From Acidobacteriota bacterium (lineage in GTDB: Bacteria > Acidobacteriota > Terriglobia > Bryobacterales > Bryobacteraceae), in assembly GCA_026393985.1 (NCBI GenBank), contig JAPKZB010000084.1, positions 8,215-72,214 of the forward strand: DNA of 64,000 bases, read 5' to 3'. The notes under the pieces were generated by a model. It saw nothing but the letters and a program-made list of their open reading frames with translations, was not told where the DNA came from and searched no databases. A program made the position numbers and the translations under genes. Each line of letters opens with the position of its first letter. Within the stretch, counting starts at the first letter, position 1. Shown in pieces: positions 1-64,000 of this stretch.

Positions 1-98
1 AAACGACGCGCAGCCTCGTCAGCAACAAACGACGCGCAGCCTCGTCAGCAACAAACGACGCGCAGCCTCGTCAGCAACAAACGAGGCGCAGCCTCGTC
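1..98. repeat. 26-bp tandem repeat array, four copies, running off the left edge
   Basis: Three identical 26-bp units (1-26, 27-52, 53-78) are followed by a fourth, slightly different unit at 79-98. Each unit contains an interrupted palindrome. In the fourth copy the arms are perfect (ACGAGGC, loop GCA, GCCTCGT); in the first three the left arm reads ACGACGC, giving one mismatch. The array begins at base 1, so its full length is unknown. It lies directly after the stop of the PEP-CTERM gene when read on the - strand. It has no spacers, so it is not a CRISPR. Confidence 0.9.
81..97 (-). terminator. Hairpin just after the PEP-CTERM stop codon, terminator-like
   Basis: A perfect 7-bp stem with a 3-nt loop is followed on the - strand by the short T-rich stretch TTTGTTG. 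The TGA stop of the PEP-CTERM gene (97-99) touches the stem. The same hairpin-plus-tail recurs every 26 bp downstream, so the transcript would meet at least four weak terminators in series. The T tract is short, so the terminator role is an inference. Confidence 0.5.
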
Positions 99-771
99 AA
101 TGGCGTTGATAGCTCCGCCAACCAGCCAGCAGGCCAAGCCCCCCCAGCAACAGAAGCACGGTAGATGGCTCGGGAACCACCGTCTCGACCATTACGTTAT
201 CGATGCCCCAGTTCTCGTCGGTAAAATCCTGCAGGTTCAGCCCGGAAAAACGCAGCTCCAGCACGGACGAAACCGGCGTGACAGGCAGTACGAGCCGGTA
301 GGTGGTGTCACCCTCGGTGGCGAATCCCAGCGTGTTCACCGCCAACGCCCCGGTCCTCGGCGCATTCACCGCCGGTGAACCCGGGTTCCACGGGTCCGGG
401 AAAGACTGTTCAAATCCCGGTAGACCCGTATTGCTGAACGTGGTTTGCAGCAGGATGGGCCCACCCACCACCTCGACCGTGAAAAGGTCAGGGCCGAAGG
501 CGTTGCTGTTTCCATCCCAACTCCGGTTGATGTAAAGATCGAGTTGGAATAGAAGCGACCGGCCCGGGGTCAGCCCTCCGAGCGTGAAGGTCGTCGCCTG
601 GTTGCGAGCAAACAAGCCCAAAAATCGCGTCGAGCCGTTAGGTGCCAGCTCCACCCCACCGTCGGACCATCCATTGACATCGAGCGACTCAAAGTCGTTC
701 TGGTACAAAGGAAGCGCATAGACCGGCAGGCCCGAAAGCAATCCCAGCAACAAAATCAAGCGCAGGAACAT
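97..771 (-). CDS. PEP-CTERM sorting domain protein
   Basis: A 224-residue exported protein. It opens with a short hydrophobic signal peptide (about residues 1-19) and ends with the PEP-CTERM tripartite signal: VPEP at about residue 198, a hydrophobic stretch rich in Leu/Gly, then a basic tail (RSYQRH). In this family the tail is recognised by an exosortase, which releases or anchors the protein at the cell surface; no exosortase is visible in this window. The middle (about 20-195) looks like a beta-sandwich with several Asn/Asp-rich turns and no motif I recognise. A GGGGAG ribosome-binding site sits about 6 nt before the ATG. Its position beside an exopolysaccharide locus is typical, since PEP-CTERM proteins are thought to be matrix-associated. 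The specific function is unknown. Confidence 0.88.
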   Translation of the reverse strand: MFLRLILLLGLLSGLPVYALPLYQNDFESLDVNGWSDGGVELAPNGSTRFLGLFARNQATTFTLGGLTPGRSLLFQLDLYINRSWDGNSNAFGPDLFTVEVVGGPILLQTTFSNTGLPGFEQSFPDPWNPGSPAVNAPRTGALAVNTLGFATEGDTTYRLVLPVTPVSSVLELRFSGLNLQDFTDENWGIDNVMVETVVPEPSTVLLLLGGLGLLAGWRSYQRH

Positions 772-911
772 AGAATTCTCCCCGGTGGCATCGCCACTGT
801 CGTCCGCTAACCGTTAGAAACAAAAAGTGAAAAGTACCGTCAGACCTTCAAGGCGGTGCTTTCTAAACGGCGAACACAAAACAACCTTCGCCGATTTCAG
901 GCCGAAACCTG

Positions 912-949
912 TTGACATGCGGATGGGTAGAGGTATAGATTTACCTCTA
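912..949 (+). promoter_or_regulatory. Sigma70-like promoter with an overlapping 8-bp dyad
   Basis: A perfect -35 box TTGACA (912-917) is followed 16-18 nt later by -10-like sequences (TATAGA at 934 or TAGATT at 936). A palindrome with 8-bp arms, TAGAGGTA (928-935) and TACCTCTA (942-949), lies across the -10 region, where a repressor dimer could bind. It faces the beta-helix/malectin gene about 90 nt downstream. The -35 and the dyad are seen directly; regulation is inferred. Confidence 0.55.
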
Positions 950-1040
950 ATGCTATCCGGTCTCAAGCCGGAATGCAAGAAAAATCGACTACCGCTGTTC
1001 AACAATTTTGAAAATCAGTCAATCCCCATTCAGGTACTTC

Positions 1041-3914
1041 ATGCATCTACTCCGTTTTCCTCACCCCCTTTGCCTCGCTGCCCGTTCGCCCGTTTCCCGC
1101 TTCGCCCTCGCTTCCCTGGGCTTTCTTTTGTCCGCCTTCGCCGCCGACTACTACGTGGCGCCGAACGGATCACCCTCCGGCACGGGCCAACTGCAAAACC
1201 CCTGGAACCTGCAAACCGCCTTGAACCACCCCACCATGGTCCGGCCGGGCGATACCATCTGGGTCCGGGGAGGAACCTACCCCGGCAAGTACCGCAGCGT
1301 ACTCCGCGGCGTGGCCAACCAGCCGATCATCGTCCGCCAGTATCCCGGCGAACGGGCCGTCATCGACGCCAACACCAACACCTCTACCCCCGCCGTCCTC
1401 ACCGCCGATGGCTCCTGGACCTGGTTCTGGGGCCTCGAAGTCACCAACAGCAACCCCGGCCGGCGCCTCGGCAGCAGCCGCCCCACCGGCATCGACGTCT
1501 TCGGACCCAATATCAAAATCATCAACATGGTCGTCCACGATAACGGCAGCGGCTTCGGCCTCTGGAACGGCGCCGACGACTCGGAAATCTACGGAACGCT
1601 CATCTACTACAACGGCTGGGAGGGTGGCGACCGCGGCCACGGCCACAGCATCTACTCGCAGAATCGCCTCGGCTTGAAACGGATCACCGACAACATCTAC
1701 TTCAAGTCCTACAGCCACGGCATCCACATTTACGGCTCGGAAAACGCATTTCTTGAAAACTTCCTAATCGAGGGCAACACCGGCTTTGACAACGGCGTCC
1801 TCTCGCCCTCATCCGGAGCCAAAACCCAGTTCATCATCGGCGGCGGCGTATTGGCCAAGAACCTGACGCTGCGCGACAACGCCACCTTCTTCTCCGGCAA
1901 CGACGGCCGCAACGAGATCGGCTACGGCGCCGGCTGCACCAACCTGCTCGCTGAACGAAACTACTTCGTCGCCCCCGTGGCGATGAAGCTGAGTTGCACC
2001 GCCGTCACCTTCACTGGAAACCTCTTCTACGGCGGCCTCAACGGCATGACCGCCGCGCAGTTTCCCAACAACACCTACACCACCGTCCAACCCAAAGGCC
2101 TGCAGGTCCTGCTCCGCCCCAACCGCTATGAACCCGGCCGCGGCCACGTCACCGTCTACAACTGGGACAACCTCAGCAACGTCAGCGTCAATCTGGCCTC
2201 CATTCTGCCCACCGGCGCCGCCTACGAAATCCGCGACGCCCAGAACTTCTTCGGCCCTCCCGTGGCCTCCGGCGTCTATTCCGGCGGATCGGTCACCATT
2301 CCCATGACCGGCACCGCCATTACCCCGCTCACCGGTCTGGCCGAGGTCGCACTGCTCCACACCCCGGTCCGCTTCGGCAGCTTTATCGTACTGCCGGTCT
2401 CGGGCACGGTGCCCCCGCCGCCCGCGCCTACCAACCTCGCCCCGGTCGTCACCACCGGCCCGGCCCAAACCATCACCCTGCCCGCCTCAGCCACCGTCAC
2501 CGCCTCGGCCACCGACGATGGCCTCCCCAACGGAACGCTCTCCTACTCCTGGTCCGTCACCAGCGGTCCCGGACCCGTTTCATTCACCAACCCCGCCAGC
2601 GCCACCACCGGAGTCACCTTCTCAAGCGCCGGCACCTACCAACTGCGCCTGATGGCCTCCGATGGCCAACTCTCCTCCTCGGCCACCACCCAGATTACGG
2701 TCAACGCGGCGCCCCCGCCGCCCCCACCACCCCCGGGAGGCGTCCTTCGCATCAACGCCGGTGCCGGACAACTCTCCGATGCGGCCGGAAACCTTTGGGA
2801 GGCCGACCGTAACTTCTCCGGCGGTTCTCCCTTTGCCGTAACCCGCCCCGTCAGCGGCCCCGCCGGCATCGATCCCTACCAGAGCGTGCGGTACGGCAAC
2901 TTCACCTATCGCTTCCCGGTCGCCAACGGCAGCTACCGGATTCTGCTCCGCTTCGCCGAAATCTACCACGAACGAGCCGGAGCCCGCCTGTTCTCGGTCA
3001 ACGTCAACGGACAAGCCAAACTCAGCTCCTTCGACGTCTTCGCCGCCGCCGGCAGCGCCTTCACCGCCGTCGACCGGCAGTTTGACGTCGCCGTCTCCGG
3101 CGGAGAGATCGCCATTGGCTTCGTTTCGCAAATCGACTTCGCTCTTGTCAACGCGATTGAAATTCAGCCGCTGACGACAACTCCCGTCCCCACCCCGCCC
3201 GTCTCGGTCACCCTCTCGCCCACCGCCGCCACCCTTGCCTCCGGCGCCACGCGGCAGTTCAGCGCCCTGGTGGCCAACGCGACCAACTCCGCCGTCACTT
3301 GGTCCCTCTCCCCGGCCCTTGGCGCCATCAGCTCCAGCGGCCTCTACCAGGCACCCACTGTCACCAGCCCCACCGGGCTGACCGTCCGGGCGACCAGCGT
3401 GGCCGATCCTACCAAATCGGCTACAGCCCAACTCACCATCGAACCCGTAGCACCACCGCCTCCTCCTCCGCCGCCTGCCGACTTTTCACCAGTCCGAATG
3501 AACGCCGGCGGCCCCCGCTACGTCGATGGGGTCGGCAACACCTGGCTCTCGGAAAGCAGCGTCTCCGGCGGAGCCGTGTTCGCTACCACCGCCGCCATCG
3601 CCAACACGACCGACCAGGCCCTGTACAAAACCGTCCGCTACGGCACGTTCCGCTACGAACTGCCCGTGGCTAACGGCGCCCGTACGGTCCGCCTGCGGTT
3701 CGCCGAAATCTACTTCACCCAAACCGGACGCCGTGTCTTCAACGTCCGGATCAACGGAACCCAGGTGCTCACCGGCTTCGACATCTTCGCCGCCGGTGGC
3801 GCCTTCTCGGCCGTGGATCGCGAGTTCCCGGTCAATGTCACCAACGGAGCCGTAGTCATCGAATTTCTTCCCGTCGTCGAGAATCCCTGCCTCGGCGCGA
3901 TCGAAATTCGCTAA
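1041..3914 (+). CDS. Secreted beta-helix protein with Ig-like and two malectin-like domains
   Basis: About 957 residues. A signal peptide (about 1-34, ending SAFA) precedes a parallel beta-helix-type region (about 35-450) rich in short Asn/Gly turn repeats, as in polysaccharide lyases and pectate-lyase-like proteins. A Pro-rich linker leads to an Ig/PKD-like domain (about 460-555). A poly-Pro linker then leads to a malectin-like carbohydrate-binding domain (about 568-712, containing VRYGNFTYRFP and LRFAEIYHE), a bacterial Ig-like domain (about 715-800), a second poly-Pro linker and a second malectin-like domain (about 816-957, VRYGTFRYELP and LRFAEIYFT). The helix region is clearly paralogous to the gene at 6278-7666. 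It likely binds or cleaves polysaccharide outside the cell; catalytic residues cannot be assigned by eye. An in-frame TTG at 1008 is possible, but the ATG at 1041 gives a cleaner signal peptide. Confidence 0.82.
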   Translation: MHLLRFPHPLCLAARSPVSRFALASLGFLLSAFAADYYVAPNGSPSGTGQLQNPWNLQTALNHPTMVRPGDTIWVRGGTYPGKYRSVLRGVANQPIIVRQYPGERAVIDANTNTSTPAVLTADGSWTWFWGLEVTNSNPGRRLGSSRPTGIDVFGPNIKIINMVVHDNGSGFGLWNGADDSEIYGTLIYYNGWEGGDRGHGHSIYSQNRLGLKRITDNIYFKSYSHGIHIYGSENAFLENFLIEGNTGFDNGVLSPSSGAKTQFIIGGGVLAKNLTLRDNATFFSGNDGRNEIGYGAGCTNLLAERNYFVAPVAMKLSCTAVTFTGNLFYGGLNGMTAAQFPNNTYTTVQPKGLQVLLRPNRYEPGRGHVTVYNWDNLSNVSVNLASILPTGAAYEIRDAQNFFGPPVASGVYSGGSVTIPMTGTAITPLTGLAEVALLHTPVRFGSFIVLPVSGTVPPPPAPTNLAPVVTTGPAQTITLPASATVTASATDDGLPNGTLSYSWSVTSGPGPVSFTNPASATTGVTFSSAGTYQLRLMASDGQLSSSATTQITVNAAPPPPPPPPGGVLRINAGAGQLSDAAGNLWEADRNFSGGSPFAVTRPVSGPAGIDPYQSVRYGNFTYRFPVANGSYRILLRFAEIYHERAGARLFSVNVNGQAKLSSFDVFAAAGSAFTAVDRQFDVAVSGGEIAIGFVSQIDFALVNAIEIQPLTTTPVPTPPVSVTLSPTAATLASGATRQFSALVANATNSAVTWSLSPALGAISSSGLYQAPTVTSPTGLTVRATSVADPTKSATAQLTIEPVAPPPPPPPPADFSPVRMNAGGPRYVDGVGNTWLSESSVSGGAVFATTAAIANTTDQALYKTVRYGTFRYELPVANGARTVRLRFAEIYFTQTGRRVFNVRINGTQVLTGFDIFAAGGAFSAVDREFPVNVTNGAVVIEFLPVVENPCLGAIEIR

Positions 3915-3932
3915 CCCGGCCTCAGGCCGGGT
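3914..3932. terminator. Perfect 8-bp hairpin shared by two convergent genes
   Basis: ACCCGGCC (3914-3921), loop TCA, GGCCGGGT (3925-3932). The first base is the last base of the TAA of the + strand gene, and the loop itself is the TGA stop of the - strand gene. Neither side has a T tract, so it may act as a barrier or mRNA 3' stabiliser rather than a classical intrinsic terminator. Confidence 0.55.
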
Positions 3933-6243
3933 GCGTCTCCCGCACCATGTGCAGAGTTGGCGCCGGCGCCTGCGCCGGCGCGCTCTGCCGCGGGCGGAAA
4001 CAGTAAGCCGCAAAGTAGAACAAGCCCGCCACCAGCGCCAGCGACCGCAGGCCCGTCGCCATCGATAGCGATTCCGCCAAGCCTCCCAGCAGCGCCCCAA
4101 TCAGATTGGAGCCCAACGCCGCGCCCTGAAACCCGGCAGCGGAGAAGCTTCGTATAAAAATAATGCTGGCAAACAGCACCGGCAGGCACAGCACCAGGCC
4201 GCCCGCCGCCGCTCGCTGCCAGAAGGACGGCAGCAGCAGAGCCTCAAGCGGCGTGAAGTAAGCCACCAGAATACTGATCCCCAAACAGACATAGGCAAAC
4301 CCGGCCGGCATGCGCGGATATCGCCCCGCCAACGTATTGCCGGCCATGATCAGCAGCAGCAGCGCTGAAATGACCACCGCATTCACGAGCCACGTCGTCC
4401 CGAACAGCAGCGCCATCTTGCTTACAATCTGGGCCTCCAGCAGCAAAAAAGCCGCGCCCAGGAAAAAGAAATGCCAGTGCGTGCCGCGTCCCAACGTCGT
4501 CTCGCCGGTCAGCCCAAGCTGCCCGGTCGCCCGCACCGCCAGCGTGCAGACCACGGCAAGCAACAGTGAGATCAACCCCACGCTCACCGGAAGTCCGGGC
4601 TTCTCCTGATAGAAGTAGGGCCAGTCGTCGGTGGTCACCGGCGCCGGGGTGATTTTCATCTTACTGTGGGCGTCGACGTACTCCCGCACGCCGGGCTTGG
4701 CCAGCGCCCGGCGCAGCGTCGCCTCCGAGCCGGAAAGAAAGAAACTCCCTTCCGTCGTATACGAGGGCTCGGCCTCCAGTTGCAGCGGCGCCTGCCCGAA
4801 CACTTGGGTAAGCGAAGCCTGCAGCCGTCCGGCAATCCACGGCCGGTCCACCCAGAACTTCATTACAAGCAGTCCCTCGGGCTTCAGCAGCTTCTTGGCC
4901 GCCGCCAGCGCTTCGACCGTGTAGACATAGTTGTCGATGCGGATGTTGGAAAAGTGCGACGTGGTCGTGTGCGAATCAAGCAGCGAGAACAGAATCAGAT
5001 CGAAGCGCTCCGTGCTGTTCTGTACATAAGCACGGGCATCGGCCAGCACCGCCTGCACCTTGGGCGAGTCGTAGGGATGCTCCGGATGCAGCCGCTTGCC
5101 CTCTTCTAGAATCAGCGGATCGATCTCCACCGCGACCACCCGCCCGGCGCCGTTGCGCACCGCCGCCGCCACATCGTTGCCCGTGCCGGCGCCCAGCACC
5201 AGCACCGATGGCGGGGCCGCCACGAACTGGTAGGGAATGTTATAGGCGTTCCATGCAATGGGCACGCCACGCAGCAGATGCGGATGCGCGGCCAGAAACG
5301 ACGACGAGAGGTTGATGATCACCTGGTACCAGCTATCGTTGGTGCTCACGTTATGCCCGATCAAGGTCCCATCCGTATCCCGCCACTCCGCAATCGAGAG
5401 CTTCTGGTAAGGCGACCACAATACCGTCCGGCCGGCCGGGGTGAGATAAGCCAAGCCCGCACACAGCAGAAACACCAGCGCGGCGCCCACCGCCAACCGG
5501 CGCACCGGCAGCAGCAACAGAACCAGCAAAACGCCACCAAGCACAAACCAGATCGCCGGCGGCTGCGAGTACAAACACAGCATCGTGTAAAGCAGAACGC
5601 CGGCCAGACTCGCGCCCACGTTGACTGTATAGGCCGTAATCCCGTGGCGGGCGCGTTCGAGATACCAGGCCACCAGTTGGCCGGCCGGCACAAACAGCAG
5701 CGCGATCATCGCGAAAATCGGAACGACCACCACCATAGCCCCGGTCAACGTCTTCACCGACTGAAACGTCAGCGACATCGAAGGGACGCTCCAGATATGC
5801 ACGCTCGCAAAAGCGCCCAGATAGTCCGGCAGCTCACTCACCAGTTGCCGCAACGGCGGATACGGCGCCTTGATCAACACGGCCAGCCACAACAGCGGCA
5901 GCAGCATCGCGCCCAGCCGTACCGGCCGGTGCGACAGGTGCGAGCCCAGCCCGAACCCGAGAAAACACGCAATGAGCACGAAGTTCTTGAAGTAGGCAAA
6001 GATGCGGATCTCCGACGAGACCCAGCGAATTAACAGCAGTTCGAGGAAAAGGCCGAACAGGCTGGCCAGGATCAGCGCGGGGTAGGAGAAGCCGCCCAAC
6101 TGCTCCGGCCGGAACTCGGCCAGCAGCACGCGCCCGGCCAGGCTCCGCGCCGGCAGTGCGCCGGGGCGATAGCTCCGAAACAGAACCAACGCCAGCAGCA
6201 ACCCGCTCAGCACGATCAAGAGGAAAGAGGGAAGTAGATTCAT
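3922..6243 (-). CDS. Polytopic membrane protein with spermidine-synthase-like methyltransferase-fold domain
   Basis: 773 residues. The first ~290 residues form about seven or more membrane segments (including the ELLLIRWVSSEIRIFAYFKN-type stretch common to this family). They are followed by a soluble Rossmann domain with the SAM-binding motif LVLGAGTGNDVAAAV near residue 348, an acidic residue after the second strand (VVAVEID) and LKPEGLLVMKFW. A second membrane block follows (about 550-740). The architecture matches membrane-fused spermidine synthase-like proteins, whose substrate is generally unknown; true polyamine synthesis should not be assumed. It is the last gene of the long - strand run, 34 nt after the beta-helix gene. 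Its stop codon lies in the loop of the convergent hairpin. Confidence 0.75.
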   Translation of the reverse strand: MNLLPSFLLIVLSGLLLALVLFRSYRPGALPARSLAGRVLLAEFRPEQLGGFSYPALILASLFGLFLELLLIRWVSSEIRIFAYFKNFVLIACFLGFGLGSHLSHRPVRLGAMLLPLLWLAVLIKAPYPPLRQLVSELPDYLGAFASVHIWSVPSMSLTFQSVKTLTGAMVVVVPIFAMIALLFVPAGQLVAWYLERARHGITAYTVNVGASLAGVLLYTMLCLYSQPPAIWFVLGGVLLVLLLLPVRRLAVGAALVFLLCAGLAYLTPAGRTVLWSPYQKLSIAEWRDTDGTLIGHNVSTNDSWYQVIINLSSSFLAAHPHLLRGVPIAWNAYNIPYQFVAAPPSVLVLGAGTGNDVAAAVRNGAGRVVAVEIDPLILEEGKRLHPEHPYDSPKVQAVLADARAYVQNSTERFDLILFSLLDSHTTTSHFSNIRIDNYVYTVEALAAAKKLLKPEGLLVMKFWVDRPWIAGRLQASLTQVFGQAPLQLEAEPSYTTEGSFFLSGSEATLRRALAKPGVREYVDAHSKMKITPAPVTTDDWPYFYQEKPGLPVSVGLISLLLAVVCTLAVRATGQLGLTGETTLGRGTHWHFFFLGAAFLLLEAQIVSKMALLFGTTWLVNAVVISALLLLIMAGNTLAGRYPRMPAGFAYVCLGISILVAYFTPLEALLLPSFWQRAAAGGLVLCLPVLFASIIFIRSFSAAGFQGAALGSNLIGALLGGLAESLSMATGLRSLALVAGLFYFAAYCFRPRQSAPAQAPAPTLHMVRETHPA

Positions 6244-6277
6244 AGCAGTGCCGGACTCCTTGTAGACGGCGACAACG

Positions 6278-7666
6278 TTACGGTTTCACGGGAAGGCGGC
6301 CTGCGCCATTGTCTTCCCCGCGACGGCGGACAGACGAAGCGTAGGGCAGCACCAAAAACGCGCCAAACTCGGCCGGCGTATGCGAGGCAAAGGCGCCGGG
6401 TTCGCCCACCGGCGTGGCGACGGCGGTCAGGTTGAGCGGGATACTGATCGCCCGGCCGTCGAAGGCGCCCGTCACCACCGGAGGCCCCAGCGGATTCTGC
6501 AGGTCCCGGATCTGAAAGGCTTGGCCGGGACGCAGTACCGCGGACAGATCAACGGCCACCTGATCGCGCAGCTCCCAGTTGAACACCGCAACGTGGGCGC
6601 GCCCGGCTTCGTACTCATTGGGCCGGACAAACACGCGGGTGCCCGTTGGCCGCGTGCGCAGGTAGGTGTTAAACGCCAGCTGTTCAACGGGCAAGCCAAA
6701 AACGTAAGGATGAAAGAAGTTCCCTTCCATCGTGATATTGCGGCATTCAATCGCCACCAGTCCGCCGTTGGCAAAGTAGTTCCGGCGAATGGTCATCCCG
6801 TCGCAGCCGGCCCGGTAACCGATGTTGTTCTGCCCTACCAGCGACGACGGAGAAAAGTAAGTGTAGTTATCCGCCAGCAGATTATCCCGCGCCACGGTGC
6901 CACCGCCCAGCAGAATGTTACGGGTGATGCCGGTGCGCGACAGGATGCCGTTGTCGAACGAAATGTTGCCTTCCACGCGGAACTGGTGCAGCGAGGCCTC
7001 TTCGGACCCGTAGATATGAATGCCGTGGCTGAAGGAGTTGAAAAAGACCGAGTCGCTAATGCGCTTGATGCCCCTGTCGTTCTGCGCATAGAGCGCGTGC
7101 CCGTGACCCCGGTCCGGCCCGTCCCAGCCGTTGTTATAGACAATGGTGCCGTATAGCTGCGAATCCACCGAATTGGCCCAGAAGCCAATGCCGCTGCCGT
7201 GGTCGTGCACCAGGCAATTGATCAGCCGGACCCCACTGCCGAAGATATCAACGCCGGTGGCCCGGCCGCCGTCGGGCGACGGATAGGTCCGCTGCGGATG
7301 CGAATTGAGCACCTCCAAACCCCAAATCCAGGCGTACGCTCCACGAATCGTCAGCACCGCCGGCAGCATACTGTTGCGCTCCCCATCGATCACCACCCGC
7401 ACCGCGGGCATGGCCCGCACCACAATCGGCCGGGCAGCAGTACCCGTTAGCTGGCTTGTATAGGAGCCGCGATAAGTCCCCTCTCGCAGCCAGATTGTGT
7501 CGCCCGGCGCCACCGCCGCCGGCTGAGCCAGGGCCGTAGCCAGGTCCCACGGCGCGCCCGCCGAACCATCTCCGCCCGGCAGCCCGAACGGAGAGACGAA
7601 AAACTCCGCCGCGGCGGCCAAGCCGGCCCCGCACAGAAAACTCAAAACAGCCAAGAAAAGTCTCAT
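6278..7666 (-). CDS. Secreted parallel beta-helix protein, paralogue of the 1041-3914 product
   Basis: About 462 residues. A signal peptide (about 1-20, ending AAAA) leads directly into a beta-helix region with the same landmarks as the + strand paralogue: GDTIWLREGTYRG, the DRGHGHALYAQN block and SHGIHIYGSE. There is no malectin or Ig extension; the protein ends in a basic Arg/Lys tail. It is likely a surface or periplasmic polysaccharide-modifying or -binding protein. The chosen ATG follows the upstream membrane transferase by 13 nt, with a weak TGAGG site. Residues upstream of it would belong to a non-coding extension. Confidence 0.78.
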   Translation of the reverse strand: MRLFLAVLSFLCGAGLAAAAEFFVSPFGLPGGDGSAGAPWDLATALAQPAAVAPGDTIWLREGTYRGSYTSQLTGTAARPIVVRAMPAVRVVIDGERNSMLPAVLTIRGAYAWIWGLEVLNSHPQRTYPSPDGGRATGVDIFGSGVRLINCLVHDHGSGIGFWANSVDSQLYGTIVYNNGWDGPDRGHGHALYAQNDRGIKRISDSVFFNSFSHGIHIYGSEEASLHQFRVEGNISFDNGILSRTGITRNILLGGGTVARDNLLADNYTYFSPSSLVGQNNIGYRAGCDGMTIRRNYFANGGLVAIECRNITMEGNFFHPYVFGLPVEQLAFNTYLRTRPTGTRVFVRPNEYEAGRAHVAVFNWELRDQVAVDLSAVLRPGQAFQIRDLQNPLGPPVVTGAFDGRAISIPLNLTAVATPVGEPGAFASHTPAEFGAFLVLPYASSVRRRGEDNGAGRLPVKP

Positions 7667-7679
7667 CGAATTGGCCTCA

Positions 7680-9359
7680 TTACTCGGACCGTTCGCTCGC
7701 GCAGTCAACCGTATGGATTGGCCCCACCACCGCGACCCCGCTCTCGTCCTGATAACCCACCTCGATCCACCGGCTCCGTCCCAACCCGCAGGCAACCTGC
7801 CGGCGCAGGGCGGGCCCGGGATCGCTCATCAGGAACAACGGCGTCCGGCGCCAATCCGGAAGATTCGGATTCAGATCAAATGCACGGAACTCGATACTGT
7901 TCTGCAGATAGACCACCGCACTCTCCACCGAAATCTGCCGCACCGCCCGCAGCACCTTTCGCGATGGCTCGTGCGCTTCGAGCAGGCGGCGCAAATACAC
8001 CGGATAAAGCATCGCCTGCATCAACAAACATCCCGCCAGGGCGAACTGCCCGGCGGTGCGCCGGTGCTGCCAAAGCCGCGTCCATCCCACGGCCCCCAGC
8101 AACGCCATCAGAAAGAAGGTTTCAAAATAGTAGCGCTCGCCTACCAGCGAAAACGACGAATGGGTCTGGGCCAGGTAGGCCAACACCAACGACCCCGCCA
8201 GCGCGGCCAGCAGCAGAACATCCTTCGACTGACGGCGGCACCGCCATACGGCAAACGCCGCGAGCGGAAAAACAAAGGGAAAGCTCGCCAGAATGGTCTC
8301 GCCCACCGCGCGGAGCGTTAACGTGGAGAAGTTCGTCCACAGATTGGCCGGCGAAACGGCGACCTCGGCAATGCTGCCGGTGCCCGTGTACAGCGCATAG
8401 GTATAAGGCCAAAAAGCGCCCGTCACCAGCTTGTTGAACCACAGCAGAGCAAACACCCCCAGCCCTCCCGTGGCTCCGCCCGCGACCGCCAGCAGCAGCG
8501 CGCTTCGCCAGCGATAACGCAGCAGCCATAAAGCCCCCAGGCCAAGCAGGGAGCCCGTCCAGGCCGCCACGTAGGGCCTCACCAGAGAGAGCAGTAACAG
8601 CGACAACAACATCCCGCCCAGGTACCAGGCGGAATGCCCGCCACGCCACGCCAACAGCAGGCAGTAAAGTGCCAACGCCAACCACAGACAGGCCGTGGCG
8701 TGCGACAGATAATCCACGCAACTGAGCGTAAAGAAGGGAGAAGCCGCCAGCAGCAAAACCGCATAGTCCGCCACCAGCAACCCGAAGAGCAACAGGCCAA
8801 TCCGCCAGGTGAGCCACAGAATAGCGAGTCCGGCCAGCGGATTCACAAACCGTTCCAACTGCAGCAGCATCGCCGGGGCCAGCAGCGCCGGCCAACCCGG
8901 CGGATACTTCCCGAACCAGCGCCCATCGTAAATCAGGTGATGCTGAAAGCGAAACACGCGCGCCGGCGCGGCTCCAGCCGGCGATTCGGCGGACACTTGG
9001 CCGGCGGCGAACAACCGGGCCTGAAACAGGTAAGCGCTCTCGTCACCCGAATAGATCGACTCTCCCAGATAAGCCCCCAGCGGCATCGAAACAACACAAA
9101 ACAAGCCAATGGCTCCGTATCGCAGGCCACGGCCCGACGGCGCGCCGTCCGCGCTGGCCCCCGTCCGGCGGAACGCCAGCGCCGCCGGCAACACCAGAGC
9201 ATATTGCAGAACGAAAAGACCCACCTTGGCCTGCCGTCCCCAAGCCAGCCAGCCCAGCGCTATCGCGGCGGACAGCCCGACACAGGCCAGCACACCGGCC
9301 AGCCAGAGTTTGGGGACCACGAAGGGTGCGACACGGGGAATAGCCGGAGTAGAGATCAT
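7680..9359 (-). CDS. GT-C fold membrane glycosyltransferase (GT39/ArnT-like)
   Basis: About 559 residues with roughly ten membrane helices. Family signatures are the acidic first-loop motif GDESAYLFQARLF near residue 103 and the periplasmic KYPPGWP motif near 146, as in PMT/ArnT-like enzymes that use polyprenyl-phosphate sugars. A soluble C-terminal part (about 480-559) follows the last helix. It would add a sugar on the outer face of the inner membrane, probably decorating the locus glycan or a protein; donor and acceptor are unknown. The ATG chosen lies 20 nt after the stop of the GT2 gene; a longer open frame upstream only overlaps that gene. Confidence 0.78.
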   Translation of the reverse strand: MISTPAIPRVAPFVVPKLWLAGVLACVGLSAAIALGWLAWGRQAKVGLFVLQYALVLPAALAFRRTGASADGAPSGRGLRYGAIGLFCVVSMPLGAYLGESIYSGDESAYLFQARLFAAGQVSAESPAGAAPARVFRFQHHLIYDGRWFGKYPPGWPALLAPAMLLQLERFVNPLAGLAILWLTWRIGLLLFGLLVADYAVLLLAASPFFTLSCVDYLSHATACLWLALALYCLLLAWRGGHSAWYLGGMLLSLLLLSLVRPYVAAWTGSLLGLGALWLLRYRWRSALLLAVAGGATGGLGVFALLWFNKLVTGAFWPYTYALYTGTGSIAEVAVSPANLWTNFSTLTLRAVGETILASFPFVFPLAAFAVWRCRRQSKDVLLLAALAGSLVLAYLAQTHSSFSLVGERYYFETFFLMALLGAVGWTRLWQHRRTAGQFALAGCLLMQAMLYPVYLRRLLEAHEPSRKVLRAVRQISVESAVVYLQNSIEFRAFDLNPNLPDWRRTPLFLMSDPGPALRRQVACGLGRSRWIEVGYQDESGVAVVGPIHTVDCASERSE

Positions 9360-9379
9360 CAATGTGCAATCCGCGAGGG

Positions 9380-10369
9380 CTAATGGCGCTGCGTGTAGCC
9401 GGTCTCGAAGAGCCCCTGCCAGGTACCGATGCCATAAGCCAGATGGATCGAGGCCGCCACGGGCAGAAAGAGAACACATGCCGCGCCATACTGCGGAACC
9501 TTCGCCGCCATGGCCACCAGCCCCGCCACCAGATAAGCCGTCACGCCCAGCAGCGCGGGCAGCCGAAGCGCGGGGAACAACGCGGCGCCCACCACCGCCA
9601 GCAGCAGGAACGCCGTCCACGCCGCCGGCGCTAACTGCCGCCAACTGCCAATCCGCCCGTTCTTGCGAAACACATTGAGCTTGTAGCGGCCATAGCGCCA
9701 GTACTGATTCAGCGCTTTACCCCACGTGGGCCGCGCGTTGTAGTCGAGTTGAATCGCGGGATCGAAGTACAGCGTCTCCCCCTGCGCCACCAGGCGCAGG
9801 TTGAACTCATCGTCCTGATTGGTCAGGAAGCTTTCGTCGAACAGCCCGTACTTGGCAAACACTTCCCGCCGGTAGCACCCGAACACAACGGTATCGGCCG
9901 GCCCCGGCGGTCCACCCACCCGGAAGCGGACATTCCCCACGCCAAACGGAGAGCTCAGCGCCGCCGCGATAGCCTTCCCTACAAAGGTATGGCTGATCGT
10001 ATTCAGCAGGCCGCCCGCCGCGGCCGCCTCCGGATGCGCGGCCAGGGCGTCCAGATTGGCCTGCACCCAGTTGGGCGCCGGCACCGAATGCGCCCCGAAG
10101 ATAGCGATGTAACGGCCCCGCGCCGCGCGAACCCCGAGATTGAACGCCATCGGCGTCCGGCGGGCCGGATTGCGCAGCAGCCGCACGCGCCCGTTCTCCT
10201 CGGCGGCTAGCCGTTCGACCAGCGCGGCGGAACCGTCGTCGGAGTCTCCGTCCACCACCAACACCTCAATTTCGCGAACGGTGCCGTTCAGAAAGCCACG
10301 GACGCAGCTTTCGATATAACGGGCTTCGTTGCGGCACGCAATCACAATCGATACCAGAGGAGCAGTCAT
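9380..10369 (-). CDS. Glycosyltransferase family 2
   Basis: About 329 residues. The N-terminal GT-A domain starts VSIVIACRNEARYIE and carries VLVVDGDSDDGS, the classic GT2 nucleotide-binding region. FGAHSVP and DEFNLRL further on are typical of membrane-associated GT2 enzymes. The C-terminus (about 250-325) holds two to three hydrophobic segments, so it is probably membrane-attached. A GGAAG site about 7 nt before the ATG supports the start. It belongs to the exopolysaccharide operon; linkage and sugar are not predictable. Confidence 0.85.
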   Translation of the reverse strand: MTAPLVSIVIACRNEARYIESCVRGFLNGTVREIEVLVVDGDSDDGSAALVERLAAEENGRVRLLRNPARRTPMAFNLGVRAARGRYIAIFGAHSVPAPNWVQANLDALAAHPEAAAAGGLLNTISHTFVGKAIAAALSSPFGVGNVRFRVGGPPGPADTVVFGCYRREVFAKYGLFDESFLTNQDDEFNLRLVAQGETLYFDPAIQLDYNARPTWGKALNQYWRYGRYKLNVFRKNGRIGSWRQLAPAAWTAFLLLAVVGAALFPALRLPALLGVTAYLVAGLVAMAAKVPQYGAACVLFLPVAASIHLAYGIGTWQGLFETGYTQRH

Positions 10370-10400
10370 AAATAACTTCCTTTCGCCCCGAAACGGGCCG

Positions 10401-11804
10401 TCACCGGGACACTGGCGCAGACGACGCTTCCCCCACGCGGCACAGCACCGCGCGGAACTTCCCACTCGGTTCCCGGGGCACCTGCGCCACCGGTTCGAGC
10501 TGGACCTGCACCGGGCCGATCAACCGGTGGATCCGGTCGATGATGGTCTGCCGCGACCGGTGGTCAAATCCGGCGGCGGCCACGTAGTGGATGCACACCA
10601 GGTCGAGCGACTCCTGGATGATCTGCGCTTCAGCCACCGGCAGCCCGTAGAAGACCGGATTCAACCAGAACACCCGGCGTCCATCCCGCGCCACCAGCGA
10701 ATCGTTCGCGCGCCCTTCCACCGCCTCGAGAACCGGCAGCGTGCGCCTGCACGCACAGGGCGCGGAATCGGCAGAAAGTCGTCCCCGGTCGCCGACGGCG
10801 TAGCGGATGAGCGGCATATCAGGATTCAACAGACCCGTGCAAACCAGGTCGCCGGAGACGCCGGGCGCCACGGGCACACCAGCGGACAAGACCTCCAGCA
10901 CCCCGGCATCAGGCCACAGGTGCATAGCTCCGTGTTCACACTCGGAAGCCGCCACCACCGCTTCCGCCATCCCGTAGGTAGCGTGCACCGGACACTGAAA
11001 CGCTTCTCCAATCACCTCGCGTTGCTGCGGAAACAGCGGCTCGGCGTTCGTCACCACCACCCGGAGCGGAATCCGCACACCCTGCGCGAGAACATACCGC
11101 GCCAGCAAGTGCAGCGCGGCGCTGTAACCCACCAGATACTCAATCCGGTAGCGCAGCAGCGCCTTAATATAGTCGGCGATAAACTCTTCTTTCAGGTGGA
11201 AGGTGGAAAGGTAAAGCTGCTCTAACGCACCGTTCCATACCCAATACGGAGGCTTCCGCTGAGCGAGCGGCGTGACCACCTGCCCCCCCAGAATCCCCCA
11301 GCGCGAAAAACGCGACACCCCATACCAGACCCGGGTGCGCGCTTCAAACAGGCCATACCAGCCGCGCACCGCCTCGCGTCGCTGCCAGATGGTAAGCGGC
11401 GTACCGGTCGTGCCGCTGGTGCGGTCGGCGAACATCTTCGCCGGGTCGCAATCCTCGGCCACCAAGGCGGCGCCCGCTTCGCGCACGGCCTGCTTGGTCA
11501 GCACCGGCCAGTTGGCCAGATCCTCCCAGGTCGCCTTATCTCCGTGCAGGCGCCGTTCCCGCCACAGTTGGCGGTAGTAGGGCACCCGCGTGGCGGCCCG
11601 ATGCAGCTGCCGGGCCAGCTGTTCGCCTTGCCAGATCTGCCACTGTTCCGGGCTCCACCGCTCCCGTTCGAGCGCCTCCGCCACCATTCGCGGCGTCTCC
11701 GGACCATAGCGCCACGAGCGCAGATAGTAGCCCCGCAGCGTCGCCGGCAAGGTGCGGAGTGCGGGCGGCAGTTTGGCGTAGATCTCGTAAAAAATGGGGT
11801 TCAT
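10401..11804 (-). CDS. CapK/PaaK-like adenylate-forming enzyme
   Basis: About 467 residues, the usual size for phenylacetate-CoA-ligase-like proteins of capsule loci (CapK family). The AMP-binding motif DRTSGTTGTPLTIWQ is intact near residue 134, and the region around ATYGMAEAV (about 285) and the acidic GDRGRLS stretch match the adenylation fold. In polysaccharide loci these proteins are suspected to activate a carboxylic acid for transfer to a sugar or amine. The ATG overlaps the upstream glycosyltransferase stop in an ATGA arrangement (11801-11804), implying translational coupling. The acid substrate is unknown. Confidence 0.8.
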   Translation of the reverse strand: MNPIFYEIYAKLPPALRTLPATLRGYYLRSWRYGPETPRMVAEALERERWSPEQWQIWQGEQLARQLHRAATRVPYYRQLWRERRLHGDKATWEDLANWPVLTKQAVREAGAALVAEDCDPAKMFADRTSGTTGTPLTIWQRREAVRGWYGLFEARTRVWYGVSRFSRWGILGGQVVTPLAQRKPPYWVWNGALEQLYLSTFHLKEEFIADYIKALLRYRIEYLVGYSAALHLLARYVLAQGVRIPLRVVVTNAEPLFPQQREVIGEAFQCPVHATYGMAEAVVAASECEHGAMHLWPDAGVLEVLSAGVPVAPGVSGDLVCTGLLNPDMPLIRYAVGDRGRLSADSAPCACRRTLPVLEAVEGRANDSLVARDGRRVFWLNPVFYGLPVAEAQIIQESLDLVCIHYVAAAGFDHRSRQTIIDRIHRLIGPVQVQLEPVAQVPREPSGKFRAVLCRVGEASSAPVSR

Positions 11805-12856
11805 AAGGCTCGCCGCAAACGAAGTGAGTGCAACGCCTGCTGCCACTGCGGCAGCACGCTGGGCCAACCGCAGCTGGCCGCCAACGCGCGTCCCGCCATC
11901 GACAGCCTCGCCGCCAGCGCCGGGTCAACCAGAAGGCTGCGCACGGCCGCCGCCATCTCCTCGGCGTTGTCGCTGGCTGTAAGTAATGCCGTGCGCCCGT
12001 GCGCCAGCAGATACGGAATACCGCCCACGTTGGTGCTCACCACCGGAAGCCCGCACGCCATCGCCTCGAGTACACTGATCGGCGCATTGTCGATCCGCGT
12101 TGTGTTCAGAAAGATGTCGCCCCGCTGCAGCACCCCGGGCACCTGTGGTTTCGGCACTCCGCCCGGCGTGTGCAACCGGTGCGCCACGCCCAACCGCTCG
12201 GCCAACTGCCGTGTAGCGGCCAGACTCCCATCGCCCTTGTCACGCCCGATCATGGTCAGCTCCACTCCCGGAAACTCTTTCTCGAGCAGCGACAGCACCC
12301 GCGGTCCCAGCGTCGGGTTATAGATCTCGTGAAAGGCCCGCAGCCAAACCAACCGCGGCGTCACCCGCCGGCGGAACACATACGCGTAAGCCGACAGTTC
12401 AATCGCATTCGGAATCAACGCAAGGTCGCCACGATAGTCGAGCATCTGTTCCCGCAGATAGGCCGAAGGCGCCGTCACCAGCGCTGCCATCCGCAGCAGC
12501 CGGCGCACGCGCCCCGGCCAGCGCCGCGCAAACACCGGCAGGTTGCCCCCGTGCAGCGTAAGCACAAACGGCTTGCCGGCCCACGCCAGCACCTGACACA
12601 CCGCTTCCGCCCAAACAAACGATGGGCCGCTGTACACGTCCACCACCGCCACCTCATACCGGGCCTGCTGGCGCCATGCCGTGGCTACCATGTCGAACAG
12701 CCGCAGCGGCCGCGACAGCCAGTGCGAAGTCCGCATCACCCGCCACCCCGCCCCCTGCAGATGCTCGGCCAGGTCTTCACAGACGCACCGGGCGCCGTTT
12801 GCCGCCGACAGAAAGTTTCCCACCACCAGCACCGAACCGGCGTCTCGATCAGACAT
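11801..12856 (-). CDS. Glycosyltransferase family 4
   Basis: 351 residues with a GT-B layout: N-terminal domain opening VLVVGNFLSAANGAR, linker IPNAIELS and a C-terminal nucleotide-sugar domain ending ISVLEAMACGLPVVSTNVGG. The usual EX7E pair is altered: the first acidic residue appears to be Asp (RIDNAPISVLE). It overlaps the deacetylase stop by 8 nt at its start and couples to the CapK-like gene by ATGA at its end. It is a cytoplasmic retaining transferase of the glycan assembly line. Confidence 0.85.
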   Translation of the reverse strand: MSDRDAGSVLVVGNFLSAANGARCVCEDLAEHLQGAGWRVMRTSHWLSRPLRLFDMVATAWRQQARYEVAVVDVYSGPSFVWAEAVCQVLAWAGKPFVLTLHGGNLPVFARRWPGRVRRLLRMAALVTAPSAYLREQMLDYRGDLALIPNAIELSAYAYVFRRRVTPRLVWLRAFHEIYNPTLGPRVLSLLEKEFPGVELTMIGRDKGDGSLAATRQLAERLGVAHRLHTPGGVPKPQVPGVLQRGDIFLNTTRIDNAPISVLEAMACGLPVVSTNVGGIPYLLAHGRTALLTASDNAEEMAAAVRSLLVDPALAARLSMAGRALAASCGWPSVLPQWQQALHSLRLRRAL

Positions 12857-13700
12857 GGTTCACCAACTCGCGGGGCTGAACCACCTGCAGCTTCTGTTGC
12901 CCCACCAACTCCCGCACCTCCGCCAGCAGCGCTTCAAGACACGCAAACGACTGCGGCCCAGCCGTCGACAACGAGTGCGGATGTCCGTACACCACCGCGT
13001 AGCCACCCTCCCGGGCGCAACGCCGCACCATCTGCCTCGCCGCATCGCTGAAGCCGCAGCCGGCGTTGAGACGAAGACACGAAATCCCTGCAATCCGCTT
13101 CAGCGTGCCGGGCCAATCGACGGACCGGCGCAGCACCCGCTCCATCACACGCTGCGGCAGCGGACGGTACGCCCCCCGGCAGAAACGGTAGCCGGTAGAC
13201 TTCAGCTCCCGGCACAGCCCCCCGAAACCAAGATGGTCCGGCCCCGCTTCGGCCCGCTCCGATTGACTGAAAGAGAGCGCCGCCGGGTAATGGAACGGTT
13301 GGTTGTAGGGCGGCACAAACGTCTCCACCGGCGCGCCAATGCAGGCTTCGAGTACCTCCCGGCTGCGCCGCAGGTTCTCGCGCAGCCGGTCCGGCGCCAA
13401 GCCAGGCAGCCAATCGTGATGCAGCGAATGGCAGCCCACCTCATGCCCGGCATGGTGGATCGCACGAATCTGCTCGGGATCATGATAGGGCCGCGCTCCC
13501 GGCTTCGCCGCCGCCGCCACCACGGCAAAACAGGACACCACCCGGTAACGCTCAAGCATCGTCAGCAGCCTCTCGGTATTGGTGAACTCCTCCGGCCCCC
13601 AGGCCTTCGGTCCTTCGCCGCTGCGGGAACGGTCGGCGCCCCACTGCGTATCGTAGTCCCAGAACAGGACCATGCGCCCCGGACGTGGCCGCCCCCTCAT
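12849..13700 (-). CDS. Polysaccharide deacetylase (NodB-homology, CE4-like)
   Basis: About 283 residues. The metal-binding HxxxH motif is present (EVGCHSLHHDW, around residue 108), while the first motif is WDYDTQWG rather than the canonical TFDDG. This variant is common in deacetylases of WbmS/Pel-like loci. VPPYNQP is the usual Arg/Pro motif region, and VVYGHPHSL near the end supplies a late His. It probably removes an N- or O-acetyl group from a sugar precursor or the finished glycan. Start and stop both overlap neighbours (ATGA at 13697-13700; 8 nt at 12849-12856). Confidence 0.78.
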   Translation of the reverse strand: MRGRPRPGRMVLFWDYDTQWGADRSRSGEGPKAWGPEEFTNTERLLTMLERYRVVSCFAVVAAAAKPGARPYHDPEQIRAIHHAGHEVGCHSLHHDWLPGLAPDRLRENLRRSREVLEACIGAPVETFVPPYNQPFHYPAALSFSQSERAEAGPDHLGFGGLCRELKSTGYRFCRGAYRPLPQRVMERVLRRSVDWPGTLKRIAGISCLRLNAGCGFSDAARQMVRRCAREGGYAVVYGHPHSLSTAGPQSFACLEALLAEVRELVGQQKLQVVQPRELVNHV

Positions 13701-14542
13701 GCCCCGCTCCGGCGCGCCACCAGCAGCCAGGCCGAAGAGGGATCCTCCACTCTTGGCGCCCAAATCCCCATGGACCCCAGGGCCAGAACCGCCGGATACG
13801 CCAGCGCCCGCGCTAACGGGTTGCCGTCCGTGGCAATGGCCAACTGCTTGGCCAGCGTGGCCAACCGGCCGATCACGGGAAACAAACCATACGCTCCGGG
13901 CACGGCGATCTCAAAACCCTGATAGCGGCACAACTCGATCAAATGGTGCCGCGAAAAGCCCCAGTCGTTGGTCAGTGGCGGCAGCCATTCCGCCGCGGGA
14001 ATCGCCTCCGGCTCCCTCGGCCCGTACAGCAAGAGCGTCCCCCCGGGCGCCAGCCATTCGGCGAACCGGCCGAACAGCTCCTCACTTTTCCCTACCCGGG
14101 CCAGATAGTGCGCCGAGGCGATCGACAACAAAACATCAAATCGTTCGGGCGGGTCGTAGTCAAGAAATCCCGCCGTCTCGAAAGTGACATTCTCCAGCCC
14201 CAACCGGCGGCCCCGGACCTGCGCCTCGGCGATCGACCGTTCGTCCTGATCGATGCCGAAAATCTTCCATTGGGGACGCCGCGCCGCCAGTTCGAGCGTC
14301 CACCGGCCGGTCCCACAGCCAGCGTCCAGCACGCGCAACCCGCGCCGGGGCAGTCCGCCCAGCAGCGGCCGCAACAGCCCCCACTTTTGGCGGGTATGGA
14401 TATCCAAAAAGCCAAAAGAGGACTGTAACCACCCCTGCGAGCCGGACTGCAGCGCGGCCTCCGCCCGGCCCATCGCCCGCGGCAGATCAGAATGGGCCGC
14501 GGCATCGAGACGAAACGGAACCGCTTTGAGTTTGGAGATCAT
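13697..14542 (-). CDS. Class I SAM-dependent methyltransferase
   Basis: About 281 residues. Motif I is RVLDAGCGTGRWTLE (around residue 85) and the post-strand acidic residue lies in FGIDQDE; FDVLLSIASAHYL and LAPGGTLLLYGP complete the fold. The domain is of the Methyltransf_11/12/25 kind found in sugar O-methylation or chain-capping roles. Both ends use ATGA overlaps (14539-14542 and 13697-13700), so it is translated together with the ligase-like gene before it and the deacetylase after it. The acceptor is not identifiable. Confidence 0.82.
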   Translation of the reverse strand: MISKLKAVPFRLDAAAHSDLPRAMGRAEAALQSGSQGWLQSSFGFLDIHTRQKWGLLRPLLGGLPRRGLRVLDAGCGTGRWTLELAARRPQWKIFGIDQDERSIAEAQVRGRRLGLENVTFETAGFLDYDPPERFDVLLSIASAHYLARVGKSEELFGRFAEWLAPGGTLLLYGPREPEAIPAAEWLPPLTNDWGFSRHHLIELCRYQGFEIAVPGAYGLFPVIGRLATLAKQLAIATDGNPLARALAYPAVLALGSMGIWAPRVEDPSSAWLLVARRSGA

Positions 14543-15927
14543 GCCGCATCCTTGATGTAGAATTCCCGGCCGGGCGCCCAACGCTTCCATTGCAGGGCCC
14601 CGAAGCCAAGCAGCAGAGAGGGAGCAACCAGCCGCATGCCGTTCACCGCCATATAAACCAGGCTCCAGGCCAACATCACCGCCACAAACGCTCGCGGCCC
14701 GCCGGGGTCGGCCCGCCGCAGCATCTGCAGGCCCATGGCGCAGAGCAGCCCCATGGCCACAATGCCGAACAGGCCATGGTCCGACAACAACCGGCTGAAT
14801 TCGGTATGCGCAATGCTACTCGAATGGGTCCGCGCTGCCCGCTCCGACTTAGCCGCCCCGGGGCCGCTGCCCCCGACCGGATTTTCGAGCCAGATCGCGA
14901 TATCAGCCATCACCAGATCGTCGCGGTGACTCAGGTTCGTGCTCTCAAACCGTCGTCCCAGCGCGCCGCCGGTGAACGAATCAAGAGCCGGACTGACCAG
15001 ATAGGCCACCAACACATAACCGGCGACCACCCATAACGCTACGCGCAGCACAGCCTTCAGATCCTGCCGCAGGAACAACACCCCCACCAGCCCCGCCTGC
15101 AGCGCCAACAGTAATCCGCTGCGCGAAAACGTCATCGCACTCTGCATCCCGCAGGCCACCACCAGCGACAGAACCACCAGCCGGCCACCCATCGCCAGAC
15201 CCGGCGCGAAGGCCAGCACCAGCAATCCAAACAAGACGCCCAGCCCAAGGCTGGATGCCACTTGATTGGGGCCGAACCCGCCGCTGGTGGCAAAGTTCGA
15301 GTTCGTGCCGAACACGATCGGTCCGGAAAAGTAGGTGGAAATCATCGTTATTGTCACCACGCTGACGAGCGGAGCCAGGTAGGCCAGCAGTATCTTGGAA
15401 CATTCCCGCCGCCCCATCCGGCAATTGGCAAAAAACCAGACGCTCACCGCCAGCGCCAGTGGCCCGGACAGGTTGAAGCTCATCTGCTTGCGGGCCTCCT
15501 CAAAGTTGAGGGCAAGCAGCGTCATCACGCACGACGGGAGCAGCACCACGAAGTAGGACAGCGCTAGCGGCGGTACGCGCCAGGCAGGATTCCGCCCTAT
15601 CGCCACACAAAAAATCAGCACCACCGCATACTTGCCGAACTCCCAGAACACCCCGGAACTCGTCATCCGCCACAACACCTCGGCGCCGGCGATATAGGCC
15701 GCCGCCTGCGCGGCGCGGTCCACGCGTCCGGCCAAGGCGGAATAAAGTCCGAACAGTAGCGCCAACGCTCCGTGCGCGGCCCCCGCGGCCGGTTGCGTCT
15801 GTAACAACAACGCGAGCGGAACATGCAGCGCAAACGCGGCCACCCAAAGCCGCATGTCGATCGCCTCCTCGCCGTCGTCGCGCAGGAGTTCCGTTGGAAG
15901 AAAAAGTAGATCGGTGCGGGTGCTCAT
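14539..15927 (-). CDS. O-antigen ligase/polymerase-like membrane protein (Wzy/WaaL superfamily)
   Basis: 462 residues with about ten to twelve hydrophobic segments. The superfamily is suggested by the large loop between late helices containing SHRDDLVMADIAIWLENP and an AHTEFSRLLSDHGLFG motif, matching the His/Glu-bearing Wzy_C region, and by GGFGPNQVASSLGLG earlier. It could polymerise repeat units or ligate glycan to an acceptor. It is the only Wzy/WaaL candidate in the locus, and no Wzx flippase was found. It is linked by ATGA overlaps to genes on both sides. Confidence 0.78.
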   Translation of the reverse strand: MSTRTDLLFLPTELLRDDGEEAIDMRLWVAAFALHVPLALLLQTQPAAGAAHGALALLFGLYSALAGRVDRAAQAAAYIAGAEVLWRMTSSGVFWEFGKYAVVLIFCVAIGRNPAWRVPPLALSYFVVLLPSCVMTLLALNFEEARKQMSFNLSGPLALAVSVWFFANCRMGRRECSKILLAYLAPLVSVVTITMISTYFSGPIVFGTNSNFATSGGFGPNQVASSLGLGVLFGLLVLAFAPGLAMGGRLVVLSLVVACGMQSAMTFSRSGLLLALQAGLVGVLFLRQDLKAVLRVALWVVAGYVLVAYLVSPALDSFTGGALGRRFESTNLSHRDDLVMADIAIWLENPVGGSGPGAAKSERAARTHSSSIAHTEFSRLLSDHGLFGIVAMGLLCAMGLQMLRRADPGGPRAFVAVMLAWSLVYMAVNGMRLVAPSLLLGFGALQWKRWAPGREFYIKDAA

Positions 15928-17024
15928 TGCAGTGCCATCCGGTAGAGATTTCCGAGCGAGCGAGGCAGGCTGACCCGGGAGTAACTCTGCACGGCGCGGT
16001 CCCGCCCTCGCGCACCCATCCGCCGCCGCAAGCCCCCGTTCCGCACCAGCGTCTCGAGCGCCACCGCCAGGCCCACCTCATCGTTGGGTCGCGCCAGCAG
16101 TCCGGTCACCCCGTGCTCCACCAACTCCCCCACGCCGCCCGTCCGCGTTCCCAGCACCGGCAGCCCGGAAGCCATCGCCTCTAGAACCACGTTGGGGCTT
16201 CCCTCCGAGTCTGACGTCAAGGCCAGCAGATCAGCATCCCGGTAAAGCGGCGCGATATCGACTTGTGCCCCCAGAAAGCGAACCGCTTCCCGCAGCCCAA
16301 GGTCGCTGCTCTGCTTTTCAAGCACGGCGCGCAGCGGCCCGTCGCCGGCAATCGTAACGCGCACCTTCAGCCGCATCTCCGGCGGAATCGCCGCCACGGT
16401 GCGAAGTAGCCGGTCAAACCGCTTCTCCGCACTGAGCCGGCCCACGGCCAGCAAACGCACGACGGCCTCGTCGGCCGCCACGCCTTCGGCCGGCTGGAAC
16501 TGCTGGGTATCAACCACATTCGGCAGGAGGAACAAACGGTTCGGACGCACCCCGAATTCAATCGCACTCTGCAGCGAAGCCCGGCTGTTGACGGCAATCG
16601 AACGCAAGTGTCGCAAGCTCCACAGCCGCATCGCGGCAAATCGCCCGCTTAACGTTTGCCGGGTGTCCGAGCGGATGGCGCCCACGTCCCGCGTCCCCGT
16701 CGCCAGGCAAGCCGCCGCCACATAGACGTTGGTGAAGCAGTGACAGCTCTGCAGGATCTGCGGCCTCAGGCGGCCCAGTTCCGCCATCACCCGTTGCAGG
16801 CGAAACAGTTGGGACGAGGATTCCCCCACCCAGGTCACGGGTATTCCCATCTGCTGAATCGGCTCCTCCCAGTACTCACCCCGCGTCAGCGACAGCACGG
16901 AAGGCCGCGCCCCCTGCGTCCGCAAAGCCGTCAGCATGTGCATCAACTGCCGCTCCGCGCCGCCCTGCCCGAGCGTGCCCGCCAGAAACGCGATGCGCAA
17001 ACCATCAAGATTATCCGACCCCAT
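15924..17024 (-). CDS. Glycosyltransferase family 4
   Basis: About 366 residues, GT-B fold. N-terminal AGTLGQGGAERQLMHML is the hallmark of this GT4 branch. The C-terminal domain has VGRLSAEKRFDRLL and the intact EX7E motif EGSPNVVLEAMASGLPV. A GGGAGG site lies about 5 nt before the ATG at 17024. It overlaps the previous GT4 by 14 nt and the ligase-like gene by ATGA. Likely a cytoplasmic sugar transferase acting on the polyprenyl-linked intermediate. Confidence 0.87.
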   Translation of the reverse strand: MGSDNLDGLRIAFLAGTLGQGGAERQLMHMLTALRTQGARPSVLSLTRGEYWEEPIQQMGIPVTWVGESSSQLFRLQRVMAELGRLRPQILQSCHCFTNVYVAAACLATGTRDVGAIRSDTRQTLSGRFAAMRLWSLRHLRSIAVNSRASLQSAIEFGVRPNRLFLLPNVVDTQQFQPAEGVAADEAVVRLLAVGRLSAEKRFDRLLRTVAAIPPEMRLKVRVTIAGDGPLRAVLEKQSSDLGLREAVRFLGAQVDIAPLYRDADLLALTSDSEGSPNVVLEAMASGLPVLGTRTGGVGELVEHGVTGLLARPNDEVGLAVALETLVRNGGLRRRMGARGRDRAVQSYSRVSLPRSLGNLYRMALQ

Positions 17025-18174
17025 TCGTCCCTCCCCACGCCGCCGTGAGTAAACCTCCCACTTCGGCATTCCAAGCTTCGAGCGAATAGCGGCTCGCCGT
17101 GTCCTGGGCGGCGGCCGACATCCGGGCATACACCGCCGGGTCCCCGGCACACTGCGCAATCGCCCCGGCAATGCTCACGGGCGACGGCTCCGGCAGGATC
17201 ACCCCGGCAACACCATCGGTCACCAGCCAAGGCAGCACCGAAACCGGCGTCGTCACCACCGGCAACCCACAAGCCAGAGCCTCCACCACGGCCTTCGGGA
17301 ATCCTTCCGTCGCCGTGGGGTAGCAGAACACCGTCGCCTGCCGCAGCAGCGCAACCACGGCGGCTTGGGGCAGCTGCCCATGAAAACGCACCCGACCGGC
17401 AACCCCCAACTCCGCTGCCGTTTGCCGCAGCGCGGGCAATGAGGATCCATCACCGACGATATCCAGACTGACCATCGGAAACTGCTCCCGCAGCAGCGGC
17501 AGAGCGCGAATCACCAGCGCTGTTCGTTTGTAAGGCTCCTGCCGGCATGCGTTGATCAGCCGCAGCGGAAGGTTGCTCTTCGCCTCGGCCGGAGCGCAGC
17601 GTTCGAGGTCGCGCCGCCATAGCGAAGTCGAAAAGATCCAGCGCACGTTCGGAAAGCTTGGCGAGGGCGACCCGCCATCGCCGCCAGTCGCCAGCATCAC
17701 GTTCCGCCCTCCGGCCGAGCGCTCCATCAGCCATCGCGTCAAACTTTGATAGACGGATTTCATATCGCGCCAATCACCGCAGTAGCGGGCCAGCAGCGGC
17801 TTCCCCCGCACCAGACCAATCACTAGACCCACCAGCCCAACATCCCCGGGGATCAGGGCATAAATGGCATCGGCCCGACGCGACTCCCGCCACAGCAGCG
17901 CCACGTTCCGGCCCAGCCAACCGGCCATTCCCAACTTGCGCCGCCACCCCGCGCCCGTCGGCTCTGTCAACGGCACCACCCGCAGGTCCCGACCGGTCAC
18001 CGGGCTGCCCTTCTTGCCCTCCGGCCTCGCACCCACCGGCACCGCTACCCGCGTGCTTGGGAACAAATAAGAAACCGCCTCGATCTGAGCCGGAAATCCG
18101 CCATCGGTGCTGTAACCCGACGGCGAATCCGCCGCCGGCCAACAAAGTTTGTGAGAGATTACGAGAAGTTGCAT
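17011..18174 (-). CDS. Glycosyltransferase family 4
   Basis: About 387 residues. The N-terminus reads LLVISHKLCW with an unusual PSGYSTDGGFP loop. The C-terminal half contains INACRQEPYKRTALVIRALP, VGDGSSLPAL and the EX7E motif EGFPKAVVEALACGLPV, all typical of GT4. It overlaps both neighbours (16 nt upstream, 14 nt downstream), consistent with tight coupling. Sugar specificity unknown. Confidence 0.85.
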   Translation of the reverse strand: MQLLVISHKLCWPAADSPSGYSTDGGFPAQIEAVSYLFPSTRVAVPVGARPEGKKGSPVTGRDLRVVPLTEPTGAGWRRKLGMAGWLGRNVALLWRESRRADAIYALIPGDVGLVGLVIGLVRGKPLLARYCGDWRDMKSVYQSLTRWLMERSAGGRNVMLATGGDGGSPSPSFPNVRWIFSTSLWRRDLERCAPAEAKSNLPLRLINACRQEPYKRTALVIRALPLLREQFPMVSLDIVGDGSSLPALRQTAAELGVAGRVRFHGQLPQAAVVALLRQATVFCYPTATEGFPKAVVEALACGLPVVTTPVSVLPWLVTDGVAGVILPEPSPVSIAGAIAQCAGDPAVYARMSAAAQDTASRYSLEAWNAEVGGLLTAAWGGTNGVG

Positions 18175-19406
18175 ACCCGGCTCGCGCCAACCGATGCCCA
18201 CTGGCGCAGCTCCTGGCTCAGCGCCCCGTAAGTGGAATCAAACCCGTACCGCGTCGCCACCCGACTCCGCGCCCGCTCGCTCTGCTCGGTGGCAAAGGCG
18301 GCATCCGTCAACAGTCGCAAAGCATGCAGCGCCAGCCCCAGGTCGTCATCGGCCAACAGAATGCCCTGCTCGTGGGCCATGTCCATACCGTCTACGGCGT
18401 CCGGATTGGCCACCACCGGCACCCCCACCGCCATCACTTCCACGAGACGGCTCCGAAACCCGTAGGTGCCCTTCCACGGGCACAGCATCAGCCTCATGGA
18501 TCCCAGCACCGGCTGCACCTCGTCGATAAAACCCGTCACCCGGATCCGAGGATCTGCCTGCAGCGCCTGCAGTGCGGCGGGAGGATTACTGCCAACCAGC
18601 CACAGCTCCGTCCGCGGAAGCTGCCGCCACACAATCGGCATGATCTTTTGCGCGCATTGCAGCGCGCTCGCCGCGTTATGGGCGCTGCCAAACCCCCCGT
18701 AACAGCAGATCCGTGCCCCCTCCGGCTGCCAGCGGTAGCGCCACCGTTTCACCACATCCACCCCCATCGGCGTATAAAAATGACGAACCCGCGGCGCCAT
18801 CCGCTGCATGTATAAATGCTCCTCGCGGTTGATCGCAATCAGCCCGTCGAACTGCCGCCAGGCGGACTCCTCCGCATCCCGGTACAACTCCACCACCCGC
18901 CGCTTCCACCATCCCGGAATCCAACGCCGCCGGTCCAGATCGGCCCGGTAGGCCTGCCACAACACATTGTGCGTATCGAGCACCACGGGAATCCCCCGGT
19001 CGCGGAAGTACTGCATCGAAGCGCTCGCATGCCAATACTCGAGCAGCACGCAATCAAACTCCCGGTCGCCCAGCAACTCCCCCCAGCGTGCAGCCGGAAA
19101 CGCCACCTGGGACAAAAAGTAGTTCGATGCCCGCAGGCCGGTCCGGGCGCAATAGATCGCCGTCGCCACGCGGCGCCGCCAACCGTCCCACCAGCTCCCG
19201 CTTTCGTCGTAGGGCGCTACGATGGCCTCATCGCACCACGCCGCCAATGCCGCCCTGGTCTCCTGCACCTCGCCCGGCGGCACCGTCGTCACGAAAGTCA
19301 CATGGAACTCCCGCCGCAACGCCTGAAGCGTCAACCCGACACGCTGCCGCTGCCCGGCCGACGCCGGAAACGGTAGAACATGAGAAACCACCGCAATGCG
19401 CCGCAT
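18159..19406 (-). CDS. Glycosyltransferase family 4 (divergent)
   Basis: About 415 residues. N-terminal VVSHVLPFPASAGQRQRVGL is typical of glycosyltransferases for sugar chains. VVLDTHNVLW and INREEHLYMQ follow, then the C-terminal domain with CCYGGFGSAHNAASAL and YGFRSRLVEVMAVGVPVVA. The EX7E first Glu is not obvious, so the family assignment rests on overall layout. The ATG begins 2 nt after the TAG of the methyltransferase. Expected to act in the cytoplasm on the lipid-linked glycan. Confidence 0.8.
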   Translation of the reverse strand: MRRIAVVSHVLPFPASAGQRQRVGLTLQALRREFHVTFVTTVPPGEVQETRAALAAWCDEAIVAPYDESGSWWDGWRRRVATAIYCARTGLRASNYFLSQVAFPAARWGELLGDREFDCVLLEYWHASASMQYFRDRGIPVVLDTHNVLWQAYRADLDRRRWIPGWWKRRVVELYRDAEESAWRQFDGLIAINREEHLYMQRMAPRVRHFYTPMGVDVVKRWRYRWQPEGARICCYGGFGSAHNAASALQCAQKIMPIVWRQLPRTELWLVGSNPPAALQALQADPRIRVTGFIDEVQPVLGSMRLMLCPWKGTYGFRSRLVEVMAVGVPVVANPDAVDGMDMAHEQGILLADDDLGLALHALRLLTDAAFATEQSERARSRVATRYGFDSTYGALSQELRQWASVGASRVCNFS

Positions 19407-19407
19407 C

Positions 19408-20199
19408 CTATGCCGCGGCCTCACCCGGCCGCACCTCCGGCGATACCTTTTGCGCCCGCACCAGCACCATGATGCCCGACGGCCCGGGGTTCTCCCGATC
19501 CTCCCGGCGCAGCTTCCGGTACAGCCTCAGCTTGCCCCACCAGTTCAGGCTCCCGCCGCTCACAATCCGCCGCGTAAACTCCTCGCGCGCCACCTCGCTC
19601 ACGAAGATCGGATAACACTCCGTCACCACAAACCCCGCCCGCGTCAACCGCTCCCGGATCGACTCCACCGTGAAGTACTCCATCACGCTGTGGTCCGTCC
19701 GGTGCTTTTCAATCACCGCGGCCTCGCTGATCGTACCAAGCGAATCCACCGTGAAGTGAACATCGCCCCCCGGCTTGACTACACGCAGCAGCTCCGCCAG
19801 CACGACGTCCAGATTGGGAATATGCTCGAGCACGCAAAAGCTGAAAACACGGTCGAAATAGTCCGCCGGCAGTCCCGCCGTCTCGAGCGGCCCACAGTGA
19901 TAGCGCAGCCGCGAACGCACCGGACTGAACCGGCTACTCACCCGCGCCTGCGCAATCGCCGTTGGACTCACATCGATCCCCACCACCTCGGCGCACGAAG
20001 ACGCCAACAATTGCGTCTGCAACCCCTGCCCGCAACCCAGGTCCAGGACAGCGTCCTGGCGCCGCAAACCCGACCGGTCCACCAGCTCCCGGTACTCGTG
20101 CACCTTGAACGCGTTGCCCACGCTCCAGCGGTTCGGATAAAGCCCCAGCAACGTGAAGAGCTTCCTGTAGGTGTTCTTGATCCGTCTTTTGATCGTCAT
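19408..20199 (-). CDS. Class I SAM-dependent methyltransferase
   Basis: About 263 residues. Motif I is AVLDLGCGQGLQTQLLA, the acidic residue after strand 2 is in VVGIDVSPTAIA, and FSFCVLEHIPN plus VVKPGGDVHFTV complete a Methyltransf_11-type fold. The C-terminal third (about 165-230) looks like a lid or lipid/sugar recognition region. Two ATGs are possible, 20205 and 20199; I prefer 20199 because it forms an ATGA overlap with the previous gene, the pattern used throughout this locus. Possibly a sugar O-methyltransferase. Confidence 0.8.
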   Translation of the reverse strand: MTIKRRIKNTYRKLFTLLGLYPNRWSVGNAFKVHEYRELVDRSGLRRQDAVLDLGCGQGLQTQLLASSCAEVVGIDVSPTAIAQARVSSRFSPVRSRLRYHCGPLETAGLPADYFDRVFSFCVLEHIPNLDVVLAELLRVVKPGGDVHFTVDSLGTISEAAVIEKHRTDHSVMEYFTVESIRERLTRAGFVVTECYPIFVSEVAREEFTRRIVSGGSLNWWGKLRLYRKLRREDRENPGPSGIMVLVRAQKVSPEVRPGEAAA

Positions 20200-21671
20200 G
20201 CCCATGCTTCACTCGCTTGCGATATCCCGGCCGCCGACAACAGCGCCCGCGCCACGCGCTGGCCGCTCTTGCCATCCAACAAATCCCCAAACATCTTCGC
20301 GATCAACGCCTTCCGTTCCTCCCGCTTATGCGCCGGATCAAGCAGTGCCCGCCGCAGGCAGCCCGCCATCTCCTCCTGCGAGGACACAACCGTCACCGCA
20401 CCGCTCTCGACAACCTCCCGGTAGTGGTCGAATTTGTAATAGGAGGCAAACGACACCGGCGAGATATCGGCCCCAGGCGGGTTGTAACCCACGTTCAGAA
20501 TCGGCTTATCGAACATACACAGCTCGAGCGACACCGTCGACGAGATATTGATCCCCGCCGCACAATGCCGCAGCGTGTTCGTGTACATCTCCACATCGTC
20601 CGGCTTGGGCGTCAACCACACCTGCTCCCAGTTCACGGGCGAGAAGATGATGTCGGGCCGGCGCCGGCGCAGATCATCAAAGCGGTTCGTGCGATCCTTC
20701 GGGTAGACCCGCACGAGCAACTGCGGACGCCCCAGCTCCGGCTGCCCGGCCAGCAGATCGGCAATCCCCTCCACCACCCGCATCTCCTCCGGCATATAGT
20801 TCGGCATGCCCGTCGTGTAGACGAAAAAAGGGCGCGCGGGATCCAACCCCACGCGCCGGCAAAACTCCTCCCGGCTCCAGTGGTACTGGGGGTCGAAGTG
20901 AAAATCAAACTGCGGCGTGCCCGTCACAAATACCTGCGCGGGAGGAATGCGCGGATACAGTTCAAGCAGTTGATTCCGCATATCTTCACTCCAAACCAGG
21001 AAGAAGTCATAAGGCAGTAGAATGCGGCCCTGCGACGTCAGGTTGTCCCAGGAAAAGATAAACGTCGCCGTCGGAATGCCCAGCCATTGCGCAGCCTGCA
21101 CCGCCTGAATCGCCACGCGGCAGTGCACATGCGAAGCGTTGAACACGAGCGTCGGCCGGCGCTGCCGGAACAAATTTAGATAATAGTCCGAAGTCCGCAG
21201 CACCCGGCTGCTCGTTCGCTCGATTACCGAAAGCATCGCCAAACCCGCCCGGTTGGCGAACGGCAGGCACATCGCCTTCGACGCGAGCCGCTTGGCCTTC
21301 AGCCAAGGCGTCGTCGCCTCATAGTCGCGCAGCCGCCAGCGGTCCTGCGCCGCCTCCGACCACAGCCAGCGGCCATGCGACATTTCAAGAACCCCCCGCA
21401 TCGCCCGCACCACCCACCGCTCCGGAATCTCCGTCAACTCCATCACCGTGTCATAGCGGCTCACCATCAGCTGCCGCAACGCCTCGTCCGGCATCACGCT
21501 GATTACGTCCACCTCCATCCGCGCTCGCAGACGGTCAAGCGCCGCCGTGTAGACGAAGTTTCGAATCGCCTCGCCCCGCGGCAGAACGGCCTCGATCCGC
21601 GGCATGGCCGGCCTTTGTCCGGCCAGCCGCGCAGCGTCGAGCGGCGAAGAATGCATCTCTTTTGTCGGCAT
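20196..21671 (-). CDS. GT-B-like protein of polysaccharide loci, function unknown
   Basis: 491 residues, soluble. Recognisable blocks are FIFSWDNLTSQGRIL, FLVWSEDMRNQLLE, VFVTGTPQFDFHFDP and a late INISSTVSLELCMFDKPILN. The last resembles the nucleotide-binding half of GT-B enzymes and CDP-glycerol glycerophosphotransferase-like proteins. Similar proteins occur in surface-glycan loci, often near nonulosonic acid genes, but I cannot name a reaction. It is followed by an ATGA-coupled methyltransferase and preceded by the ABC ATPase gene with a 20-nt gap. Confidence 0.6.
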   Translation of the reverse strand: MPTKEMHSSPLDAARLAGQRPAMPRIEAVLPRGEAIRNFVYTAALDRLRARMEVDVISVMPDEALRQLMVSRYDTVMELTEIPERWVVRAMRGVLEMSHGRWLWSEAAQDRWRLRDYEATTPWLKAKRLASKAMCLPFANRAGLAMLSVIERTSSRVLRTSDYYLNLFRQRRPTLVFNASHVHCRVAIQAVQAAQWLGIPTATFIFSWDNLTSQGRILLPYDFFLVWSEDMRNQLLELYPRIPPAQVFVTGTPQFDFHFDPQYHWSREEFCRRVGLDPARPFFVYTTGMPNYMPEEMRVVEGIADLLAGQPELGRPQLLVRVYPKDRTNRFDDLRRRRPDIIFSPVNWEQVWLTPKPDDVEMYTNTLRHCAAGINISSTVSLELCMFDKPILNVGYNPPGADISPVSFASYYKFDHYREVVESGAVTVVSSQEEMAGCLRRALLDPAHKREERKALIAKMFGDLLDGKSGQRVARALLSAAGISQASEAWA

Positions 21672-21691
21672 AGTTTTCCAGGAAGATCGGA

Positions 21692-22978
21692 TTAACGGCT
21701 AACGGCAACACTAACGGCAACACTCTCCGCCGCCTGCGCGGAATCGGCCGACTGCGCCTTCAGCGACCATTCGGTTGACGGGGTTAACAGGGCGCCCCAA
21801 CCACTGCTCTCCCCCGCAAAATCCAGGTGCAGCACTTCGGAAACATACCGCGAGTTGGCCAGGTTGCCCCGTAGCAAAATCTTGAAATATACGCCATACA
21901 TCCCGGGCTCGAGCCACAGCGCCGGAATCTTCACCCGCAGCTGATAAGAGCCTTGCCACTCCTTCTCCGGCCCGAACTCGCCGCTCTCCCGCCGCAGATG
22001 AAATACACCTCGCTGATGCATATCCTCCATCTGGCACAGCAGCGTGAAGCCGCAAATCGGCTGGGCCAAATGCAGCACCGTGTGGACCTCGAAGCCCTCT
22101 TTCTGGTCCACGGTCCGGCTTTCGCAATCCCCCGCACGCACCGGGCCGAATCCGAAACCCGACTTCGGCGCACTCTCCTCCGGCGTGGCCGCCGATGCCG
22201 CCGTCACGTTGTAGTAGGTCTCAATCGCTGCCCCAATGTCGCCCTGGTACAGCAGCCGTCCGCCGTCGAGCACCACGCCCCGCGTGCACAGCGAACGCAC
22301 CGCCCCCATGTTGTGGCTCACAAACAAAATCGTGCGTCCCTGTTGCGCCACCTCGCCCATCTTGCCAAGGCACTTCTTTTGAAACGCCAGATCCCCCACC
22401 GCCAGCACCTCGTCAATCAACAGCGTCTCCGGCTCCAGATGTGCCGCCACGGCAAACGCCAGCCGCAGATACATCCCGCTCGAATAAAACTTCACCGGCG
22501 TATCGATGAAACGATCCACCTCGGAAAAGGCGACAATCGCGTCGAACTGCCGGCGGATCTCCGCCTGCTTCATGCCGAGAATGGCCCCGTTCAGAAAGAT
22601 GTTCTCGCGCCCGGTCAGTTCATTGTGGAAACCCGTTCCTACTTCGAGCAGCGAACCAATCCGGCCGCGAATCTCCGCGTATCCGCTCGTCGGCTCCGTG
22701 ATCCGCGACAGAACCTTCAACAGAGTACTCTTCCCCGCCCCGTTCCGGCCGATAATGCCGACTACCTCGCCCGCCTTGACCTCGAAATCCAGATCCCGCA
22801 GCGCCCACAGCGTCGACTCCTCGCTTGCCGGACGCGGTCGACCGATCGACCGGAGCCTCCGCCACGGCGCCGCCAGGCCGCTCGCGATGCTATCCCGCAG
22901 CGTCTGGTATCGCTGCTGCGGCGCGCCAATCTGGTAACGCTTGGAAAGATTACAAACTCGAATTGCCGTTTCGCTCAT
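21692..22978 (-). CDS. Wzt-type ABC transporter ATP-binding protein with C-terminal carbohydrate-binding-like domain
   Basis: About 428 residues. The ATPase domain has Walker A GIIGRNGAGKSTLL (about 76-89), signature YSSGMYLRLAFA (about 165) and Walker B TLLIDEVLAVGD (about 184), the form typical of polysaccharide/teichoic acid exporters. Residues about 270-428 form a beta-rich extension like the Wzt C-terminal domain, which in known O-antigen exporters recognises the capped chain end. The partner permease is most likely the gene at 34290-35129, twelve genes upstream. The ATG overlaps the asparagine synthase stop (ATGA, 22975-22978). Confidence 0.88.
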   Translation of the reverse strand: MSETAIRVCNLSKRYQIGAPQQRYQTLRDSIASGLAAPWRRLRSIGRPRPASEESTLWALRDLDFEVKAGEVVGIIGRNGAGKSTLLKVLSRITEPTSGYAEIRGRIGSLLEVGTGFHNELTGRENIFLNGAILGMKQAEIRRQFDAIVAFSEVDRFIDTPVKFYSSGMYLRLAFAVAAHLEPETLLIDEVLAVGDLAFQKKCLGKMGEVAQQGRTILFVSHNMGAVRSLCTRGVVLDGGRLLYQGDIGAAIETYYNVTAASAATPEESAPKSGFGFGPVRAGDCESRTVDQKEGFEVHTVLHLAQPICGFTLLCQMEDMHQRGVFHLRRESGEFGPEKEWQGSYQLRVKIPALWLEPGMYGVYFKILLRGNLANSRYVSEVLHLDFAGESSGWGALLTPSTEWSLKAQSADSAQAAESVAVSVAVSR

Positions 22979-24735
22979 GCTGCCCCTGCCACCCTGTTTT
23001 GAACCGCTAGCCCTAAATTGATCCACTGCCAGACGTAGAAGCTGTTGTCCTGTCCGCCCTGCTGAAACTCCCGCCACGCTCGCGTCACCGCCGCGGCGTC
23101 CAGCCATTCCCCCTGGTACTCCTCCACCGCCGCCTCGATGCAGTCCCGCGCCCATCGCCGCAACGGCCCCGCCAACCACTCCCGCTGGGGCGTCTGCACC
23201 GGCCGCTTCGGCGCCTCCACAACGCCGCTCGGCGCCAGTTGGCCGGCAATCTGCCGCAGCATCCACTTCTGGCATCCCTCCCGGACCTTGCGGTCGCCCG
23301 GCTGCCGCAATGCCAGCTCAAACAGCCGGTGGTCCAGAAACGGCTCTCGCAGCTCCGTCGAATACCGCATCGAAATCCGGTCGTTAAACCGTAGTGCCCG
23401 CGGCAGCTTCGTGTAGCAGGCGTCCAGATACTGCCGGTTGCGCAGCGCATCGGCAAAAACCGCCTTCGGCGCTAGCGGCTCAGCCAGCGCGCGAAACTCC
23501 GGCAACAAACACTCTGGCCGCGTCGCCCGCGTGCGCGTCCCCTGCAGCATCGCCCCCGCCGCCGCGCCGCCCCCCGACCCTTCCGCCAACCCGGCATAGT
23601 AGTCATACCCCGCCCACTGCTCATCCATCCCCTGCCCGTCGAGCAGCACCACGATGCCCATCGAACGCGCCAGCCGAAACAATCCCGCATAGGCCAACGT
23701 CGGAAGTCCGCCAAACGGACCATCCGCACTCGACTGCACCGCCGCGGCCAACTCCGGCACCTCCCGCGGCTGCAACCGGCTCACCACAGACCGGTGCCGA
23801 GTCCGCCCCAGCATCTGCTCCACCCACGGCGTCTCGTCATACCGCGCATCGCCCGTCACATAGGTGAACGCCATCACCGCGCTGCCCTCCCCCTGCTCCA
23901 TCGTGTCCACCAGGCCAAGCAGCAGCGAAGAATCCAGCCCTCCGCTGATGTTGATCGCCACCGGCACATCCGAACGGAAGCGCCACTCGACCGACTCCCG
24001 CAGCAGCGCCGTATACTCCTCCTGCACCACCGCCACGCTCCGTTCATCAAACTCCGGACCCACCTGCTCCGCCAGGTCATACCAACGGCGGATGCGGACG
24101 TTCCCGTCCTGCCAGGTCATCTGATGCCCCGGCGGCAGCGCCATAACTCCCGCCGAAAACGTCTCCGCCGAGTGGTCATGCAGGCCATAAGCCAGATAGG
24201 AACTCCACGCCCGCGCATTCGCCTCTTCCGCCACCCCGGCCGCATACAGCGCCCGCATCTCACTGGCCGCCACCAGCGTTCCGTTCGGCCGTTGATGATA
24301 GTAAAGCGGCTTCACCCCAAACCGGTCGCGCGCGGCAAACAACCGCTGCTCCCGCTCATCCCACAGCAAAAAGGCAAACATCCCAACCAGGCGATCCAGG
24401 CACTCCTCGCCCCAGCGCTCCCACGCGGCCAGAATCACCTCCGTGTCCGTCTGCGAACGGAACGGGTAATCGCCCAGCTCCCTGGCCAGCTCCCGGTAGT
24501 TGTAGATCTCGCCGTTAAACGCAATCCACAATGTACCCGCCGCGTTCGACATCGGCTGCCGGCCGGAATCAGACAGATCGAGAATGCTCAACCGGTTATG
24601 ACCCAGGCCCGCCGCGCCCCGCGGCGAAACATAGACGCCCCGCGCATCCGGCCCCCGGTGCTCCTGGCTATGGACCATCGCCACCAACTCCGCGCCGCTC
24701 CACTCAACCCCAAACATTCCCGCGATTCCGCACAT
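22975..24735 (-). CDS. asnB: Asparagine synthase (glutamine-hydrolysing)
   Basis: 586 residues, full length. The N-terminal glutamine amidotransferase domain begins MCGIAGMFG with the catalytic Cys2, and the C-terminal synthase domain carries the PP-loop NISGGLDSSLL near residue 262. LDGQGMDEQWAGYDYY and ELREPFLDHRLFEL are further family motifs. In surface-glycan loci AsnB-like enzymes commonly amidate uronic acids rather than make free asparagine; the nucleotide-sugar dehydrogenase at 45857-47203 could supply such a uronate. It overlaps the dehydrogenase gene by 32 nt at its start. Confidence 0.9.
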   Translation of the reverse strand: MCGIAGMFGVEWSGAELVAMVHSQEHRGPDARGVYVSPRGAAGLGHNRLSILDLSDSGRQPMSNAAGTLWIAFNGEIYNYRELARELGDYPFRSQTDTEVILAAWERWGEECLDRLVGMFAFLLWDEREQRLFAARDRFGVKPLYYHQRPNGTLVAASEMRALYAAGVAEEANARAWSSYLAYGLHDHSAETFSAGVMALPPGHQMTWQDGNVRIRRWYDLAEQVGPEFDERSVAVVQEEYTALLRESVEWRFRSDVPVAINISGGLDSSLLLGLVDTMEQGEGSAVMAFTYVTGDARYDETPWVEQMLGRTRHRSVVSRLQPREVPELAAAVQSSADGPFGGLPTLAYAGLFRLARSMGIVVLLDGQGMDEQWAGYDYYAGLAEGSGGGAAAGAMLQGTRTRATRPECLLPEFRALAEPLAPKAVFADALRNRQYLDACYTKLPRALRFNDRISMRYSTELREPFLDHRLFELALRQPGDRKVREGCQKWMLRQIAGQLAPSGVVEAPKRPVQTPQREWLAGPLRRWARDCIEAAVEEYQGEWLDAAAVTRAWREFQQGGQDNSFYVWQWINLGLAVQNRVAGAA

Positions 24736-25702
24736 GCTCTTCCCCTTGCTGCCCGCTGCCCTGCGCCGTAATCCAGCGCGCGACCTTTCCGGCCAGAAAC
24801 ACTTCCGTTCGTTCCATCGAGCTCCCGGTGCAGCCCCCGATATGCGGCGTCAGCAGCAGGTTCCCGTGCTCCCGCGCATAAACCAGCAGCGGGTGATTCA
24901 CCCCCACGGCGTGTTCGTCCGCCAACACGTCCAACGCCGCCCCGGCCAGCCGCCCGCCCCGTAAGGCCGCCAGCAGCGCCTCCTCCCGGATCACCTCCCC
25001 GCGCGAGGTGTTCACCAGCCGTGCCCCCGGGCGCATTGCGGCAAACTGCGCCGGCCCCATCAGGCCCGTCGTCTCCTCCGTCAAACTCACATGCAAACTC
25101 AAAAGCTCCGCCCTCGCCAGTAGCTCATCCATCGAAACCAGCCGCACGTTCGGTGGAACCGCCGCCCGCTCCACATACGGGTCGCAAGCCACCACCTCGG
25201 CCTCGAACGCCTCCAGGTACCGGGCCACCAATTGACCCAGCCGCCCCAGTCCCACCAGGCCCACCGTGCTGCCGTACAACTCCCGGCCCCGAAACCGGTC
25301 GCGGTCCCACTTCCCGGTAGGGCCCTGCGCCAGGGCCCCCGGCAGGTCTCGCAGCAGCGCCAACAGCAAGCCGATCGTCAACTCGGCCGTGGCCCGCACC
25401 GAGCGCAAAAATTCCGTCTCCCCTCGCAAACTCAACACCGCGATGCTGCGCCGCTCCGCTTCCTGCAGGTCGATATGGGTCAACCCGGTTGTCGGAGTGG
25501 CCACCGCCCGCAGCGTCGGCGCCGCCGCCATCAGCTCCCGGTCAATCCGGCTCCGCAACCGCACCCAAAGCACCTCATGCCCCGGCAGCAACGCCAGCAG
25601 CGCCGCGCGGTCGGCATCGGCCCAGGTCACCTCGCCAACACCTTCGAGAATCCTCGCCGCGGCCGCCGAAAACTCAGCCGGCTCGGCCACTAGAATGCGC
25701 AT
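24704..25702 (-). CDS. D-isomer 2-hydroxyacid dehydrogenase (phosphoglycerate-dehydrogenase-like)
   Basis: About 332 residues. The NAD-binding motif is VGLVGLGRLGQLVARYL (about 150), with the catalytic Arg in the NTSRGEVI block, Glu in the VLADE region and His in LLTPHIGGCT. The catalytic triad therefore appears complete. There is no C-terminal ACT domain, unlike long SerA forms. It could oxidise or reduce a 2-hydroxyacid used as a glycan substituent; its neighbourhood with NeuA and AsnB argues against general serine synthesis. Its ends overlap both neighbours by about 30 nt. Confidence 0.85.
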   Translation of the reverse strand: MRILVAEPAEFSAAAARILEGVGEVTWADADRAALLALLPGHEVLWVRLRSRIDRELMAAAPTLRAVATPTTGLTHIDLQEAERRSIAVLSLRGETEFLRSVRATAELTIGLLLALLRDLPGALAQGPTGKWDRDRFRGRELYGSTVGLVGLGRLGQLVARYLEAFEAEVVACDPYVERAAVPPNVRLVSMDELLARAELLSLHVSLTEETTGLMGPAQFAAMRPGARLVNTSRGEVIREEALLAALRGGRLAGAALDVLADEHAVGVNHPLLVYAREHGNLLLTPHIGGCTGSSMERTEVFLAGKVARWITAQGSGQQGEEHVRNRGNVWG

Positions 25703-26408
25703 GATCAACCGCCTCGGCCAGCAGAAACTCCGCCCAACGGAGGTCAAACAGATCGTCCACGTTGCACGACCGCTCGGCCGGCATCAGCCAGGCCTGGCAC
25801 CGGGCCCCTTTGAGCGAATTCCGCTCCATCAACACGTCATGGCGGGTCAGATAAATCGATCCGTCGCGCAGATAGAGAGGCGGCAGTTGCTGCCGCGGTT
25901 GCCCCTCAAAGTGCTCGCCAAAGGGGAGATCCTCCACCCAGCCCTCCCCGTCAATACTCTTCATCCGCGCCGGGTGCCTCTCGCCCACCGGCGTAAACGA
26001 AATCACCGAATCGGCCTGCGTCCGCTCGAGCAACGCGATCGCACCGTCAATGTCCGTATCCCGCCGCAGCGGGTTGGTCGGCTGCAGGACGAGGATCGCA
26101 TCGTAGCGCTCTCCGCGCTCCTCAAGAAACCGCACCATGTGCTGCACCACCGGAATCGTCGGCGTCTCGTCCCGCGCCAACTCCGCCGGGCGCAGCACCG
26201 GCACGGCCAACCCCAACAACTCGCCCATCCGCGCAATCTCCCGGTCATCGGTCGAAAGCACCACCCGCGACAATCGCTGCGCCCGCAGCGCCGCCTCCGC
26301 CGTGTAAGCCAGCAGCGGCCGGCCCCCCACCGGTACAAGATTCTTCCGCGGAATCCCTTTCGAACCGCCTCGCGCGGTCACCACCCCCAACACCGAAAGC
26401 ATACCCAT
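25674..26408 (-). CDS. neuA: CMP-nonulosonic acid synthetase (NeuA/LegF-like cytidylyltransferase)
   Basis: About 244 residues, the size of single-domain cytidylyltransferases. The signature ARGGSKGIPRKNLVPVGGRP lies at the N-terminus, followed by LQPTNPLRRDTDID and DGSIYLTRHD. The enzyme would couple CTP to a sialic-, legionaminic- or pseudaminic-type acid, giving the CMP-activated donor. With NeuB (33231) and NeuC (27278) it completes a nonulosonate core pathway. A GGGGAG site about 9 nt before the ATG at 26408 sets the start. Confidence 0.88.
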   Translation of the reverse strand: MGMLSVLGVVTARGGSKGIPRKNLVPVGGRPLLAYTAEAALRAQRLSRVVLSTDDREIARMGELLGLAVPVLRPAELARDETPTIPVVQHMVRFLEERGERYDAILVLQPTNPLRRDTDIDGAIALLERTQADSVISFTPVGERHPARMKSIDGEGWVEDLPFGEHFEGQPRQQLPPLYLRDGSIYLTRHDVLMERNSLKGARCQAWLMPAERSCNVDDLFDLRWAEFLLAEAVDHAHSSGRAG

Positions 26409-26421
26409 CGCGTCACTCCCC

Positions 26422-27267
26422 CTACACAATCGAACCGGCCCTCGGCCGCCAGCGCGCCTGCAGCGGGATGCTCTTGATGTAGCCGTAGAGCAGAATCTCC
26501 CGCACCGCCAACCGCACCGCCGCTTGCGGCGCGCTGATCAACAGCGCCTTCAGAAGCTTCGGCAGCGTCGGTCGCGGAATCGGCCACGTCTCCCCCGTGC
26601 TCCGCAGAATCGCCCGCCGCTCCCGCGTCATTATCTGGATCGCCTCCACCATCCCCCGGCGCCGCATATGCAGATACATCGCCTCGGAGCTCACCACAAT
26701 GTAGCCGCGCTTCATCACCTCGCGCGCCCACAGCTTGTCCTCCACCGCCTCGAGCGTCTCATCAAACGGCACCTCTTCCCACAGACTGCGGCGAATCGCG
26801 CAACCGCTCGCAATGGGACCGTTCTCCACAATCGTGTACAAATCCAGCGGCCACCGCAGCACCTTCTGCTGCGTCCAGGACTCCAAGTCCCTGGTCTTGC
26901 TCACGATCGTGCAACGCACAGCCGCCACCTCCGGGTTGGCGAACTCCACCAGCGCCGTGCGGAAAAATTCCCGGCCCAGCACCAGGCTGTGCGAGCTGAT
27001 GCAGAACACCACCTCCCCCGTGCACTCCCGCAGACCCATGTTCAGCGCCCGGCCGTAAGTGAAGTCACTCTTGGCAATCGGCACCACGCGGGCCCCGTAG
27101 CGCTCGGCAATCTCGCCGCTCCCGTCGGTGGACTCGTTATCCACCACCACGACCTCCCGCGGCTGCACCGATTGCAGCGTTAAGGCATCGAGCACCTTAC
27201 CGAGATACCCCGCCGCATTACGCGCACGGATGACAACAGAAAAGCTTGGCAAGTTCTGCGTGTTCAC
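26422..27267 (-). CDS. Glycosyltransferase family 2
   Basis: 281 residues with an intact GT-A front: FSVVIRARNAAGYLGKVLDA, VVVDNESTDGSGEI and an FCISSHSLVLG block in the DXD region, followed by an EAVEDKLWAREVMKRGY motif typical of processive or rhamnosyl-type GT2 enzymes. No membrane helix is evident. The start is GTG, supported by AGGAGAG 6-8 nt upstream. It sits between NeuC and NeuA and could transfer the nonulosonate or its partner sugar, but known sialyltransferases belong to other families, so this is a guess. Confidence 0.82.
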   Translation of the reverse strand: MNTQNLPSFSVVIRARNAAGYLGKVLDALTLQSVQPREVVVVDNESTDGSGEIAERYGARVVPIAKSDFTYGRALNMGLRECTGEVVFCISSHSLVLGREFFRTALVEFANPEVAAVRCTIVSKTRDLESWTQQKVLRWPLDLYTIVENGPIASGCAIRRSLWEEVPFDETLEAVEDKLWAREVMKRGYIVVSSEAMYLHMRRRGMVEAIQIMTRERRAILRSTGETWPIPRPTLPKLLKALLISAPQAAVRLAVREILLYGYIKSIPLQARWRPRAGSIV

Positions 27268-27277
27268 AAACTCTCTC

Positions 27278-28513
27278 CTACCGGTTTAAAAAGCTGCTGC
27301 GCAAAGCCATGTCGCCCGACGCCTCCGCACGCGCCCCGGCGCCCGCCGGAACGTCGTAGATATAGTGCAAACGCTTCTGCACAAACGGCGTCAGACTCAC
27401 AAGCGACTCCGCAATCCGCCCCGCCACGCGCCCGTCGCCGTACAACTGGCTCGGACCATACCGACCATGGGCCAGTTGCCGCCCCACCATCTCCGCCACC
27501 TCTCCGGCCAGCGGCGACGCGTGCACCACGTGCTCATCGGTCTCCCGCCCCTCCTGCCGCTCACCCACCAGCACCACCGGCGTCCCGAAATAGCCCGCAT
27601 CGCGCACAAAGCTGCTCGAGTTCCCCACCGCGCACGCCGCCCGGCTCAACACCGCCAGGTACTCCTCCGGCATCAGATTCGTAATCGTCCGCAGCCACGC
27701 CGGCGCCGTTTGATCGCGGAACACCCGGATCGACTTGCTGATTTGCTCACTGCCAGCGTCAATGTTCGGCCACAGCAACACCGTCGGCATCGCCATCCGC
27801 CCCAGCGCTTCCAATAGCTCACTCATCTGCTGCAACTCGCCGCCAAAGCACGTCGTCGTCGGATGAAAAATCACCAGCAAGAACGGCTTCTCCGTATCAA
27901 GCCAGGCCCCGCTTCCCGAGGCGTTCACGATATCCGCGCTCATCGACCGGTCCATCTGCCGAGCAATATCGCTCCCCGGACATCCCACGCCCAGAATGCA
28001 CTCCGGCCGCTCCCCCATCCGCACTAGATACTCGGCCGACCGCAGCGTGCTCGGAAAATGAAACTGCGACAGCTTGCTGATCGCATGGCGCGCGCTCTCA
28101 TCAATCGAACCCGACACCTCCCCACCCTGGATATGAAACAGGCAGATGTTCATGTACGCCGCCGCAATCGCCGCCGAAAGCGCCTCGTAGCGATCCCCGA
28201 TCAGCAACACCAGATCCGGCTGCAAACGCTGAAACTCACTCGCAAACTCCACCACCCCGATCCCCACCGATTTCGCCATCGTCGACGGCCGCGAACCTTC
28301 GAGTTCAATGTGAATCTCCCCGTCCACCGGAAAGCCATCCTGCCGCACAATCGCCACCGGATAGCCAAACCGTTCGAGCACCATCGTCCCCGCCGCCACC
28401 ACTACCATCTCCAACTCCGGCCGCGCCGCAATCGCTGCCATCACCGGCTTCATCCGGCCATAGTTAGCCCGGTCCACCAGCACCACACATACTCTTCTGC
28501 GCTTCATCGCCAT
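27278..28513 (-). CDS. neuC: UDP-N-acetylglucosamine 2-epimerase, hydrolysing (NeuC/LegG-like)
   Basis: About 411 residues. The family is shown by LVDRANYGRMKPVMAAI at the N-terminus, LLIGDRYEALSAA, the GEVSGSIDESARHAISKLS block and GNSSSFVRDAGYFGTPVV. Hydrolysing forms release the free 2-epimerised sugar (ManNAc or a 6-deoxy-diacetamido analogue), the substrate of NeuB. Because PglF-like and LegC-like genes are also present, a legionaminic-type route is as likely as sialic acid. Several ATGs are available (28543, 28513, 28507); a GGAGG about 10 nt upstream favours 28513. Confidence 0.87.
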   Translation of the reverse strand: MAMKRRRVCVVLVDRANYGRMKPVMAAIAARPELEMVVVAAGTMVLERFGYPVAIVRQDGFPVDGEIHIELEGSRPSTMAKSVGIGVVEFASEFQRLQPDLVLLIGDRYEALSAAIAAAYMNICLFHIQGGEVSGSIDESARHAISKLSQFHFPSTLRSAEYLVRMGERPECILGVGCPGSDIARQMDRSMSADIVNASGSGAWLDTEKPFLLVIFHPTTTCFGGELQQMSELLEALGRMAMPTVLLWPNIDAGSEQISKSIRVFRDQTAPAWLRTITNLMPEEYLAVLSRAACAVGNSSSFVRDAGYFGTPVVLVGERQEGRETDEHVVHASPLAGEVAEMVGRQLAHGRYGPSQLYGDGRVAGRIAESLVSLTPFVQKRLHYIYDVPAGAGARAEASGDMALRSSFLNR

Positions 28514-28539
28514 CCTCGCCTTACCTCCTATCGAAGAAT

Positions 28540-29463
28540 TCATACCGCCTGCTTGCAATCCACGCGTTGCAGCGCGTAACAGTCCGCCCCCACCGCATTC
28601 CGCCCCGCCTCGGTGCTGAACGCACAGCAGAAATCAAGTTCCCGCAACTGCCCCACCGCCTCCGCCGTGAAAGAGTCCCGCTTGCCGTACGGGTAGCTGA
28701 ACGGCGTCTGCTGCTGCGGAAACATGCGCAGATCCAGAATCCGCCGGCACTCCTCCAAATCCCGCCGCATCTCCCGCTCTGTCAAAGTCGCCAGCGCCTG
28801 ATGACGATGCGTGTGCCCGCCCAGCATCATTCCCCCCATCTGCATCCGCCGCGCCTCCTCCCAACTCACGTACAACTGCCGGGCAAACGCCGACTCCTCG
28901 CCAAACTCCCCCGCGAAAAGCTCATCCACCACCGCCTCCCGCGCCGCCGCCGCCAGTTGAAAATTAAACCCGTACTTGAACGCCGCCACCTCCGGCCCAT
29001 CCCACGGATACGTCCGTGCCGCCGTCGCCGCATCCACCGCCGGCCACTCCAGGCCCAGGCCCCGCACCCCTGCAAGAAACCGGCGCCGCCACTCGGCAAA
29101 CCCCAACTGCGCCGTCAGAAAGTGGTTCTTGTGCACCGCCGCCACCACCTGCTCTTCCATGCAACCGGTCACCAGAAAAAACAGCCCTTGAATCCCGCGA
29201 TCCACGAGCACCGGCGTCACCTCCCGGTAGTGATCCTTCACCCCATCGTCAAACGTCAACAGGCACAGCGGACGGCGCCCGCGATACTCCCCCCGCAGGA
29301 GCGCCAGCGCCGACTCGAGCGTCGCCATCTCATACCGGCGCCGCAACTCATCCACCTGCCGGCTGAAAGTGTCCGCCTCAAGGAAGTGCAATGCCGGAAA
29401 GGCATTCCCCTCCACCCGCCGTACGTAGTGGTACATCACCACAAGTAGCGTTGGCTGGTTCAT
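28540..29463 (-). CDS. Polysaccharide deacetylase (NodB-homology domain)
   Basis: About 307 residues. The first motif LLTFDDGVKDHY and the metal-binding GGHTHRHQAL are both canonical, so the enzyme should be an active metal-dependent CE4-type deacetylase; FSYPYGKRDSF is the third conserved region. No signal peptide is present, so it may act on cytoplasmic lipid- or nucleotide-linked sugars. A ~90-residue insert lies between the first and second motifs (about 105-215). It follows the GNAT gene by 10 nt. Confidence 0.85.
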   Translation of the reverse strand: MNQPTLLVVMYHYVRRVEGNAFPALHFLEADTFSRQVDELRRRYEMATLESALALLRGEYRGRRPLCLLTFDDGVKDHYREVTPVLVDRGIQGLFFLVTGCMEEQVVAAVHKNHFLTAQLGFAEWRRRFLAGVRGLGLEWPAVDAATAARTYPWDGPEVAAFKYGFNFQLAAAAREAVVDELFAGEFGEESAFARQLYVSWEEARRMQMGGMMLGGHTHRHQALATLTEREMRRDLEECRRILDLRMFPQQQTPFSYPYGKRDSFTAEAVGQLRELDFCCAFSTEAGRNAVGADCYALQRVDCKQAV

Positions 29464-29473
29464 GATCGCTGCC

Positions 29474-30640
29474 TCAATTCGGACGGTCCTGATCGGAATC
29501 CGCCTTGGTCCAGTACCACGGACATGCGGCGCCCGCCACGCAAGCCGGCCGGTCAAACTGCACCAGCATCGCGCTCATGATGCCGCCGCCCTTGCCATCA
29601 ATTGGCTGAAAGCGGCTCGGTAGCGCTCCCCCATCCCCCACCCGCGACACCGGTATCATCCCGCCGTCCTCCAGGCGCTCGCCCGTCGGGCCATGGTAGC
29701 CGTAGTAGTCAGCCCCCAGCGCCCCGGCGCTCTCGGCCTGCTCCAGGAATGCCGCCAGCAATGGCTGTGCGTTCGCCGCCGATGCCGGCAGAAACTCCAC
29801 CAGCCGAGCCATCCGGTCCACCGGCGCCCGCCCCTGGCCCGTCTCCTGGTAAATCGTCTCCAACCGCCAGATCGCCAAACCCGTCCGCCCGCCCTCCGGC
29901 ACCGTCACCACGCGATACGAAAACAGCGGATGATCGAGATAACGCCAGCGGAGAAACGCCGCGTCGCGGGCCGCGCCCAGCGTCTCCTGCGCAATCACCG
30001 GCCAATTCTTCTCGTCCCACTCCACCGGGTCAAACTGCGTCCCCGCGCCGATGGGCGCCTCCGCCACCGCCGGCAGGGAAAACGCCGCGGCCAGCGAGGC
30101 CGCCCGGTCCTGCTCCCAATCCGGATGCGCCAGTGCCACCAGATGGGCCATCCGCCCGGCCGCGCCCGGAAACACGGCCAAATGCCGCGGAATATCCGCC
30201 AGCACCTCGCCCCGCAAAACCCGATAGATCGCCGCCGTCGCCGGGTTGATTCCGAAGGCAACCGTAATGTCGTACTCATGGCCTTCCCGCCCCGTCGCGC
30301 CCCGGAACATACTCAGCAGTTGCAGCGCCGTCGATCCCTTGCGATGATCCGGCCGGACGACGTAGTTCGTAATCCATACCCCCTGCTTGCGCTCCCCAAA
30401 GTAGTTAAACGGAAACGGGATACCACCCAGAATCCCCACCAGCTCCCCCTCGTGCTCGGCCACGGCCATGCTGCTCGGCCCCCTCCCCGCCTCGCGGCCT
30501 ACCGCTCCCGTCCGGCCGAACGACCAACGGTACAGGTCCTCTCGCCGGCAGTAAATGTGGTTCGGCGCCCAGTAGTCATTTAGAAATTGGCTCACCGCGG
30601 GATATTCTGCGAGACCGGCATAACGAAACGAAACGCTCAT
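29474..30640 (-). CDS. GNAT-family acyltransferase-like protein
   Basis: 388 residues. The N-terminal ~160 residues look like a GNAT domain: MAVAEHEGELVGILGGI, an acyl-donor-binding VVRPDHRKGSTALQLLSMF and a FGINPATAAIYRVL block (the usual Asn/Tyr region). The C-terminal half resembles the second GNAT-like lobe of larger acyltransferases. Placed 3 nt after an acyl carrier protein gene and beside FkbH and MaoC genes, it is the best candidate to move an ACP-bound acyl group onto a sugar amine. It could also supply the LegH/PglD acetyltransferase step otherwise missing here. Confidence 0.65.
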   Translation of the reverse strand: MSVSFRYAGLAEYPAVSQFLNDYWAPNHIYCRREDLYRWSFGRTGAVGREAGRGPSSMAVAEHEGELVGILGGIPFPFNYFGERKQGVWITNYVVRPDHRKGSTALQLLSMFRGATGREGHEYDITVAFGINPATAAIYRVLRGEVLADIPRHLAVFPGAAGRMAHLVALAHPDWEQDRAASLAAAFSLPAVAEAPIGAGTQFDPVEWDEKNWPVIAQETLGAARDAAFLRWRYLDHPLFSYRVVTVPEGGRTGLAIWRLETIYQETGQGRAPVDRMARLVEFLPASAANAQPLLAAFLEQAESAGALGADYYGYHGPTGERLEDGGMIPVSRVGDGGALPSRFQPIDGKGGGIMSAMLVQFDRPACVAGAACPWYWTKADSDQDRPN

Positions 30641-30643
30641 AAT

Positions 30644-30961
30644 TCATCTCTCCAATGACTTTTCTGCCACCACGCTGACGATCTTGGCAATCGACAGCAA
30701 CTCCTCCATCTCCTCGGGCGAGAACTGAATGCTCCACTCCTGCTCCAAGGCCAGCACCAGGCTCAGGTGATTCAACGAATCCCAGGACGCTATCGACTCC
30801 GGCGAACTCTCCGCCGTCAGCCCGTCCAACGGCACCGCAAAGATATCCGCCGCGATCTGCCGGACCCTGTCCGTCAACGCACGCCAGTCGTCCTGGTCGA
30901 ACCGCTCCAGTGGCCCCTGCTCCAAAGGCCCCAGCTCAAGACGCGATCGATTCCCCATCAT
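30644..30961 (-). CDS. Acyl carrier protein
   Basis: About 105 residues with a four-helix ACP fold and the phosphopantetheine attachment motif SWDSLNHLSLV; Ser62 is the modified residue. An ~20-residue N-terminal extension (LGPLEQGPLERF) is longer than in fatty-acid AcpP. It overlaps the FkbH-like gene by 26 nt and is followed 3 nt later by the GNAT gene, so the three are almost certainly co-translated. Dedicated ACPs of this kind carry glyceryl or hydroxyacyl units rather than serving bulk lipid synthesis. AAAGGA before the tandem ATGs supports the start at 30961. Confidence 0.88.
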   Translation of the reverse strand: MMGNRSRLELGPLEQGPLERFDQDDWRALTDRVRQIAADIFAVPLDGLTAESSPESIASWDSLNHLSLVLALEQEWSIQFSPEEMEELLSIAKIVSVVAEKSLER

Positions 30962-32813
30962 TACCATCCTTTGCCAGCGATGCCCGAATCCAGCGCGGAC
31001 AAGCCAGCGAACAACTTTCGACAGGTAGCCGCCACCGCGTCCCCGCCTCGCCCGCCTCCACCTGCGCAAACTGGTGGTTGGCGTAAAAATCTCTGGCCGG
31101 GCCGTTCTTGGCCGTCGGCACAAACCAGCCCTCGATCCACTGCAAGCTCAGTTGCCGTCCGAACCGCACGAGTAGCGCCATCATCGCGGTCTCCACCGTG
31201 CGTCCGATCACCCGGCAACTCATCAGCATCGTCTCGATGACGCCCACGCCAGCCGTATACCGGAAAACGATTACCCCCACAATGCCGTTATCGCCAAAGC
31301 GGTCCCGCACGGAAACCTCAAACACCCTTGCTCCCTCCCGCCGCGCCAACTCATGGATCTCCGCTTCGCTGTACCGCCGCCCGGTCAGGTTGAACTGATT
31401 GGTCTTCTGCGTCAACTGCGCTACCCGCTGCTCGTGCGCCGGATCCACCAGCGCCATCACCACCTCCTGCCGCAGCGATTCATAAAACTCCTCCACCGTC
31501 CCAAACTGCCGCTGCGCCGTCACCCGCTCCTTCTGCACCCGGTAAAGCTCCCCGCGCGCTTCATCCTCCTGGCTCAGCGCCAGCCGTTCAAAGCCCGGAT
31601 GCCGCCGCACCGTCGCCGCATACGCCGCCGGCTCCCTCGGCAACTCGATCACCGTCACCTCCGGCAACTCCCGCCGCACCCGTTCGCACTCCACCGGACT
31701 GTCATCCAAAAACGCCAGCGCATCCAGCCCCACGTTCAACTCCCCGGCAATCTCCCGCAAATTCTGCGACTTGTCCGTCCAGTTGATCCTTGTGGCGGCA
31801 AACGCGCTGCTGCGCAGCAGCATGCCCGGATGGCTGTCCATCGCCGCCAGCGCCTCCGGTTCATCGTTCTTGCTGCACACCGCCAGCAGAATCCCTCGCC
31901 GCGCAAAGTCTACCAGCGTCTGCTGCAAGGCCCGGTAGTGCGCACCAGGATGCTCAATCCCCACCTGGATCCCCTCCGGCCCATCCTCGCCCAGAACCCC
32001 GCCCCACAACGTGTTGTCCAGATCCGTCACCACCACCTTCACGCCTCGCCCCGCCAGCGGCACCAGGTAACGCAGCCACTCGTTCACCATCACCGGCTGG
32101 CACTCGGCCCGCATCGGCAGCCGCACCAGCAGCCACTTCCGCTCGTCGTGCCACTGCAGCCGCCCATAGTTCGCCACCAGCCGGTCATAGCCCAGCAGGT
32201 ACACCCCCGGCCACCGGCTCACCAACCGCCGCAACCCCTGATTGATCTCCTGCACCGCCGCCGCCTGTCCATCCGGACGTTGCCCGTCCAGCACGCCCCA
32301 ACTTGGATGCACCGGCTCTTCGAGCGCATGAAGAATCAAATCCGCCGGGCTATCGCTCCGCAAGCGCTCCACCAGCGCCGTGAAGTGCCCCAGCACCTCC
32401 GCCACCACCGCCGCAAGCCCCGCGCCCGGCACCCCGTCCTCCCACAACTGAGGCGCAATGTCTCGCGTCTGTACCGCCACAATCACCGTATCCGGCCGGA
32501 ACCGGTACAACCCGCTCTCCCCCTCGAGAACCTCCTGCATGTAAGCGCCCAGCGGACCCACTCCCACCGTCAGCTCCAAACCCACCAAAGCCCCGCCAGC
32601 CCGCAGCAGCGGCACCATCGGCTCCACGGTGAACGAACGCAGAAAGTACACCCGCCACGGCCGGCACGGTAGCGTCTCCCGCCAACGCGCGGCGCACTCC
32701 AAAACATAGTTGGCCACCGCGCCGTTGGGCTGCGCCCGCCACATCGCCTCCGCGGCCGACCGCGCCTCCCCGTAACGCCCCGCCGCCAGCGCCGCCTCAA
32801 TCAACTCACGCAT
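30936..32813 (-). CDS. FkbH-like HAD-IIIC family protein
   Basis: 625 residues, matching full-length FkbH-domain proteins. The N-terminal half (about 1-250) is the SGNH-like or receiver part. The HAD domain starts VVVTDLDNTLWGGVLGEDG (about 256-275) and includes AVCSKND and LDDSPVEC. The C-terminal third (about 470-610) is GNAT-like with TQKTNQFNLTGRRY. Characterised FkbH proteins dephosphorylate 1,3-bisphosphoglycerate and load the glyceryl group onto a partner ACP; the adjacent ACP fits that role. Its use inside a nonulosonate locus suggests an acyl decoration. Confidence 0.85.
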   Translation of the reverse strand: MRELIEAALAAGRYGEARSAAEAMWRAQPNGAVANYVLECAARWRETLPCRPWRVYFLRSFTVEPMVPLLRAGGALVGLELTVGVGPLGAYMQEVLEGESGLYRFRPDTVIVAVQTRDIAPQLWEDGVPGAGLAAVVAEVLGHFTALVERLRSDSPADLILHALEEPVHPSWGVLDGQRPDGQAAAVQEINQGLRRLVSRWPGVYLLGYDRLVANYGRLQWHDERKWLLVRLPMRAECQPVMVNEWLRYLVPLAGRGVKVVVTDLDNTLWGGVLGEDGPEGIQVGIEHPGAHYRALQQTLVDFARRGILLAVCSKNDEPEALAAMDSHPGMLLRSSAFAATRINWTDKSQNLREIAGELNVGLDALAFLDDSPVECERVRRELPEVTVIELPREPAAYAATVRRHPGFERLALSQEDEARGELYRVQKERVTAQRQFGTVEEFYESLRQEVVMALVDPAHEQRVAQLTQKTNQFNLTGRRYSEAEIHELARREGARVFEVSVRDRFGDNGIVGVIVFRYTAGVGVIETMLMSCRVIGRTVETAMMALLVRFGRQLSLQWIEGWFVPTAKNGPARDFYANHQFAQVEAGEAGTRWRLPVESCSLACPRWIRASLAKDGNDGESIAS

Positions 32814-33234
32814 GCCCGCTTTCCCCCGCCAGCTTCACCGTCCCCCGCCCCTCCATCACCGTTGCCCCGTCCTGGTTCGTCGCCCGCACCTCCACCACCA
32901 CGCTCCCCGTCCCCTCGGACTTATGGGCGATCCACAGCCGCAAATTCACCCGGTCGCCCACAAACACCGGAGACCGCCACTGAAATCGCTGCTCGGCCCA
33001 CAACGCCCCCGGCCCCGGCAACTGCATCCCAATCATCGTCGATACGTAACTCCCCACCAACAACCCGTGCACTACTCTCCGGCCAAACTCCGTCTCCCGC
33101 ACAAACGCGTCATCCATGTGCAGCGGATTAAAATCCCCGCTCAACCGCGCAAACGCGTCCACATCCTCGGCGGTAATCACCTTCGACAGCACCGCCTCCT
33201 GCCCCACCGCCAGCCCCTCGAACGTCCCCTTCAT
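32806..33234 (-). CDS. MaoC-like hydratase/dehydratase (hot-dog fold)
   Basis: About 142 residues, single hot-dog domain. The hydratase-2 motif FARLSGDFNPLHMDDAFV contains the expected catalytic Asp and His; HGLLVGSYVS follows. Members hydrate or dehydrate acyl-CoA/ACP thioesters, for example between 3-hydroxybutyryl and crotonyl groups. The ATG overlaps the NeuB stop (ATGA, 33231-33234) and its own stop overlaps the FkbH start by 8 nt, which places it inside the acyl module. Exact substrate unknown. Confidence 0.85.
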   Translation of the reverse strand: MKGTFEGLAVGQEAVLSKVITAEDVDAFARLSGDFNPLHMDDAFVRETEFGRRVVHGLLVGSYVSTMIGMQLPGPGALWAEQRFQWRSPVFVGDRVNLRLWIAHKSEGTGSVVVEVRATNQDGATVMEGRGTVKLAGESGHA

Positions 33235-34277
33235 GACTGCCCCTGTAACTCCCGCATCACCGGCGAGGCAAAATCCTCCTCGGCCAGAAACTGCCCGCGG
33301 GTCACCGCCCGCGCCAACCGCTGCCCCACCACCCGGCCCAGCAAATCCGCCGGCAATCCCGTCCCCGGCTTGCGCAATCCCAGATGCCAGTCGTTCAATA
33401 CCGTTCCCGCCGGCAGATCCGCCTCCGCCACAATGCTCTTCGTAAACAGCCGCCGCACGTCCTGCAGCTCCCGGCAAACCTGGTCTTTATCCACCGGATT
33501 CGCCATCGCCGTCTCCAAAAACCGCACCCCTTCCACCAGCTGCCGCAACTGCTCCGTCGTCAATGAACTCTCCACATCCGGACCGAAGCACTCCCGGCTG
33601 AACGTCAAATGCACCTCCACCACCTCCGCCCCCATCGCCACCGCCGCCAGCGACGGATATATCGTCCCCGAATGGTCCGATAGTCCCACCGCGCATCCAT
33701 ACCGCCGCCGGAACTCCGCCAGGACATTCACCCCCACCTTCTCCGCCGGACACGGATAAACCGAAGTACACTGCAACAGCACATACGGCACCCTCTGCTG
33801 CTCCAACCGTTCCACCGCTCCGTCAATCTCCGGCCACGAACTCATCCCCGTCGAAACATAAATCGGCAACCCGGACTCAGCCATCAACGGAAACAGTTGC
33901 GGGTTACTGATCTCACCGGAAGCCACCTTCCAGGCGTCCACCCCCACCCGCCGCAGTAACTCCACCGCTCGCTTCGAAAACGGTGAGCTCAAAAACCGCA
34001 GGCCCCGGCTGATGGCATGGTCCCGCAGCTCCTTCCACTGCGCCTCGCTGAACTCCATCCGCTGCCAGTACTCATAGCGCGTGGCGTCCTGCCGGCTGAA
34101 GCGAACCCGCCACGTCTCGTAGCTCGAGCTCTCGGCGTCCGCATAGTGCGTCTGAAATTTAATCGCGTCCACGCCCGCCCGCGCGGCCGCTTCAATGTAG
34201 GCATGGGCCGTCCCCAGGCTGCCGTCGTGGGCCTGCGCCACCTCGGCGATCAATAAACACGGTGCGTTACGTTTCAT
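33231..34277 (-). CDS. neuB: Nonulosonic acid synthase (NeuB/LegI-like)
   Basis: 348 residues, the usual length. The TIM-barrel domain opens LLIAEVAQAHDGSL and includes DAIKFQTHYADAESS, RFLSSPFSKRAVELL, WKVASGEISNPQLF and GLSDHSG. The C-terminal antifreeze/SAF domain (about 290-345) has RKPGTGLPADLLG. The enzyme condenses phosphoenolpyruvate with ManNAc or a 6-deoxy analogue. Whether the product is sialic, legionaminic or pseudaminic acid cannot be told by eye. It is followed by an ATGA-coupled MaoC gene. Confidence 0.9.
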   Translation of the reverse strand: MKRNAPCLLIAEVAQAHDGSLGTAHAYIEAAARAGVDAIKFQTHYADAESSSYETWRVRFSRQDATRYEYWQRMEFSEAQWKELRDHAISRGLRFLSSPFSKRAVELLRRVGVDAWKVASGEISNPQLFPLMAESGLPIYVSTGMSSWPEIDGAVERLEQQRVPYVLLQCTSVYPCPAEKVGVNVLAEFRRRYGCAVGLSDHSGTIYPSLAAVAMGAEVVEVHLTFSRECFGPDVESSLTTEQLRQLVEGVRFLETAMANPVDKDQVCRELQDVRRLFTKSIVAEADLPAGTVLNDWHLGLRKPGTGLPADLLGRVVGQRLARAVTRGQFLAEEDFASPVMRELQGQS

Positions 34278-34289
34278 CCGATCTCCGTC

Positions 34290-35129
34290 TTAAACCACAT
34301 CCGCAAAACTCTTCTCCATCCGCCGGAACACAAACGCTCCGCTCACCAGCAACACCAGCGCCACCGCCGCCGAAACCGCCATCATCGGCCCCGGCGCCGT
34401 ATCCGTACCCAGCAGCGCCCACCGGAATCCTTCCACCACCCCCACCATCGGGTTCAACGCGTAAACCGGCCGCCACTCAGGCGGCAGCAAACTGCTCGGG
34501 TACGCAATCGGCGTCACAAACATCCAGAACTGCGTCACAAACGGCACCACGTACTTCACGTCCCGGAACTTCACATTCAGCGCCGAAAGCCACAACCCCA
34601 CCCCCAGCGCCGTCACCAGCGCCAGCACCAGCAGCAGCGGCAGCCACAGCACATGCCAACCCGGGGTCACGCCGTAGTAGAGCATCAGCAGCAGCAGCAC
34701 CAGAAACGCAAGCAGAAAATCCACCATCCCGCTCACCACCGTCCCCACCGGAATCGCCAAACGCGGAAAGTACACCTTCCGGATCAGATTCGCGCTCCCC
34801 ACCAGGCTATCCGACGCCTGGCTCAGGCCCTGGGCAAAAAACGTCCACGGCACCAGCGCGGCATACGCAAACACCGGATAGGGCAACCCGTCCGATTGGA
34901 TCTTCGCCAACCGGCCGAAAAACAGGCTGAACACTACCATCGTGAAAAACGGCTGAATAATCGCCCACGCCGCCCCCAGCGCCGTTTGCTTGTAGCGCAC
35001 CTTGATATCGCGCCAAATCAGAAAGTACAGCAGCTCGCGATACGCGTAGAGCTCTTTCAACTGCAGTGACACCCAGCCTTTGCTCGGCGCAATCCGCAAG
35101 ATCGGAAGAGAAGAAATGGTTTCAGACAA
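34290..35129 (-). CDS. ABC-2 type polysaccharide export permease (Wzm-like)
   Basis: 279 residues with six predicted membrane helices and the amphipathic N-terminus typical of the family (LIWRDIKVRYKQTALGAAWA). The PWTFFAQGLSQASDSLV and ALNVKFRDVKYVVPF segments are conserved in Wzm/TagG permeases. The likely ATPase partner lies at 21692-22978. The start appears to be TTG, 9 nt after AGGAG, overlapping the 3' end of the dehydratase gene by 8 nt. Confidence 0.88.
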   Translation of the reverse strand: MSETISSLPILRIAPSKGWVSLQLKELYAYRELLYFLIWRDIKVRYKQTALGAAWAIIQPFFTMVVFSLFFGRLAKIQSDGLPYPVFAYAALVPWTFFAQGLSQASDSLVGSANLIRKVYFPRLAIPVGTVVSGMVDFLLAFLVLLLLMLYYGVTPGWHVLWLPLLLVLALVTALGVGLWLSALNVKFRDVKYVVPFVTQFWMFVTPIAYPSSLLPPEWRPVYALNPMVGVVEGFRWALLGTDTAPGPMMAVSAAVALVLLVSGAFVFRRMEKSFADVV

Positions 35130-37062
35130 TCGAGACGCTCCTTGAAGACGGATGAACTTGCTGTAACTCGGCCAGAATCTCGCGATACCGGCCGGACGGC
35201 TGATACTCGGGCACCAGGTCCTTCAACAGGCCCAGTAAGTGCCCCTCATCCCGCAGCGTCACCGCCCGCCGCACCTGCCCCACCCACTCGCGCATCTGGC
35301 TCCGCGCCATCCGCCGCCCGCGATAGATCTTGATCTTGTTGTGATGGGTCGGCTGAAAATCCTCGCCCTCCATCGAAAGCTCCTCAAACAGCTTCTCGCC
35401 CGGTCGCAGCCCCGTATACCGGATCTCAATATCTACCCCCGGCGTCTTGCCCGATAGCCGCGCCATGTTCTGCGCCAGATCCAGAATCTTCACCGGCTCA
35501 CCCATGTCCAGAACAAAAATCTCGGCACCCTTGCCCATCGCCGACGCCTGTAGCACCAGTTGTACCGCCTCGGGAATCGTCATGAAGTAACGCTGCATCT
35601 CCGGATGCGTCACCGTAATTGGCCCCCCGGCCGCAATCTGCTTCCGGAACAGCGGAATCACGCTGCCGTTGCTGCCCAGCACGTTGCCGAACCGCACCGC
35701 CACATACTCTGTTTTTCCCTGCAGCCCCGGCTTCGAGGTCACAATCAGCTCCGCCACCCGCTTGGTCAAGCCCATGATATTCGTCGGGTTCACCGCCTTA
35801 TCCGTCGAGATCATCAGAAAACGGGATACGCCATGCCGCGCCGCCGCTTCCACTAAGTTGTAAGTACCGATCACGTTGTTCCGCACCGCTTCAAATAAGT
35901 GACACTCCATCATCGGAACGTGCTTGTAAGCCGCCGCGTGCACAATCACATCCACCTCGTGGTAGCGAATCAACTCCTCCAGCCGCGCCGGATCACAGAT
36001 ATCGGCCACCGCTGGTGCCAACCGCTCCTCGGAGTACCGCTCCAGCAACTCCAGGTGAATCCGAAACAGGTCACTCTCGGCCTGATCAAGCAGCACCAAC
36101 CGCCGCGGATCGTACCCCGCCACCTGCCGGCAGATCTCCGAACCAATCGATCCCCCCGCGCCCGTCACCAGCACGCACCGGCCCTGCAACTGCTCCCGGA
36201 TCATCGCCTCGTCCAGTTCCACCGGCTCCCGCCCCAGCAGATCCACCACCGACACCTCGCGAATCTGACTCGTCAACACCTTACCCGTCAACATTTCCCC
36301 CACCCCGGGTATCGTCTTGAACGGCACCCCCGCCGACCGGCAGTTCGCCACCGCCTCCCGCATCTGCGCCGCCCCCGCCGAAGGCATCGCAATCAAAATC
36401 TCCGCCACCGGACGGTGCGAGCGCCGAGCCATCTCCACAATCAGCGCCGCCTCCCGCCCCGTTCCCAGAACCGTCGCGCCCGCCAGCGTCGCACCCTGCT
36501 TGGCCGGCGAATCATCCAGCAGACCAATCACGTCGTAGCCCAGCGACGGGTTCGACCGGATCTCCTTGGCAATGCTCAATCCCGCCTGCCCCGCGCCGTA
36601 AATCAACATACCCTTCACCGGCCCCTTGGCCTGCCGGTCCCGTCCCAGCCCTTCCCGATACACCCGCACCGAAAAGCGCAGCCCCGCCGTCGCCAGAAAA
36701 CACAACAGAAAGTCGATGACGAAGATCGAACGCGGAAAACCCGGCCCCATCGCCGCCATCGCCGCCGCCGCAAATAGCGCCGACGCCAGCACATTACTTC
36801 CCGCCAGCCGCTGTAAGTCCACAATTCCGGAGTATTGCCACCACCCCCGGTCATGCCGCCGCAGCACAAACACCGGTAACTTCACCACCAGCGCCAGCCA
36901 CAGCACTGCCGTCAACCGCGACGCCTCCTCGGCCGGTACGGTGTACTCAAACCGCAGCAGAAACGCCACCAGGATCGCCCCAACAATCAGCACCCCATGT
37001 AACACCGCAAGCAGAAACTGCCGGTGCGCCAGGACAAACCGCAGCATTCTATTCTTCTTCAT
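35122..37062 (-). CDS. Membrane NDP-sugar 4,6-dehydratase (PglF/CapD/WbpM-like)
   Basis: 646 residues. Four N-terminal membrane helices (about 1-120) precede a first Rossmann domain (about 145-260) and the SDR catalytic domain with VLVTGAGGSIGSEICRQ (about 295-311). The catalytic region ISTDKAVNPTNIMGLTKR has Thr-Asp-Lys and Met in place of the classical SDR Tyr, as in PglF-type UDP-GlcNAc 4,6-dehydratases. It makes the 4-keto-6-deoxy sugar for the adjacent aminotransferase, the first steps towards bacillosamine or legionaminic acid. Confidence 0.9.
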   Translation of the reverse strand: MKKNRMLRFVLAHRQFLLAVLHGVLIVGAILVAFLLRFEYTVPAEEASRLTAVLWLALVVKLPVFVLRRHDRGWWQYSGIVDLQRLAGSNVLASALFAAAAMAAMGPGFPRSIFVIDFLLCFLATAGLRFSVRVYREGLGRDRQAKGPVKGMLIYGAGQAGLSIAKEIRSNPSLGYDVIGLLDDSPAKQGATLAGATVLGTGREAALIVEMARRSHRPVAEILIAMPSAGAAQMREAVANCRSAGVPFKTIPGVGEMLTGKVLTSQIREVSVVDLLGREPVELDEAMIREQLQGRCVLVTGAGGSIGSEICRQVAGYDPRRLVLLDQAESDLFRIHLELLERYSEERLAPAVADICDPARLEELIRYHEVDVIVHAAAYKHVPMMECHLFEAVRNNVIGTYNLVEAAARHGVSRFLMISTDKAVNPTNIMGLTKRVAELIVTSKPGLQGKTEYVAVRFGNVLGSNGSVIPLFRKQIAAGGPITVTHPEMQRYFMTIPEAVQLVLQASAMGKGAEIFVLDMGEPVKILDLAQNMARLSGKTPGVDIEIRYTGLRPGEKLFEELSMEGEDFQPTHHNKIKIYRGRRMARSQMREWVGQVRRAVTLRDEGHLLGLLKDLVPEYQPSGRYREILAELQQVHPSSRSVSIV

Positions 37063-37095
37063 GGTTGCTCTCTCCTCACTACCCGGCCCCGCCGG

Positions 37096-38262
37096 TCAAC
37101 GCCGCCAACGGTCTGCGATATCTTGCACGGCCGCAATCACCCGGTCCACCTGCCCCTCCGTCATTGACGGATACAAAGGCAGCGAAAACATCCGCTCGTA
37201 CAAACCAATCGCCCGCGGGCACGGGTAGGCATCGCCCAGCGCTGCGTACACCGGATGCAGCGGCACCGGAATAAAATGCACGCTGATCCCAATGCCCCGG
37301 TCCCGCAACTCGGCCAGAAACTCGTCCCGCCCAATCTGCAACCGCTCCCGCCGCAACCGCAAAATATACAGGTGCCAGGCGTGCCGCCCACCCACCGCCT
37401 CCGGCGGGCACTCCACCTCCGCCACCGCCGCAAACGCCCGCTGGTAACGCTCGGCCAGCGCCCGCCGCCGCTCCGTGAACCGCTCAATCTTCTTCAACTG
37501 CTCTACGCCAATCGCCGATTGCAGGTCGCTCAGGTTGTATTTGAACCCCGCCTCCAGCACCTGGTAGAACCACGAACCCTTCTCCCCGTAACGGTTCCAC
37601 GCATCCCGGTTCAACCCGTGCAGCGCCAGCGCCTTCATCCGCGCAAACAGCTCCGGCTGGTTGGTCGTCACCATCCCGCCCTCACCCGTTGTCAGGTTCT
37701 TCGTAGCGTAAAAACTGTAAGCCACCGCATCGCTCTCCGACGCCCCGTCAGCACCCAGGTGCTGCCCCCCGTAGTAAGTGCCCACCGCGTGCGCTGCGTC
37801 CTCCACCACAAACAGCTTGTGCCGTCGCGCCAGCTCCCATAACTCGTCCATCCGGCACGGCAGACCCGCCAAATGCACCGGTAGCAGCGCCTTCGTCCGC
37901 GGCGTGATCCGCTCGGCAACCGACGCCGGATCCACGTTACCCGTCTCATCCACATCCGCCAGCACCGGACTCGCCCCCGTGTGCACAATCGCGTGGACCG
38001 TCGAACAGAAAGTCAACGGCGTCGTAATCACCTCATCGCCGGGCCCGACCCCCAGCGCCTCCAGCGCCAAATGCAGCGCCGCCGTACACGAATTCAGCGC
38101 CAGCGCATGCCGCGCCCCCGTGTACCGCTGAAAGTCGCTCTCAAAAGTGGCTGTCCGCGCGCCCGTTGTCAACCACCCGGAACGCATCGTCTCCACCACC
38201 GCCGTAATCTCTTCTTCGCCAATCTCCGGCAGATTGAATGGCAGATACGGAGCATTAAGCAT
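37096..38262 (-). CDS. PLP-dependent sugar aminotransferase (DegT/DnrJ/EryC1; PglE/LegC-like)
   Basis: 388 residues, full length. PLP-binding features: NSCTAALHLALEALG (phosphate cup), VVEDAAHAVGTYY (Asp to the pyridine N) and the Schiff-base Lys in SFYATKNLTTGEGG. The C-terminal HFIPVPLHPVY motif is typical of the group. It would aminate the C4-keto group made by the neighbouring dehydratase, giving a UDP-4-amino-4,6-dideoxy sugar. It begins 9 nt after the phosphoglycosyl transferase stop. Confidence 0.9.
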   Translation of the reverse strand: MLNAPYLPFNLPEIGEEEITAVVETMRSGWLTTGARTATFESDFQRYTGARHALALNSCTAALHLALEALGVGPGDEVITTPLTFCSTVHAIVHTGASPVLADVDETGNVDPASVAERITPRTKALLPVHLAGLPCRMDELWELARRHKLFVVEDAAHAVGTYYGGQHLGADGASESDAVAYSFYATKNLTTGEGGMVTTNQPELFARMKALALHGLNRDAWNRYGEKGSWFYQVLEAGFKYNLSDLQSAIGVEQLKKIERFTERRRALAERYQRAFAAVAEVECPPEAVGGRHAWHLYILRLRRERLQIGRDEFLAELRDRGIGISVHFIPVPLHPVYAALGDAYPCPRAIGLYERMFSLPLYPSMTEGQVDRVIAAVQDIADRWRR

Positions 38263-38271
38263 AAAGATCCC

Positions 38272-38898
38272 CTACGCGGCCAAACGCCGCAGCACCGTTT
38301 CCGGTGTAAATCCCTTCGGCCACAAGCTGTAGCCAACCGTCAGCACCAGCAGCCGCCAGTCCCGCGCGAGCGACGACAGCTCCAGATAGCGCAGGTTCAA
38401 CCGCAGCTTCTCCGGCAGCACCTGCTCACGGTAGAACCGTTCTGGCTCCTCCGCCTCACCCAGCAACTGCTCCTCGTTGCGGTACACCAGCGTCGCCAGG
38501 TCCGTAATCCCCGGCCGCACGCTCAACACCCGCTGCCAAACCGGGTCCCGCTCATCCACGTACCGCCGCACCTCCGGCCGCGGACCCACCAGACTCATCT
38601 CCCCCCGCAACACGTTCCACAACTGCGGCAACTCATCGAGCTTGTACGCCCGCAGCCACCGCCCCACCTTCGTCACCCGCCCATCCCCCGCCGCCGTAAT
38701 CGCCGGCCCGCTGTTGTCCACCCGCATCGAACGGAACTTCAACAACACAAACGACCGCCCACCCCGCCCCACCCGCACCTGCCGGAACAGCACCGGTCCA
38801 CCATCCCCGCACCGCACGAGGATCGCAATCAACGCCAACAAAGGCGCCAGCGCCACCAGCCCACAGAGGCAGATCATCCGGTCCAGCACGTTCCGCAT
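38272..38898 (-). CDS. Small monotopic phosphoglycosyl transferase (PglC/WcaJ-C-like)
   Basis: 208 residues. One N-terminal hydrophobic (re-entrant) helix is followed by PVLFRQVRVGRGGRSF, LKFRSMRVD and the catalytic Asp-Glu in YKLDELPQLWNVL, then GEMSLVGPRPEV. The short form lacks the extra N-terminal helices of WbaP/WcaJ. It transfers a phospho-sugar, plausibly the diamino-trideoxy product of the two preceding steps, to undecaprenyl phosphate and so initiates repeat-unit assembly. It is the only initiating transferase recognised in the locus. Confidence 0.9.
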   Translation of the reverse strand: MRNVLDRMICLCGLVALAPLLALIAILVRCGDGGPVLFRQVRVGRGGRSFVLLKFRSMRVDNSGPAITAAGDGRVTKVGRWLRAYKLDELPQLWNVLRGEMSLVGPRPEVRRYVDERDPVWQRVLSVRPGITDLATLVYRNEEQLLGEAEEPERFYREQVLPEKLRLNLRYLELSSLARDWRLLVLTVGYSLWPKGFTPETVLRRLAA

Positions 38899-38908
38899 CG
38901 CCGTTCTC

Positions 38909-41161
38909 CTACTCCCCTTCCTCGTTGGGCCCGTACCCGTAGCGATACGCGCCGTACCGCGATTTGTTCTTCACATCCCAAGCGTTCAAAATCGTCCCCA
39001 ACACCGGAATCCCGTCTTCCCGCAGCCGCCGGCTGATGTTCAACGCCTCATCCCGCAGCGTCTGCGACGCCCGGATCACCAGAATCACCCCATCGGCCAA
39101 TCGCCCCAGCACCCGGGCATCGGAAACGTACTGCATCGGCGGGGTATCGATGATCACCATGTCAAACTCCTCCCGAAAACGCTCCAACAGGTCCGTCGCC
39201 CGTTGCGAGTACAAAAGGCTCGAGATACTCGCCGTTCCCGGCCCGCTCGGCAGCAGGTACAGCCCGTGAACCTCCGTCTGCTTCACCAGCGCCTCCAGCG
39301 GAACATCGCGCAGCGAATTCTGCTCTCGCAGCAGATCGCTCAGGCCCCACGTATTGGCCGCGCCAAACGTCTTGTGCAACTGCGGCTTCCGCATATCAGC
39401 ATCAATCAGAAGGACCCGCTGCTTGATCTCGGCCAGCGAAATCCCCAAATGCGCCACCGTCGTGCTCTTGCCCTCGCCCCGGTTCACGCTCGTCACCAGA
39501 ATTACCCGCGGCGCCAAGGCAGGCGCCTTAGTAAACAGAATCGACGCCAGCGTCCCGCGAAACGACTCCGCAATCGCCCACGACCGTTCCTGCAGCGTCA
39601 CCACCGGGCTCTCCTCGCCCGCTCCCCCCTCCGGTTCCCGCAGAACCTTCACGAGCGACGTCGTCGTCGGATCCAGCGCCGGAAACCGCTTCATGTCCGG
39701 AATCACCCCCAACTCCGGCAGCTTCAGCAGGTACGACGCCTCCCCCGGCGCCTTCAGGCTATGGTTGATGTTCTCCGCCCCCAGCACCAGCCCCACCGCC
39801 ACCAGCAGACTCATGGCCAGCCCCAACGCAAAGTTCTTCCACCAGTTCGGCCGGTGCGGTGCCGTCGGCACCTCCGCCGGGTCCACCACCCGCACGTTCG
39901 TCGTCTGAATCGCCGCCGCCAGCCCGGCCGTCTTCACCCGCTCAAGCAGCTCATCGTAGAGCCGCCGGTTGCTCTCGGCATCCCGCTTCAAAATCTCGTA
40001 GGTCCCCATCTGCTTCGAGTGGTCCCGCGCCCGCTCCGCCTGCGCCACAAAACCAGCCCGCAGCAACTGCTCCCGCCGCTTGGCCCCGTCAAAGTCGTTC
40101 TTCAGCCGCGCAATTATCGTCTCCCGCTCCCGCCGCAGCGTCGTCTCCATCTCCCGTATCTGCGCCTCCACCCGCATCACCCGGTAATGCTCCGGCGTGA
40201 ACATCGACTTCAACTCCGCCCGCTCCCGGCCCAACTCCGCCAGCTTCACCTGATAGCCGCTCAGCCGCCCGTTGTCCAGAATCTGCGGCACCGCCTCCGC
40301 CAGGCTCGTCTCCGCTATCTCATACGCCGACTGCTTGGTCACCCGGTCGACCTCGGTCCGCGCCAACTCATCCTGCAACTGCCGCAGCTTGGCCTCCTCA
40401 ACGCTCTGCTTGTCGTCGCTGAACAGCATCCCCGAATTCATCCGGTACTGCTGCACCTCGCTCTCGGACTGCCGCAGCTTCGTCCGCAGGCCTTCCAACT
40501 GCCGCGTCAGCCACTGCGTCGTCATCTCCGCCGACTCCCAGCGCGTCTGCAGCAGCATCTGCGTATACTCGCTCGTCAGCAGGTTCAAATAATGCGCCGC
40601 CAGCTCAGGCCGCTCCGCCTCCGCCACCAGCTCGATCATCCGCGTCCGCTCCACCGGCAGCACCTTCAACTCCACCTCTCCGGAAGCCTCCCGCTGCCAC
40701 CCTGGCAGCCGGAACAGCCCCCGGACCGAAGCCAGTTGATCCTTCACCACCGTCGGAGCCGCCGGCTGCCGCGACAACCGCTTGGCCATCTGCCTCCCCA
40801 AACTCTGGCTCTGCAGAATCCGCACCTGCGTCTGCAGATACAGGTCATGCCCGCTGCCCCCGCTCTCCCCGCTCTCTTTACCCAGACTCGCCACATCCGG
40901 CGGCGGATTCACCTCAATCGTCGTCCGCGCCTGGTAAGTCGGCGCCTGCCCCACCGTCCCCAGAACCGTCAACACCAAACCCACACCCACCACCGTCAGG
41001 ATCATTCCCTTCCGGCCCACCACCAACCACCACAACTCCATCAGCGCGCTTTCCTTCGGACTATCCTCGGCCGGACTCGACTCCACCGGTTCCAATCGGT
41101 AAGTCCGCACGCCCGGCGTGGCCCGGCTCATTTCCATTCCCGTTGCCTTGCTCGTTGCCAT
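38909..41161 (-). CDS. Wzc-type chain-length determinant/tyrosine autokinase
   Basis: About 750 residues. Residues 1-480 form the Wzz-like part: a first membrane helix near 55-75, a long coiled-coil periplasmic region and a second helix near 440-460. The C-terminal BY-kinase domain has Walker A VNRGEGKSTTVAHLG (about 560), Walker A' LLIDADMRKPQLH and Walker B VIIDTPPMQYV. The extreme C-terminus carries a Tyr cluster (YGAYRYGYG), the usual autophosphorylation site. It should control polymer length and export together with the Wza-type protein encoded just before it. GAGGAAG lies about 3 nt before the ATG. Confidence 0.92.
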   Translation of the reverse strand: MATSKATGMEMSRATPGVRTYRLEPVESSPAEDSPKESALMELWWLVVGRKGMILTVVGVGLVLTVLGTVGQAPTYQARTTIEVNPPPDVASLGKESGESGGSGHDLYLQTQVRILQSQSLGRQMAKRLSRQPAAPTVVKDQLASVRGLFRLPGWQREASGEVELKVLPVERTRMIELVAEAERPELAAHYLNLLTSEYTQMLLQTRWESAEMTTQWLTRQLEGLRTKLRQSESEVQQYRMNSGMLFSDDKQSVEEAKLRQLQDELARTEVDRVTKQSAYEIAETSLAEAVPQILDNGRLSGYQVKLAELGRERAELKSMFTPEHYRVMRVEAQIREMETTLRRERETIIARLKNDFDGAKRREQLLRAGFVAQAERARDHSKQMGTYEILKRDAESNRRLYDELLERVKTAGLAAAIQTTNVRVVDPAEVPTAPHRPNWWKNFALGLAMSLLVAVGLVLGAENINHSLKAPGEASYLLKLPELGVIPDMKRFPALDPTTTSLVKVLREPEGGAGEESPVVTLQERSWAIAESFRGTLASILFTKAPALAPRVILVTSVNRGEGKSTTVAHLGISLAEIKQRVLLIDADMRKPQLHKTFGAANTWGLSDLLREQNSLRDVPLEALVKQTEVHGLYLLPSGPGTASISSLLYSQRATDLLERFREEFDMVIIDTPPMQYVSDARVLGRLADGVILVIRASQTLRDEALNISRRLREDGIPVLGTILNAWDVKNKSRYGAYRYGYGPNEEGE

Positions 41162-41198
41162 AGCTTCCTCTCTCCCTTCTGACTGCCCGGTCCCGCCC

Positions 41199-42155
41199 CT
41201 AGAAGCGGCCCAGCAATAGCATCCCCGTCGACACCGCCGGAATCGAAACCGTTTGCAGGTAAGACAAAAACGTATTGGCCGGCACAATCACCACATCACC
41301 CGGCATCAACTCCAAATCCTTCGTCTTCCCGCTCATCACCTTCCGCAAGTCCACAAAAGCCGCCGAAGTCTGCACCCCGTCCTCGCCAATGTGCACAATC
41401 ATCGTCTTGCCCGCCGATGCCGACTTCGTCAGTCCCCCCGCCAAAGCCACCAGCTTCACCAGCGACATCGTCGGCGACTGCACCAGCTCCACCGACCCCG
41501 GACGGTTCACCTCCCCCGACAAATGCACCAGCCGCAGCTGCTTCACCGTCGCTACCGAAACGACATCGTCCGGGTAAACCTCCAACTCCGCCTCCGGCCC
41601 CCGCCCGCTCATCACGTCCTTCAAATCCACCACCAACTCCATCGACGCGCTCCCCCCCTCGCCCAACTTCGTCCGCGCTCGCCCGTGCGCAATCGGACCC
41701 GACCGCTCCGCCCGCGTCAACATCACCGTCGGCCCCGCCTCCTTCGGCCCACCTGCCAGCACAATCGCGTCAAACAGCGTCGTGTGCCGCTTCAACTGAT
41801 ACACCCCAGGCTTCTCCACCGCCCCCACTACCGATACCGGATGGCTCCGGAACTCCTGCACATACACCGTCACCTGCGGGTCATGCTGATACCGCCGCAA
41901 CCGCTCGGTCAGTAACTGCTCGCACTCCCCCACCGTCAAACCGCCCACCTTCACCCGCCCCACCAGCGGCAGATTCAACTCCCCGCTCGACGCCACCCGC
42001 CACTCCTTGCTCAACTCCTCTCCGTTGAGCACCTGCAGCATCAACGTATCGTCCGCGGCAATCGTCACCTCCCGCCCCGCCTGACCCACCGCCAACCGCG
42101 GCAACAGACCGGCCAGCAGACCACACGCCGCCATCACTCTCCGCATTCCTCGCAT
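41199..42155 (-). CDS. Wza-type polysaccharide export protein
   Basis: About 318 residues with a signal peptide (about 1-22) but no obvious lipobox Cys. The poly_export domain (VTIAADDTLMLQVLNGEEL, LNLPLVGRVKVGGLT, VTVYVQEFRS) is followed by two SLBB-type repeats (VVGAVEKPGVYQL; HLSGEVNRPGSVEL). It would form part of the outer-membrane export channel working with the Wzc-type kinase. An AAGGAG site 8 nt upstream favours the ATG at 42155 over a GTG at 42164. Confidence 0.9.
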   Translation of the reverse strand: MRGMRRVMAACGLLAGLLPRLAVGQAGREVTIAADDTLMLQVLNGEELSKEWRVASSGELNLPLVGRVKVGGLTVGECEQLLTERLRRYQHDPQVTVYVQEFRSHPVSVVGAVEKPGVYQLKRHTTLFDAIVLAGGPKEAGPTVMLTRAERSGPIAHGRARTKLGEGGSASMELVVDLKDVMSGRGPEAELEVYPDDVVSVATVKQLRLVHLSGEVNRPGSVELVQSPTMSLVKLVALAGGLTKSASAGKTMIVHIGEDGVQTSAAFVDLRKVMSGKTKDLELMPGDVVIVPANTFLSYLQTVSIPAVSTGMLLLGRF

Positions 42156-42174
42156 TTTGCTCACTCCTTACTCC

Positions 42175-44319
42175 CTACCGCACCGCCACGCTCAGCCGGT
42201 TCGAACTTCCCCGGCCGTTTATGGCCGTCACTGCCACACCCTGCACCGCGCTCGCCTGCCCGCTCTGCACCACAATCGTCACCGCCGCCGTAAACTGGCT
42301 CCCAAATGTCCGCGCCGTCGCACCCTGATACCAGGCCCCAAAGGCCGCCTCCACATTCAGACTCAGCTCCGTCGTCTCCAGCCGCGCCCCCGGCGCCGCC
42401 GTAAACTGCAAACCCAGCTGCGACACACTCCGCAACGGCGAAAGCCCCGTAATCAAAAGCTCAATCGTGTTCCCGCTCCGCGCCCCCACCGCCACATTCC
42501 GCAACACCGGCGGCCCCCCCGCCACCACCATCGACTTGGCCGGCGCCGGCGATGGCGTCACGTTCACCGCGCCCACCAGCCACGTCACCCCTAACGTAAT
42601 CGTCCCCGCCACCGTCCCCGTCTGCAGCGGCATCGCCCGGACCCCCTCGCCAAACACCGCCTCCACCGTCCCCGCCGGCACCCGGAACTCCACCGTCCGC
42701 CCCCCGGTCGCGAACTGTATGCTCGGGTCATCGCCAAACGAATCCGGCAAAAACGACAGCGTCAACCGCCCCGTCAACTCCGCCTCGTAAGGCCGCTCCA
42801 GCACCAGCCCCACCGCCGGCTGCTCCAGGCTGTTCACCGTCCCGCCCATCCCCGTAAACTGCACCCCCGGCGCTGGACCCGGCATCAGCCCTACCCCCAG
42901 CAACGGCAGCACCCGGTCATCAATCTGCACCGTCCCGCTCAACGGACCCACCGCGTCCGGCCTGAAGCGCAACACGAACTCCCGGCTCGCCCCCACCGCC
43001 AGCGCCAGCGGCATCCCTGGCGCCCCCCGCACCACAAATCCTCGCCCACTTACGCTCAGCCCGAGAATCTGCGCCGCCGCGTTGCCCCCGTTCGTCACCA
43101 CCAACCCGATCTCGTTACTGCTCCCCACCGTCACGTTCGGAAAAATCACCGTTCCCCCCTCCGCCACCGGCGTCACCGCATCCCCCACCCGCACCGCGTA
43201 CGTCAGCCGCGGCGCCACACTCACCGCCTCTAACCCAAACTCCGCCAGCTCCACCACCAACCGCCCTACCGACCTCCCGCTCTCCCGCGCCGTAAACGCC
43301 ATCTGCCAGCTCACCGTCCCCCCAGGCGCCAACGTCGCCGGCAGCGGCGGCAGGTTCACCAGGCGGAACACCGCGTTCGTCGTCGCAATGGTCCCCACCC
43401 GCCCGCTCGCGCTCCCCTCGTTGCGCACCATCATCGTCACCGTCACCGTCGCACCCGCCGCCGTCTCCGGCAGTTGCAGCGTCCCCCCCGGCGCCAGCCG
43501 CACCGCCGCCCCGCCCTCCACCGTCGCCGTGTACGTAAACACCGCCGCCACCCCCCGCCCGGCCAGCGCCACCTCCAGCCGCCGCCCGTCGCCATACTCC
43601 AGACTCAACTGCCCCACCGCCGCCTCGCCCCCCACCGGCTCAAAGACAATCCCAAATCGCAGCTCCCGCTCCGCCCCCACCGTCGCCGGCAGCAGCGGCA
43701 ATCCCGTCAGCCGAAACCGCTCCCCCTGCACCCCCACACTCCGTACCGCCCCCGCCGCCGTCCCCCGGTTCAAAACCACTACCGTAGCGGCCGCGCTCTG
43801 TCCGGCCCCCGTTTCCGGAAAGCCCAACCGGTCCCCACTCTGCAGCAGCAATTGATTCCCGCCCGCTGCGAGAAAGTAACTCGCCACCATCTCCGCCCCC
43901 AGCCCCGTGCCCCGAACAAAGAAGTTGTAAGTAACTACGCTCGTGCCCGCCGCGTTGGCCACCGTGACCGCCAGCACCTCCGTCCACGTACCCTGCGCCG
44001 CCGGAGCAAACCGCACCGGCACCACCGCCGCCGCTCCGCCAGCTACCACCTGCGGCCCCGTCGCCAGCAACGCAAACGCCTGCCCTGTCACATTTACGCG
44101 GCTGATGGTCCAGGCATCCGCCCCCCGGTTCTCCACCACCACGAATGCCGTCAACGGCGTCCCCGCCGTCGTCGTCAAGGTCATCTGCCCGTTCACCGGC
44201 AACGCCGTCGCCGTCGCCGCCGCCTCCGTCCGGTAACTGAAGGAGACATTCGGCGCCGGCTGGCCAAACGCCACCGCCGCCGCCGCAAACCACAATCCGC
44301 TTAAGATAAAGGTACGCAT
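42175..44319 (-). CDS. Exported protein with repeated Ig-like (ASH/choice-of-anchor-D-type) domains
   Basis: About 714 residues. After a signal peptide (about 1-19) come four or five repeats of ~110 residues, each with a VVVNRG/VVENRG/VRNEG/VTNGG strand followed by a phrase such as FRLTGLPLLPATV or FRLVNLPPLPATL and an LRFxP turn. This is the pattern of ASH/SPD-2/hydin-type Ig domains. The last ~200 residues have a different beta-sandwich character. No catalytic motif is seen. It sits between the Wza-type gene and two further exported proteins, so a structural or scaffold role in the envelope is plausible. Composition is extremely Gly/Ala/Val rich. Confidence 0.7.
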   Translation of the reverse strand: MRTFILSGLWFAAAAVAFGQPAPNVSFSYRTEAAATATALPVNGQMTLTTTAGTPLTAFVVVENRGADAWTISRVNVTGQAFALLATGPQVVAGGAAAVVPVRFAPAAQGTWTEVLAVTVANAAGTSVVTYNFFVRGTGLGAEMVASYFLAAGGNQLLLQSGDRLGFPETGAGQSAAATVVVLNRGTAAGAVRSVGVQGERFRLTGLPLLPATVGAERELRFGIVFEPVGGEAAVGQLSLEYGDGRRLEVALAGRGVAAVFTYTATVEGGAAVRLAPGGTLQLPETAAGATVTVTMMVRNEGSASGRVGTIATTNAVFRLVNLPPLPATLAPGGTVSWQMAFTARESGRSVGRLVVELAEFGLEAVSVAPRLTYAVRVGDAVTPVAEGGTVIFPNVTVGSSNEIGLVVTNGGNAAAQILGLSVSGRGFVVRGAPGMPLALAVGASREFVLRFRPDAVGPLSGTVQIDDRVLPLLGVGLMPGPAPGVQFTGMGGTVNSLEQPAVGLVLERPYEAELTGRLTLSFLPDSFGDDPSIQFATGGRTVEFRVPAGTVEAVFGEGVRAMPLQTGTVAGTITLGVTWLVGAVNVTPSPAPAKSMVVAGGPPVLRNVAVGARSGNTIELLITGLSPLRSVSQLGLQFTAAPGARLETTELSLNVEAAFGAWYQGATARTFGSQFTAAVTIVVQSGQASAVQGVAVTAINGRGSSNRLSVAVR

Positions 44320-44323
44320 CGAC

Positions 44324-45265
44324 TTAGTCCACCGGTACAAACGAAACATGCCGCCTCGCGCAATCGAGTAACAGCAGCGGCCCCTCACCGGGCCGGTTCA
44401 GTAAATACAATCCGTCTCGGTCCAGCCGCGCCAACTGGCTCGGCCGTCCCCACAGCCCCACGCTCTCCCACCCCGTCCCGCCCGGCCGCGGCATCGTCAG
44501 CCGCGCCGCCGCCCCGTCCGCCATCACCACCTGCTCGCCCGCCTCCGTCGCACACACCGCCGGCCCCACCGGCTCCCCTACACCCTCGGCCTCGCGCAAC
44601 ATCCGCACCGCCGCCGCCCCCGCCCCCGCGCCCTCTACCTGCCATAACTCCTTCGCCCCCCGGTCCGCGAAATACACACCGCCTCCCGCCGAAAACACCG
44701 CCGCCCCTATCTCTACCCCCCGCGCCACCCACTCCCAAACACCCTTCTCTTCCACCCGCCACAACTCCGGCCCGTTCGTCACCAACACCTGCCCCCCGTC
44801 CGCCGCCACCGCCAGCAGCCGCCACCCCTCCCCCGTCTCCACCATTCCGCCCACTCCCGATTCCCCTACCCACACCAACCGCCTTGCCAACTCGCCCGCC
44901 GCCTCCAGGTGCAACACCGCCCGGACGCCCATTTCGCTGAACACCACACGCTCCGCCGCCCCCGCCAGACCCTCCATCTCCCGGCTCCGCACCGCCACCC
45001 CCGTCCACACCAATAACCCCCATCCCCCCGCCGCCGTCCGGCACAGCGCCCGCCGTCCCACCGAAGAAACCGCGCAATCGCTCAGCCGCTCCTCCACCGC
45101 CAATCCCGCCCCCAACCGCGCCCCGCCCGGCAATCCCTCAATCGGCCGAATCAACCCCTGCCGCGCATCAAAAAGATAGCCCGTCACCGGACCCTGCAGC
45201 CCCGCCCCGGACCCGCCATACGCCACCGCCGCTCCCAACAGCGCTAATCTCTGCAACGTCCTCAT
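44324..45265 (-). CDS. Exported protein, possibly beta-propeller, function unknown
   Basis: About 313 residues. A short signal peptide (about 1-20) is followed by short repeated strands: TGYLFDARQGLIRPI, LLVWTGVAV, VLVTNGPELWRVEE, GVYFADRGAKELWQV, GLYLLNRPGEGPLLLLD. The strand-turn periodicity suggests a beta-propeller. No enzyme motif is recognised. It is coupled by ATGA (45262-45265) to the gene before it and lies 4 nt before the Ig-repeat gene, so the three exported proteins form one unit. Confidence 0.6.
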   Translation of the reverse strand: MRTLQRLALLGAAVAYGGSGAGLQGPVTGYLFDARQGLIRPIEGLPGGARLGAGLAVEERLSDCAVSSVGRRALCRTAAGGWGLLVWTGVAVRSREMEGLAGAAERVVFSEMGVRAVLHLEAAGELARRLVWVGESGVGGMVETGEGWRLLAVAADGGQVLVTNGPELWRVEEKGVWEWVARGVEIGAAVFSAGGGVYFADRGAKELWQVEGAGAGAAAVRMLREAEGVGEPVGPAVCATEAGEQVVMADGAAARLTMPRPGGTGWESVGLWGRPSQLARLDRDGLYLLNRPGEGPLLLLDCARRHVSFVPVD

Positions 45266-45843
45266 CGCGGACCCCCAATGCTCACCCCGCCCACCGCCAG
45301 CGAAGTCCCCGCCGCCGCCGTGCCCCCGCCGCCGCCCCGCGTCGCCGCCACCCCCACCCCCGCCGCCCCGCCGGCCACCGCCGCCAGGCCGAACCATAAC
45401 TTCCGCCCCCCGCCCCCCGTCGCCACCGCCTCCCGGCCGCCTGCCAATGTATTGCTCTGCGGAATCACCAACCGATACAGGTTCAGCAAATCGTCTTCTT
45501 GCAGCTTCACCTCGCGGGCCACACGCTGCCAACGGCTGGCACGGCTTTTCAAATCGGCCACCCGCACGATGTCGTCAAACGCCATCCACAAACGCCCCCC
45601 CGCCACACTCGCCGAAGGACCGCCCAACGGAAACGTAAACACTACCTTCGCCCCGGCCACCGGACGTCCATCCCGGTCCGTCACTACCACCTCCGGGTTA
45701 TGCGCCACTTTCCGCTTGATGTTATTCAACGCCCCCTCCCCCGCGACTACCCGTATCTGCAACCGTCCCGTCTCCTGCCCCGCCAGCAGCCCCGCTGCCA
45801 GCAAAACCAACCAACCCGACCGCATCTGCTCCATCCGTTTCAT
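45262..45843 (-). CDS. Small exported protein with Ig/carboxypeptidase-regulatory-like fold and Gly-rich hydrophobic C-terminus
   Basis: 193 residues. A signal peptide (about 1-22) precedes LQIRVVAGEGALNNIKR and VVVTDRDGRPVAGAKVVFTF, a pattern seen in acidobacterial surface proteins with CarboxypepD_reg-like folds. The middle (about 82-130) is unlike the expected beta-sandwich and is charged and helical. The C-terminus has a hydrophobic segment (LWFGLAAVAGGAAGVGVAA) and a Gly-rich tail, possibly a membrane anchor. Function unknown. Confidence 0.6.
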   Translation of the reverse strand: MKRMEQMRSGWLVLLAAGLLAGQETGRLQIRVVAGEGALNNIKRKVAHNPEVVVTDRDGRPVAGAKVVFTFPLGGPSASVAGGRLWMAFDDIVRVADLKSRASRWQRVAREVKLQEDDLLNLYRLVIPQSNTLAGGREAVATGGGGRKLWFGLAAVAGGAAGVGVAATRGGGGGTAAAGTSLAVGGVSIGGPR

Positions 45844-45856
45844 ATCCTTGCCTCCC

Positions 45857-47203
45857 CTACAACTTCACGATCTTTGCCGACACCCGGCCCTTCAACGCGT
45901 TCCGCGTATCCACCACCACCGCCGCCCGCTCCAGCACCTCGCCGTAGGGAAACTCGCTATGGTCCGTAAGAATTACCACGCAATCGGCCTCACCCACCCC
46001 CGCCATCAGCTCCACCGACTCCATCAGCTCCCCCTCAAACTCAATTCGCGGCACAAAAGGGTCGCTGTAACTCACCAGCGCCCCCCGGCTCTGCAGCACA
46101 TGCATCACATCCAGCGCCGGCGACTCCCGGACGTCATCTATGTTTCGCTTGTAGGCTACCCCCATCACCAGCACCCGCGAACCCCGCAGCGGCTTACTCT
46201 GGTCATTCAGCGCATTCTGTATCTTCTCCACCACAAAATGCGGCATCTGCCCGTTAATCGCCCCCGCCAGCTCAATGAACCGCGCCTCCATTCCCGTCTG
46301 CCGCGTCTTCCACGACAAGTAGTAAGGGTCAATCGGAATGCAGTGCCCGCCCAGCCCCGGCCCCGGGTAGAAAGGCATGAAACCAAACGGCTTCGTCGCC
46401 GCGGCATCAATCACCTCCCATACATCCACCTGCATCCGTTCGCACTGCTGCGCCAGCTCGTTCACCATCCCGATGTTGATCATCCGGAACGTATTCTCAA
46501 GCAGCTTTACCATCTCCGCCACCTTCGTGCTCGATACCCGGACGACCTTCTCGAGCGCCTGTTCATATAACAGCGCCCCCAGCTCCGTGCACGCCGGCGT
46601 TACTCCGCCCACTACCTTCGGAATATTCGCCGTCTGATACACCGGATTTCCCGGATCCACCCGCTCAGGCGAGAAGCATAGAAACACATCCACCCCCACC
46701 CGCAAACCCGCTGCCTCTAACATCGGCAACACCAGCTCATCCGTTGTTCCCGGGTACGTCGTCGACTCGAGAATCACCAGCAGCCCCGGATGGGCATACC
46801 GCGCCACCTGCTCGCAAGCCGCCACCACGTACGTCATGTCCGGATCTTTGGTCTTCCGCAGCGGCGTCGGCACGGCGATGTTCAGCGTGTCCAACTCCCG
46901 GATCACCGCAAAATCGTCCGTCGCCCGCAGCCTCCCGGACTCCACCATCGCGCGGAAAGCCTCGGCATCGACATCCTGAATATAAGACCGCCCCGCGTTG
47001 ACGGCCGCTACCTTGCCGGCCTGCACATCAATGCCGGTCACCGTAAAGCCGGCCCCGGCAAACTCCATCGCCAGCGGCAGGCCCACGTAGCCCAGGCCGA
47101 TCACTCCCACCCTCGCCGTCCGCCTCCGTACCTTGTCCGCCAGAGCCGCGGCAATCGGCGATTGCCCGGCCGTCTCCACTTGATTCACACAAACTGTTGC
47201 CAT
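45857..47203 (-). CDS. Nucleotide-sugar 6-dehydrogenase (UDP-glucose/UDP-ManNAc dehydrogenase family, WbpA/TviB-like)
   Basis: 448 residues. Rossmann motif VGVIGLGYVGLPLAMEF (about 32-48), the Glu-containing ESTTYPGTT, FSPERVDPGN, and the catalytic Cys in GPGLGGHCIPIDPYYL (about 283) are all intact, as is the C-terminal VLVMGVAYKRNIDD. The enzyme oxidises C6 of a UDP-hexose or HexNAc to the uronic acid using NAD. It would supply an acidic sugar that the AsnB-like enzyme could amidate. GGAGGAG lies 5-8 nt before the ATG. Confidence 0.9.
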   Translation of the reverse strand: MATVCVNQVETAGQSPIAAALADKVRRRTARVGVIGLGYVGLPLAMEFAGAGFTVTGIDVQAGKVAAVNAGRSYIQDVDAEAFRAMVESGRLRATDDFAVIRELDTLNIAVPTPLRKTKDPDMTYVVAACEQVARYAHPGLLVILESTTYPGTTDELVLPMLEAAGLRVGVDVFLCFSPERVDPGNPVYQTANIPKVVGGVTPACTELGALLYEQALEKVVRVSSTKVAEMVKLLENTFRMINIGMVNELAQQCERMQVDVWEVIDAAATKPFGFMPFYPGPGLGGHCIPIDPYYLSWKTRQTGMEARFIELAGAINGQMPHFVVEKIQNALNDQSKPLRGSRVLVMGVAYKRNIDDVRESPALDVMHVLQSRGALVSYSDPFVPRIEFEGELMESVELMAGVGEADCVVILTDHSEFPYGEVLERAAVVVDTRNALKGRVSAKIVKL

Positions 47204-47244
47204 GCTTCACTCCTCCCGTCCGGCTCTCGTCCGGCGCCTGTTCT

Positions 47245-47517
47245 TCAATCCCGCTCTGTCTTTTTCAGAATCTGAGAGAGCTTTCCGTCAATCTCCCTCA
47301 TAACTTCGTTCAACCGCTCTAGATAGGCCGCAAAGGCGGAAGTCTCCGCCTCATGCGGCTCCCGCTCCATCGCCACCCGGCTCAGCACCGCCTCCCGGGC
47401 GTAATCAGAGAGGCTTCGGCTCTTGGCCTCCTCGCTACTCTGTTTCACGGACTCGTACTCCTCGCTCGATAGCCGGAACGTAACAATCGAACGCCTCGGC
47501 CGAAATTGTGTGCGCAT
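47245..47517 (-). CDS. Ribbon-helix-helix-type small protein, probable regulator
   Basis: 90 residues. The N-terminal basic strand RRSIVTFRLSSEEYESV followed by two short helices (SLSDYAREAVLSRV) is the ribbon-helix-helix pattern of Arc/MetJ-type and MobC-type DNA-binding proteins. The C-terminal ~30 residues (LNEVMREIDGKLSQILKK) look like a coiled coil. As the first gene of the ~44-kb polysaccharide locus it is a natural candidate for an autoregulator of that operon. A strong GGGGAGG site lies before the ATG, and a perfect 7-bp dyad sits 30-46 nt upstream. Confidence 0.65.
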   Translation of the reverse strand: MRTQFRPRRSIVTFRLSSEEYESVKQSSEEAKSRSLSDYAREAVLSRVAMEREPHEAETSAFAAYLERLNEVMREIDGKLSQILKKTERD

Positions 47518-47546
47518 GCGCCTCCCCTCCCCTCGGAAGAGGCTCT

Positions 47547-47563
47547 GATAGCCTGCGGCTATC
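47547..47563. promoter_or_regulatory. Perfect 7-bp dyad in the leader of the RHH gene
   Basis: GATAGCC (47547-47553), loop TGC, GGCTATC (47557-47563). It lies about 30 nt upstream of the RHH start codon. Ribbon-helix-helix proteins often bind inverted repeats near their own genes, so autoregulation is a reasonable guess; an RNA hairpin in the leader is the alternative. Confidence 0.4.
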
Positions 47564-47907
47564 GCCCTTCCGGGAACTTACTCGCGGCCCGTCTGTTACT
47601 TCGGGTCAGTTATCCTCCGGCCCAATCGGCCGGCTGAATTCGCCACCCACACCGGTACGCACGTCGCACCGGCTCTTACTAAACTATCCGCCGCGGCCGT
47701 TCGCCCCTGCGTCACCCGCACGCGGCCGAACCAGAACCCTTGGCCGGCCGCCTGCCCATCCGGGTGACACCGGAGGCCGGCACTCGGCCGCCCCCGAAAC
47801 TCAACACTGTAAAAGGGTTAGCGACGCGCGCATTCCACGGCAACCCTTCGTCCCGTCGGCCGCTGCCCACCCGTCGGCCATTGCCTAGAAGACAGGCTTT
47901 CGCCAAT

Positions 47908-47930
47908 CTCACTCCCGTGAGTCGTTTTTT
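47908..47930 (+). terminator. Small stem followed by T6, terminator-like on the + strand
   Basis: CTCAC (47908-47912), loop TCCC, GTGAG (47917-47921), three bases, then TTTTTT (47925-47930). No + strand protein gene precedes it. It could end a small RNA whose body is the hairpin-rich stretch 47813-47907, or be fortuitous. Confidence 0.4.
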
Positions 47931-48000
47931 GGATTATGCCGCGGACCGAAAAAACGCTCGCCTGCCTTCTTCCCCTCGGATCGGTAGTTTTCCCGGCTCC

Positions 48001-48036
48001 CCGATTATTAAATCCGCCATCGCGGATTATAATCGG
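48001..48036. promoter_or_regulatory. Nested 14-bp inverted repeat
   Basis: Outer arms CCGATTA (48001-48007) and TAATCGG (48030-48036) enclose inner arms AATCCGC (48011-48017) and GCGGATT (48022-48028) around a CATC loop, with only 3 and 1 unpaired bases between arms. It falls about 70 nt downstream of the predicted start of the - strand transcript. It could be an operator for a dimeric regulator or a leader hairpin. Confidence 0.55.
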
Positions 48037-48112
48037 CACACCGATAAAAATGCCAACCCAACAAGATCAGAACGACAACCGGAAATTACTATTACTGAGG
48101 TGGTACAAAACC

Positions 48113-48141
48113 AGTGTATGCGTCTGACATACCGCTGTCAA
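48113..48141 (-). promoter_or_regulatory. Sigma70-like promoter for the polysaccharide locus
   Basis: On the - strand TTGACA (48141-48136) is separated by exactly 17 nt from TACACT (48118-48113), a perfect -35 and a 4/6 -10 box. Transcription would start near 48106 and run through a ~590-nt leader to the RHH gene. It is the best promoter seen for the locus, but the long leader leaves room for others. Confidence 0.5.
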
Positions 48142-48273
48142 CAGAAAAACCTCTTTCTCACTCGTCGGATCCTATTCTTTTCTCACGGAAAAAATTCTGT
48201 TACTCCACTCGGTCCGCGTGTCTCTATCTTGATTACCGCTCGGCTACCGCCCCGCCTGGTAACAGGGAAATGA

Positions 48274-48279
48274 TATATT
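48274..48279 (+). promoter_or_regulatory. Possible -10 element very close to the heparinase-type GTG
   Basis: TATATT in a run of A/T, 12 nt before the GTG start. No matching -35 box and no Shine-Dalgarno sequence were found between it and the GTG. If used, the transcript would have a leader of only a few bases (near-leaderless). Confidence 0.3.
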
Positions 48280-48291
48280 TTTTAAAGTTAC

Positions 48292-50835
48292 GTGCATAGA
48301 GCTTTTCTCCTCTCCCTCCTGTGCTGCGGCGCCCTCGCCGGCCAATCCCGCTTTCTCTCCGAAGCCGATTTCGCCCGTATACGCGACACCATCGACGGCC
48401 AGCGCTGGGCCGCCACCGTCCGCACCAACTTCGTGAACGCTGCCGAAGCCTGGCCCCAGTCCCATCTCGCCCGCTACGGCCTCCGCGAACTCGCCCTGCC
48501 CCCGGATGGCGGCCAATGGACCCACTGGTACGTCTGCCCCTCCACCGGCGTGCGCCTCCGCTTCGAGCCGCCCAACGGCCACGTCTGCCCCAGTGACAAC
48601 CGCCGCCTCACCGGCTGGCCCTACGACCAGGTCATCTACGCCGACCGCCACGATGCCCTCGCCAACGCCGCCCGCGACCTCGCCTTCGCCTACCGCCTCA
48701 CCGGCAACGCCTCCTACGCCGCCAAAGCCGCCTGGATCCTCAACGCCTATGCCGAACGCTACCCCGCCCTCCCCCTCCACGACCGCGACAACCGCAACAC
48801 CCGCTCCGGCGCCCGCGTCCACGCCCAAACCCTCGACGAAGCCATCTGGCTCCTCCCCCTCGCCTGGGCCTTCGATCTGTTGAACGGCACCGAGGCCCTT
48901 TCCCCCGAACAATCCGCCCGCATCGAACGCCACCTCCTCCGCGATGCCGCCGCCACCTTGCTCCGCAACGACGCCGGCATCTCCAACTGGCAGTCCTGGC
49001 ACAACGCCGCTCTCGCCGCCGTCGCCATCACCGTCAACGACACCCCCCTCCTCACCCAGGCCCTCGACGGCCCCAGCGGCCTCCGCTTCCAACTCCGCCA
49101 ATCCGTCACCCCCGACGGCTTCTGGTACGAAGGCAGCTTCACCTATCACTACTACGCCCTCGACGCCCTCTGGCAAACCGCCGAACTCGCCGCCCGCGCC
49201 GGCGACATCAGCCTCTTCGCCGAACCATCCTTCCAAAGCCTCTTCTCCGCCCCCCTGCGCTTCGCCCTCCCCGGCGGCACCCTCCCGCCCTTCAACGATG
49301 CCGTCACCGTCAACCTCCAAAACTACAGCCGCTGGTACGAATCCGCCTACGCCCGCTGGGGCGATCCTCTGTTCGCCCTCCTCGCCGCCTCCCGCGCCCG
49401 CGGCCGCGAAGCCCTCCTGTTCGGCCTCCCCGAACTCCCCGCCGCCCCGCCCTCCCCTCTCACGAGCGTCCTCTTCCCCGACGCCGGCTACGCCGTTCTC
49501 CGCGCCCCCGTCCCAGCCGACCATACGCTGGTTCTCAAGTACGGCCCCCACGGTGGTGGCCACGGCCACTACGACAAGCTCAACTTCGTCTCCTACGCCC
49601 GCGGCGGCATCCTCGCCATCGACCCCGGCACCCAAGCCTACGGCGCCCCCACCCACGCCACCTGGGATCAGCAAACCATCGCCCACAACACCATCACCGT
49701 CGACGAACGCACCCAGGCCGCCGCCACCGGCCAACTGCTCGCCAGCCAGTTCGAACCCAACTTCGCCTTCGTCCGCGCCACCGCCGGCCAGGCCTACACC
49801 CAGGCCCGCCTCACCCGGTCCCTCCTCCTGACGAGCGAATATACCCTCGATCTCTTTGAAGCCGCCGCCACCGACCAGCAGTCCCATCAGTTCGACTGGG
49901 CCTACCACAACCAGGGCGAAGTCTTGACCAACCTGTCCCTCGGCCCCGCCCCTCCCCTGCCCCGCACCATGGGCTACCAGCACCTCACCGCCAACCGCTC
50001 CGCCGCCACCGACGCCGATTGGCAGCTCCGCTTCGACGGCGCCCGCGCCCGCCTCCTCCCTTACGGAGCGATCTACGCCAGCACGACGAATGTCAAAGGA
50101 GCCTTCACCACCTCCCGCGAGCAGGCCGCCACGGGTACGGGCTCCGGCCGGATCGACTACCGCTTCTCCGGCCCCGGCTATTTACTCTACTCGACCCCCA
50201 ACCTCACCAACCTCCCCCAGCCCGACAACCGTCCTGCCGGCCTTCGCCTGATGATCTACGGCGACGGCTCCCGCCACCGCATCGCCCTTCGGGTGAACGA
50301 TACAACCGACGAGCGTTTCGTCGCCCCGCTCCTCACCATCGACTGGACCGGTTGGAAGGAGGTAACCGTAACCAACCCCCAGACCTGGACCCACTATCTC
50401 GGCAACGACGATGGTGTCATCGATCTGCCCATCCGCACGGCATCGATCGAACTCCAGCAGACCAACGGCGCACCTGCCGAAGGTGCCTTTTTCGTCGACG
50501 ATATCGACCTGCTCTATGAAACGGGCGACCCGCTGCGGATCGCCGGGTTCGAGGTACCCATCCTGAGCCTGCGCCTCTGGATGTTAGGCGAACCGGGCAC
50601 CCAGGTAGTCACCGGCAACGGCCTCGGCGAGGACTTAACCAAACCCGTCCCCTACGTCCTGGCCCGCCGCCGCGGCGCTGGAACCGAGTTCCTCTCCCTC
50701 CTCGAACCCTACGGCGCCGAACCCGAAATCACCGGCTTCCGCCGCACCGAAGACGGCGCCATCCTCATCACCGCCCCCAACTGGACCGACACCATCCGCT
50801 TCACCCCCACCGGCGTCGAATACTCCCGCCAATAG
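48292..50835 (+). CDS. Secreted heparinase II/III-family polysaccharide lyase
   Basis: 847 residues with a signal peptide (about 1-17, ending ALAGQ). Residues about 20-370 form the helical toroid (alginate-lyase-like, with GISNWQSWHNAA and GFWYEGSFTYHYYALDAL). The heparinase II/III beta-sandwich follows, with the signature KYGPHGGGHGHYDKLNF (about 420) and IAHNTITVD. A further beta-rich domain (about 640-760) looks carbohydrate-binding. Such enzymes cleave acidic polysaccharides by beta-elimination in the periplasm or outside. Placed divergently from the biosynthetic locus, it could trim or degrade that polymer or an environmental uronan. The start is a GTG without a clear ribosome-binding site. 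Confidence 0.85.
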   Translation: MHRAFLLSLLCCGALAGQSRFLSEADFARIRDTIDGQRWAATVRTNFVNAAEAWPQSHLARYGLRELALPPDGGQWTHWYVCPSTGVRLRFEPPNGHVCPSDNRRLTGWPYDQVIYADRHDALANAARDLAFAYRLTGNASYAAKAAWILNAYAERYPALPLHDRDNRNTRSGARVHAQTLDEAIWLLPLAWAFDLLNGTEALSPEQSARIERHLLRDAAATLLRNDAGISNWQSWHNAALAAVAITVNDTPLLTQALDGPSGLRFQLRQSVTPDGFWYEGSFTYHYYALDALWQTAELAARAGDISLFAEPSFQSLFSAPLRFALPGGTLPPFNDAVTVNLQNYSRWYESAYARWGDPLFALLAASRARGREALLFGLPELPAAPPSPLTSVLFPDAGYAVLRAPVPADHTLVLKYGPHGGGHGHYDKLNFVSYARGGILAIDPGTQAYGAPTHATWDQQTIAHNTITVDERTQAAATGQLLASQFEPNFAFVRATAGQAYTQARLTRSLLLTSEYTLDLFEAAATDQQSHQFDWAYHNQGEVLTNLSLGPAPPLPRTMGYQHLTANRSAATDADWQLRFDGARARLLPYGAIYASTTNVKGAFTTSREQAATGTGSGRIDYRFSGPGYLLYSTPNLTNLPQPDNRPAGLRLMIYGDGSRHRIALRVNDTTDERFVAPLLTIDWTGWKEVTVTNPQTWTHYLGNDDGVIDLPIRTASIELQQTNGAPAEGAFFVDDIDLLYETGDPLRIAGFEVPILSLRLWMLGEPGTQVVTGNGLGEDLTKPVPYVLARRRGAGTEFLSLLEPYGAEPEITGFRRTEDGAILITAPNWTDTIRFTPTGVEYSRQ

Positions 50836-50862
50836 CCCGGTCACCCGGAAAGGGATCTGTGG

Positions 50863-52240
50863 ATGGATATCCAGAGCACGCTCCACGCAAATGGAGAAAC
50901 GGCCCACTACCCGGGTTATCTCGTCCGCCAGTCCGCCGAGGACAAAACCGTTGACGTCATCGATGGCCAGCAGCGCCTCACCACCATCACCATCCTCCTG
51001 CTGGCCATACTCAAGAACCTCCAACGCCTGCCCCAGCGCGGTCTCCACGCCCCGGAACACGCCGAATCAACTGCCGGTCACGAATGCATGCGACTCGCCC
51101 AACTGGGCGAAGACCGCAGCGACCGCCTGTTCTTCACCGTCATCACCGTCACCGACGAACCCAATGCCTACAAGGTGTTCGGAACGCTCAACGCCCGCGG
51201 CGTCCGTCTCTCGGCCACGGCTCTGCTCAAGAACTACCTGTTCTCCCTCCTCGACTCCGGCGCCGAGTCCGATCCCGAACTCCGTTCTCTCGAAGACCGC
51301 TGGGAGTTCGTCGTCGGTCGCCTCCAGGCCGAGAACTTCCCGGACTTTCTTCGCGCCCACTGGAACAGCCGACACCCCTTCGCCCGCCATTCCGATCACT
51401 TCAAGACCATCCGGTCCGCCGTACGCACCCGGCAGGCGGCCTTCCAACTCCTCCGCGAAATAGAGGAGGATCTCGATACCTACCTCGCCCTGTCGTCGCC
51501 CGAGCCCTCCGGCTGGAGCCCGGGGGACGACAAACAGCTGGCAGGAACCTTGCAACTCTTCCGGGTGCACCAGCCCTTTCCGCTCCTGCTGGCCGCCCGG
51601 CGCTCCTTCGCTCCGGCCGATTTCACAGCCCTGCTGCGCGCCACCGTCGTCATCTCCATGCGGTTCAACGTTATTGGCTCCTACAGCACCGGCGAACAGG
51701 AGCGGCGCTACAACGAGGTCGCCGAGCACATCGCCACCCGCCTACTCACCACCCTCACCCACGCTCTCCAACGCCTGCGCAGCATCTATCCCGAGGACTC
51801 GGTCTTCCGCTCCGCCTTCGCCACCAAGATCATCCGCACCACCGATTCCCGCAACAACAAAGTCGTCAGTTTCCTCCTCTGCGCCCTCGAAAAGCACCTC
51901 TCCGGCCAGGATCTGGACTTCGCCAGCGCCACGTTCAACAGCGAACACGTCCGTCTTGCCGCAAAACGCCCCCGAAGCCTGGGGCTGCATCGGTAACGAC
52001 CACGCCGAGGCCCTCCTCTACCGCCTGGGCAACATGACCCTGCTCGAGTCCAACCGCAATGGCGACCTCGCCAATCTCGAATACGGCGCCAAGCGATCCG
52101 TTTTCGCACAATCCAGCTTCGCCATCACCCGCAAACTCGCCGCCGACCATGCCGAGTGGACCCCGGATCGCATCGCCGCCCACCAAAACTGGATGGCCAA
52201 TCAAGCCGCCGCCCTCTGGCGCATTCCCCAGTTGAGCTGA
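50863..52240 (+). pseudogene. Decayed GmrSD-type restriction gene (DUF262/DUF1524), truncated and frameshifted
   Basis: The first frame (50863-51996) starts inside the DUF262 domain just before VIDGQQRLTTITILLLAIL, so the N-terminal part with the usual IPxYQRxYxW region is missing. The stretch to the next block (AYKVFGTLNARGVRLSATAL) is also shorter than in intact proteins. The DUF1524 nuclease motif EH(V/I)LPQ is broken: the frame reads SEHVRLAAKR and stops, while the other frame continues LPQNAPEAWG to a stop at 52240. The break coincides with a tandem CGTC CGTC (51948-51955); removing one copy restores EHVLPQ. Intact GmrSD proteins are type IV restriction enzymes against modified phage DNA. 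Codon use is less C-ending than in the adjacent + strand genes, consistent with acquisition from elsewhere. Confidence 0.8.
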
Positions 52241-52305
52241 ATTCAACCGTACCGCCCGCACGGTCTGCCGCCCCAACCTCCCAGGAACCGCCCACCAGAA
52301 ACAAA

Positions 52306-52337
52306 CGGGGCGCCCCTCGCTTCCGAAGCGCGCCCCG
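52306..52337 (-). terminator. Intrinsic terminator after the Oar-like receptor gene
   Basis: Outer arms CGGGGCGC (52306-52313) and GCGCCCCG (52330-52337) with an inner CGCTTC/GAAGCG pair form a strong hairpin. On the - strand it is followed by TTTGTTTC. It lies between convergent genes and so may serve both directions, but the T-rich tail favours the - strand. Confidence 0.75.
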
Positions 52338-52355
52338 CTGAATCAAACCCAACTC

Positions 52356-55300
52356 CTAGAACGACAACCGCAGCCCGAAACGGAGCTTCCGCTCGTCGCT
52401 CGCACTCGTAATCGCCATGAAGTTGTTCGGGTTCGTCACCTCACCCGTCGCCGCATTCACCGCCATCGCGCTCACATTCGCCGCCGGATTGCCAAACCGC
52501 GGCGTGTTCGTGAAGTTGAACGCCTCCGCCTTGAACTGCAGCACGAACTTCTCACCAATCCGGAAGTCCTTGAACAGCGCCAAATCCGCCTTCTGGAAGC
52601 CCGGCCCGCGTACCGCGTTCCGGCCCATCGTCCCAAACCGGAACGTCCCCGCCGGCCGCCCAATGTTCGGATCGCGGAACGCCGAAATCGAGTAATACTG
52701 CGTACCCGGTCCCACCGCCCCCGTCTTCACCAGCGGCCCCACTTGGTCCGCCGTCTGCGACGAACCCGGTGCGTTCAACGATGTGGTCGCCGCCGACACC
52801 GTAAACGGCGTCCCGCTGTAGGCCGAATAGATGCCGTTCACGCGCCAACCGCCCAACACGCTGTCCGCCAGGCCCTTCAATGCCAGCGCCTTACCCTTGC
52901 CCATCGGCAGTTCGTACACCCAGCTCATCACAAACATGTGCGTACGGTCATAGCCCGCCAGCGCCCGGTTCCGGCGAATCGACGACTGCAGATTCGTCAG
53001 CGGCAGTCCCGCCCACCCGTCGTCGTCCGACATGTTGATCGACTTCGACCACGTATAAGCGCCCTTCATAAACAACCCCTTCGACAGGTTCTTGTTCACC
53101 GCCACCTGCATCGAGTGGTAGTTCGACTGCCCCCACCCGTCCCACATCAGCGTCTCAATCAAACGGCCGAACCGCGCATTCAGCGGCACGCCCGTCGGAC
53201 CCGCGCCAATCGGCGCCGCGTTAATGTCCCGATCCAAAAACTGCCGGATCGTCCCGTTACCCACGTAGCCCACCGACGTCAGGAAGTCGCCCGGCAGCCG
53301 GCGCTCCACCGTGAAGTTCCAGCTCTGAATGTAGCCGCGGTTCAGATTGCCGCCCCACGGGCTGCGCGGCCCCATGTTCACCGTCGCCGGCAGCGCCACC
53401 CGCCCCGAACTGATGTCCGGAGTCGGCACCTCGGGAATACCCTGGCTCAGGTTGCTGAAAAAGCCAAACTGCGTCGGAGCCACCCAAGTGGCCGCAATCG
53501 TCGCCGGATACAGCCCCCGCAGCGGCCGCGAAACCACCATCGGGTTGTAGCTCACGCTGTAGCCCGCCCGGATCACCGTCTTGTCATCCATCCGGTAGGC
53601 GAAACCAATACGCGGCGAGAACAACCGCTTCGACGTCGTGATCCCATTATTCGTCGGAACGTCGCCAACGCCGCCAATCGTCACAAGGTTCGTCGACGGG
53701 TCCCAACGCTCCACCCCGCGGCCATTCCCGCGCGTCATCAGCGGGTAGTACTCCCACCGCACGCCCAGGTTCATGGTCAGCTTCCGGTTCACCTGCCAGC
53801 GATCCCGGATATATAGCCCATACTGCCATTCCCGCGTCTTCATATCGAAGAACTGCACGCTCTTATTCGCGCTGCCCAAAATGTCCAGCAGCCCCGCCGC
53901 GTACTGATGCGTCGCCCGGCTCACCTGCCCCTGCAGCACCGTCGCGTTGCCCGTCGGCGTCAGGTTACCGCGCGGATTCGCAATCTCCGGCTGCCAGTGG
54001 TTCAGCGCATGCCGGATCATATCCACGCCCCAGCGAATCTCGTGCGCCCCCTGGATCTTCGAAAAGTTCGTCGTATACGTGTAGCTGCGGTCGGCATAAA
54101 AATTCGGGTTCGAAGCCGTGCAGTTACCCCACGCCGTGTAGCCGTTGTTGATACAAGGCTGGCCCGTATACCGCGCATCGCTCGCAAACTGCCGCCCGCC
54201 GTTGGTCCCCGGAATCTTCCAAACCTCCGATCCCCAGTTCTTCCCGTAGTCCGGCCCCGTCGCCACGTTGCTGAACCGCGTGTACCCAAACACGCCATCA
54301 ATCAGAAACGTCGCGCTCGGATTGTAGTTGAAACCAAACGTCGGCAGATCCACCCGCGTCTTCGCATCGCCAATCTGCCCCAGGCCCGGTCCCGTCAACT
54401 CGCCCAGCGCGCCCACACCCTTCACCGGCGCATCCATCATCGAGTACTTGCCCCAAACCATCAGCTTCTGGCTGATGTTGTAGTTGCTCTTCACGTCAAT
54501 CTGGTTCCGCGTCAGCGCCAGCGTACCCGAAGCAAAATAGTTGCCCGAGGTGTTGAAGGCATCCTGCGAAGGCTGGTTCGGCAGCGGCGCCAGCGCCTGA
54601 ATCGCCGTCCAGATCGGCGACAGCCGCGCCGCCGGAATCACGTTGTTCGGAAACGGCTGACGGCCCGCCCCGTTGGCATCGCCCGTCCGCGGATCAAAAA
54701 TCGCGCCCAGGCCCAGATACCGCGAAAGATCGCCCGTCCGAATATCCGCCGCCGGCACCGCAAAGTTCCCAAACTGGTTCGTTCGCTCCGAAGTCCGCTC
54801 GTAGCTGAAGAAGTAGAACAGCTTGTTCTTCACCACCGGCCCCCCCACCGTAAAGCCCGCAATGTTCACAATGCTCTTCGGCAGCTGCGGCCTCTTCACG
54901 TTCTGCTGAAAGAAGTACGGCCGCGCATACAAGTGCTGGTTGTCGTGGTACCAGAACGCCGAACCCTTTATCTCATTCGTGCCCGACTTCGTCGCCACCG
55001 TCACCGCCGCCCCACCCGCCATGCCCTGCTCGGCGTCGTACGACGACGTCGAAATGTTTACCGTCTCTATCGACTCCACCGGCGGGTTGTACACCGTGTG
55101 ATGCGGCAGCCAGATGTACACATTGGTCGCGCCGTCCACCCGCGTATTGTTGTTGTTCCGGTTGGTGCCGTTCACATTCGTCGTCAACGACCGCCCCGGC
55201 GACGAACCCACCGAATTCTGAAAGGCAGAAGGCGTCGCCCCCGGCACCAGGTTCAGCATGCTCTGGTAGTTCCGGTACCCCGGCAGCGGCAACTCCACTA

Positions 55301-55727
55301 CCGTCTTGTTGCTGAACTCCGCCCGCGTATCCGAACGGTCCGTCTGCAGCGCCGCCGCCGTCGCTTCCACCGTCACCCGCTCGCTCACCTGCCCCACCTC
55401 GAGCCGCGCTTCCACTCGCGTCACGTTGTTGATCGTCACCAAAACGCCCTTCCGCGTCTGCGTCCGGAACCCGGGAGCCGTCACCACCATCTCGTAGTTG
55501 CCGGGCAGCACGCTCACCACCGTGTAGCGGCCCTGCTCATCGGCCTTCAATTCTCTCTTCAATCCGGTCTCGGTGTTCGTCAGCACGATCCCCGCCGCCG
55601 GCACCGCCGCGCCCGACGGATCTTCAATCGTCCCCACAATCGATCCGTACAGCACCTGTGCTTGTACCGGACCCGTCAGCGCGGCGCTCAGCAACACAAC
55701 CGCGGCGGACATTCCTAAATTACGCAA
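52356..55727 (-). CDS. Oar-like TonB-dependent outer-membrane receptor with N-terminal carboxypeptidase-regulatory-like domain
   Basis: About 1,123 residues. A signal peptide (ending PVQAQ) is followed by a CarboxypepD_reg-like domain (GTIEDPSGAAVPAAG to about residue 105), a plug-like domain with VELPLPGYRNYQS and VDGATNVYIW, and a long beta-barrel. It ends RKLRFGLRLSF with the terminal aromatic Phe expected for outer-membrane insertion. Acidobacteria carry many such receptors, thought to import oligosaccharides or other large substrates; the ligand is unknown. A TTG at 55727 with GGAG 8 nt upstream is preferred over the ATG at 55712, which has no spaced ribosome-binding site. Confidence 0.87.
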   Translation of the reverse strand: MRNLGMSAAVVLLSAALTGPVQAQVLYGSIVGTIEDPSGAAVPAAGIVLTNTETGLKRELKADEQGRYTVVSVLPGNYEMVVTAPGFRTQTRKGVLVTINNVTRVEARLEVGQVSERVTVEATAAALQTDRSDTRAEFSNKTVVELPLPGYRNYQSMLNLVPGATPSAFQNSVGSSPGRSLTTNVNGTNRNNNNTRVDGATNVYIWLPHHTVYNPPVESIETVNISTSSYDAEQGMAGGAAVTVATKSGTNEIKGSAFWYHDNQHLYARPYFFQQNVKRPQLPKSIVNIAGFTVGGPVVKNKLFYFFSYERTSERTNQFGNFAVPAADIRTGDLSRYLGLGAIFDPRTGDANGAGRQPFPNNVIPAARLSPIWTAIQALAPLPNQPSQDAFNTSGNYFASGTLALTRNQIDVKSNYNISQKLMVWGKYSMMDAPVKGVGALGELTGPGLGQIGDAKTRVDLPTFGFNYNPSATFLIDGVFGYTRFSNVATGPDYGKNWGSEVWKIPGTNGGRQFASDARYTGQPCINNGYTAWGNCTASNPNFYADRSYTYTTNFSKIQGAHEIRWGVDMIRHALNHWQPEIANPRGNLTPTGNATVLQGQVSRATHQYAAGLLDILGSANKSVQFFDMKTREWQYGLYIRDRWQVNRKLTMNLGVRWEYYPLMTRGNGRGVERWDPSTNLVTIGGVGDVPTNNGITTSKRLFSPRIGFAYRMDDKTVIRAGYSVSYNPMVVSRPLRGLYPATIAATWVAPTQFGFFSNLSQGIPEVPTPDISSGRVALPATVNMGPRSPWGGNLNRGYIQSWNFTVERRLPGDFLTSVGYVGNGTIRQFLDRDINAAPIGAGPTGVPLNARFGRLIETLMWDGWGQSNYHSMQVAVNKNLSKGLFMKGAYTWSKSINMSDDDGWAGLPLTNLQSSIRRNRALAGYDRTHMFVMSWVYELPMGKGKALALKGLADSVLGGWRVNGIYSAYSGTPFTVSAATTSLNAPGSSQTADQVGPLVKTGAVGPGTQYYSISAFRDPNIGRPAGTFRFGTMGRNAVRGPGFQKADLALFKDFRIGEKFVLQFKAEAFNFTNTPRFGNPAANVSAMAVNAATGEVTNPNNFMAITSASDERKLRFGLRLSF

Positions 55728-55780
55728 TTTGCAATCTCCTGATTCGGCAAGGTGACTTCCCGGTCCCTCCGATCTACCGT

Positions 55781-55786
55781 AGTATA
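55781..55786 (-). promoter_or_regulatory. Possible -10 box (TATACT) for the Oar-like receptor gene
   Basis: TATACT on the - strand, 54 nt before the TTG start, in the short gap after the blh stop codon. No convincing -35 box is found at the right spacing, so this is a weak call. Confidence 0.3.
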
Positions 55787-55806
55787 GCCCCCTATCCGGA
55801 CCAGGC

Positions 55807-56721
55807 TCACCCCGAGCCCCCCCGCCCCCACCGCCGCCCAAAAATCACATCAATCAACACCACATGCGGGAACGTCAACGCCGCCAGACTCACGAACACC
55901 GTCTGCAGCAGCCGCGGCTCCACCGCCTCCTCCCCCGCATAAAACCAACACCCCGCCAGGATCCCGAGCGTCCCCACCATCGGCGCCGCCCCTGCCCACG
56001 CCACCTCCCGCACCGCCGCCCCCCGCGCCTCCCCAAGGCTCCGCAAAATATGCCGTGCACTGTGCATCCCGCAGAAAAACAACGTAAAGGAAGCCAGCGG
56101 AGGAACCACCGTACACAACATCCCCACCGCCCCCATCTCCAGCGCCATCTGCCGGTCCCGCCCCGCCTGCCGCACCATTCCCCACCCCAGTCCCCCCAGC
56201 CAGATCCACGCCACCCACCCCAATCCAGCCCGCAGCGCCCCCGCCACCTCCGCCGACGAGAGTACCGCGAATAAATGCTCCACCTCCGCCCCGTGCCGCA
56301 ACACCGGCAGCACCACCGGCGCCCCGCCGTATACCACCCGCAGCCACCCCGGACAACCCTCCTCCGGGTCGCCCGAAAAATGCGCCACCGACACCATCAG
56401 AAACAACGGCAGAAACAACCACGGCGCCCGCGGCCACCCCAGGATCACCAACACCACCGGCGCCAGATACCCCGCCGTGAACAACAACCACCGCCTCACC
56501 CCCCGCACCCCGCACACCCGCCCCGCGTACACCGTGTCCAGCGCCCCGTGCGGCACGCCTAACAGCACAATCAACGCCGCTAACCCCCACAACATCCCTG
56601 CCCCGCCCGGCCACCCCCATAGCACCGCATACCCGCTCACCAATCCACAAGCCGCAGCAAACCACCGACCCTGCCGCTCCACCGCCGCCCCTCCGCTCAA
56701 AACCACCCTCTCAAGAGACAA
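55807..56721 (-). CDS. blh: Beta-carotene 15,15'-dioxygenase, Brp/Blh family
   Basis: Up to 304 residues with about seven to eight membrane helices. The iron-binding His pattern of Blh is complete: GVPHGALD (His58), SVAHFSGDP (His114), CGMHSARHI (His220 and His224), with a further TFPHVVLID near 286. Spacing matches characterised Blh proteins. The enzyme splits beta-carotene into two retinal molecules. It is the third gene of the rhodopsin-crtY-blh operon and overlaps the crtY stop. The start is uncertain: TTG at 56721 overlaps crtY by 11 nt, while a later TTG at 56700 has GAGAGG upstream; no ATG is available. Confidence 0.9.
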   Translation of the reverse strand: MSLERVVLSGGAAVERQGRWFAAACGLVSGYAVLWGWPGGAGMLWGLAALIVLLGVPHGALDTVYAGRVCGVRGVRRWLLFTAGYLAPVVLVILGWPRAPWLFLPLFLMVSVAHFSGDPEEGCPGWLRVVYGGAPVVLPVLRHGAEVEHLFAVLSSAEVAGALRAGLGWVAWIWLGGLGWGMVRQAGRDRQMALEMGAVGMLCTVVPPLASFTLFFCGMHSARHILRSLGEARGAAVREVAWAGAAPMVGTLGILAGCWFYAGEEAVEPRLLQTVFVSLAALTFPHVVLIDVIFGRRWGRGGSG

Positions 56722-57867
56722 ACGACTCGCGCCACGCCGCCGCCGGCTCCGCGCACAAACTCCCGAGCGCCTTCACGAATGGCCCCGGAGGCAACGCCGC
56801 CACCACCCGCAGAATATCCCCCGCCGTCGCCCGGTCCCCCAGAAACCGCAGCACCGACCCCGTCGCCGCCTCCCCAAACAACTGCGCAAACAGCCGCGGC
56901 GCCAACTGCGGCCGGTCGCGCAACACCCGCAGGAACAGATGATCCAAAAACGCCAACGTCGCCGGGTCCTTCTCGTGCCCCACCGGCGAACCATGCTCCA
57001 TCAAATGCTCCGCGCAGCGCGCCGCCCACCGCTGGATCCGCTGAAACGCATATCCCGTGCACGCCCGCGCCCCGCCGCCCGCCACCCCCCCCGGAACGCA
57101 GGACAATCCCCCCCCATCGGCAGCACCCCACTCTCCGTCCGCACCGTCCGGCTCTCCGCCCCCGGCGCCAGCCGCTCAAGAGTACCCCGAAGGAGCGGCT
57201 GCAATTCCGCCGGCGCTACCGCAACCGCAGAAAACTCCGTGATCTCCACGAGCGCCCGATGCGCGCTAAACGGCAGGATGTAGGTGAAAACCATCCGCTG
57301 CCCCGGCGTCTCCCCAAAATCCATCAACGTTACCCGCCGTGCGTCAAACCCCCCCCGCCCCACCTCCACCTCCACCCCCAGAAAGCTCTGCCACAACACC
57401 GCATCCCCCTGCCGGGGCGCCCGCGCCGGGCGCGTATCCACCACGTGAGTCGCCGTGTAACTTCCCCGCGGTGTCACCACCTCCCACCGTCCCGGACCAC
57501 CGCTCACCGCTCCGTACACCGGAGCGTCGTGTACCAATTCCACCCGCCCGCACCGCCCCATCGCCGCCAGCGATGCCTCATAGAACCGGTCCCCGGGAAC
57601 TGCGCAATAAGGCGTTGCCGAGCAATCCACTAACTCCTCCCGGCCCGCGCCCGCCACCCGGAACTCCCGCCACTCGTAGGCTACTAATTCCTGCGCCGCC
57701 GCCCCCGGCAGCCGCCAGAAACACCACGTCCGGTCATTCCCGTATCCCGCCCGGCCGTCCACCACCAACGTCCGCGGTGCCCCGCCGCCATGCCCGCTCA
57801 GCCGCGCCGCCAGACTAAGTCCCGCGCAGCCCCCACCAAGAATGATCAGGTCGTAATGATTCGTCAT
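56711..57867 (-). pseudogene. crtY: Lycopene beta-cyclase (CrtY) with an apparent one-base frameshift in a G8 tract
   Basis: Read across the break the protein would be about 385 residues, the normal CrtY size. The N-terminal part has the FAD motif YDLIILGGGCAGLSLAARL and NDRTWCFW. The first frame continues past ESGVLPMGG into unrelated residues and stops at 57001. The correct continuation, LSCVPGGVAGGG then GYAFQRIQ and a helical C-terminus to 56711, is in the frame reached by adding one G to the eight-G run (+ strand C8 at 57108-57115). It may be a sequencing error, a true null mutation or ribosomal slippage. ATG at 57867 is preceded by GGAGG. Between rhodopsin and blh it should supply beta-carotene. 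Confidence 0.8.
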
Positions 57868-57947
57868 AACCAGCCTCCGGAACCAGAAGATGAACGGGGA
57901 GCCGGCCCGTTTCACCGGACCGGCCCCGAAGGCCTGCTAACCACTCG

Positions 57948-57970
57948 CTAAGACAAGCCAACTGTCTTAG
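57948..57970. promoter_or_regulatory. 8-bp hairpin across the rhodopsin stop codon
   Basis: CTAAGACA (57948-57955), 7-nt loop, TGTCTTAG (57963-57970). The TAA stop of the rhodopsin gene lies inside the stem. There is no T tract on the - strand. It could stabilise the rhodopsin part of the mRNA or attenuate readthrough into crtY, giving more pump than pathway enzyme. Confidence 0.45.
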
Positions 57971-58722
57971 TGACTACCCGCCTCCGCCTCTGACTTCCGC
58001 ACCGCAATCATGTAGATCAGGATGCCAAAGCCGGCCTTGGCCACGATGTCCGCAATTGTATAACCCACCTGCACCGCCGTCGACGCCGCCCCTCCGGTCA
58101 TGCCAATCATCGGCAGAACAAATACCACCGGGTAGAAAAGCCAGGAAACCACCGTGACGTATCGTGCCTGGCTGATTAGCCCCCTCGCCTCAGCGGGCTG
58201 CGATTCAATCGATTGCTTCAAACCCACAAATAAATCGAACAGAATCACTAGAAATGGAATCATCGACAGCGACCACCACAACCACCGCGTACCTGGATCC
58301 GAAGAGATCTCACCGGGGTAACCCAGGATCACCATCAGCGCCGCCAGTGAACCCAGTTTTGTTGCCTTCGCTACCGTCTCCGACCGCGAAAGGTTCATCA
58401 CCAGAATCAACTCGATCAAAAGCAGCGGTACCGTCAACAGCCAGTCCACATACCGGTAGGCATCGTTAAACGCCACCCCGGTCACCGTGACCTGTCCGTT
58501 CAGAATCTTGTACGCCTCTGACCACGAACCCGCAATCCGCACATAGTGATACATCGCAATAAATGTGACCAGACCGGAAATCGAAATCGCGGTCCGGTAG
58601 ATAGGCGCCACCTGTCCGCGATTCAGAAACAGAAACGCGGTCGCGGCGCCCATCACGGCAATAGTGAACGAGAAGGCGTTGTACACCAACTCGTATTGAG
58701 CAGCAGAGATAGTCTCGAGCAT
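57967..58722 (-). CDS. Light-driven proton pump, xanthorhodopsin-clade microbial rhodopsin
   Basis: 251 residues, seven helices. The retinal Lys is K229 (YTIADIVAKAGFG) with its counter-ion partner D225. The pump triad is D93-T97-E104 (RYVDWLLTVPLLLIE), i.e. proton acceptor and carboxylic donor of outward H+ pumps; H59 in AMYHYVRI pairs with D93. Leu101 at the spectral-tuning position suggests green absorption. The 34-residue spacing from H59 to D93 and the phrase LGYPGE are as in xanthorhodopsin. W150 (TRWLWWSL) replaces the Gly of xanthorhodopsin that makes room for the antenna carotenoid. AAGGAGG 6 nt before the ATG fixes the start. It is the first gene of the retinal operon. Confidence 0.95.
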   Translation of the reverse strand: MLETISAAQYELVYNAFSFTIAVMGAATAFLFLNRGQVAPIYRTAISISGLVTFIAMYHYVRIAGSWSEAYKILNGQVTVTGVAFNDAYRYVDWLLTVPLLLIELILVMNLSRSETVAKATKLGSLAALMVILGYPGEISSDPGTRWLWWSLSMIPFLVILFDLFVGLKQSIESQPAEARGLISQARYVTVVSWLFYPVVFVLPMIGMTGGAASTAVQVGYTIADIVAKAGFGILIYMIAVRKSEAEAGSH

Positions 58723-58888
58723 GAGACCTCCTTGGGTTTGAACTTCACACCGACTGATGGTGTACAAAACCGAAGGATTTTTTTTTGTTACAAATTTCTC
58801 ACGAACCGCTCGCGCCGCCCGCCGGTACCGTAAGTACCCCACCCACTTAGTCTGTCTGCCTGTCCCCCCTTTCGCTCCGCCGCGGCTC

Positions 58889-61800
58889 CTAAAACAGGAA
58901 CCGCACCCCCAACTGGATCCGCCGCGGCTCCGCCGCCGACGTAAACCCCAACGGCTGACTCGGCCCCCGGTCATGCCTTCCCCGCAGCCGGAACGGCCCT
59001 TGAATATTCCCCACCACATTGTTCACCGACAGGTAATTCAGCTGATTGAACACGTTGAACCCCTCCGCCATCAACTCAATCTTCCGCCCCTCCCCCATCC
59101 CCAACCGCTTCACCACCCGGAGGTCCACCCCCGTATACGAAGGCCCAATCCCCGTGTTCCGCCCCGCGAAAAACGGCCGATCCGTCGTATTATGCCGGTC
59201 GTTGTTCAACTCCGTCCCCGCCAGCAGGTTAAACGGCCGTGCACTCGTATACCGGAAGATCGGCAGCAACAAAAAATCCCCCTTCGTCTGCACCGACGCA
59301 TAACTCACCACCTTGTGCCGCTGGTCAAAACTCGACAGCGCCCACTCCGCCCGCCGGTCCAACTGATCATTCGGCTGAAAATCCGAATTGAAATCCGTCG
59401 TCTCGTCCATCGCCTTCGCAAACGTGTAATTGAAATGCAACATCACCCGCCGCGACGGCTTATACGTCATCTCCGTCAGCATCCCGTGATACGAACTCAC
59501 CGCCGTCGACTCATACAGGTTCTCCTGGAACACCAGCGGGTCCACAAAGAACGCCGCCCCCGTCGGATTCAACGCAAACGCCCCCCAATCCCGAATCCCC
59601 TTGGCCGGGTTCACCGGCGCCTCCCGCAGGTTGATATCACGCGACGTCGTCAGATGCAGCCCCTTCACCCCCACATACGAGACCGAAAACGCCAGATTCT
59701 TTACAATCTCCCGCTCAATCCCCAAGCTCGTCTGCTGCGCATACCCGTTCACATAGTCCGGCGACGGCCGGAACAGCACCGACAGCGGCGGCCGCGGTCC
59801 CGTCTGGCTCACGTTAATCCCAAACTGCCGCAAATCCGTCGCTTCAATCGCTCGCTGCGGCGTCGGAACCCCAATCACCCCCTGCGCCCGCAGCGTCGAA
59901 AAGATGTTGATCGGCCCGTTCGGCGCCGTCGGCGCCCCCGGATTTAACACCGACAACACCTGCGCGATCTGCCGCCGCCCGTTCACCTCGTTAAGCGCCT
60001 GCACCACATAATCAATCTGAAAATCAATCGGCGCGTAGAATATCCCGTACCCGCCCCGCACCACCAGCTTCTTGTCCTGCCCCGGACTCCACGAAAACCC
60101 AAACCGCGGCGCAAAATTATTCCCGTCCGTCGGCAGCGGCGCCCGCCGCTTATCCCGCTCGTACCGAATCCCGTAATTCAGCGTCAAACCCCGCACCGGC
60201 TGCCACGTATCCTGCGCATAAAATGCATACAGCGGCAGCGTCGCCCGCACAATCGGGTCCCCAAATCCCTGTTGATAGCTCTGCGCCAATCCCAAATTAA
60301 ACGCCTGCAGCGCCGTAATCGAAGTCGCCGCCAGCGCCGGATTCACCAAGCCTCCCGGCAACGAACCAAACGTAAACCGACCACTGAAAAACGTCTTCGA
60401 ATCCTGCGTCACATTCCGAATCAGCGCCGACGCCCCCATCTTCCACGTATGGTTCCCCCGGATCAGCGTCAGGTTATCGCTCCACTCCGTCCGCCGCGCC
60501 ACCGTGTTCGACGGCAAAAACCGGTCCCGGTTAAACAACCCAAAACCCGCTATCTCCAGCGCCGGACCAAACGGGTCCGTCGACTCCGTCCGCAGCCCGT
60601 AGTAGTTATACTGCCCCCGGAACTCGTTCACCGTCTGCGCCGAACGGGTGTAGGTCCACCCCAACAACGCCGTGTGGTCCAGGAAATCCTGCACAAACCC
60701 GCGCGAAGCTCCCACCAACGCCCCAACCCCTTCGTTGGTATCGTAAATCCCCGTCCCGTTGTAGCGAAATGTCAACGAATTGGTGTCGGAAAACCGGTGG
60801 TCCAGCCGGAACAAACCCTTCCGGTCGTCCGTCGCGTAAGGGAAAATCCCGCTGTTCCGCCGGAACATCTCCTGCACCGCCGCCGGCGTCGAAAGCGCCC
60901 CCCGCAACTGCCCCGCCGCCGCCGCCGGCAGCCGACCCAAGATGGCCTCCTGCTCCGGCGTTGGACCAAAAATCGACAAATCCGTCAAAACCGGCACCGT
61001 CCGCGCCTCCCGCCGCCGCAACTGCTCGTAGCTCAAAAAATAAAAGGTCCGGTCCTTCACCAGCGCACCCCCCACCGTCGCCCCAAACTGCTGCCGGTCC
61101 GCCTTCGGCTTCACCCGCCGCAACACCCCTCCCTCCAGATTCACCGCAAACGGGTCCGTCGCATCCATCGACTGCTGCCGGAAAAACGCAAACAACGACC
61201 CGTGCACCGCATTCGTCCCCGACCGCGTCACAATGTTGATCATCCCGCCCCGCGCCGCCCCGTGCTCAGCCGAGTAGTTCGAACGGTTCACCTGAAACTC
61301 CAGCACCGCCTCCTGGCTCACCGTCGGCCTCACCCCGCCCCCGGGATCATTCGCCTCGCCCCCGTCCACGTTTACTGAATTTCCCCGCCCGTTCGACCCG
61401 TAAAACGACAACCCCGAATCCGGCGTCTGCTTCACCCGGAAACTGTTCGCATCCGCCAGTCCCTTCGAATCCGCCACCCCCGGCGCCAGCAGCGAAAACG
61501 TCAGATAATCCCGCCGGTTGATCGGCAGATTCCGTACCTCCTCCCGCGATAGCGTATTCGATTGCTGCGTCCGCTGCGGCTCCAGCAACGGTACATCGGC
61601 CGCAACCTCCGCCGTAAAACTGCTCCCCGCCACCGCCAACCGCACCTCCACCGTCGCCTCCTGCCCCACCGTCAACTCCAATCCCTCCCGCCGCCACTCC
61701 CCAAAACTCTCCTTGGTCACCTCCATGCGGTATACCCCCGGCGCCACCAGCGGAAACTGATACACGCCGCTTGCGTTCGAACTCGTCTCCCACCGCGCGT

Positions 61801-61990
61801 TCGTATCCCGGTTCCGCAGCACAATCTTCGCCCCGGCAATCCGCCCCGACGAGGCGTCTTCCACCACCCCGCGCACCGCGGCCGCCGTCTTCGATTGCCC
61901 CGGCAATCCATCCGGAACACCCGCAACCCACAGCATCAGAACAAACAGTGGCGCCGCCATCGCGCGCCAGGAATCGAGCATCAATCGCAC
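58889..61990 (-). CDS. Oar-like TonB-dependent outer-membrane receptor
   Basis: About 1,033 residues. Signal peptide (about 1-30), CarboxypepD_reg-like domain (VRGVVEDASSGRIAGAKIVL, to about 120), plug domain (EEVRNLPINRRDYLTFS; NVDGGEANDPGG) and a beta-barrel ending RRIQLGVRFLF with the terminal Phe. ARGGMINIVTRSGTN is the plug motif typical of this acidobacterial family. The gene points towards the rhodopsin operon, 166 nt upstream of it, but is probably a separate unit. GTG at 61990 with GAAGGGGG upstream is preferred to the ATG at 61981. Substrate unknown. Confidence 0.87.
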   Translation of the reverse strand: MRLMLDSWRAMAAPLFVLMLWVAGVPDGLPGQSKTAAAVRGVVEDASSGRIAGAKIVLRNRDTNARWETSSNASGVYQFPLVAPGVYRMEVTKESFGEWRREGLELTVGQEATVEVRLAVAGSSFTAEVAADVPLLEPQRTQQSNTLSREEVRNLPINRRDYLTFSLLAPGVADSKGLADANSFRVKQTPDSGLSFYGSNGRGNSVNVDGGEANDPGGGVRPTVSQEAVLEFQVNRSNYSAEHGAARGGMINIVTRSGTNAVHGSLFAFFRQQSMDATDPFAVNLEGGVLRRVKPKADRQQFGATVGGALVKDRTFYFLSYEQLRRREARTVPVLTDLSIFGPTPEQEAILGRLPAAAAGQLRGALSTPAAVQEMFRRNSGIFPYATDDRKGLFRLDHRFSDTNSLTFRYNGTGIYDTNEGVGALVGASRGFVQDFLDHTALLGWTYTRSAQTVNEFRGQYNYYGLRTESTDPFGPALEIAGFGLFNRDRFLPSNTVARRTEWSDNLTLIRGNHTWKMGASALIRNVTQDSKTFFSGRFTFGSLPGGLVNPALAATSITALQAFNLGLAQSYQQGFGDPIVRATLPLYAFYAQDTWQPVRGLTLNYGIRYERDKRRAPLPTDGNNFAPRFGFSWSPGQDKKLVVRGGYGIFYAPIDFQIDYVVQALNEVNGRRQIAQVLSVLNPGAPTAPNGPINIFSTLRAQGVIGVPTPQRAIEATDLRQFGINVSQTGPRPPLSVLFRPSPDYVNGYAQQTSLGIEREIVKNLAFSVSYVGVKGLHLTTSRDINLREAPVNPAKGIRDWGAFALNPTGAAFFVDPLVFQENLYESTAVSSYHGMLTEMTYKPSRRVMLHFNYTFAKAMDETTDFNSDFQPNDQLDRRAEWALSSFDQRHKVVSYASVQTKGDFLLLPIFRYTSARPFNLLAGTELNNDRHNTTDRPFFAGRNTGIGPSYTGVDLRVVKRLGMGEGRKIELMAEGFNVFNQLNYLSVNNVVGNIQGPFRLRGRHDRGPSQPLGFTSAAEPRRIQLGVRFLF

Positions 61991-62007
61991 AAAACCCCCT
62001 TCTTCTC

Positions 62008-62023
62008 CCGCCGGTGCCGGCGG
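62008..62023. promoter_or_regulatory. Perfect 7-bp palindrome upstream of the - strand receptor
   Basis: CCGCCGG (62008-62014), TG, CCGGCGG (62017-62023), about 18 nt before the GTG start of the - strand receptor gene. It may be an operator or a 5' leader hairpin close to the ribosome-binding site. Confidence 0.35.
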
Positions 62024-62115
62024 AGGGAATAGCATACACGATTGCTCCCCCAGGAGATAGCGGGCACCCCACCCGTCTGCACCACCAGCAAATTTCTGAT
62101 AAGCTTCAGCTCCGG

Positions 62116-62144
62116 GCTGGAAACCCAATCGGGGTTTCCAGCCA
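62116..62144. promoter_or_regulatory. Perfect 12-bp inverted repeat between divergent receptor genes
   Basis: GGCTGGAAACCC (62116-62127), loop AATCG, GGGTTTCCAGCC (62133-62144). It lies 40 nt before the ATG of the + strand receptor in a 194-base divergent spacer. No T tract follows on either strand. It may be a regulator binding site, an mRNA leader stem or a dispersed palindromic element. Confidence 0.6.
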
Positions 62145-62184
62145 TCCTCACCTTCTCAAAATCCCTAGGGAGCTGATCTTTACA

Positions 62185-64000
62185 ATGCGTACTCTGTTTG
62201 CCGCTTTCCTCGCGTTCGCGCTCGTCCCGGCCAACGCCCAAACTTCTAAAGCACTCGTCTCCGGCATCGTCACCGATCCCACCGGCGCCACCATCGCTGG
62301 TGCCAAAATCACCGTCACCGACGTCCAGCGCAACCAGGAGTACAAAGCCGAAACCAACTCGGCCGGCGTCTATCGCGTCGTCGAATTGACCCCCAGCGTC
62401 TACCGCGTCGCCGCCGAAGCCCCCGGCTTCCGCCAGTACATCCTCGAATCCCTACCCCTCGCCACCCTCCAAAACGCCACCATCAATATCAAACTCGAAG
62501 TCGGCGCCGTCACCGAAAAGGTCCAGGTCACCGCCACCGGCCCCCTCCTCGAAGCCTCCAGCTCAGCCCTCAGCACCGTCGTCGAAAACAGAAAGATCAT
62601 CGAACTCCCCCTCAACAACCGCAACATCTACTCCCTCCTCACCCTCGTCCCCGGCATCACCCCCTCCACCCCCAACAACCCCGAAAGCGACTTCTTCACC
62701 TCCACCATCCGCTTTTCCATTAACGGCGGCAAAGAGTCCCAGAACGACATCCAACTCGACGGCGTCTCCGCCATGGTCCAAAGCGACATCCAGGGCATCT
62801 ACGGCGCCTCCGCTATCCCCTCGGTCGAAGGCATCCAGGAGTTCCGCGTCCAAACCAACACCTACAGCGCCGAATACGGCCGCTCCGGCGGCGGCCAGGT
62901 CACCATGTTCACCAAGTCCGGCACCAACCAGTTCCACGGCTCCGCCTTCGAGTTCCTCCGCAACTCCGCCATGGACTCCAAAAACTTCTTCCTCAACCGC
63001 AACAACCTCCCCAAAGCCTCCCTCCAGCAGCACCAGTACGGCGCCAGCGTCGGCGGTCGCGTCATCAAAGACAAAACCTTCTTCTTCGTCCTCTATGAAA
63101 AGAAGCTGATCAAGTCCGGCAGCCTCGGTATCTTCACCGTCCCCACCCCCGCCCAACTCTCCGGCGACTTCTCCAACACCCGCAACGCCAACGGCAATGT
63201 CCGCCCCATCTTCGACCCCTTCACCAGCCGCCCCAACCCCGACTCCCCCGGCAACTTCATCCGCAGCCCCTTTGCCGGCAATCGCATCCCCACCTCCATG
63301 ATGGACCCCATCGCCCTCAACGTCCTCAAGCTCTACCCCTCCTCCAATCAGGCCGGCCTGCCCAACACCAACCAGAACAACCTCGCCATCCAGCGCGTCC
63401 CCCAATCCCCCACCGACCGCGTCGACTTCAAAGTCGACCATAACTTCAACCCCAACCGCCGCATGTTCGTCCGCTACAACCGCTTCAAACAAGCCACCGC
63501 CGCCGCCGACTTCTGGGGCAACGGCGCCGCACCCTCCGACGGCATCATGTACTGGGGCTCCCACAACGCCGCCGCCGACTACACCGAAACCATCGGCTCC
63601 AGCACCATCATCAATGTCCGCGCCGGCCTCAGCCTCTTCTCCGCCTGGCGCCCCGCCTTCTCCTACGGCTACGACGTCACCAAACTCGGCTTCTCCCAAG
63701 CCCTCCAGGACGTCACCCTCAAAACCGGCGCCCCCCGCATCCCCCGCTTCGATATCCAGGACTACAACTCCGTCGGTCCCAACAACGGCTCCACTTACAC
63801 CAGCGACAACGTCGCCTACAGCCTCGTCGGCAACCTCACCAAACTCTCCGGCAAACACAGCCTCAAACTCGGCGGCGACGTCCGCATGTTCACCCTCGGC
63901 TTCGCCCAGTTCGGCAGCTCCCCGGGTAACTTCGCCTTCACCCGCCTCATGACCCAGGGCCCCGACCCCCGCCTCGCCGGCAACGGTGACGGACTCGCCT
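62185..64000 (+). CDS. Oar-like TonB-dependent outer-membrane receptor, 3' end cut by the window
   Basis: Open for about 605 residues to the last base without a stop. A signal peptide (MRTLFAAFLAFALVPANAQ) is followed by a CarboxypepD_reg-like domain (VSGIVTDPTGATIAGAKITV), a plug domain (IIELPLNNRNIYSLLTLVPG; QLDGVSAMVQSD; SGGGQVTMFTKSGTN) and the start of the barrel (FFFVLYEKKL). It is divergent from the receptor at 58889-61990. Codons are almost all C-ending, unlike the G-ending - strand receptors. The ribosome-binding site AGGGAG is rather far (about 12 nt) from the ATG. Confidence 0.87.
   Translation, partial: MRTLFAAFLAFALVPANAQTSKALVSGIVTDPTGATIAGAKITVTDVQRNQEYKAETNSAGVYRVVELTPSVYRVAAEAPGFRQYILESLPLATLQNATINIKLEVGAVTEKVQVTATGPLLEASSSALSTVVENRKIIELPLNNRNIYSLLTLVPGITPSTPNNPESDFFTSTIRFSINGGKESQNDIQLDGVSAMVQSDIQGIYGASAIPSVEGIQEFRVQTNTYSAEYGRSGGGQVTMFTKSGTNQFHGSAFEFLRNSAMDSKNFFLNRNNLPKASLQQHQYGASVGGRVIKDKTFFFVLYEKKLIKSGSLGIFTVPTPAQLSGDFSNTRNANGNVRPIFDPFTSRPNPDSPGNFIRSPFAGNRIPTSMMDPIALNVLKLYPSSNQAGLPNTNQNNLAIQRVPQSPTDRVDFKVDHNFNPNRRMFVRYNRFKQATAAADFWGNGAAPSDGIMYWGSHNAAADYTETIGSSTIINVRAGLSLFSAWRPAFSYGYDVTKLGFSQALQDVTLKTGAPRIPRFDIQDYNSVGPNNGSTYTSDNVAYSLVGNLTKLSGKHSLKLGGDVRMFTLGFAQFGSSPGNFAFTRLMTQGPDPRLAGNGDGLA

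Follow-up and report, generated by a model that had tools for sequence, protein, structure and literature searches.

Legionaminic acids are made by a standard UDP route in which PglF, PglE and PglD act first, followed by the legionaminic NeuC, NeuB and NeuA, and PglD acetylates the 4-amine from acetyl-CoA. Hydroxybutyryl groups also occur on bacterial nonulosonates. OzmB is an FkbH-type glyceryl transferase, and the BryA-type lactyl loading of the bryostatin module combines FkbH, a dehydratase, a ketoreductase and an acyl carrier protein (ACP), converting glyceryl via pyruvyl to lactyl. The FkbH homologue Tmn16 is reported to take glyceryl from 1,3-bisphosphoglycerate and pass it to discrete ACPs (PMC3625739). 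In Campylobacter jejuni NCTC 11168, the FkbH-domain gene cj1302 is described in the flagellin glycosylation (nonulosonate) locus (PMC7099621), and pseudaminic acid derivatives with di-O-methylglyceric acid are reported from this strain (PMC4975691, PMC3068675). The relevant passages of these sources link the glyceryl derivative to Cj1295, leave the acyl-loading enzyme unnamed and do not tie cj1302 to glyceryl.

The window (the whole stretch of 64,000 nucleotides that was analysed) contains one tight minus-strand operon, comprising genes for an aminotransferase, PglF-type dehydratase, ABC permease, NeuB, MaoC, FkbH, ACP, tandem GNAT, deacetylase, NeuC and cytidylyltransferase (Table 1). The NeuB and MaoC genes overlap by 4 bases, MaoC and FkbH by 8, and FkbH and ACP by 26, and the gap between ACP and GNAT is 3 bases. 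Profile matches place the NeuC-, NeuB- and NeuA-like enzymes and the PglF-type dehydratase together on the minus strand, as an earlier note on this DNA had proposed. Most of the genes that it named lie within its interval of 27278–38262, but the cytidylyltransferase gene (25674–26429) lies outside. It was also right about the insert of MaoC, FkbH, ACP and GNAT between NeuB and NeuC, with the first junctions overlapping, but overlooked that the deacetylase gene (28540–29463) also separates GNAT from NeuC.

Table 1. Genes of the operon and its flanks, with the profile matches on which the assignments are based.
Feature	Coordinates	Strand	Evidence
Bacterial sugar transferase (priming phosphoglycosyltransferase)	38272..38898	-	PF02397 183 bits
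DegT-family sugar aminotransferase (ArnB/PseC/PglE-like)	37096..38262	-	PF01041 414 bits
PglF-type membrane UDP-GlcNAc 4,6-dehydratase	35122..37062	-	PF02719 389 bits + CoA_binding_3
ABC-2 polysaccharide export permease	34290..35129	-	PF01061 90 bits
NeuB-family nonulosonate synthase	33231..34277	-	PF03102 222 bits + SAF
MaoC-like hydratase/dehydratase, 142 aa	32806..33234	-	PF01575 73 bits; motif SGDFNPLH
FkbH protein	30936..32813	-	TIGR01686 292 bits, cut-off 146.65
Acyl carrier protein, WDSLNHL site	30644..30961	-	NF002148 33 bits, E 3.2e-8, cut-off 71
Tandem-GNAT acyltransferase, candidate acyl-ACP:amino-sugar N-acyltransferase	29474..30640	-	PF00583 22.9 bits, cut-off 20.7
Polysaccharide-deacetylase family protein	28540..29463	-	PF01522 68 bits
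NeuC-type hydrolysing UDP-sugar 2-epimerase	27278..28558 (longest ORF; start uncertain)	-	TIGR03568 331 bits, cut-off 236
Family 2 glycosyltransferase	26422..27267	-	PF00535 65 bits
CMP-nonulosonate synthetase (NeuA/PseF-like)	25674..26429	-	PF02348 69 bits; PseF model 131 bits, cut-off 205.7
D-isomer 2-hydroxyacid dehydrogenase	24704..25747 (longest ORF; start uncertain)	-	PF02826 167 bits
Asparagine-synthase-like amidotransferase	22975..24735	-	TIGR01536 368 bits, over cut-off
ABC exporter ATPase (Wzt/TagH-like)	21692..23275 (longest ORF; start uncertain)	-	PF00005 71 bits

Compared with the PglF–PglE–PglD/legionaminic pathway, the window has the same enzyme families in one operon but no PglD among them; the tandem GNAT and the acyl-ACP block take its place, and a deacetylase is present in addition. 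As in the tetronate polyketide systems with FkbH/OzmB-type proteins and discrete ACPs (AbyA2/AbyA3, Tmn16/Tmn7a), an FkbH over its curated cut-off adjoins an ACP; however, scanning of the operon genes gave no ketosynthase, and GNAT and amino-sugar genes are present instead. The C. jejuni locus, as far as its published description goes, is alike in having an FkbH gene within a nonulosonate locus. It serves a methylated flagellin glycan rather than an exported polysaccharide, and it is not among the best 80 of at least 569 FkbH relatives. The Aeromonas flagellin islands likewise combine pseudaminate genes with an ACP and a 3-oxoacyl-ACP reductase (group II) or with a GNAT and an acyl dehydratase (group III), but the main text of that report does not mention FkbH, and group II has an AMP-dependent synthetase and luxC/luxE (PMC7874193). 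No open-access paper was found that joins FkbH, nonulosonic acids and ACP, FkbH-like proteins and polysaccharide biosynthesis, or glyceric acid, legionaminic acid and ACP; judging by titles, none was found on nonulosonate biosynthesis in Acidobacteriota. As for the suggestion that the pathway is undescribed, a glyceryl-type nonulosonate acyl with an FkbH gene in the locus has a precedent in the C. jejuni accounts.

The 4,6-dehydratase, 4-aminotransferase, hydrolysing 2-epimerase, NeuB and CMP synthetase together make up a legionaminic-type enzyme set. An aminotransferase is present where a LegC/PglE-type enzyme had been claimed, but it is not LegC by the curated model (TIGR04181, 230 bits against a cut-off of 420); the ArnB and PseC models score higher (370 and 369 bits, both under cut-off), and the top PDB match is ArnB. 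NeuB reaches 294 bits with TIGR03569, under the cut-off of 399.65, and its top PDB match is SiaC of N. meningitidis. The operon contains no PglD/LegH-type 4-N-acetyltransferase. Among the nine cassette genomes, PglD_N matches over cut-off occur in four, namely the host genome and three of the same genus, and in none of the five from other genera, one of which (G466) has a match just under cut-off. The host gene is located elsewhere, in a 20-kb stretch lacking matches to the operon genes.

Within the acyl block, FkbH resembles BF1531 in its N-terminal part and in the HAD-IIIC phosphatase core (DLDNT), and its C-terminal domain is GNAT-like with an invariant Cys. The HAD-IIIC DxDxT residues D264, D266 and T268 are invariant in all 13 aligned sequences. 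The AF2 model of FkbH (pLDDT 87.9) matches 3slr and GNATs in Foldseek. The ACP exceeds no curated ACP cut-off (top score 33 bits against 71) but has a Ser in a phosphopantetheine-type motif, of which WDS is kept in 9/9 aligned sequences (the window and eight related genomes). For the window GNAT, the AF2 model (pLDDT 82.5) has a tandem-GNAT fold with N-myristoyltransferases as top Foldseek matches, at 8–13% identity across the 50 structural alignments listed. This fold is shared with N-myristoyltransferases and with Eis, itself a tandem GNAT. By sequence, no convincing match was found in the PDB, and BLASTP found no similarity to the protein after the ACP in L035. Seven distant matches in a phylum search (L064–L070) score 19–35 bits; their neighbourhoods (L079–L085) have an aminotransferase match in five cases and no acyl block.

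The block is conserved in nine related loci, from eight genomes of the same family and one Paludibaculum contig, so chance juxtaposition is very unlikely. MaoC, ACP, GNAT and deacetylase occur in the same order in all ten loci (the window, eight genomes and L113), and FkbH in nine of them. Loss of this order in relatives had been named beforehand as grounds for giving up the idea; the order is kept. The sugar transferase gene is present in 8/9 related loci; in the remaining one, the contig stops short of its position. In a draw of 150 genomes of the host order, NeuB reaches at least 400 bits in ten genomes, eight of which have the GNAT. In L113 and G540, NeuB and NeuC are replaced by diverged versions, and the acyl block and PglF are retained. 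G540 might appear to be devoid of nonulosonate genes, but a diverged NeuC–NeuA–NeuB set on another contig excludes this. Similarly, G466 has not lost PglF and the aminotransferase; the same contig carries both genes downstream.

From the enzyme families, motifs, conserved order and predicted GNAT fold, all of which the sequence shows, we infer that MaoC, FkbH, ACP and GNAT stand about an even chance of being an acyl-donor and acyl-transfer cassette within a legionaminic-like nonulosonate pathway. PglF and the aminotransferase would convert UDP-GlcNAc to UDP-4-amino-4,6-dideoxy-GlcNAc. FkbH would draw a C3 unit, glyceryl, from 1,3-bisphosphoglycerate, remove the phosphate and load the unit onto the ACP, where MaoC may modify the bound acyl. 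The tandem GNAT, in the place of PglD, would then attach the ACP-bound acyl to the 4-amine (later N7). Such 4-N-acylation is favoured because the UDP-route enzymes are all in the operon and a PglD-like protein is missing. NeuC would epimerise the sugar and remove UDP, NeuB would condense it with PEP, and the cytidylyltransferase would activate the product. The resulting CMP-nonulosonate, its N7 carrying a hydroxyacyl amide, would go into a polysaccharide for export through the ABC pair. The identity of the acyl, the ACP as its donor, the acceptor and the service of all enzymes to one sugar are conjectural parts of this scheme.

Counting for the pathway are the block conservation in 10/10 loci, the independent pseudaminate cases L038 and L154 described below, the FkbH DxDxT motif, the GNAT model, the Tmn16 precedent and the persistence of the acyl block and PglF in L113 and G540 where NeuB and NeuC diverged, together with an L113 NeuC nearest to diNAcBac 2-epimerase (235 bits, versus 204 for GNE). 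Counting against it are G517, which lacks an FkbH ortholog; the window NeuC, nearer to GNE; the aminotransferase, under the LegC cut-off; G460 and G456, with a core but no acyl block in the stretch fetched; the PglD-like gene elsewhere in genomes of the host genus; the deacetylase beside GNAT, superfluous in this scheme; and G540 (85% complete), in which no close aminotransferase was found (top 212 bits).

Beyond the family, near relatives of the window FkbH were compared in the loci of the best 80 of at least 569 confirmed FkbH relatives (L113 included); the genes in these loci are ORFs, named for the most part by phmmer matches to proteins of the window or of L038. An ACP is near FkbH in 64 of these 80 loci, MaoC in at least 14 and NeuB, within about 10 kb, in seven, two of them weak matches (L127 and L138, 46–47 bits). 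The MaoC count is a lower bound because each ORF was given one best query, and MaoC–reductase fusions were scored as reductase; the MaoC motif is seen in L113, L118, L119, L121 and L146, where one protein combines MaoC with a reductase part that matches better. Across the phylum, FkbH was found in 44/396 genomes, with NeuB nearby in 3/20 of the stretches fetched. In L038, from another acidobacterial family, a PseB/PseC/PseG operon includes MaoC-SDR, FkbH and ACP, and a diverged PseH-like GNAT adjoins the ACP. In L154 (Melioribacter), FkbH-ACP is located between PseH and PseI of a PseB/PseC/PseH/PseI operon. FkbH-ACP is thus widespread and also present inside pseudaminate operons; the cassette is general, and it is used repeatedly beside nonulosonate genes. 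The earlier proposal, that a glyceryl- or hydroxyacyl-ACP serves as donor to a nonulosonate amine, is still the best explanation, but applies to a cassette found mostly without NeuB. Taken together, the FkbH cassette, an enzyme set familiar mainly from antibiotic-type chemistry, probably adds an unusual hydroxy-acid to a nonulosonate nitrogen, and relatives inherit it as one unit. If so, polyketide-type acyl loading would be tied to sialic-acid-like sugars in environmental bacteria, suggesting a route to glyceryl-type amides on nonulosonates. FkbH-ACP beside PglF/PseB-type genes, with a GNAT replacing PglD or PseH, would then predict a hydroxyacyl group at N7.

Alternatively, the operon may make two sugars, which we regard as possible but rather unlikely. 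NeuC, NeuB and the cytidylyltransferase would form a neuraminic-type acid from UDP-GlcNAc, and PglF, the aminotransferase and FkbH-ACP-GNAT a separate N-(hydroxyacyl) bacillosamine-like sugar, lipid-primed by the sugar transferase; or an amine freed by the deacetylase would be re-acylated by GNAT. Either a nonulosonate or a separate amino sugar as acceptor, and either glyceryl or another acyl, would be compatible with the sequence. The nearest PDB chain of the window NeuC is human GNE (234 bits), followed by diNAcBac 2-epimerase (168 bits), which favours two sugars, as does the deacetylase directly after GNAT in 9/9 related loci. Furthermore, the NeuB–NeuC–NeuA core of G460 and G456 has no acyl block within the stretches fetched, and L215 has a diverged FkbH (220 bits) about 6 kb off on the opposite strand; in G460, PglF and the aminotransferase are about 35 kb away from the core, beside genes read as NRPS/PKS. 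FkbH-ACP with a sugar aminotransferase and no NeuB is also found in several named loci (e.g., L108). L045 and L046 have NeuB–NeuC–NeuA without PglF or aminotransferase close by, but their genomes do carry PglF-like (447 and 403 bits) and aminotransferase (308 and 297 bits) genes farther off. A PglF-like protein is present in 12/12 family members examined, chosen for having NeuB or GNAT, and in L038 and L154 the cassette is within pseudaminate sets, where the PseC amine ends in the nonulosonate; both argue for one sugar.

A further, doubtful reading extends the cassette to the reductase: FkbH, ACP, MaoC and a FabG-like reductase would be mobile across bacteria and archaea, turning 1,3-bisphosphoglycerate, by the glyceryl-to-lactyl steps of bryostatin loading, into a reduced C3 acyl-ACP that N-acylates amino sugars and nonulosonic acids. 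The catalytic Tyr is present in all 13 aligned reductases outside the family (those beside FkbH in the loci). In the family, 8/9 related loci have a fusion of MaoC with a FabG-like reductase that lacks this Tyr (L113 was read by motif only), and the reductase part is absent in the window and a sister locus. BryA-type loading needs, besides FkbH and ACP, a dehydratase and a ketoreductase that are both active; here the MaoC motif is present, but the reductase is absent or Tyr-less, and a lactyl product via an active reductase is thereby ruled out for the family. If loss of the Tyr came first and deletion of the reductase followed in the window lineage, the acyl on the window sugar would stay unreduced, as pyruvyl or glyceryl, a form of nonulosonate of which we know no description. 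Some MaoC neighbours outside the family lack a reductase part, as seen on alignment of L125, L127 and L161; L134, L138, L174, L181 and L183 are MaoC-only neighbours outside that alignment.

It is improbable that MaoC, with the reductase in relatives, makes a fatty-acid-type hydroxyacyl such as 3-hydroxybutyryl on the ACP, with FkbH as an accessory. The known hydroxybutyryl nonulosonates fit this, as do G517, which keeps MaoC-SDR, ACP and GNAT with only a 224-bit FkbH copy about 22 kb away, and the MaoC motif, kept as [ST]GDxN[PA]LH in 9/9 related loci. However, the operon genes scanned include no ketosynthase, the fused reductase is Tyr-less in all eight relatives having it, and FkbH persists in 9/10 loci, its DxDxT being kept in the 13 aligned sequences. 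That the cassette serves another purpose (e.g., a lipid or secondary metabolite) and only travels with polysaccharide genes is likewise improbable: 73 of the best 80 of at least 569 FkbH loci have no NeuB match, and the near relatives L109, L131, L035 and L036 outside the family pair the ACP with a different protein of about 375 aa and no NeuB, but the genes overlap within the operon, NeuB is directly upstream of MaoC in 8/10 loci, and in L107, the best-scoring of those 80, matches to NeuA and NeuB lie no more than 10 kb away.

Among the other genes, the top NCBIfam model of the 2-hydroxyacid dehydrogenase is PGDH (207 bits, under cut-off), and the ABC exporter ATPase matches the TagH and Wzt models with 197 and 168 bits, both under cut-offs. 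The deacetylase has no obvious signal peptide on reading its sequence by eye. The PglF and NeuB genes are separated by the ABC-2 permease gene.

The window lies on contig 10 of its genome, G000. Its minus-strand operon begins with genes that encode a Wzc-like protein, a priming sugar transferase, an aminotransferase, a PglF-type dehydratase, and an ABC-2 permease. These are followed by NeuB, MaoC, FkbH, ACP, GNAT, a polysaccharide-deacetylase, and NeuC, and the operon ends with a family 2 glycosyltransferase, a NeuA/PseF-like cytidylyltransferase, a D-2-hydroxyacid dehydrogenase, an asparagine-synthase-like protein, and an ABC ATPase. The genes listed in the earlier note are correct as named, but the list omitted two others, a deacetylase gene that follows GNAT and precedes NeuC, and a permease gene that separates PglF from NeuB; the cytidylyltransferase gene lies outside the interval assigned to the pathway. 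NeuB and MaoC overlap by 4 bases, MaoC and FkbH by 8, and FkbH and ACP by 26, and a 3-base gap separates the ACP stop from GNAT.

GNAT orthologs were found in nine of 150 genomes of the order (including the window's own), all from one family, and a search of 297 genomes of the phylum matched just seven further genomes (19–35 bits). For conservation, 10 loci were compared, namely the window, eight other genomes, and the Paludibaculum contig L113 from the named collection. The neuB-maoC-fkbH-acp-gnat order, for which a search of genomes had been proposed, is kept in relatives. MaoC, ACP, GNAT, and the deacetylase are present in unchanged order in all 10 loci, FkbH is found in nine (absent in genome G517), and NeuB is immediately upstream of MaoC in eight. 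In G540 and L113, the NeuB slot contains no NeuB, and a diverged NeuC-NeuA-NeuB set is found instead, on a separate contig in the former and downstream in the latter. In G466, PglF (717 bits) and an aminotransferase (534 bits) are downstream on the same contig. The deacetylase directly follows GNAT in all nine related loci, and the two may possibly form a deacetylate-then-acylate pair. Distant GNAT relatives (20–36 bits) in other acidobacteria (L079–L082 and L085) have a sugar aminotransferase nearby; L085 has deacetylase- and NeuC-like genes as well.

Among the individual proteins, FkbH scored twofold above its curated cut-off (292 versus 147 bits) and NeuC also passed (331 versus 236 bits). 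Because NeuB (294 of 400 bits), the cytidylyltransferase (131 of 206 bits), and the aminotransferase (ArnB, 370 of 631; PseC, 369 of 424; LegC, 230 of 420 bits) all fall below their cut-offs, the nonulosonate class is not readable from the models alone. The closest solved structures are Neisseria meningitidis SiaC for NeuB, ArnB for the aminotransferase, Bacteroides BF1531 for FkbH, and human GNE, followed by a diNAcBac 2-epimerase, for NeuC. The predicted FkbH model has a BF1531-like N-terminal part and HAD core with a GNAT-like C-terminal domain, and D264, D266, T268, and Cys533-Arg534 are invariant in an alignment of 13 sequences. By sequence, GNAT has no convincing match in the PDB. Its predicted model (pLDDT 82.5) is a tandem GNAT closest to N-myristoyltransferases (Foldseek E 5.6e-11, TM about 0.54), which transfer acyl groups from a thioester to an amine. 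The terminal segment WYWTKADSDQDRPN is almost invariant over nine orthologs and may be involved in ACP or sugar binding.

For the acceptor of the acyl group, genomes without GNAT provide a comparison. NeuB matches of at least 400 bits are present in 10 of the 150 genomes of the order, eight of which have GNAT. G456 and G460, which lack it, retain NeuB-NeuC-NeuA and have PglF-like proteins (629 and 664 bits, respectively). In G460, an aminotransferase gene (525 bits) adjoins the PglF-like gene, both about 35 kb from NeuB. In G456, a 349-bit aminotransferase is located elsewhere in the genome near a NeuD/PglB-type acetyltransferase that is above its cut-off (165 of 161 bits). Among the genomes with the cassette, PglD_N is above cut-off in four of nine, all from the window's genus, and in none of the five from other genera. 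These patterns fit a replacement of PglD by GNAT, and therefore an acyl group ending at N7 of the nonulosonate. Alternatively, the operon may produce a separate acylated amino sugar, as NeuC is GNE-like and the PglF/aminotransferase pair can stand apart from NeuB, including in the genomes of L045 and L046, two FkbH stretches from the phylum.

In the proposed mechanism, FkbH would load glyceryl on the ACP by analogy with its homologue Tmn16, which transfers glyceryl from 1,3-bisphosphoglycerate onto discrete ACPs (PMC3625739). GNAT would then transfer the acyl group from the ACP to the amine, which would continue to the CMP sugar. MaoC may dehydrate glyceryl-ACP to an enol-pyruvyl/pyruvyl group, and an active reductase would convert the dehydrated acyl group to lactyl. 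In the bryostatin loading module, a glyceryl unit is dehydrated and reduced to lactyl. The D-2-hydroxyacid dehydrogenase could have a role in supply or reduction; eight of the 10 loci have it, L113 gave no match to it, and in L077 it could not be seen. The MaoC motif is kept in all nine related loci, eight of which encode MaoC as a fusion with a FabG-like SDR, itself about 250 residues long; MaoC stands without SDR in the window and in its sister G464. The catalytic Tyr position in these fusions is occupied by Phe (five), Ala (two), or Val (one; L074, in which the Lys is also missing). Outside the family, Tyr is kept in all 13 aligned FkbH-neighbouring SDRs and, as read by eye, in the fusions of L037, L038, and L044. 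The simple reading of these residues would be that reduction is unnecessary in the window's family, such that the SDR domain decayed and was later lost in one lineage.

Acyl-carrier genes in nonulosonate loci are already known and thus not new, given precedents in two groups. In Campylobacter jejuni 11168, dimethylglyceric acid derivatives of pseudaminic acid are present on the flagellin (PMC4975691, PMC3068675), and the locus, like the window, includes an FkbH-domain gene among nonulosonate genes (cj1302; PMC7099621). Aeromonas pseudaminate islands contain ACP and acyl-ACP genes (PMC7874193), resembling the window in having acyl-carrier genes beside nonulosonate genes. The arrangement with a tandem GNAT and a decaying MaoC-SDR was not found among the matches listed in literature searches.

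FkbH is present in 44 of 396 genomes of the phylum, and NeuB in three (L038, L045, and L046) of 20 fetched FkbH stretches, which include one own-genome paralog. Among the best 80 of 569 named FkbH loci, ACP is within 2.5 kb of FkbH in 64 and MaoC in at least 14, NeuB occurs anywhere in seven (L113 among them, two weak), and a sugar-aminotransferase match in 15. In these best 80, 14 of 16 MaoC matches are near FkbH, a density of 3.8 per 100 kb there versus 0.22 further out (binomial P about 2e-6 if positions are independent). The FkbH-ACP-MaoC tandem also occurs in four archaeal loci (L125, L127, L134, and L138). These surveys therefore indicate that FkbH-ACP-MaoC is a general cassette, the majority of copies not being beside NeuB; its link with nonulosonate genes recurs nonetheless. 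The archaeal contigs are of Nitrosopumilales/Nitrososphaerales type, with weak NeuB matches (46–47 bits) within 10 kb in L127 and L138.

L038 comes from an acidobacterial family that does not belong to the class of the window. In this locus, PseB (535 bits), PseC (518), and PseG (282) are all above cut-off; MaoC-SDR, FkbH, and ACP are also present, and the GNAT adjoining ACP has 35 of 93 bits to PseH. In L154 (Melioribacter roseus), PseB (520 bits), PseC (489), PseH (107), and PseI (506) are above cut-off and PseG is below (138 of 154 bits), with FkbH-ACP located between PseH and PseI. The L045 FkbH protein has carrier-type and thioesterase-type matches, and the protein after it, 940 residues long, has an adenylation domain. 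A suggested reading of the L045 sequence is that NRPS-like chemistry may be joined to the nonulosonate cluster.

Coordinates of features in the window and in other FkbH loci
Feature	Stretch	Coordinates
GNAT end, WYWTKADSDQDRPN	window	29477-29518
Polysaccharide-deacetylase	window	28540-29463
Pseudaminate-type cluster: NeuB-cytidylyltransferase fusion, aldo/keto reductase, PseG with formyltransferase-like part	L038	2582-18827
NeuB-NeuC-NeuA, then FkbH protein of ~990 residues	L045	5833-14650
NeuB-NeuC-NeuA, then FkbH protein of ~990 residues	L046	5124-11894
FkbH-ACP, then different ~375 aa protein	L035	8308-11567
FkbH-ACP, then different ~375 aa protein	L036	952-4383
FkbH-ACP, then different ~375 aa protein	L109	
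FkbH-ACP, then different ~375 aa protein	L115	
FkbH-ACP, then different ~375 aa protein	L131	

NeuB was not matched in the five stretches with the ~375 aa protein, and the L035 copy of this protein has no NCBIfam match. The suggested reading of this arrangement is a sister use of the cassette.
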